Shown here piece after piece: positions 1 to 27,027 of a DNA stretch of 27,027 bases; within the stretch, counting starts at the first letter, position 1, and each line of letters opens with the position of its first letter. The DNA is from a virus. Both the position numbers and the translations under genes were made by a program. The notes under the pieces are model-generated. The model searched no databases. It saw nothing but the letters and a program-made list of their open reading frames with translations, and was not told the DNA's origin. The stretch spans positions 829-27,855 of the IMG/VR virus record IMGVR_UViG_3300030085_004712, one strand, 5' to 3'.

Positions 1-359
1 GTGCCAGGGAATCTGTAAATTTTATTGACCCCAATAATCGAGTCGGGCAGAGGAATATAATTTGAATTTTCTAGATAGTCAAACGAACTAGTAGCACCAA
101 CAGTTTCAGTTACAGTTGTTGTTGTGATACCAGAAGAACTACCAGATGGTGCTTTACCTCTATCAATATCATCCTGAGTAATCTGATATTTTAACGGCAC
201 TTGCATGACACCATCATAGTGTCTTTCTTGAAAATATTGAATAGCATCATCTACCAGATCATCAATCTGTTCATCAGCAATATTGATTTCTAGAACAGGA
301 GCACCGAGTTGCCTAAGGCAATAATCGATGAGACCTTGACGATTTGATGGTTTCGACAT
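1..359 (-). CDS. 13: Neck protein gp13, N-terminal 119 codons (runs off window)
   Basis: Partial gene: ATG at 357-359, with the reading frame open to the window edge. The translation begins MSKPSNRQGLIDYCLRQLGA and continues PVLEINIADEQIDDLVDDAI, then QYFQERHYDGV. This matches the N-terminus of T4 gp13 as I remember it ([20 protein letters not shown], then an acidic DQIYDCIQ segment and YHFDGI), in the same order and spacing. Known role of the family: gp13 forms the neck with gp14 on the completed head, seals the portal and allows tail joining. Position supports the call, since gene 13 follows the baseplate wedge cluster in T4. The start is well defined: AGGAGG lies 9 nt upstream and a CTAAATA motif lies just before that. 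A Ser/Thr/Gly-rich linker (about residues 75-95) is not a T4 feature I recall. The C-terminal part is outside the window. Confidence 0.85.
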   Translation of the reverse strand, partial: MSKPSNRQGLIDYCLRQLGAPVLEINIADEQIDDLVDDAIQYFQERHYDGVMQVPLKYQITQDDIDRGKAPSGSSSGITTTTVTETVGATSSFDYLENSNYIPLPDSIIGVNKIYRFPG

Positions 360-368
360 ATTAGGAGT

Positions 369-374
369 CCTCCT
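369..374 (-). promoter_or_regulatory. Perfect Shine-Dalgarno of gp13
   Basis: On the coding strand AGGAGG stands 9 nt before the ATG of gp13. It is the strongest ribosome binding site in the window. It fixes the gp13 start and suggests independent, efficient initiation, unlike the overlapping starts further upstream in the cluster. The surrounding AGGAGGACTCCT is nearly self-complementary, but any hairpin would have a very short stem and loop. Confidence 0.8.
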
Positions 375-378
375 ATGT

Positions 379-385
379 TATTTAG
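379..385 (-). promoter_or_regulatory. Late-promoter-like CTAAATA upstream of gp13
   Basis: Coding-strand CTAAATA, overlapping the TAA stop of the 128-aa gene and 20 nt before the gp13 ATG. It resembles the T4 late promoter consensus TATAAATA, read by the gp55 sigma factor with the gp33/gp45 co-activators. The same 7-mer occurs at two other gene boundaries in this window (25271-25277 and 26918-26924), which supports a functional site. No transcription data are available here. Confidence 0.55.
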
Positions 386-768
386 ACTGAGGAAGTCACT
401 CCTGCTCTGACCATCACATCTCCCTCTACAATTCTATACACCGTGGTTCCACTGCTAACCAGAACATCATATTTATATCTACCCTCTCTGAGACCCTTAG
501 TCGCAGTTGCTCCCATACCAAGAGTTAAATTTTGACTATCTCCTGTGCTACCAAGACCAACACTAAACGTTCTCAGAGCAAACAAAGAAGATCCGATACT
601 TACCGATTTAGTTAAACTCGCAGCACCTGAGTAACCAGTAAAATTAAACGCCGTTCCACCAATAGTTGTTACTGAATAATTGGCAATAAAACTAGCACCA
701 GTTGAGATGGTTTGATTGACTGCTTGTGCGACCCCGGAAGAGGGGTCAAATGTAAAACTAGCGTCCAT
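382..768 (-). CDS. Small virion-type beta protein, 128 aa, function unknown
   Basis: A 128-residue protein with no signal peptide or membrane segment, rich in Ser, Thr, Gly and Val in alternating patterns that suggest an all-beta fold. The N-terminus reads MDASFTFDPSSGVAQAVNQT. The C-terminal part has GRYKYDVLVSSGTTVYRIVE followed by a VMVRAGVT strand; this resembles the small Ig/BppU-like domain seen in many phage baseplate and fibre proteins, by memory only. It contains VGLGST, a short motif shared with the giant structural proteins upstream. Its ATG overlaps the stop of the 71-aa gene (TAATG at 766-770) and there is no clear ribosome binding site, so translation is probably coupled. Lying between the 2,708-aa baseplate-type protein and gp13, it is most likely a minor virion protein. 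I cannot name its function. Confidence 0.75.
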   Translation of the reverse strand: MDASFTFDPSSGVAQAVNQTISTGASFIANYSVTTIGGTAFNFTGYSGAASLTKSVSIGSSLFALRTFSVGLGSTGDSQNLTLGMGATATKGLREGRYKYDVLVSSGTTVYRIVEGDVMVRAGVTSSV

Positions 769-983
769 TATTTTTCTGCGAGTTTGAGGAGAAGATCTTT
801 AATAGTTGACATATCTTCCTTTAAAGAATTTATGTCATGTCTCATGTCACGAATCTCTTGATTATCTTTGTCTTGACGATGTTTTTTCAGGAGATAATGT
901 TGATAGGCGTTGTGGTTTGTGTTTACCACAGCGCCTGTTGTCATATCCCTTTCAAGATTGGGATGCCCTTCAACTTTCATCAT
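768..983 (-). CDS. Small coiled-coil protein, 71 aa
   Basis: A 71-residue charged protein. Residues 44-68 form a clean heptad series with I44, M47, I51, L54, M58, I61, L65 and L68 in a/d positions, so the C-terminal half should be a parallel coiled coil. The N-terminal part (HPNLERDMTTGAVVNTN) resembles a short motif I recall from small marine-phage proteins next to structural genes. The chosen start is the first of two adjacent ATGs; it forms an ATGA overlap with the stop of the 2,708-aa gene, typical of coupled translation. Starting at the second ATG would remove one residue. In T4 the fibritin gene wac, also a coiled-coil protein, lies just before gene 13. That positional similarity is suggestive, but there is no sequence evidence of homology. 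Confidence 0.78.
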   Translation of the reverse strand: MMKVEGHPNLERDMTTGAVVNTNHNAYQHYLLKKHRQDKDNQEIRDMRHDINSLKEDMSTIKDLLLKLAEK

Positions 984-3900
984 CTTACAGCGATAGAGCG
1001 GAGATTCTTAATGCGAGGTGGTCTTGATTGATCCACACCAGTCATAACGATCTTCAATTGGAATCCAGTAAATTCTGGAAGATCATCAACGAAGAATTCA
1101 TATTCTTTGAATTGTCCTGGGTCACTAGGTGTGACCAGTACATTTGATCTACCATCATTGTTCGCAACATCAATGACATTACCAAGATCATCAAGGTTAT
1201 TGTAACCTGGGAACAAGTTATATGGCACAGAATCGATGCTACTATCATCAGTAAAGATCTTGTAAAGAACTCTGATGTCAGCAGTTCGATCTCTATATGC
1301 ATCCAGAAGAACTTTGATGGAATTTGCTGGATTTGCAAGATCAACTCTCTTAGTGATGTAGATAGCACCGTTAGGATCTTCGCCAGTAACAGTGACTCTT
1401 CTGTCTTGTGAGAAGTCAGATACTGGTGAATTCAGTCTATTTGAAGTGAGAATAGCTTGAACTCTATCAAGGTCAACCACAGGAGAAACAAAGGAATTAT
1501 TAGAGAAGAATTCAAGATCAAGAGTAAATGATTTGTTTCCAGGGAGATCACGTAGAAGAGTAGTTTCATTATTCTTAGATGCGATCATCCTTGGAGAATC
1601 GAGTTCATTTGGTTCATTAAGAGTCACGGACTCGTAACCTTGATCCGTGAATGATTCTTCACCACCATCAACACTCGTTGCACCCAGTGTCCTGATGCTC
1701 GCATTTAATGAAGTGCCATTAAGAATAAGAGTCTGAACATTTGGTGTAATGGTTTCAAATTGAATGTTGTTACCACCAGTTACCTTGTCACCACCAACTT
1801 TCTTAGGTGAATTGAATCCAAGTTTGGGGAATGAAGTATTGACTGATCTGTCAATACCACTGGTAGACATATCAATCTTGATTGCATAAGAGTCAAGTTT
1901 CCTCGCGTTCCCAATAGTTGCATCACTAAGAGTATGATCCTTGTTAATTCTTCTGAGAGAAACTCCATTCAATTCATACTTAGAAATCAAATCACCTGCA
2001 CTGTGTGCAAAGGATCCTTTGTTATCAATATTTCTGGTAATTCCAGAGAGAGCATTACCAGTAATGCCAGTATAAGAGATGATCTCATTACCAATGACAG
2101 CATATCCTGGGTTTGTAGTTCCAACACCCACATTTTCAAAGGTTTCAAACTTGGATGTATTTGCAAGTCCGATGTTACCAGTTGCAGTTGATTCAATATC
2201 AGCACTGAGAGTTGTAGGTCTCATGTCTGGTTTGATGTTGCTAATAGAAACACCATTAGTACCAGAATACATAGCATGATTTCTATGTCTAATGTCTAAA
2301 TGCAAACCATCAGAGTTTGTATTGACAGATACACTGTTAGCAGAGACTCCTGTTAGGATTCCAACAGCGCCAGTTTCCTGAACGACATAAGTCATTGTTC
2401 CAGCAGTTCCAGTAACAAATTCACCTTGAACTCCATCAAGAACGAGAGCATTAATTGCGGAAATAATGCCAACACTGAATCTTGCATTTCTGCCAAGAGT
2501 AGTGCTACCTAATGTGCCAATACCAAGTTCATCACCAACCGCATATCCTGTGCCACCGTTAGTGATGAAACAAGATGTAATTCCACCAGAACTGACAGTT
2601 ACAGAAGCAACAGCACCAGATCCAGAACCAGAAAGGGTTTCTAAGTTAGCAGAGTATGTTCCAAAACCACTGGATGGAGTATATCCAATACCAGCGTTGA
2701 TAATGTCAACGGAAGCACCAATGCCGATAGAACCGAGAGTGTCAATAATAACACCAGTCGCGGTTGTGTTGTTGACCTGAGAAACGTTAACTCCATCGAT
2801 GACAACTGCTTCCATTGCAGAACTTAGAGTAGAACCAAGTCCAACAGTTGCTTTTCTACTGATGGTTTGAACTGGATTTGGACCAAGTTTCGTAACACCA
2901 CCATTTGTGAGACCCATATCTGGGTTGTAGAATGATGCATTAGCAGATGTCCCAGTTGTAAACTGAGCTCTGTACATGCTAAATTTAAGATCCTCAAATT
3001 GACTTGCATCCCAGGTAGAACCATTTTGAGATTTAAATAAAGATCCCAAAAGTGGTTGTTGAGAAATTACTTGTCTAGCAGCATTTTCATCAGTCGAAGT
3101 TCCAGTAACATCCTCTTCACCCATTCTAGAAATCCAAGCACCATATTCAGTGGTGTCTGCAAGAAGAACAAATGCATATTCAGTATTACCTTTAAGGTAT
3201 ACGGGAGATGGGAAAGTAAATTTGGTTGGAACTGACGCATCATCAGAGACATTGACCTCAGATGGCATCAAATCAACTTCACCAAATGGAACGATTGTGG
3301 TAGTTGGAGTTCCATCTCGCATTGTTCTAATCTGCATGGTCACTGGCAGATTAGCGTCCTTTGCTTGGAAATATGCTTCAATGGCAGTAATAAATACGCC
3401 ATCAGCAGAATTGATATAGAAGGACTGTGCCAAAGGATCTCTCCGACATCTGCTCGATCTTCCACCACGACCGCCGCCGCCACGACCGCCGCCGCGACCT
3501 CCACGACCTCCTCCACCTCTTGCAATAGGAGCACGATTAAAGCTATTATTACGACCGCCTCCACGGCTTCTTCCGCCGCCTCCGCCGCCACGTCTTCCGC
3601 CGCCGCCGCGACTTCTTCCGCCACCACGTCCAGTAGATCCGTGTCTGGTTACACCTTTTCTGGCATAAGATCTTCCACTCCTACCACTGTTTCTTCTAGA
3701 AGTATAGAGAGTTCTGGTTCTGGAAAGATTTCTGGTAGCAATCAATCTACCCGAACTATCGAAGTTCCAGATTCTTCCACCTCTTCTAGCGATCGGTGCT
3801 CTGTTGAAAGGTCTTCTGCGTCCTTGACGACGGAACCTTCTGGGTCCTCCTCTTCTTCTTTGTCTTCCTCTGGAAGATCTGCCACCTCCACCGGATCCAC

Positions 3901-6900
3901 CACACTCAACAGGAGCACCTGGTTGAGTTAACAACCAAGCAGTATCATAAAGGCGAGCATTTCTTTCGGAGTTGGAATTATGATATGCTGTATAAGAACC
4001 AAAACCATTGTTAACAGCAACAGTAAATGCAACATAACGTGCATCACAGTTTGCACTAGGTCTCTGTCTTACGTTTCTAAGGATCGTATCTTCACTTACT
4101 TCACTGACAACAGAATCAGTAGATCCAAGAATAGTTTCGCTGGTTGTTGTTTCTTGGAAGATAGATTGATGAATGGCATTTGATCTTGTGGAGAGAATAT
4201 TCTCTTCTGTAAATTCAAGTAAACCACTTGCTTGGAACGTAGTTTCTGCTGACGTTTGATTCAGAGAAGAAACAAATCTCGTATTTGGAAGTGAAGAAAG
4301 TTTAACAACTTTACTGCCAGTTAAAAATCTTGGGTTGGTTTCCTTAGATGGATCAGGAATAAAAATAGAACCAACAACAAATCCAACCTCATCAGTTACT
4401 AATCTAATATCATCGACACTAGCTTGTGCTCCACTGGTAAGACCTTTAAGAATCATTCCTCTGCGAGGATACCCGAAGAAGTCTCCATTGACTTTGGATG
4501 CAAGTGATGTAGTATCAACATTCAATATAGTTGAGACAGATGAGTAATCATCTGGAAGTGTTTCATCATTATTGTATGGATTTAATGTAAAAGTTGTTGT
4601 TGGATCATCAAAAGGTCCCGTTCTATGATTTGGTTCTGCTAGTCTAAACTTAAATGTTGCAGTTGCTTCATCAGGAGTTGGATTAATTCCAGATTCTGCT
4701 CTGGACATTGTGCCAACAACGGTTTCCCCAACTGCAAAAGTTCCAGATGTCATGACAACTTCAAGCAGTTTTGGTGCTGAGAAGTCAATCATGTTGACAT
4801 TATCCAAGATTGGATATATCTGAGTTCTTGGTCTAAGTCTACTTCCTTTAAATTCAATATTACGCGATCTCATGTGCGTAATAGTAGATCTGTTCAGAAC
4901 TCTATTACCAATAGTCGCCTTCTCAATATGAGGGGTGGTTCTAATGGCAACACCGTCTCTTACTTGCTTATGAAGCTGTACATCAGAAGTTGTTCTTACA
5001 ACCTTCGTGGTGGTTGTCTTAACGTCATCAGTTGCATTAAGTTGCTTGGTTGTGCTACTAACAACAGTGTTATCAGCAGTTCTAGTATCTCTACCAATAA
5101 CGCTATCTACCCAAGAACCCCATTCAATTTCTGCAAAACCCTTTGCTTCTTCGATACCAAGTTTTTGAGTTGAAGCAACAAAATCAGGACCATTTACATC
5201 AAATTCCTGAGTTTTAATAACCTTTTGATCGACCCAGAGATCAGACGATGGATAAAGATGAAGTCTACCAGTCCAATTAGTTACGAGGAATGGGTTAACA
5301 GATTCAACACGAGATGCAAATAAGTTTTGCATGAAAACCAAATCTGCATAGTTGAGGGTGATGAGATCACCAGTCTTTCTAAGATTTGGATCTGTTAATT
5401 GTGAGTTGAAACGATTGTCTGCCGTGTCAGGAATAGAATTTCCAATTCCAGTTATTGCTGCTGTTGCAAGAACAAGATCAATAGCAGTGGTATAGTGAGG
5501 TGGTCTCAGTTCTCCATTGTAAGTATCAATTGAACAATCAAAGTCTTCATTTGATTGATCTTGAATCTGGTGAGTTTTGAAATTATCAACAAAGAAACCA
5601 CTCTTAAATCTATCAAGACCTTTTGCATCTTGAATCGTAAGTGCCTCCGTCTCCTTTTCTAATAGAGAAAGTGCTGTATAATATTCAAGACTGGTAATCC
5701 TATTATCCAAATCACCAATGTCTTTCATGGTATATCTCTTATGCTCTACTCTCTTGATAGATGCACTATCAATGGAGAACATATAAGGAGGAAGTTTGAT
5801 TGTGGCAATCTCTAAATTATCATCCAATGCAGGAGGTAATTGAGGATTGACTGATGGTACGCCATTTACAACGTTGAACTTGCCAAATGCATCTAAGAAT
5901 ACTCTGTCAATACGACCAAGATAGTATTCATAATTAATAACAATATTCTCGTCAGAAACTAAGATATTTGGAACCGATTGTCCACTACCGGTAAAGTCCC
6001 TGGAAGCAAAATCGAATGGAGATGTAGTGGTCGTTGTATCATAATCACTAACCCTTGGTCTAATGTCAAGAATGTCTGTGTTTCTTACACCTTCAAAGGA
6101 TGGGATATCATTGCTATACAGTTCATTATCATAACTTTCGGAAGTGAAAATGTCACCAGTATCAGAAGCAGCAACCGTGTAATTTTGGAAAATTACTCTA
6201 AGTTTTCTGTGGGCACTTTCTCTCCCTTTCTTTCTTACAATTCTTCCATAATCATAGAAGGAATTTCTTTGTCCATTATCAAGAAGATAATCTCCGGTGA
6301 CATTTTTATCTGCCTGACCAATATCTGCAACTGTTGCTCCGATAGATGAAACATCACTAGTCAGACCCTCTTCCAGTGAGAAGACTTTATTATTAAGGTA
6401 AACTACTTCTAAGACAGTTCCAGAAACTACTGAAACAACTCTTGCAACTGCTTTGCTGTCTCCACCAACTAGTTTTTCGCCAATAATAAAATCAGCAGTT
6501 GTTTGACTTGGACCACTCATGGTCGAAAGAGTCACTGTTGGTAAATTTGGAGCATTCTGATCATCTGATTCAAAAACACCAAGAACTCTTAAAACATCTG
6601 GTTTGTTCAGAGAAATTTCTTTATCCTGAACTCTGGTTCCATATACATTACTGTAAGTAAGACCATCATTCAAAGTAGTGGTTCCGATTCCAGATGAAGC
6701 ATCACTGGATCTGGTAATAAGAACAGAGGAGACATTATTAAGTCTCTTTAATTTTTCACGGACTCTATTTTTGTTGAGAGTAGCGAACACTCTAATATTT
6801 GTTTCTTCTTCTCGATCGAGACCGGCAATAGTTACTGTTTTTGCATTACTTGCAACTGTAACCATGTCCTCAGTGAGAGGTTGAATGGTGCCATCAGAAT

Positions 6901-9106
6901 ATGCAACGTGATATCTCTCTTCATCAAATGGTAGATAAGCTTCATTAGAAGGAGCAGTCTCTAACGTAAGAGTGCTAGAAGCGGAGGAGACATTAGTAAA
7001 TACCCTCTTGATTACGATATTTGCAGTGCCAAGATCTACACTATCAACATTTTCAACACCAAGGGTAGTGAAGAAAGTGTTATCTTCTACATTAATTAAA
7101 TCACCAGATACAACTTCAAGGTCAGTGATTTGTTGTACGTTCTGAGGAGGAGCACCCTCAAAGACATTTGATACCGTCTGAATGCCTGCCAGAGTCATCT
7201 CAGATGCAGTGTTATTGATGCTGTGTACTCTCAGTACAACAGGATCAGAAATAGCACTATCAGTGGAGATAAATCTAACAAGATCGTTCGTGGTAACAAT
7301 ACCAACAAAAGTTCCTTGCTCGGCAGTAATCGTGCTGAAACCTGCTGGGAATACATCAGCACCACTACCACTTCTGCCACTAATAGTAAATGGCGTTCCA
7401 AACTTTCTCTTAGTCGTTAATTTTAGATCAGCATTGAAGGTTTGAATGCCAACCGTGGTGCCTTGATAAATGGACTTGGTTTTTGAAATATCGTAATTGG
7501 TCGTAATCGCAACCGTGGTGTTATAATTTACGCCATCAACTGCAATCTTTTCTCCTTTGTGGAAAGATCCTTTAACCTGCCTTAGACTAAATGCGGAAGA
7601 TCCAGATGCATCATCAACAACAAATCCAGAGGCACCACTATACTGCCCAGAGAGGAAAGCTCCTGCTCTTAGAGACGTAAATGGTTGAGTAATTTCTAAC
7701 TTAGTGTATGGGGAAATATCAAAAAGTCTAAGGGTATACTCAGATTCTGGACCTTTGAAGACCTGAGATTCTAAGTTATAGTCATAGATTCTACATTCAC
7801 CAATGGCACTACCAGCAGCAACAGTTGATCCAACACCAACTCTTTCGTCTCTCAGAATAGCAGCAATGGTTGTACCAAATCCTACAACAGGTGAACCATG
7901 AAGATTATTAATCGTTAACTTTGGACCAACAGAAAGTGGAACTGCTCTTTGAAATACTTCTCTGGTGGTTCTTGGTTTATCAATATCAATTACAGTATCT
8001 GTCTGCTTTTCTACCTCAAATCCTCTAACATATGCCTTACCAGAAGAGATGACATACTCCATCAAATTATCGGATGGAGTATTCGCTTGATATGTCAGTT
8101 CATCTTCATTGTACAGACCATCATTACCCAGATAGTTATTGAGGGTATTTTTAATAGAAAGTCCAAAGGGTTGAATATAATAGTCACCAGACTCATCATG
8201 AGTTCTTCTTGCAAATTCTGCTTTAATGAAGTTATAATCAGTATTCTTTACAAAGGTTTCAAGTTCACCATTTTGAATCCTCATCAATTCAACAAAATCT
8301 GGATCATCATTATCGCTGATCAGTTTTGCTGTTAGAAAAGCACTGATTTTTAATCTGTCAGCACCTGGTGCAGAATAGTTACTAAAACCCTGAGCATTAT
8401 CATTTAAAGATGAATCTTCATCTGCATTGATAATTTCTTCAATTACAGACAAACCAACTTTAACAGTTGGCATTGACTCATATTGCTGTAACAGAATAGT
8501 CTGAGCACCAACAGTTACAAAGTTACCTCTTAAAAAATATACACCCTCTTGAATATTAGCAGCGGAACCGGTAATATTGCAATTTGAAGGAAGAGTTCGT
8601 GCAAATCCTTGATTTGCAGAAATTGAAGTATTCCCATATGACAAAGAGTCTAATAGGATTAGGTTTTCTCCCTCAATGAAATCACCAGTGGTAAGATCAG
8701 ACCCAGACTTTGTAATTGTAAAATATAAGGTATCAAAATTTAAAGCAGAATCATTAGCAGTTAAGACGAACTCAACTTTTGCTTCAATTCCAGAATTTTC
8801 ACCTCTAAATCTTTTGCCTACTAATTCTTCGATGTACAAACTGATGGGAATACCAGCAAAATCTGGATCAATACAAACACCAGTAAAAACATCTTGGTAT
8901 GAAAGTTGCCCAGGAATTACTTTCGCACCTTCTTTAAAAAAGTGTGTGCCAAATTTTTCAATTTGATCTTGAAGAATTGACTGTAATCCAGTTAATTCTC
9001 TTGCTTGAACAGGAGTCCCTGGTTTAAAAAGAACTCTGTGAAAATTACTGGCTGCATCAAAGTCATCATAATATGGAGTGACATTGAGATTAGTTTCCTG
9101 GGGCAT
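980..9106 (-). CDS. Giant DUF4815-type baseplate/tail structural protein, 2,708 aa
   Basis: The N-terminus (PYYDDFDAASNFHRVLFKPG, then PVQARELTGLQSILQDQIEK and FGTHFFKEGAKVIPG) is the signature I associate with DUF4815 virion proteins of large myophages. The second DUF4815 hallmark is at residues 1124-1174: a short coiled coil (DLDNRITSLEYYTALSLLEK) followed by LDRFKSGFFVDNF. Residues 1736-1886 are an Arg/Gly-rich tract between Cys1735 and Cys1887. After it comes DPLAQSFYINSADGVFIT and a beta domain with FTFPSPVYLKGNTEYAFVLL, a block commonly found in such proteins. Residues about 2130-2196 hold a GGTGY repeat module and residues about 2333-2360 a NEIISYTG module, both also present in the gp7-like protein. 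It starts 4 nt after the gp8 stop with no strong ribosome binding site. It occupies the place of T4 genes 9-12, so it is probably a peripheral baseplate or fibre-attachment protein; that role is inferred. Confidence 0.8.
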   Translation of the reverse strand: MPQETNLNVTPYYDDFDAASNFHRVLFKPGTPVQARELTGLQSILQDQIEKFGTHFFKEGAKVIPGQLSYQDVFTGVCIDPDFAGIPISLYIEELVGKRFRGENSGIEAKVEFVLTANDSALNFDTLYFTITKSGSDLTTGDFIEGENLILLDSLSYGNTSISANQGFARTLPSNCNITGSAANIQEGVYFLRGNFVTVGAQTILLQQYESMPTVKVGLSVIEEIINADEDSSLNDNAQGFSNYSAPGADRLKISAFLTAKLISDNDDPDFVELMRIQNGELETFVKNTDYNFIKAEFARRTHDESGDYYIQPFGLSIKNTLNNYLGNDGLYNEDELTYQANTPSDNLMEYVISSGKAYVRGFEVEKQTDTVIDIDKPRTTREVFQRAVPLSVGPKLTINNLHGSPVVGFGTTIAAILRDERVGVGSTVAAGSAIGECRIYDYNLESQVFKGPESEYTLRLFDISPYTKLEITQPFTSLRAGAFLSGQYSGASGFVVDDASGSSAFSLRQVKGSFHKGEKIAVDGVNYNTTVAITTNYDISKTKSIYQGTTVGIQTFNADLKLTTKRKFGTPFTISGRSGSGADVFPAGFSTITAEQGTFVGIVTTNDLVRFISTDSAISDPVVLRVHSINNTASEMTLAGIQTVSNVFEGAPPQNVQQITDLEVVSGDLINVEDNTFFTTLGVENVDSVDLGTANIVIKRVFTNVSSASSTLTLETAPSNEAYLPFDEERYHVAYSDGTIQPLTEDMVTVASNAKTVTIAGLDREEETNIRVFATLNKNRVREKLKRLNNVSSVLITRSSDASSGIGTTTLNDGLTYSNVYGTRVQDKEISLNKPDVLRVLGVFESDDQNAPNLPTVTLSTMSGPSQTTADFIIGEKLVGGDSKAVARVVSVVSGTVLEVVYLNNKVFSLEEGLTSDVSSIGATVADIGQADKNVTGDYLLDNGQRNSFYDYGRIVRKKGRESAHRKLRVIFQNYTVAASDTGDIFTSESYDNELYSNDIPSFEGVRNTDILDIRPRVSDYDTTTTTSPFDFASRDFTGSGQSVPNILVSDENIVINYEYYLGRIDRVFLDAFGKFNVVNGVPSVNPQLPPALDDNLEIATIKLPPYMFSIDSASIKRVEHKRYTMKDIGDLDNRITSLEYYTALSLLEKETEALTIQDAKGLDRFKSGFFVDNFKTHQIQDQSNEDFDCSIDTYNGELRPPHYTTAIDLVLATAAITGIGNSIPDTADNRFNSQLTDPNLRKTGDLITLNYADLVFMQNLFASRVESVNPFLVTNWTGRLHLYPSSDLWVDQKVIKTQEFDVNGPDFVASTQKLGIEEAKGFAEIEWGSWVDSVIGRDTRTADNTVVSSTTKQLNATDDVKTTTTKVVRTTSDVQLHKQVRDGVAIRTTPHIEKATIGNRVLNRSTITHMRSRNIEFKGSRLRPRTQIYPILDNVNMIDFSAPKLLEVVMTSGTFAVGETVVGTMSRAESGINPTPDEATATFKFRLAEPNHRTGPFDDPTTTFTLNPYNNDETLPDDYSSVSTILNVDTTSLASKVNGDFFGYPRRGMILKGLTSGAQASVDDIRLVTDEVGFVVGSIFIPDPSKETNPRFLTGSKVVKLSSLPNTRFVSSLNQTSAETTFQASGLLEFTEENILSTRSNAIHQSIFQETTTSETILGSTDSVVSEVSEDTILRNVRQRPSANCDARYVAFTVAVNNGFGSYTAYHNSNSERNARLYDTAWLLTQPGAPVECGGSGGGGRSSRGRQRRRGGPRRFRRQGRRRPFNRAPIARRGGRIWNFDSSGRLIATRNLSRTRTLYTSRRNSGRSGRSYARKGVTRHGSTGRGGGRSRGGGGRRGGGGGGRSRGGGRNNSFNRAPIARGGGGRGGRGGGRGGGGRGGRSSRCRRDPLAQSFYINSADGVFITAIEAYFQAKDANLPVTMQIRTMRDGTPTTTIVPFGEVDLMPSEVNVSDDASVPTKFTFPSPVYLKGNTEYAFVLLADTTEYGAWISRMGEEDVTGTSTDENAARQVISQQPLLGSLFKSQNGSTWDASQFEDLKFSMYRAQFTTGTSANASFYNPDMGLTNGGVTKLGPNPVQTISRKATVGLGSTLSSAMEAVVIDGVNVSQVNNTTATGVIIDTLGSIGIGASVDIINAGIGYTPSSGFGTYSANLETLSGSGSGAVASVTVSSGGITSCFITNGGTGYAVGDELGIGTLGSTTLGRNARFSVGIISAINALVLDGVQGEFVTGTAGTMTYVVQETGAVGILTGVSANSVSVNTNSDGLHLDIRHRNHAMYSGTNGVSISNIKPDMRPTTLSADIESTATGNIGLANTSKFETFENVGVGTTNPGYAVIGNEIISYTGITGNALSGITRNIDNKGSFAHSAGDLISKYELNGVSLRRINKDHTLSDATIGNARKLDSYAIKIDMSTSGIDRSVNTSFPKLGFNSPKKVGGDKVTGGNNIQFETITPNVQTLILNGTSLNASIRTLGATSVDGGEESFTDQGYESVTLNEPNELDSPRMIASKNNETTLLRDLPGNKSFTLDLEFFSNNSFVSPVVDLDRVQAILTSNRLNSPVSDFSQDRRVTVTGEDPNGAIYITKRVDLANPANSIKVLLDAYRDRTADIRVLYKIFTDDSSIDSVPYNLFPGYNNLDDLGNVIDVANNDGRSNVLVTPSDPGQFKEYEFFVDDLPEFTGFQLKIVMTGVDQSRPPRIKNLRSIAVR
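2066..2086 (-). repeat. EIISYTG module in the 2,708-aa protein
   Basis: Residues 2341-2347 of the 2,708-aa protein. This is the partner of the module in the gp7-like N-terminus, with matching flanks (a G/L-rich strand before it, an F/L-x-G-x-x-R element after it). Confidence 0.75.
3518..3541 (-). repeat. FNRAPIAR octapeptide, copy 2
   Basis: Residues 1856-1863 of the 2,708-aa protein, encoded TTT AAT CGT GCT CCT ATT GCA AGA. Only the last codon matches copy 1. Both copies are followed by an Arg/Gly run (RRGGR or RGGGG). Confidence 0.9.
3785..3808 (-). repeat. FNRAPIAR octapeptide, copy 1
   Basis: Residues 1767-1774 of the 2,708-aa protein, encoded TTC AAC AGA GCA CCG ATC GCT AGA. The identical peptide returns 89 residues later with different codons at seven of the eight positions. 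Confidence 0.9.
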
Positions 9107-9110
9107 TTTC

Positions 9111-10658
9111 TTAGAATTCTAAAACGATTTTAATATCTTCTTTTTGGTTTGACGATCTCAAAACAGATGGTCTATTATCAACATAGATGATGTCTCCACT
9201 TTGAGGTTTTACCTCAGGAGTCGAGGTCCCTTTGTCAAACGTCTGGCCTAGGAAGTAGGTCCTATTATTTAGAACGGTAGAGATACCCGAGAAAGAAGTA
9301 TCAATGGCAACTGTGCCACTTCCTCCATTAATGTTAAAAGACCCACTGCCGGTCAAAGTATTTTGGAATCTCAACAGTTTATATCCGTAGAGAGGTGCAG
9401 TGCCGACTGTCGATGATGTGGCAACTTTACTATCTTGCCAGTATTTCAATACACCAGTATTTGCATCCCAAGAAACAACCCTACCAATAGCAGTAGATCC
9501 AACACCGATATTTTGTGTGATAACTGCATCTGCATCAAAAGTGATGTCACTTAATTGATCAGCAGTCACCTTTAAAGCGTAAACTGAACTTACTTTTTCT
9601 GCTGTCAATCTAGTGACAGAACCGTATACCTGAGGATCTTTGACAATACCAATTCTTGCAAATTCATTTCCAGTAATGAAATCTGGATTTGAACTGTCAT
9701 TTTCGATACGAGTGTAAAGCATTACTTTACGAGTTCCAAGTTCCTGGTAAATATCGGATCCATGTCCACCAGATGGGGGAATAACAACACTGGTTACCGC
9801 ATCTGTACTAGATGCAGAATTTGTAATTCCTGCTCCATCTAAATCAAGAGTTCCAAAGGAATAACCAGAACCACCATTTGAAATGTCTACTGATTGAATT
9901 TTTCCATCAGCATTCACTGTGACACTAGCTTTTGCTCCTTCACCATCACCGAGGATATCAACATTAGAATATGTGGTTGCTGTACCGTAACCAGTTCCTC
10001 TGTTTGAGATGGTTACAACTTTTAATTGACCGCTAGTTCCCGCATTATCTCTAACCGAACTATTTGTAGTATCTCCTTGCCAATCACTGGGAACAGGAAT
10101 AAAATTAGTGGAATCGAATCTAAGAATATCTGTTGGAGTTAAAGTATACAAGTATTTCCATACGTAACCATCTCCACTACTTCCAGCAGCTCTTGGTTCT
10201 AAATCAGTGAATAGAGGTTCATCCAGAGAGGGTTTACCAGATGTGTTTTCTGGTGAAAAACCATTATTGAGACAAATATAAACTCTATAATCTCTATTAA
10301 TCACATAATATTTTGCACTGTATAGAGACGTTGCTTTCGACACAGGGGCAAGATTATTTCTACTATAATCATGCCTGTACATATCATATTTTTCGCCGGA
10401 TGCCCAAGTATATTTTTCTACAACTTTTTTCACATCAGAAGAATTAATCTTCTTCATAGCAATCATGCTATCCCAATAACGATTTTCATCGCCAATTGAG
10501 TCAATCGGTGCAGGTGGACTAGTATTCCAACTTGCGTCTAATTCAGTCGCATTTGGTAAACCAATCCAGGTATAATACGAACTACCAGTGGACGCAATTC
10601 CAGCACGAAAATTTTCAGCACTAAGGATGCGAAACTGTTCAGTGATTATCGCGGACAT
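9111..10658 (-). CDS. 8: Baseplate wedge protein gp8, 515 aa
   Basis: The N-terminal part shows the gp8 pattern: a short start, YYTWIGLPNATELDASW, PPAPIDSIGDENRYWDSMIA, then KYTWASGEKYDMYRHDYS. About residues 155-175 hold GDGYVWKYLYTLTPTDILRF, which lines up with GDGYVWEYLFEIPPDV of T4 gp8 as I recall it, followed by an Asn-(Y/F)-I-x-V-P element in both. T4 gp8 is 334 residues; the extra length here is largely a repeat insert at about residues 212-272 (KVVTISNRGTGYGTATTY through SVDISNGGSGYSFGTLDL). That insert is the same GGSGY module found in the neighbouring giant proteins. Known role: gp8 is a dimeric part of the baseplate wedge, bound with gp7, gp10 and gp6. The gene starts 19 nt after the gp7 stop; a T4-late-like CATAAATA overlaps that stop. 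Confidence 0.85.
   Translation of the reverse strand: MSAIITEQFRILSAENFRAGIASTGSSYYTWIGLPNATELDASWNTSPPAPIDSIGDENRYWDSMIAMKKINSSDVKKVVEKYTWASGEKYDMYRHDYSRNNLAPVSKATSLYSAKYYVINRDYRVYICLNNGFSPENTSGKPSLDEPLFTDLEPRAAGSSGDGYVWKYLYTLTPTDILRFDSTNFIPVPSDWQGDTTNSSVRDNAGTSGQLKVVTISNRGTGYGTATTYSNVDILGDGEGAKASVTVNADGKIQSVDISNGGSGYSFGTLDLDGAGITNSASSTDAVTSVVIPPSGGHGSDIYQELGTRKVMLYTRIENDSSNPDFITGNEFARIGIVKDPQVYGSVTRLTAEKVSSVYALKVTADQLSDITFDADAVITQNIGVGSTAIGRVVSWDANTGVLKYWQDSKVATSSTVGTAPLYGYKLLRFQNTLTGSGSFNINGGSGTVAIDTSFSGISTVLNNRTYFLGQTFDKGTSTPEVKPQSGDIIYVDNRPSVLRSSNQKEDIKIVLEF
9845..10025 (-). repeat. GGSGY beta-repeat module inserted in gp8
   Basis: Residues about 212-272 of gp8 contain two turns of the pattern 'V.I.N.G.GY......DI.G.G.GA.A.V.V...G.I..V.I.NGGSGY'. 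The same pattern is repeated in the gp7-like protein and once in the 2,708-aa protein. T4 gp8 is much shorter and, as far as I recall, has nothing like it, so this looks like an acquired module. Confidence 0.7.
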
Positions 10659-10674
10659 TTTGAACTTTTTTAGT

Positions 10675-10682
10675 TATTTATG
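10675..10682 (-). promoter_or_regulatory. Late-promoter-like CATAAATA before gp8
   Basis: Coding-strand CATAAATA matches the T4 late consensus TATAAATA at 7 of 8 positions and overlaps the TAA stop of the gp7-like gene. It lies 16 nt upstream of the gp8 ATG, close for a promoter but similar to the spacing at gp13. It could give gp8 and the downstream genes a separate late transcript, so that expression does not depend on reading through 12 kb. Confidence 0.45.
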
Positions 10683-13600
10683 TTAAATATCCAACTGATT
10701 TCAATGGTGTTTTTCTAATGATAACAGGACCAGTTGTAATCCCTGTAACACCACCATCGAGAATTGGGGTGAATGTCTTAGCAATGCCAGATCTAGTAAA
10801 GGTTTGAAGTTTACCCCAACTAAACTTACCAAAGATTTCACTATGACCGTAACCAGTTATTCCCTCAGTGCTTGCAACACTTACGACAACTCTTGCAACG
10901 TATGTGGTTCCAAATCCAACCGCCTCCGTTGTTGCAACAGAAACAGAAACTGCTTCATATACATTATCTAAGCATGTAGAACCAATTCCAAGTGTAGCAC
11001 CACCAAGATCAAGAGAAGTGACCCCCTGACCAATATTTGAATCAAATACCACAAATGGATATCCAGCTGCGATATTGGAAATTGTTCTTGCTGCACCAGG
11101 TCCCATTACAGAGGTGCTCCTCAGAGGAGACCCATCAGGAATCAACAGATCAAAGATTAAACCTGTTGTTGCAACTCCAATAGATGTGGTTCCAATACCA
11201 GAGATAATACCAAAGTCGCCAGAGTAATCAACATTTTTGATTTCCTCTCTATCAAAATTAGGTGGTGTGAGAAGAACAACTGGTGGATTGGTAAACGTAT
11301 ATCCAGCACCAGCACCACTCATAGTGATTGAAGTGACTGCCGTTCCGGTTATGGATGCAGTTGCGGTCGCCCTGGTAGCAGAACCAAAACCAACGCTATT
11401 TGCAATGGAAACCAGAGGTGCTACTGTATATCCAAGACCAGAGTTTGTGATACTAATCGAAGAAACAGTACCAAATCCAGAAACAACTGCTGTTGCAGCA
11501 GCAGAAATTTTAGTATCCTGGTTAATGATTTCAATTGTTTGTTTGACTTCGGGAAGAGATTCTGCGTAAGAATCAAACAGGGGGAAGACACCTGTTGTCC
11601 AGATTTCAGTAGAACCAAGTCCAACTGCCTTAATAATATTTGTTTTTGGTAAGATGTTTGCCCCATATAAGATTCTATCTTTGGTAACAGCTTTGTTATC
11701 GATGAATAAATCATCTTGCTGTTTACACCAAACCATAGGTCTCTTAATTGTCCTATCTGTGGTCAAACCTGCTCCATTGTATGGAGTGGTGAGGAAAGTA
11801 TCAGCAGTTGTAATTCCAGAAACAATCCTGACATTTTGATCAAATTTCAATCTGTTTTGATCATCATCTGCTTTAATTCTTACACTATCACCAGGTTTAA
11901 TTGATTCAATAATGTCTCTACTGATAACATCAACTCCACCCGTACCACGATAGAATAGAATAGAGCAAGTATCACCAACCTTTGGTGCCTCAATAAATGT
12001 AATATTTGAACCACCATCAAATTCATATGCGATACCTGGTTCTTGTAAAACGTCATTTAAGAAGACTAGAATAGTTTGTTTAACATCAATCAACGATCCT
12101 TTTGCAGATCTAATCGATGCGGGAGTTCCATTCTTCTTCATACCAAATACTTTTGTCTCACCATCAAAGGATTCATCCAGTTTGTCAAATACATCAAGAT
12201 CACCAAATCTCCAACCAGTCATCTTATCAGAGTCTACTCTGTTGACATTAATTCTAAACTCACTAAATCCAGCACCAACCGTAGAGTTGGTTGGGATTCC
12301 TGTAATACCACCCTCTGGAATGGTCAGAATTTCTCCAACTTTATATCCATAACCACTGTTGATGATATCAAAATTTAGAACACTAGATCCAAGAGAAACT
12401 TGAACATCAACAAACGCATTTGTGCCAATTTGAGAACCAGGGGAATCTGGATGATAAATCAGCGGAATGCGAGTATATGGGATTGGTTGATCAAAGACAA
12501 CGATTGGTGGATTGCTAAATGTATAACCAGCGCCAGGATTAGTGATTGAAACGCCAGTGACGTTACCATTAACAACCGTTGCCGTACCAATAGCAGTTAC
12601 CTCAACTGTATCGATATCAGCAGTTCTGATTCCGACGTTATAAGTCAGTTCTTGAACGACACCATTGTAAGTTGCAATTCCAGTTCTATAACCAGATCCA
12701 CTATTACCAATGCTAATAGAAGAGATAGTACCAAATCCAGAGACATTAGCAGTACCACCAGCAGCAACCAAAGGTTGATAACCGAATCCTTGCGTCGATC
12801 CGACCGAGACAATAACACCACCAACAGGAATAGAACCAGTGTTTACATCATTGGTTACGGAAGCAGCAAAACCACTGAACACAATGGATGTGATGCCAGC
12901 ATTCTCCGTAAGTGAGAAATCATTAATTCGTGCATCCTGTGATGGGATTTGAGCAATATCATTAATTAAAACCAAAGCATGGTTTGTGCTGAAACCGCTG
13001 ACGTTTACACCATCACTTTGTATGGTAAATGTTTTGCCAACACCAGTTAACTCCTGAGAAACGGAATCCATCAGGAAGTTTGTTGCATAAGTGTGAGTCG
13101 AAGTTCCGACCACACCACTTCTCATAAAGGATCTACCTTGGAAAGTAGATGTTGTTTGAATTCCAGTGTAATCTACGTCATCAGGATCGGTGCCCTCGAT
13201 GGGTTTCAATCCATTTGGAGCAGTATAGAAATTAATAGTATTATCAACGATGTTGTAAGAACCTTCATATTTTTCAATTGCGGAACCATTCGCGTGAGTT
13301 GAAAGACCTGTGCCCATCCATGCTCTCTGAACCACAAGAAGATTTGTACTACCAAATCCAACTTGCTTGACTTTTACAAACTCATCATCAACTTTGAGAA
13401 GATCTCCTCCAAAAATAGATGTAATGCCAGAGATTCTCATCAATTCTCCGCCGAATGACATTTGCTCAACGAGAGTATTTTCAACGTTAGCTGGAATCAC
13501 TGGATCTTGAATATTATTATCCAGAGTAATGATACATTTTGTGTTTTGATCTTGGGCAGTAAATGTATGAGAGGTTCCAATACCAACAGTTGTCAAATCT

Positions 13601-16600
13601 AAGTAGTTTCCTACATTAGAAGCGAGAGCATCCTCAGGGGATCCAGCAAGACGAATTGATTTGTCATCAACCTTAATTGCATAAACATATTCTGGAAGTT
13701 TATCGGTGGATCCATATCCAGTGATGGTTGTAGTAGCAATACCAACTGAGGAAGTTGTTCCAGAACCAGTTGGATTATATTTTAATCTTTCACCAGATGC
13801 GAAGAAATGATTTGGGAGTGTGATGATATCATTATCAACGTCAACAACTAATGGGTTCGTAGAATCAAAGTCCTTGAAGAAAATTGGGTCACCACCATGG
13901 AAAAGACCAAATGCTCTTCTAACGTCAGCATCAGTATTAGTATAAGTTCCTTCAAAACTGCTAACCTTAGTGTCAACAAGATCTAATTCAAATAGACCTT
14001 CAACACCACCTTTGGTTTGAGATGCAGATGTTACTAGGGTTTTTACTCTGACCTCAGTCGATACAGGAGGCACATATACAACGTTATAATTATCCCCATC
14101 TTTGATTGCAGTTATGGTTCCAATTCCTTGCTGAATACTGTCAGAATCGGTCTCAACATTAGCAAAGAGTGTTTGATAAATCTCACCATCACTATCATGC
14201 ATGAAGATACCTTCAAGAAGTTCAAACTTGTCGTTTGTAACATCATTAATGTGGAAGAGAACATGTGCCCCTTCTTCACTAACAGTTTCATTTCCGAAAG
14301 TTGCAATAGTTGTAATTCCTGGGGATCCTGACGCAGAAATACCTTCGTATTGAGCTTTTATGTTACCAGTGATTAATTCAGATGTGGCAATTCCAACAGT
14401 TGACACGCCGCTGAGGAAATTTTGCCCAAAGATGTTGAAAGTAATACCAGTTCCAGTAACACCTGCTTGTGGTGTGGCGTTAATATAGAATATATTATTT
14501 TCAACAGATGCTCCAAACGTTGCAATTGCTCCAACCGTTGCTTCCGTAGATGATGGATTAATGTTGGACATGTTTCCATATTCAACTCCGTAAGAGAATC
14601 CATCATCATTAAGTGCATTAATATTCACAATTTCATGCTGTTCCCCAGCACTCATTTGAATCATAAATTTATGACCAGCATCAAAACTTGCAAGTGGGAG
14701 TGAGTAAATGTTTACCGTCGTGGTAACACCTGCATTAATTTTGCCTCCCTTTGTTGTGAGTTCGACAATATCACCGATAGTTGTAACACCAACGACTGTT
14801 GAAATACCAACCGCATCATGAATGTCTCTATCTACATTGTAAACAAGACCATGGACATCAAAATTATTGGTGTCAAAATCATCTGGATAGAAGAGTAATT
14901 GACCTTCGGTGCCATTAACTTGGAAATCAAAGTATCCATTGAGATCAGTATTTCCATCAACAGATGCAAATTCTTGAATGTATCCATTTGAATTATTATC
15001 AATCAGGAGTTCAATGATCTCCATTCTTCTAGTTCCAATGAACTGAGTATCAAATGTTAAAGCAAAATATTTTCTATATCGGGTTCCTGCAAGTGGGAAT
15101 GTATCGATAACGGCAAATCTAGTTGCTCTTGGAACGTTATTAAACTCACCGGAAACATTGTCAATAGAGAGAACTCTATTTCCAATCGATTCTTCATAGT
15201 CGGCAATAGCACGATTACGCATTAATATTTCGTCAGAGATAAATTCTCCCGAAATTGACTTAGAAGTTTCAGAAACAAAATCAAAATCATACTGACAGTA
15301 TGTTTCAACTTCACTGATCAGATCAACAAACAATTCAATTGTGTTTGAAGAAATGCCAACTTGTTTAATGCCATCTTCTTTTGACTCGATTTGTAGATCA
15401 GAGAATTTTTTAAATCCACCAGGGTGTGCCATGGATGACACAATTTCATTCCAGGTATCAAAAGCAATTTTTGATTTTAGTGAGTATGAGAAGTATTGAT
15501 AATAATCACTATCAATTAGTCTTTGCTCATTGGTATTGAGTTTACCGGTGTCTTTGTTCCAACCTCTTACAACATCTTCAACTGCAACAATATCATATAA
15601 GGAATCAACATTAATTTTTTCAGATACTGTTCCAAAAGTTCCAGAACCAGTTCCTCTAACAAGATCGCCAACAAAAATCTCTTTTGCTGAATTAATTTTT
15701 AAAATTTTATTTTTAGTGTCCCAACTAGAAACATTTCCATATTTGGTTTCATCTAAATTGGTAACTTCAACTTGCTCGTCAATTGAAAACTCATTCTTTT
15801 TAAGAATTGGATCGAATACAGGAAACTCTTCAAAAGGAATAACTCTTCCCGCAGATTTCGTAGTAACATATGTTCCTGGATTTGAAATGTCAGAATCTAA
15901 CTTATAAGTAATAGATCCAATTCCACCAATGTTTTCGTCTATGGCAGTTACTTCAAAGAACTTGAAGTTATAATCTGTTGAGTTGTATCCAGATCCAGTA
16001 GATGCAATACCAACACCTTCAACAAAAATCTTTCCACCTACTGAGAATGGGAAAGATCCCGTAGTTGAAAATCCAGTATTCAGATCAAGTGAAACTTCGT
16101 TTGTGATGGTGTTAAATCCAACGGTCGTAATTCCGACTCCATTTGGATTGTTTATGGTAAGGAGTGTGGGTTTGGCATCAGAAAGATTCTTAGCGTTCTC
16201 TCTGATGATAATTTCAGAGATTCCACCATTTCTTACTTTGGGTTCAAGAATAACGTTATCAATTTTTTTATTAGTGATTGCATCAATAACAACAATTGTT
16301 GGTACAGAATTATACCCCCTTCCTGCCGAAGTAATACCTACACTATCAAAAGAATTGAGACCTTCAATTCTTAAAATTTCAGGAGTGTTTGCAATTACTT
16401 TAAAAGTTGGGTCAAATGGATAATTGTAACCAGTGCTTTGTTTACGAGTTCTGACGATTGTACCCATATCACCAGTCAGTCTTACAAGACCACCAGATCC
16501 CGTTGTAGATCCAATTGATGTAATGCCGGGTAAATCTAAGTAATTTCTACTGGTCTTCTTAATGTTAATACTATCAATTGGTCCAGTAGCATTGGAGGAT

Positions 16601-19600
16601 TTGTGGGTGTAATAGAATGTTCCCTCAGAAGATCCATAACTGGTTCTTTCTGGTTCTTCAACCAAATTAAATTTGAACGTTGTTGTTCCTATGCCAGTTG
16701 GATACTCAAATACCTGATATACACTATTGACCAAAGAAATAGTGTTTGAAGAATCTTGCTCTTTGTCGATGAATATTTCAGTTTTTGCCGTTGGTGCAAT
16801 GTCAACATTAATTGGGACAAACTTATAGAAGAGATTGTTTGGAATCTCACTATTGGTTTTAATATTAACAGCAGACGGTTCTGTTACACCAATAGTTCCT
16901 ATTCCAGTAATTTCAAAAGTCTTAGATGATCTTGTTGATTTAAATTCATTATTAAACTCGGCATCTGTATAGAATTTCAAGTCAAACGCTGAGAAGGTAG
17001 ATCCAGATGCAACAATTGCCAGCGAAGAGTCAGTGGTTGCAAAAGAAACAGTATTACCCCTTCTGACATCAACTCTTGGGTTGATCTTAGACAAGAAGTG
17101 CTCACCACTTCCAGTTCCACCGATAGAAATAGGTGTGGGATTAGAACTAGTAGCGTCTACTTTGTTCGCTGCAAGTTTTACATTGTTTGAATCAATTCTA
17201 ATTGCATAATACATTTGTTGGTCTACCATTCCAGATGGTGCAGTTCCACCAGTGCTGTAAATGACCTTATCACCACTCACTAAATCGTGATCTTGGATAT
17301 TAATATTATTAGTTGTGGATGTGATTCCACTAGGTTCAAACTTTTTCCTATCAAATACAATTCTTCTGTTATAATCATTATATTGAACAAATACTATTTG
17401 TTCCTTATTCGGAGATGCAAATAATCTAATTTGATCGTCGAATTTTAATCCGTGTGCCTCCTCAGTTGTTAAAGTGGCTTCATGAACATTTGCATCAGCA
17501 GTAATAGGAGAAGTTTCTCTCTTGAAACTGTGAGTAACACCTAATCCAGCGACAGTAAATGCTAACTGAACAGCAGTAGATCCTAACCCAACGAAAGAGC
17601 CGGTGGATCCTAAACCAACCTTGGTCGTAGAGATACCGAGAAGATTCGCAGACTCTTTGATAGCATATACCGTCGATTGATCTGAAAGAACAAAAGTACC
17701 AATTCCATCAGACACTTCAATAGAAGTTCCGCCACCATTTGAATAAGTCAGTTTATCACCAGTCTCAAATGAGTGGTTAGGAATCAAGATTGTTTTAATA
17801 GGAATAATTCTGCTAGTATAAGCAGTTCCTGGTTGATAATCCGTATTCTCTTGTAAATGAGGAGGTGCAATGTTGTTGAGAGCGTGATATGCAATAGTAG
17901 TTCCAACACCAACAACTGCTGTGGTTCCAAGTCCAACCACTTCGGATGGATCAAAATATCTCTGGAATGTTGGTGGATTGCTGATGAAGGTATCAATGCC
18001 AACGTTAAAAGTGAAGGAACTACGAATGTCAAGAGCGAGAGTGCCAGTGGAATATGAGGTTCCCACAGTTCCATTTTGATTTCTTTGAACTCTCATTACA
18101 GAATTCAAAGGATCCACGTTAAGAACTTTCATCTGCTCTAAATTAGCAGCACTGCTTCCAATACCAATAATGGTATTTTCTCTCACATAGAGAGGATCGT
18201 AAGGACCATTGAGTGAGATGGTGGTTGTTAGACCAGTATTAGCTGGTGTATCAATAAACTTATCAGTTCTCCAAATTCTTTGCGGATTAGAGATGGTTTG
18301 AGTGCCATTTAAACTTGCAAAGGATTCTGTTGACAATCCAGAGATTACAACTATATTTTTGTTTTCAAAGTTATGAGGGGAAGTGCAATAACCGATAGCA
18401 AGACCACCACCAACAAAGAGTTCAAGGTTTTCTGCACTAATTGTTGAGGACGCAAGAGATACGACCTTTTTACCAACAACTCTTCCAACAGTTAATCTAG
18501 ATTGTCTGCCATATTGTGGGTCTCCATCTAAATGGAGTACATCTCCACTCTTATAACTGGTTCCAGCAGAAACAATTTCATATCCTGTAATTCCACCCTT
18601 AGAAGTAGACTCAATTACACTAATTTGTTTCTTATCTGATGTAGTATCATTAATATATTCATTGAATCCGTAAAGATTGCTAGTTTTTGATGGTTTTGTA
18701 TTTCTAATTAAGAAATCAAAATTAAAGTCAATTTGATTATTCAATCTAGTGACGTTAAAATCACTAGGAATTGAATTATAAGTATCACCAATTAAATATG
18801 GGAACTGCGGTTGCTTGTAATTTTTAAAAGGTCCATCACTATCTGATTTTCCTGTATTAATCGTTGCAAAATATGCATATGTCCCATTTGGGAAGTCGGG
18901 AGTTACACAAAATCTGCCATTGTGCTCATCTAAGTCCCCATTGCTACCAAACTTATAATCTTCAACAAAGAATCCATTTGGGAATCCGGGGGGTCTTTCT
19001 AAACTTGGATCTAAGATATATCCAGACTCTAAGGCTCTAACTGGACCACCGCTGTCTTTACCATATCCATAAGGACCATAAATTGGATGACCATCATTTG
19101 CCCAACCAATGATTGGAGAGTGATTTTTGGAAACGACTTCAATATCGTTTTGTTTAATTAAATCAAAAGTATCTGCACCATAGTTTAAAGATCCATCTTC
19201 ATTCTTAGAGTAGATGGACTCTCTCAATGCCCTTGGAGCAGAAAGACACGCTACACTTCCTTGTGAGTGTTCATTAGTTTTTTTGACAAGAATTCCATCA
19301 TCTGCATCTAATAATTCTTTCTTTCTTTCAAATAGATTAACATTCCATGTTTTAATGGATACTTTTGCCTTTGCCTCAGATCCATTTGGAATTACATCAA
19401 CAAATGTTGTGTCACTTCTAAAACCAACACCGGAATCATTGACTTTGATCGAAGTAATAACTCCATTTGTAATTATTGGAGTAAGATGTGCATTAATTCC
19501 TGCACCAGTAATTTTTAAATCAGGAACAGAATTGTAATTTTTTCCACCATTCAAAACAAAGACTTCTTTAATACTTGTGCCTTCAATGATTGGTTTAAGT

Positions 19601-22600
19601 TGAGCACCAGAACCATTCTCAAAAGTTACCAAAGATTGGCGTTCAAAATTAAGGATGTCTGAGCAACCATATCCAGTACCACCTTTTTCAAGATTGATTT
19701 TAGAAATAGATCCTCTAAACTTAGGAGAAAGTTTAGATGCAAAAGTCAAATTGTTAGTTGTTGCAATTCCAACGTTACCAACAATAGACACATTGATGTC
19801 TGGATAATTAAAAATATGAGTTCCACCAACACCAGTGGTATTAAATTTTGCAAAAATATTATTATTAAAATTGTAGAGGGATTCCGTCGTGCCAATTCCA
19901 GCAGAAGATAATTTAAATGAATCGGAGTCAACACTCGTTACCACATAATTTTGATCTGTGGTTAATCCACTAATGGATGTCCCCTCATGACGATATTGAA
20001 TTTTTTCTCCGGTTTTAAAACCATGATTTGTAAAATTAATTTGATTCTTACTGGTGCTAATACCAGAAGAAGATACTTTAATCAAATTATTTGAATATCC
20101 ACTTCCACCAGATTCGACAGATATTGAGGAGAGAATATTTTTCTTATTAACTGTGGTAAAATACTGATTACCCTCACCAAAAGTGGTTATATTAATTGTG
20201 CTTACCCCTGCAAGGGCATCTGTTCGTTTGTTATGTAAAGTGATTTCACTAAGAGACTTTACGTGAACATGGTAAATTGAATTATTGTTAAGGTAAGCAT
20301 CTCTTACTTGCGACTCACTGGTAGTTCCAATTCCAATTGCAGTTTGGGAGTTGGAGCTATAAACAACACCGTCACCATTTCTAAAACGGTGGTAAGTTGT
20401 AAATCCAATGACATTAGTTGACGTAGAAATATTTCCAGCACCAGAACTTACATCAACAAATGCTACGGTTTTTTCAGATCTAAGATTTGCTCTTGCTTTT
20501 GCTCCCGTTCCATTACCACCAGAGATGTTAATGATTGGTTCACCTACAAAATCATATCCACTATCATCTATTTCAATTGCTTCAAGGGATCCAATAACAG
20601 TAGCAGTAGCAGTCGCTCCTGTGCCTACACTATCTTCGATAATAATATTTGGTGGATTAATTACATCATAATCAGATCCACCGGACAAAACATCAACAGA
20701 GGTTAATTTTCCATAGTAACAAAAATCTTCCGATTTGTACGAATTGATATCAACACCATTAATTAAAAATCCAATATTTCCTGGTTTTGTTTTTTCTTTT
20801 TGAAAAGGAGTTTCGATAAAACGAGAAACTTTTCTAACACCATATGAACTATCTAATTGATTTTCATATGAAGAAATTGGATATATGACTTGACTACTCG
20901 CAATACCACTAACATCAACAAATTTAGACTGAAAAATATTTGATCTGGATTCTGATAGTTTAAATCTATCATTGTCTAATTTTTTTACAAAGTATTTCCC
21001 CTCTTGCAAATCTCCAAGGTTTCTGACCGTTGAGATAGAGACAGGTTCCCCATAATCGGTTATCAATTCTACGAATTTATCTGGTTGATAATAAACTTCA
21101 TCACCTGTGAAGAATCCATGCCCAACATAATCAATGGTGTCACCAGAAACAATTAAAGGTGCGGTAGAACTCTTACCATTGTCCGTTAAAAGAACATTTC
21201 CAGTTTTAACATTGATTGGATTTGAATATTTTGGTAACGAGTGAGAAGCAACGTAAACGTTATCATTATCATCATAAAAAGATTTTAAAATGTTCGCTGG
21301 TAGCGTATTAACAACTGAATTTTGGGAATCAACCTTAGTAATCAGTCTTCTTACTTCACCGCCCTTGGCTGGATCAAATCCAGAGAGACCTGATACGGCA
21401 AAAATTTTATCTGCAATAATTTTAGTTACTACACCACTAGTTTCAAGTTTAGTTGGTGTAATAACTTGAATAGAATCACCAACAGACAATCCATGTGGTT
21501 CAGTTGATTCAATTTGATACAATGAAATAATATTTGGATTTTGTCCAAGTTGATTTTGATTTAAGATACTTGCTGTCTCAATATCAAATCTAGAAGTTTC
21601 ATTTGTAATAAAAGAGTCAGATACTACATTGTTTTTTGAATATCCAAGTGACTGATTTTTGATAATATCACCTTTTTTAAAGTATGGTGTATCAACATCA
21701 GTTGCTTTTATCTTAAAGTCTCCAAGTGAACCTTTTAATCTGAATTCAAATTCAGTTCCATCGTCAAGGACACCATAAGTCTTTGAAGTATCAAAAATTT
21801 CTTCCTTATCTAAAACACCCTCATTTAGACCAACTAAGTCTAAAAATTGTGTTACATTCTTAGATTTATATGTTACAACCCCAACATCATTGTTTGAAAA
21901 CTTGATTGAAAGTTCCCCAGACTCTGGAAAACCAATAGTGGATTCAACATCAACGAATGTAGCCGCAGTTGCTACATTACCAATTACTTTTGTTTGAGGT
22001 GTAATTTTAAAGTCACCAAAGATAGATCCAACAACTGAGCTGTCTTTTCTTTCAACGTAATCAAGATCGATCTGAAAATATGCACCGTCATCAGTAATAA
22101 TTCTCTCAGAAGCAACTACTGAACCAGAACCTGTAATATTTCCGTCTTTGTCCTCTTGAAAAACATTTTTTGTGATGAGTCCACTTAAATATTTTTCTGT
22201 AACATCTTGTTGACCGGGAACAGGAAATGCATTGAGTCTAAGAACTCTTCTGTATTCAGCAGCGGAAGGTGCGAAAAGATTATCTTGTGGTTTTAAAACT
22301 TCAACCTCATCATTATAAAGTGCCCTGAAAAGAATTTCAAATCCATCAGCGGTTCCTTTGGATCTGTAAAAATCTGTGGCTTGTTTAATGAAGTTTGCGC
22401 TGTTTAATCCAGGATATAAATTTGCGTTTTCAAGACCAGGAAGATATTCCGATTTTAACTTTCTAAAAAATTCTTTTAGGAAAAGAGATGATAAGTTCTC
22501 TACCGCAGCATCTGCAACGTGCTCATCTGCCGAAGATGAATCAAAAATTAACTCATCTGGTCCAGTATTGGAACGATAACTGGTAATACCACTAAAACCC

Positions 22601-22950
22601 CTAATACACCCGGTAAAAGAAGTTTGTGTTTTTCCCGTATATGAAATAATTTCATCATTAATCTTTAATAGACCATATTTGTCTGGCCATCCAGATGTAT
22701 CACCAACATTGATGGTGGTGGCATCAAAATCAATGTTAGACGTTACTGTGGTAAATCCAACGATAGATGAATATGTTCCTACCTTCGTATATTGATCAAT
22801 ATTTTCAAGAATATTAACAGGAGCACCTTGATTCTCTTGTGACCTATAATATGTCTTTAAAAAATCGCCTGCGCCTTCCAGTTCGGCACCAAGAAAAATT
22901 GGAAGTTGATTTTCAACTACGGATTGGATTTTTACTCTTTTTTCTAACAT
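10678..22950 (-). CDS. 7: Giant gp7-like baseplate wedge protein, 4,090 aa
   Basis: It sits between gp6 and gp8, the place of gene 7 in T4. Two blocks match the C-terminal region of T4 gp7 as I recall it. Residues 194-218 read FYRSKG...FEILFRALYNDEVEV (T4 FYSTKG...YKFLFKVLYNEEVEI). Residues about 2386-2520 include LIDSDYYQYFSYSLKSKI and, with His at 2509, MAHPGGFKKF (T4 YINRSRSYYVMKIKS...VHPVGFGF). Between them lie about 2,150 extra residues: HG(F/L)xxG modules, GGSGY modules at about 751-1198, and a YHYH-like domain at about 1274-1366. The C-terminal third adds more modules, an 88/78-residue duplication (3403-3490 and 3822-3899), and a VFLNDVLQEPGIAYEFDGG element common in phage fibre proteins. 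T4 gp7 has 1,032 residues. Known role: gp7 organises the wedge with gp6, gp8, gp10 and gp53. Its start overlaps the gp6 stop (TAATG). The name is an inference from position and the two motifs. Confidence 0.78.
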   Translation of the reverse strand: MLEKRVKIQSVVENQLPIFLGAELEGAGDFLKTYYRSQENQGAPVNILENIDQYTKVGTYSSIVGFTTVTSNIDFDATTINVGDTSGWPDKYGLLKINDEIISYTGKTQTSFTGCIRGFSGITSYRSNTGPDELIFDSSSADEHVADAAVENLSSLFLKEFFRKLKSEYLPGLENANLYPGLNSANFIKQATDFYRSKGTADGFEILFRALYNDEVEVLKPQDNLFAPSAAEYRRVLRLNAFPVPGQQDVTEKYLSGLITKNVFQEDKDGNITGSGSVVASERIITDDGAYFQIDLDYVERKDSSVVGSIFGDFKITPQTKVIGNVATAATFVDVESTIGFPESGELSIKFSNNDVGVVTYKSKNVTQFLDLVGLNEGVLDKEEIFDTSKTYGVLDDGTEFEFRLKGSLGDFKIKATDVDTPYFKKGDIIKNQSLGYSKNNVVSDSFITNETSRFDIETASILNQNQLGQNPNIISLYQIESTEPHGLSVGDSIQVITPTKLETSGVVTKIIADKIFAVSGLSGFDPAKGGEVRRLITKVDSQNSVVNTLPANILKSFYDDNDNVYVASHSLPKYSNPINVKTGNVLLTDNGKSSTAPLIVSGDTIDYVGHGFFTGDEVYYQPDKFVELITDYGEPVSISTVRNLGDLQEGKYFVKKLDNDRFKLSESRSNIFQSKFVDVSGIASSQVIYPISSYENQLDSSYGVRKVSRFIETPFQKEKTKPGNIGFLINGVDINSYKSEDFCYYGKLTSVDVLSGGSDYDVINPPNIIIEDSVGTGATATATVIGSLEAIEIDDSGYDFVGEPIINISGGNGTGAKARANLRSEKTVAFVDVSSGAGNISTSTNVIGFTTYHRFRNGDGVVYSSNSQTAIGIGTTSESQVRDAYLNNNSIYHVHVKSLSEITLHNKRTDALAGVSTINITTFGEGNQYFTTVNKKNILSSISVESGGSGYSNNLIKVSSSGISTSKNQINFTNHGFKTGEKIQYRHEGTSISGLTTDQNYVVTSVDSDSFKLSSAGIGTTESLYNFNNNIFAKFNTTGVGGTHIFNYPDINVSIVGNVGIATTNNLTFASKLSPKFRGSISKINLEKGGTGYGCSDILNFERQSLVTFENGSGAQLKPIIEGTSIKEVFVLNGGKNYNSVPDLKITGAGINAHLTPIITNGVITSIKVNDSGVGFRSDTTFVDVIPNGSEAKAKVSIKTWNVNLFERKKELLDADDGILVKKTNEHSQGSVACLSAPRALRESIYSKNEDGSLNYGADTFDLIKQNDIEVVSKNHSPIIGWANDGHPIYGPYGYGKDSGGPVRALESGYILDPSLERPPGFPNGFFVEDYKFGSNGDLDEHNGRFCVTPDFPNGTYAYFATINTGKSDSDGPFKNYKQPQFPYLIGDTYNSIPSDFNVTRLNNQIDFNFDFLIRNTKPSKTSNLYGFNEYINDTTSDKKQISVIESTSKGGITGYEIVSAGTSYKSGDVLHLDGDPQYGRQSRLTVGRVVGKKVVSLASSTISAENLELFVGGGLAIGYCTSPHNFENKNIVVISGLSTESFASLNGTQTISNPQRIWRTDKFIDTPANTGLTTTISLNGPYDPLYVRENTIIGIGSSAANLEQMKVLNVDPLNSVMRVQRNQNGTVGTSYSTGTLALDIRSSFTFNVGIDTFISNPPTFQRYFDPSEVVGLGTTAVVGVGTTIAYHALNNIAPPHLQENTDYQPGTAYTSRIIPIKTILIPNHSFETGDKLTYSNGGGTSIEVSDGIGTFVLSDQSTVYAIKESANLLGISTTKVGLGSTGSFVGLGSTAVQLAFTVAGLGVTHSFKRETSPITADANVHEATLTTEEAHGLKFDDQIRLFASPNKEQIVFVQYNDYNRRIVFDRKKFEPSGITSTTNNINIQDHDLVSGDKVIYSTGGTAPSGMVDQQMYYAIRIDSNNVKLAANKVDATSSNPTPISIGGTGSGEHFLSKINPRVDVRRGNTVSFATTDSSLAIVASGSTFSAFDLKFYTDAEFNNEFKSTRSSKTFEITGIGTIGVTEPSAVNIKTNSEIPNNLFYKFVPINVDIAPTAKTEIFIDKEQDSSNTISLVNSVYQVFEYPTGIGTTTFKFNLVEEPERTSYGSSEGTFYYTHKSSNATGPIDSINIKKTSRNYLDLPGITSIGSTTGSGGLVRLTGDMGTIVRTRKQSTGYNYPFDPTFKVIANTPEILRIEGLNSFDSVGITSAGRGYNSVPTIVVIDAITNKKIDNVILEPKVRNGGISEIIIRENAKNLSDAKPTLLTINNPNGVGITTVGFNTITNEVSLDLNTGFSTTGSFPFSVGGKIFVEGVGIASTGSGYNSTDYNFKFFEVTAIDENIGGIGSITYKLDSDISNPGTYVTTKSAGRVIPFEEFPVFDPILKKNEFSIDEQVEVTNLDETKYGNVSSWDTKNKILKINSAKEIFVGDLVRGTGSGTFGTVSEKINVDSLYDIVAVEDVVRGWNKDTGKLNTNEQRLIDSDYYQYFSYSLKSKIAFDTWNEIVSSMAHPGGFKKFSDLQIESKEDGIKQVGISSNTIELFVDLISEVETYCQYDFDFVSETSKSISGEFISDEILMRNRAIADYEESIGNRVLSIDNVSGEFNNVPRATRFAVIDTFPLAGTRYRKYFALTFDTQFIGTRRMEIIELLIDNNSNGYIQEFASVDGNTDLNGYFDFQVNGTEGQLLFYPDDFDTNNFDVHGLVYNVDRDIHDAVGISTVVGVTTIGDIVELTTKGGKINAGVTTTVNIYSLPLASFDAGHKFMIQMSAGEQHEIVNINALNDDGFSYGVEYGNMSNINPSSTEATVGAIATFGASVENNIFYINATPQAGVTGTGITFNIFGQNFLSGVSTVGIATSELITGNIKAQYEGISASGSPGITTIATFGNETVSEEGAHVLFHINDVTNDKFELLEGIFMHDSDGEIYQTLFANVETDSDSIQQGIGTITAIKDGDNYNVVYVPPVSTEVRVKTLVTSASQTKGGVEGLFELDLVDTKVSSFEGTYTNTDADVRRAFGLFHGGDPIFFKDFDSTNPLVVDVDNDIITLPNHFFASGERLKYNPTGSGTTSSVGIATTTITGYGSTDKLPEYVYAIKVDDKSIRLAGSPEDALASNVGNYLDLTTVGIGTSHTFTAQDQNTKCIITLDNNIQDPVIPANVENTLVEQMSFGGELMRISGITSIFGGDLLKVDDEFVKVKQVGFGSTNLLVVQRAWMGTGLSTHANGSAIEKYEGSYNIVDNTINFYTAPNGLKPIEGTDPDDVDYTGIQTTSTFQGRSFMRSGVVGTSTHTYATNFLMDSVSQELTGVGKTFTIQSDGVNVSGFSTNHALVLINDIAQIPSQDARINDFSLTENAGITSIVFSGFAASVTNDVNTGSIPVGGVIVSVGSTQGFGYQPLVAAGGTANVSGFGTISSISIGNSGSGYRTGIATYNGVVQELTYNVGIRTADIDTVEVTAIGTATVVNGNVTGVSITNPGAGYTFSNPPIVVFDQPIPYTRIPLIYHPDSPGSQIGTNAFVDVQVSLGSSVLNFDIINSGYGYKVGEILTIPEGGITGIPTNSTVGAGFSEFRINVNRVDSDKMTGWRFGDLDVFDKLDESFDGETKVFGMKKNGTPASIRSAKGSLIDVKQTILVFLNDVLQEPGIAYEFDGGSNITFIEAPKVGDTCSILFYRGTGGVDVISRDIIESIKPGDSVRIKADDDQNRLKFDQNVRIVSGITTADTFLTTPYNGAGLTTDRTIKRPMVWCKQQDDLFIDNKAVTKDRILYGANILPKTNIIKAVGLGSTEIWTTGVFPLFDSYAESLPEVKQTIEIINQDTKISAAATAVVSGFGTVSSISITNSGLGYTVAPLVSIANSVGFGSATRATATASITGTAVTSITMSGAGAGYTFTNPPVVLLTPPNFDREEIKNVDYSGDFGIISGIGTTSIGVATTGLIFDLLIPDGSPLRSTSVMGPGAARTISNIAAGYPFVVFDSNIGQGVTSLDLGGATLGIGSTCLDNVYEAVSVSVATTEAVGFGTTYVARVVVSVASTEGITGYGHSEIFGKFSWGKLQTFTRSGIAKTFTPILDGGVTGITTGPVIIRKTPLKSVGYLT
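11254..11487 (-). repeat. Duplicated SGFGT/GAGYTF module, downstream copy
   Basis: Residues 3822-3899 of the gp7-like protein. They begin VVSGFGTVSSISITNSGLGY and end GAGAGYTFTNPPVVLLTPPN. The order of elements matches the copy about 1.26 kb upstream in the gene (residues 3403-3490). The nucleotide sequences have clearly diverged, so the duplication is not recent. Confidence 0.75.
12481..12744 (-). repeat. Duplicated SGFGT/GAGYTF module, upstream copy
   Basis: Residues 3403-3490 of the gp7-like protein. They begin VSGFGTISSISIGNSGSGYR and end NPGAGYTFSNPPIVVFDQPI. About ten residues longer than the partner at 11254-11487; the extra length is in the middle. Confidence 0.75.
17150..17800 (-). 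repeat. Run of three HGxxxGD-type modules in the gp7-like protein
   Basis: Residues about 1717-1934 hold three successive modules: IPNHSFETGDKLTYSNGGG, TEEAHGLKFDDQIRLFASP and IQDHDLVSGDKVIYSTGG. At least two are followed by a tail like YAIRIDSNNVKLAA. Four more copies occur in the same protein at residues about 481-522, 602-669, 969-1019 and 3039-3107. The pattern resembles the small beta module often labelled 'E1 FCCH-like' in phage tail proteins. Boundaries are approximate. Confidence 0.65.
18855..19130 (-). other. YHYH-like domain embedded in the gp7-like protein
   Basis: Residues about 1274-1366. The segment starts HSPIIGWANDGHPIYGPYGY and ends LDEHNGRFCVTPDFPNGTYA then YFATI. These are the conserved landmarks of the YHYH domain family as I know it (HSPxxGxAxDGxPIYGPYGY, later LDExNGxxxxTPxxPxGTYHYHxT). 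The eponymous YHYH is here Y-A-Y-F, so both histidines are lost, while the H and D/G residues of the first block are kept. The family's biochemical role is not established to my knowledge. Confidence 0.8.
19360..20700 (-). repeat. Array of GGSGY-type beta modules in the gp7-like protein
   Basis: Residues about 751-1198 hold repeated turns of 'I..I....GG.GY...P.I.I....G.GA.A...V..G.I..I.V...G.G(Y/F)'. Visible instances include VDVLSGGSDYDVINPPNIII, IEIDDSGYDFVGEPIINIS, ISVESGGSGYSN, INLEKGGTGYGCSD, VFVLNGGKNYNSVPDLKITG and IKVNDSGVGFRSD. An HG(F)xTG module interrupts the run near residue 970-1019. The periodicity suggests a beta-solenoid-like or tandem beta-domain region. Confidence 0.7.
22633..22653 (-). 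repeat. EIISYTG module in the gp7-like N-terminus
   Basis: Residues 100-106, in the context KYGLLKINDEIISYTGKTQT followed by SFTGCIRGFSG. A second instance with the same heptapeptide occurs in the 2,708-aa protein at 2066-2086 (context GNEIISYTGITGNALSGITR). Six of the seven codons differ between the two. Confidence 0.75.
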
Positions 22951-24848
22951 TATCGCGTAATTTTACCGTTTGAGAAACTGGAAGAAACTGTATACCTAGA
23001 ACCAGACACATCAGCGCCACTAGACATGGTGTCTGATACAACTGTAACGTTACTCTTACTTATATCTAGTTGCAAAAATAAATCCTGTAATCCAATAACG
23101 TCATTTGAGTAAGGAATTGCCTGAACTTCAATAATTGGGAATTCTCCTGCTGTTTTTGATGTTCCAACAATATTAATTGGGTCTAAAAGTATTTCTCCTT
23201 TGATATAATCAACCGTTCCAACATCTCTTCGTAAAACCTGCATTTCTGTATCAGAAATTGCTCTAATCAAATCAACACTTCCACTTCTCATGTCATCATA
23301 TGGAACATCCGATAAAAATACTTCACCAGCGTAACCTTCTACGAAGAAACCACTAGTTTTGATGTTTGGACCATCAGTTACATGGAATCTATTACCATAA
23401 CAAAGTTCATATTCAGCAAAACTGTTGAGAACAGGTCTCATATCTCTTCTCATTCTCACAGTCGTGATATTTGATGTGATTGATGAATCACAATCGTCAA
23501 CAACTCTCAAAAGTTTACTATATTTTAGTCTCGCTCCATAAGCATTCAATTCAGAGGTTTTTGAATAGATGTTCAAACAGTCCATGATCTTCGTTTTAAG
23601 TGAAGATGCAGATGGAAACTGATTTGTGTTATAATAGACGTTTGAATCAATCTCAACATACAGATATTTCAAATCAATGATGCGTGGAGAGATTCCAGCA
23701 ACCGTATATCTCTTCAAATCACTGATAATTGAAGATTTTACGAAATTTGAAAGATAATTTCCATTTTTGGGTTTGATTGCAATAAAAACTCTTCCATATT
23801 GTGGTGGATCAAGGTCTTCACCACCAAAAGCAGACACAGATTCAGTATCAGGGAACACTTGTTTGGTCAAAACCTCATAATCTTGATTTGTGACTGCTCT
23901 ATTCTGCGATGCATACTTTAATGGTGCATATTTACGAATCGAATCAACAGATTCAATCTCGCCACCACCTTGTGCTGAGGAAATAACGGAAATTGCTGAC
24001 ACTCCGGTTGTAACAACCCTATCATCGTTGTCAACAAGCCTTCCAGAGAAGGTAAAGTTAGCAGCACCATTGCCAAGATCACCATTTGTGATCACATAGG
24101 TTGCTGTAATGACATTTCCGTTTTCTAAACGGTTTCCAAAGACGCCATCGCCAAAAAGAAGTTCAAATTTCTCATCAGCACTCTCTTGCAAGAGGAAAAT
24201 CTTAGATGTTGAGTTAATATCTACGATGCTTTGTGCTAATTGATACTTGACTGGTGAAAGATCAAAAGAACTTTCCTTAACTGAGGCAACTAATGTAGAA
24301 GTATCAACATTAGCATTAGGAATGATGAATCTTTGTTCAATATTAGAGGTGTCTACGGTAAATTCTTTGGTAAGAAAAGTTCCTTCGTAGATTTCAATGT
24401 TTTCAAAGAATGCACTGTCATCAGTAACGGGAACAGTGATATCTTCGGGGATGCAGAAGGTAAAGTTAGTGCCTCCAAAACTGTCTGAGAGGGCAACCAG
24501 ACCCGCTCTAAGGGTCATTGTCGTAGGATTAGTAGTCAGACTACTGGTGTCAACAAAAAAACTGACTGTCGCCTTTGCAGACTTCCTAGAAGAAGGTAAA
24601 TATCCAATATTTCGCGCAAGAGAGACCACATTTTCTCTTAATGTGGCACTATCAATGAAAACTTCGTTAGCCACCATGTTGGCGTTATACGAAGTGATGT
24701 AAGTATTATATGCTAACGTGTCAATTAAGACCGAAAAGTTCGATCCTTCAAAATCAAAGTCCGTAAAATTGGAATTTGCTCGCAGATAATCCTTTATCTG
24801 CGTTTTAATTTGATCAAAATCTAGATTTGAGAACTTTGTGAGTGGCAT
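22950..24848 (-). CDS. 6: Baseplate wedge protein gp6, 632 aa
   Basis: Residues 31-92 contain FDFEGSNFSVLIDTLAYNTY, then ATLRENVVSLARNIGYLPSS. These match T4 gp6 (YDFEGSRLNVLCDLLAYNTL and ANLRSSVVQAAQDNGYLPTS, from memory) in order and spacing. Around residues 353-403, KPKNGNYLSNFVKSSIISDL and RYTVAGISPRIIDLKYLYVE match the T4 AAKPKSGLYLTT...LKDYNLAPITPSIISPNYLFI region. The length is close to T4 gp6 (660 aa). Known role: gp6 dimers form the continuous inner ring of the baseplate and belong to the phage baseplate J-like family. The start ATG overlaps the gp25 stop as TAATG and the stop overlaps the next ATG in the same way. No strong ribosome binding site is visible, consistent with coupled translation. 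Confidence 0.94.
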   Translation of the reverse strand: MPLTKFSNLDFDQIKTQIKDYLRANSNFTDFDFEGSNFSVLIDTLAYNTYITSYNANMVANEVFIDSATLRENVVSLARNIGYLPSSRKSAKATVSFFVDTSSLTTNPTTMTLRAGLVALSDSFGGTNFTFCIPEDITVPVTDDSAFFENIEIYEGTFLTKEFTVDTSNIEQRFIIPNANVDTSTLVASVKESSFDLSPVKYQLAQSIVDINSTSKIFLLQESADEKFELLFGDGVFGNRLENGNVITATYVITNGDLGNGAANFTFSGRLVDNDDRVVTTGVSAISVISSAQGGGEIESVDSIRKYAPLKYASQNRAVTNQDYEVLTKQVFPDTESVSAFGGEDLDPPQYGRVFIAIKPKNGNYLSNFVKSSIISDLKRYTVAGISPRIIDLKYLYVEIDSNVYYNTNQFPSASSLKTKIMDCLNIYSKTSELNAYGARLKYSKLLRVVDDCDSSITSNITTVRMRRDMRPVLNSFAEYELCYGNRFHVTDGPNIKTSGFFVEGYAGEVFLSDVPYDDMRSGSVDLIRAISDTEMQVLRRDVGTVDYIKGEILLDPINIVGTSKTAGEFPIIEVQAIPYSNDVIGLQDLFLQLDISKSNVTVVSDTMSSGADVSGSRYTVSSSFSNGKITR

Positions 24849-25246
24849 TATCTTGTTGCTTGAAGAATAAACTCTAATTGTACGGGCGTTCTAGGTTGCC
24901 CGACGATAAAATACGAAATTAAGACGTTGTAACCATTATTATCGTATTCAGGAGTCACTTCAATCGTGTTAATTTCTACTCTTGGTTCAAAATTTTTGAT
25001 CGTAATGTCAATTTCTTTCTTAATAATCGTTGCTGTACCAAAATCTAGTAGTTCAAACAGACTTCTAGAAATTCTAGAACCCAAATCTGGTTGAAATGGC
25101 CTCTCTCCTAGTGATGTAAGGACTAAATTTCGTATAGAACGTGAAATAGCAGTCTCATTCGAGATCGAAACCAGATCACGAGTGATCGGATGCTTCAAAA
25201 AAGACAACGAAATGTCCTTAAATCTACGTGAGACTGCTTGTGGCAC
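24848..25246 (-). CDS. 25: Baseplate wedge protein gp25, 132 aa (GTG start)
   Basis: Has the GPW/gp25 family pattern: IRNLVLTSLGERPFQPDLGS then RISRSLFELLDF (residues about 38-69), KNFEPRVEINTIEV (84-97) and a C-terminal beta region. T4 gp25 has the same length (132 aa) and the matching RPFDPEFGCDLSDQLFENM and NYEPRIDKLAVNV segments as I recall. Known role: lysozyme-fold wedge protein near the sheath/hub interface, conserved in contractile injection systems. The only start giving full family length is GTG at 25244-25246; the next in-frame ATGs are absent from the N-terminal part. A CTAAATA motif lies 25 nt upstream, so gp25 may head the wedge transcript. It overlaps gp6 by one base. Confidence 0.94.
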   Translation of the reverse strand: MPQAVSRRFKDISLSFLKHPITRDLVSISNETAISRSIRNLVLTSLGERPFQPDLGSRISRSLFELLDFGTATIIKKEIDITIKNFEPRVEINTIEVTPEYDNNGYNVLISYFIVGQPRTPVQLEFILQATR

Positions 25247-25270
25247 TACTTATCGCCAGAATATCTGTCT

Positions 25271-25277
25271 TATTTAG
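25271..25277 (-). promoter_or_regulatory. Late-promoter-like CTAAATA upstream of gp25
   Basis: Coding-strand CTAAATA within the 38-nt gap between the 222-aa gene and gp25, in the context GTACTAAATAAGA. It is the same 7-mer as before gp13 and the glycosyltransferase gene, and is similar to T4 late TATAAATA. It probably starts the late wedge-operon transcript. No -35 element is expected for this promoter class. Confidence 0.55.
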
Positions 25278-25284
25278 TACGAAA

Positions 25285-25953
25285 TTAGGAAGAAATTCCA
25301 GAATTTACTCTTTCTTCTCCGGTTTCCCAGAAATATTCGTCGGTATCACCGAGTCTTCCCCATCGAACTCCATTCTCAACTTGATAATATTCCGTAGAGA
25401 CCTTGAAATCGGGCGTAAGTGGCGTTTCAGGGGTGATTGAGAGGTCATAAATTCGTGTTCTATTGTTGGGATACAGTGCGTACTGCCCATTTTCTAGTTC
25501 AATGCAGTTATGTGACTTATGTTCTTGCGGCACTTCACTTACATTTGTGTCAATAATATCGTGATCGGGGTGGTAGTTGTCCAGAGTGAAGAGATATTCC
25601 CCTTTCAGATTACCATAGTTACGTGTTCGGACCTCAAAATCCATAGATCCGATGAATTGTTTCTCGATACAGCGGACTCCATAGTCCATACAGTTCCAAA
25701 ATTGAAGGTTTGGAAGGTCTAGATCGGGGTCAGGTGTGACTGGTTCCGAGACAAAAGCACTGATGGGCAGCTTATCGAACATTGCACCATACTCAGGCAG
25801 GTAAGTTTCAAAATAAAAAGCGCGTCCAGGAATCGACTTTGCCGATACCCAAACGCCTTCTACAAACTCACCATGCCCGTCCTTCAAGTCTCTTAGATAT
25901 TCCTTACGAACCCACACCTTATGTGCAGGGAGATTGATGACGAGTTGACTCAT
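25285..25953 (-). CDS. Conserved-looking protein of unknown function, 222 aa
   Basis: Soluble, acidic-looking protein with many aromatic residues and no membrane segment or signal peptide. Recognisable elements: LPAHKVWVRKEYLRDLKDGH near the start, IPGRAFYFETYLPEYGAMFD and LPISAFVS (about residues 40-70), LQFWNCMDYGV (about 84-94), and a second half with KGEYLFTLDNYHPDHD, QEHKSHNCIELENGQYALYP and NNRTRIYD. I recall similar proteins (AHRVWV, IPGRAxYF, WNC, HKxxH, YPNNR) in many myophages, always unannotated. The His/Cys residues in HPDHD, HKSHNC and WNC could be metal ligands, which is inference only. AAGGAAGG (25960-25967) lies 6 nt before the ATG, a good ribosome binding site. It lies between a glycosyltransferase operon and gp25; its function cannot be assigned. 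Confidence 0.82.
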   Translation of the reverse strand: MSQLVINLPAHKVWVRKEYLRDLKDGHGEFVEGVWVSAKSIPGRAFYFETYLPEYGAMFDKLPISAFVSEPVTPDPDLDLPNLQFWNCMDYGVRCIEKQFIGSMDFEVRTRNYGNLKGEYLFTLDNYHPDHDIIDTNVSEVPQEHKSHNCIELENGQYALYPNNRTRIYDLSITPETPLTPDFKVSTEYYQVENGVRWGRLGDTDEYFWETGEERVNSGISS

Positions 25954-25956
25954 TGT

Positions 25957-26103
25957 TTACCTTCCTTGTCCTCGATAACGCTTACGAGCCGAGTTACGCG
26001 AGCTCGCGGCATATTTAGAATGTTTTCCTGTCCCCTGACGAGTTTTTTTGGGACGGGACTCAATCATGTTTCCCCCAGTGAGGGATTGCTTCATTTTTGC
26101 CAT
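25957..26103 (-). CDS. Small basic protein, 48 aa
   Basis: Short ORF read directly from the sequence: MAKMKQSLTGGNMIESRPKK then TRQGTGKHSKYAASSRNSAR then KRYRGQGR and TAA. It has about 14 Lys/Arg and only one acidic residue, so it is strongly basic. It begins 2 nt after the glycosyltransferase stop (TGA TT ATG) and ends 3 nt before the ATG of the 222-aa gene, whose Shine-Dalgarno lies in its last codons. The tight spacing and the low-complexity but ordered pattern (RPKKTRQG, K-H-S-K-Y, S-S-R-N-S-A-R-K-R-Y-R-G-Q-G) resemble a tiny protein I recall from T4-like cyanophages, function unknown. It may bind nucleic acid or be a minor virion component; neither is shown by the sequence. Confidence 0.8.
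   Translation of the reverse strand: MAKMKQSLTGGNMIESRPKKTRQGTGKHSKYAASSRNSARKRYRGQGR
25960..25967 (-). promoter_or_regulatory. Shine-Dalgarno of the 222-aa gene
   Basis: Coding-strand AAGGAAGG, 6 nt before the ATG at 25953, placed inside the last codons and stop of the 48-aa gene. It supports the chosen start. Confidence 0.7.
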
Positions 26104-26105
26104 AA

Positions 26106-26882
26106 TCAGATAACGCGAGTTTTTTCGTGACCAACACGGATACGGGGATCAACCCAAATGTCAAATCCAGCATTGATAGCATCAAGACAGAAGGAGACAT
26201 CTTCTCCACACATATCCTGAACTTCACCAGATTCAAACTGCTGCATCTTCGGAGCAAACCAAGGATACTTCATCTCCTTGTTCTCAAAGACGCCATTCTT
26301 GATCATCACCCATCCGAAACCAATGTAGTCTACCGTGAAGGGTTTGCGCCGCTTCGAGATAGATTCCAGAGTTTCGTGATTCATGACTCCGCCATTCTTA
26401 CGGAAGTCATTCTCTTCCAACCAGTGAGCACATGAAGTGGTCTTACCATCCTCAGTGCAATACCAACCAGAAACAATCTCTTTCTCTGTACCATCCTCAG
26501 AAACCGCAAGGTCGCACAGTTGCCAGAACTTAGACGTGTCAAATACAATGTCACTATCAATCCACAACTGATAGTCATATTGCAGTTTGCCATCCCAGGG
26601 AATCTGATCAGGTCCGCGAAGTACATTCGCACCCAAGCACTTGCAACGTGCAAAGTTAACCATGGAAGAGTAGTCCTGACTGATCTGGATACTCATACCA
26701 TTCTGAACCATGTCAAAACAAAGTTGAACAAAGTTCTTTAAGAACACATATGAAACACCACGACCAGGCAAACAGAACACAATGCTCTTACCTTTCATCC
26801 GTGCTTTGATTGCATCAATGTCAAACTCCTCCTTCTTCTGAGCTGGGGGAGTCTTTGCCTTTACTGTAAATCCTTTTGCCAT
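26106..26882 (-). CDS. GT-A type glycosyltransferase-like protein, 258 aa
   Basis: Residues 33-39 (SIVFCLP) open a nucleotide-sugar-binding-like strand. Residues 107-115 read LWIDSDIVF, a DxD motif (D109-S-D111) with hydrophobic strands around it as in GT-A enzymes. Near the C-terminus, MCGEDVSFCLDAINAG (E227, D228) and IWVDPRIRVGHEK (H252) fit the acid-base and metal-histidine positions of this fold. Family knowledge: such enzymes transfer a sugar from a nucleotide sugar with a divalent metal; the acceptor here is unknown (virion protein, DNA or host surface). I chose the ATG at 26880-26882; an upstream TTG start adding eight residues (to 26906) is possible but has no better ribosome binding site. 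A CTAAATA motif lies about 35 nt upstream. The gene is followed 2 nt later by the 48-aa gene, so it probably leads a short late operon. Confidence 0.82.
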   Translation of the reverse strand: MAKGFTVKAKTPPAQKKEEFDIDAIKARMKGKSIVFCLPGRGVSYVFLKNFVQLCFDMVQNGMSIQISQDYSSMVNFARCKCLGANVLRGPDQIPWDGKLQYDYQLWIDSDIVFDTSKFWQLCDLAVSEDGTEKEIVSGWYCTEDGKTTSCAHWLEENDFRKNGGVMNHETLESISKRRKPFTVDYIGFGWVMIKNGVFENKEMKYPWFAPKMQQFESGEVQDMCGEDVSFCLDAINAGFDIWVDPRIRVGHEKTRVI

Positions 26883-26917
26883 AAGTTTGAATAACCTACA
26901 ATTCAAGTCTAAGTGAC

Positions 26918-26924
26918 TATTTAG
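26918..26924 (-). promoter_or_regulatory. Late-promoter-like CTAAATA upstream of the glycosyltransferase gene
   Basis: Coding-strand CTAAATA in the 65-nt gap before the glycosyltransferase gene. A TTGACA lies a few bases upstream on the same strand, with a weak -10-like TAGACT 17 nt after it, so a host-type promoter is also conceivable. The late-motif reading is preferred because the 7-mer recurs at two other gene boundaries. Confidence 0.5.
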
Positions 26925-26932
26925 TTTTTGTC

Positions 26933-26949
26933 AAGAGATGGAATCTCTT
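26933..26949 (-). terminator. Short hairpin after the 25-codon ORF
   Basis: Perfect 7-bp inverted repeat AAGAGAT / ATCTCTT with a 3-nt loop, overlapping the TAA stop at 26948-26950. No U-run follows on the minus-strand transcript (GACAAAAAC comes next), so it is a weak candidate for an intrinsic terminator. It may instead be a 3'-end protecting stem. Confidence 0.35.
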
Positions 26950-27025
26950 AGTAGGACGCCTCTGATCCATGTTCTAGAAGCACCTTCTCATAACTGAGAT
27001 CCTCTACTTCATATTCAGTTTTCAT
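26948..27025 (-). CDS. Short ORF or C-terminal end of a gene, 25 codons
   Basis: Reads MKTEYEVEDLSYEKVLLEHG then SEASY and TAA. The frame is open to the window edge, with only two bases before the ATG, so it may be a complete tiny gene or the end of a longer one. The peptide is acidic and amphipathic, with no recognisable motif. The hairpin and CTAAATA right after it mark a transcription-unit boundary. I do not recognise the protein. Confidence 0.45.
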   Translation of the reverse strand: MKTEYEVEDLSYEKVLLEHGSEASY

Positions 27026-27027
27026 GA

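Follow-up and report, generated by a model that had tools for sequence, protein, structure and literature searches.

Closest described systems

VrlC is an integral part of two-layered phage baseplates (PMC7029224). VrlC-like proteins with the DUF4815 domain (PF16075) are encoded by cyanophages and pelagimyophages in a gene that follows gp8, and they contain a conserved domain that we refer to here by its DPLAQSF motif. A shorter DUF4815 protein of 1152 aa is found in the baseplate of Staphylococcus phage phi812 (PDB 9euf, 9eui, and 9euj). We analyzed a 27,027-nucleotide stretch of viral DNA (the window; IMG/VR record IMGVR_UViG_3300030085_004712, positions 829 to 27,855), which encodes a related protein of 2708 aa (positions 980 to 9106, minus strand). 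Matches to Pfam DUF4815 (E = 4.9e-63; 213.8 bits, above the gathering cut-off of 30), to phrog_358, and to PDB sequences and folds identify it as a DUF4815/VrlC-like baseplate structural protein. The gene order is that of a T4-like baseplate operon, with gp25, gp6, a 4090-aa protein, and gp8, and the DUF4815 gene lies downstream, which fits the VrlC-like placement. The 4090-aa protein (positions 10678 to 22950, minus strand) lies between gp6 and gp8, the place of gp7 in T4, and is without an Arg/Gly-rich tract.

The annotated proteins nearest to the 2708-aa protein come from Synechococcus and Prochlorococcus myophages (approximately 37 to 43% identity), with whole-protein homology of approximately 41 to 43% to those of S-CAM9, S-SM2, and others; the S-SM2 version bears the name VrlC. 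The gp6 protein of the window is 53 to 56% identical to that of the same annotated myophages. We infer that the host is likely a cyanobacterium. A 222-aa protein of the window (positions 25285 to 25953, minus strand) is labeled ferredoxin (auxiliary metabolic) by PHROG, versus transcriptional regulator in some Synechococcus phages.

The phi812 baseplate protein was matched at the sequence level with an E value of 4e-40, and its chains (9euf/9eui) were also the best Foldseek match (E of approximately 1e-7), with TM-scores that were low (0.12 to 0.27) over the multidomain model. The two proteins have N-terminal stretches and the DPLAQSF domain (residues 1890 to 2051; positions 2954 to 3439, minus strand) in common. 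However, the match picks up again only at this domain, so that the Arg/Gly-rich tract directly before it in the window protein is without a visible counterpart in phi812.

An Arg/Gly-rich tract between invariant cysteines

The tract extends from C1735 to C1887 (positions 3446 to 3904, minus strand) and was delimited by composition, clade alignment, and AlphaFold prediction. Its 153 residues are 28% Arg and 32% Gly (60% together), with frequent RGG triplets and a single acidic residue. The two cysteines at its ends are invariant in the clade alignment. Directly before the tract is a short Cys-containing helical segment (NCDARYVAFTVAVNNG...PGAPV, residues 1686 to 1733; positions 3908 to 4051, minus strand), which is kept across the clade and is the best-predicted part of the model of this region in a close relative, L009 (pLDDT of approximately 75 to 83). 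The pLDDT of the tract was approximately 23 to 41, compared to approximately 85 to 91 in the domains directly downstream, including the DPLAQSF domain. The tract is therefore predicted to be a disordered linker. At the DNA level it is tandem-repetitive, and the GC content over positions 3400 to 3624 (approximately 0.55 to 0.67) is above that of the surroundings.

Low-complexity regions of clustered RGG/RG triplets (RGG/RG boxes, or GAR regions) are known from cellular RNA-binding proteins. The tract resembles them in its clustered triplets, its composition, and its predicted disorder, whereas it belongs to a virion baseplate protein and has the WNFD repeats described below in between. A search of the other baseplate proteins in the window for an Arg/Gly-rich tract found none, and a literature search for RGG or Arg-Gly tracts in phage baseplates returned no papers.

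The GGR-WNFD repeat

The recurring element of the clade, which was missed in the preliminary description, is a 28-residue repeat of the form GGR-x-(W/Y)-(N/H)-F-D-x-x-G-x-L-I-x-T. Two copies are present in each of the 13 relatives whose sequence spans the tract (L002, L003, L004, L005, L007, L008, L009, L011, L012, L014, L017, L018, and L087, several of them near-identical), compared to one in the window protein, the first (GGRIWNFDSSGRLIATRNLSRTRTLYTS, residues 1776 to 1803; positions 3698 to 3781, minus strand). Residues 1775 to 1819 are identical to those of L009 at 43 of 45 positions. The second repeat of L009 aligns with NNSFNRAPIAR and an Arg/Gly run of the window protein; clade alignment, GC content, and tandem repetition mark the R/G/S stretch GGGGRGGRGGGRGGGGRGGRSSRC (residues 1864 to 1887; positions 3446 to 3517, minus strand) as replacing the second repeat.

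In the AlphaFold model of the L009 region, both repeats are drawn as short hairpins at low confidence, too low to be read for the tract. The repeat does not appear to be a known domain, as Pfam gave no significant match and NCBIfam, searched with the whole protein, gave none. When viral and bacterial genomes were scanned for the pattern, the only matches outside the clade were unrelated; the six bacterial ones, judged by number only, were near a rough chance estimate. No WNFD or linker segment in common with cultured VrlC-bearing phages was detectable with the low-complexity filter on.

A repeated octapeptide with different codons

The peptide FNRAPIAR occurs twice in the tract, as previously described and as read directly in the open reading frame at positions 980 to 9106. 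Copy 1 (residues 1767 to 1774; positions 3785 to 3808, minus strand; TTC AAC AGA GCA CCG ATC GCT AGA) is part of linker 1 and closely precedes the first GGR-WNFD repeat. Copy 2 (residues 1856 to 1863; positions 3518 to 3541, minus strand; TTT AAT CGT GCT CCT ATT GCA AGA) lies where the relatives have the second repeat. Seven of the eight codons and 8 of the 24 nucleotides differ.

The repeat is not due to chance or to composition alone. A search with the back-translated pattern hit exactly these two sites of the window, with no match in 100 shuffled windows, and when the tract was shuffled, a repeated 8-mer with at least five distinct residues arose in 2 of 20,000 shuffles. FNRAPIAR is also the sole repeated 8-mer of the protein other than plain R/G/S sequence. 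The codon difference is only moderately striking: the codon usage of the phage itself gives an expectation of approximately four of eight, and the probability of seven or more is 0.03 to 0.05. The identity of the two peptides cannot itself count for selection, because the pair was noticed through being identical.

Conservation among relatives

The preliminary description proposed that the octapeptide was kept by selection, and the alignment of homologues does not bear this out. L009 is 90.6% identical to the window protein over its whole length, and in L009, L011, and L087, the closest tract-bearing relatives, both octapeptide slots are either missing or occupied by different sequence. The peptide is likewise absent from L002, L003, L007, and L008, with both slots differing or deleted. 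In comparisons with L009, L011, and L087, dN is 0.05 to 0.11 and dS 0.6 to 1.0 in the core that follows the tract, and dN is 0.02 to 0.13 in the segment with the first GGR-WNFD repeat, whereas the Arg/Gly stretch has a dN of 0.3 to 0.6. Overall among the relatives, dN ranges from 0.33 to 0.89 in the Arg/Gly stretch versus 0.05 to 0.19 in the following core. These substitution rates point to purifying selection on the first GGR-WNFD repeat and on the core close to the tract. Since the octapeptide slots are deleted or unlike while these flanks are conserved, the variation of the peptide is no less free than that of the sequence around it, the outcome that the preliminary description had named as refuting its proposal.

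Nor was the octapeptide encoded in a plausible protein by any IMG/VR contig beyond the window; the four matches elsewhere were all in short frames (20 to 48 aa) of unrelated context. A family-wide motif is ruled out by the slots of the relatives together with this viral scan. When FNRAP was sought across the contigs of the relatives, L014 alone had it. L011 and L015 share a contig (IMGVR_UViG_3300030103_005292) on which the gene is split near residue 1290, possibly by a contig frameshift.

History of the two copies

L014 and L012 form a branch separate from that of the window. L014 carries FNRAPSSR in the stretch that leads up to its second WNFD repeat, and this site matches copy 2 and the preceding Ser codon at 22 of 27 nucleotides, a level reached by none of 5,000 codon shuffles of the L014 tract. 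Copy 1 matches the same site at only 13 of 24 nucleotides. A weaker match is the PIAR of L012, which occupies the copy 1 slot immediately ahead of the first WNFD repeat in that relative. It follows that copy 2, at least, either predates this phage or has passed between branches, and the pair does not resemble the product of a recent duplication. We considered whether copy 2 could be a decayed second WNFD repeat. The alignment for this is only loose (RNNSFNR with RTWNFDR), the DNA match to L014 is better, and the WNFD repeat of L014 lies separately downstream of its FNRAP site, which speaks against such an origin.

The earlier proposal of an old duplication kept by selection thus stands in part: the repeat is beyond chance and copy 2 appears to be old or exchanged, but selective conservation does not hold. 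Because the homologous DNA of L014 corresponds to copy 2 and is not matched by copy 1, the copies have separate and older histories, and their codon difference needs no anti-recombination explanation. The suggestion that synonymous differences limit recombination between the copies found no support elsewhere in the tract either. The two WNFD repeats of L009, L087, and L007 agree in codon wherever their residues are identical (9, 9, and 7 residues compared, respectively), indicating that divergence at the DNA level is not a general feature of repeats in the tract. The codon sharing in these three is as if the repeats had been homogenized or recently duplicated.

Interpretation of the octapeptide pair

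We consider it likely that the FNRAPIAR pair represents fragments specific to this lineage, in a rapidly evolving and probably disordered Arg/Gly linker of a T4-like, cyanophage-related baseplate protein, and not a conserved functional motif. The tract evolves through short pieces gained, lost, and exchanged between the two clade-invariant cysteines; this phage has kept one GGR-WNFD repeat, with the second FNRAPIAR standing in the place of the missing one, and the synonymous differences between the copies are at the level given by saturation. The tract may form an exposed, strongly positive, flexible baseplate loop that loosely contacts an anionic host surface, a role suggested by where it lies, by its charge, and by how variable the site is. 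The WNFD repeats would be small hairpins, and the exact linker peptides would matter little. However, with dN so high across the tract, eight identical residues between synonymously saturated copies are somewhat unlikely without constraint, and the FNRAP of L014 and the PIAR in the linker 1 slot of L012 hint that the peptide or its parts recur in the family.

These same observations could be explained by a short linear binding motif selected twice in this lineage, perhaps for bivalent contact with a baseplate protein or the host surface. A repeat exceeding that of the shuffles, a protein sequence identical despite the changed codons, and the partial matches in the corresponding linkers of L014 and L012 would agree with such a motif. 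It nevertheless appears unlikely, as the closest tract-bearing relatives are without the peptide (L009 being nearly a refuting case of free variation), no further viral contig offers a plausible context for it, L014 differs in two of the last three residues (SSR for IAR), and the identity of the pair is an ascertained property. A more specific form, in which a lineage-specific bivalent motif, partial in L014 and L012, was selected twice here and took over the contact role of the second GGR-WNFD hairpin in an exchangeable, basic host-contact loop, is given a low probability. Ancestry offers a different account, in which a FNRAPIAR-like peptide once preceded both GGR-WNFD repeats, was mostly lost or changed, and was retained at both places here. 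The positions of the L014 homologue before the second repeat and of the L012 PIAR before the first are as this predicts, and the codon difference fits an age of dS of approximately 1; but the PIAR match is weak, with a 4-mer of the peptide found in 0.9% of L012 shuffles, and several independent losses would be required, including those in L009, L011, and L087. We regard this history as improbable.

An assembly error or chimera in the low-complexity, GC-rich tract might also account for copy 2 and for the missing second WNFD repeat, given that the record is a virus fragment of 28 kb from a metagenome, that the tract is GC-rich and tandem-repetitive, and that the L001 sequence stops just before the tract and L006 within it. 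This is very improbable. The reading frame is open throughout the tract, the homologue of copy 2 in L014 lies in a complete reading frame from a different sample, and the 8 differences in 24 nucleotides mean that neither copy arose as a misassembled repeat of the other. Under the preferred reading, that of lineage-specific linker pieces, an identical peptide with changed codons in low-complexity sequence is insufficient to infer selection.

An insert site before the DPLAQSF domain

The octapeptide itself is minor compared with the site in which it lies, where modules of differing kinds are found: DUF4214 domains, Arg-rich or short inserts, and the Arg/Gly-rich tract with WNFD repeats. In contrast to the window protein, other VrlC-like relatives have short inserts, Arg-rich or coiled stretches, DUF4214 domains (L027, L037, L054, and L058), or long Cys-containing inserts at the site of the tract. 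Such insert sites are candidates for tuning the baseplate to the host surface. The window (positions 3446 to 4051) and L027, L037, L054, L058, L020, L028, and L076 all have the insert site directly before the DPLAQSF domain in cyanophage VrlC-like proteins. L063, L069, and L079 have long inserts of other types with a Cys near the end, shortly before the DPLAQSF domain (e.g., KKNCGHGIQDPLAQSF), resembling the clade-invariant C1887.
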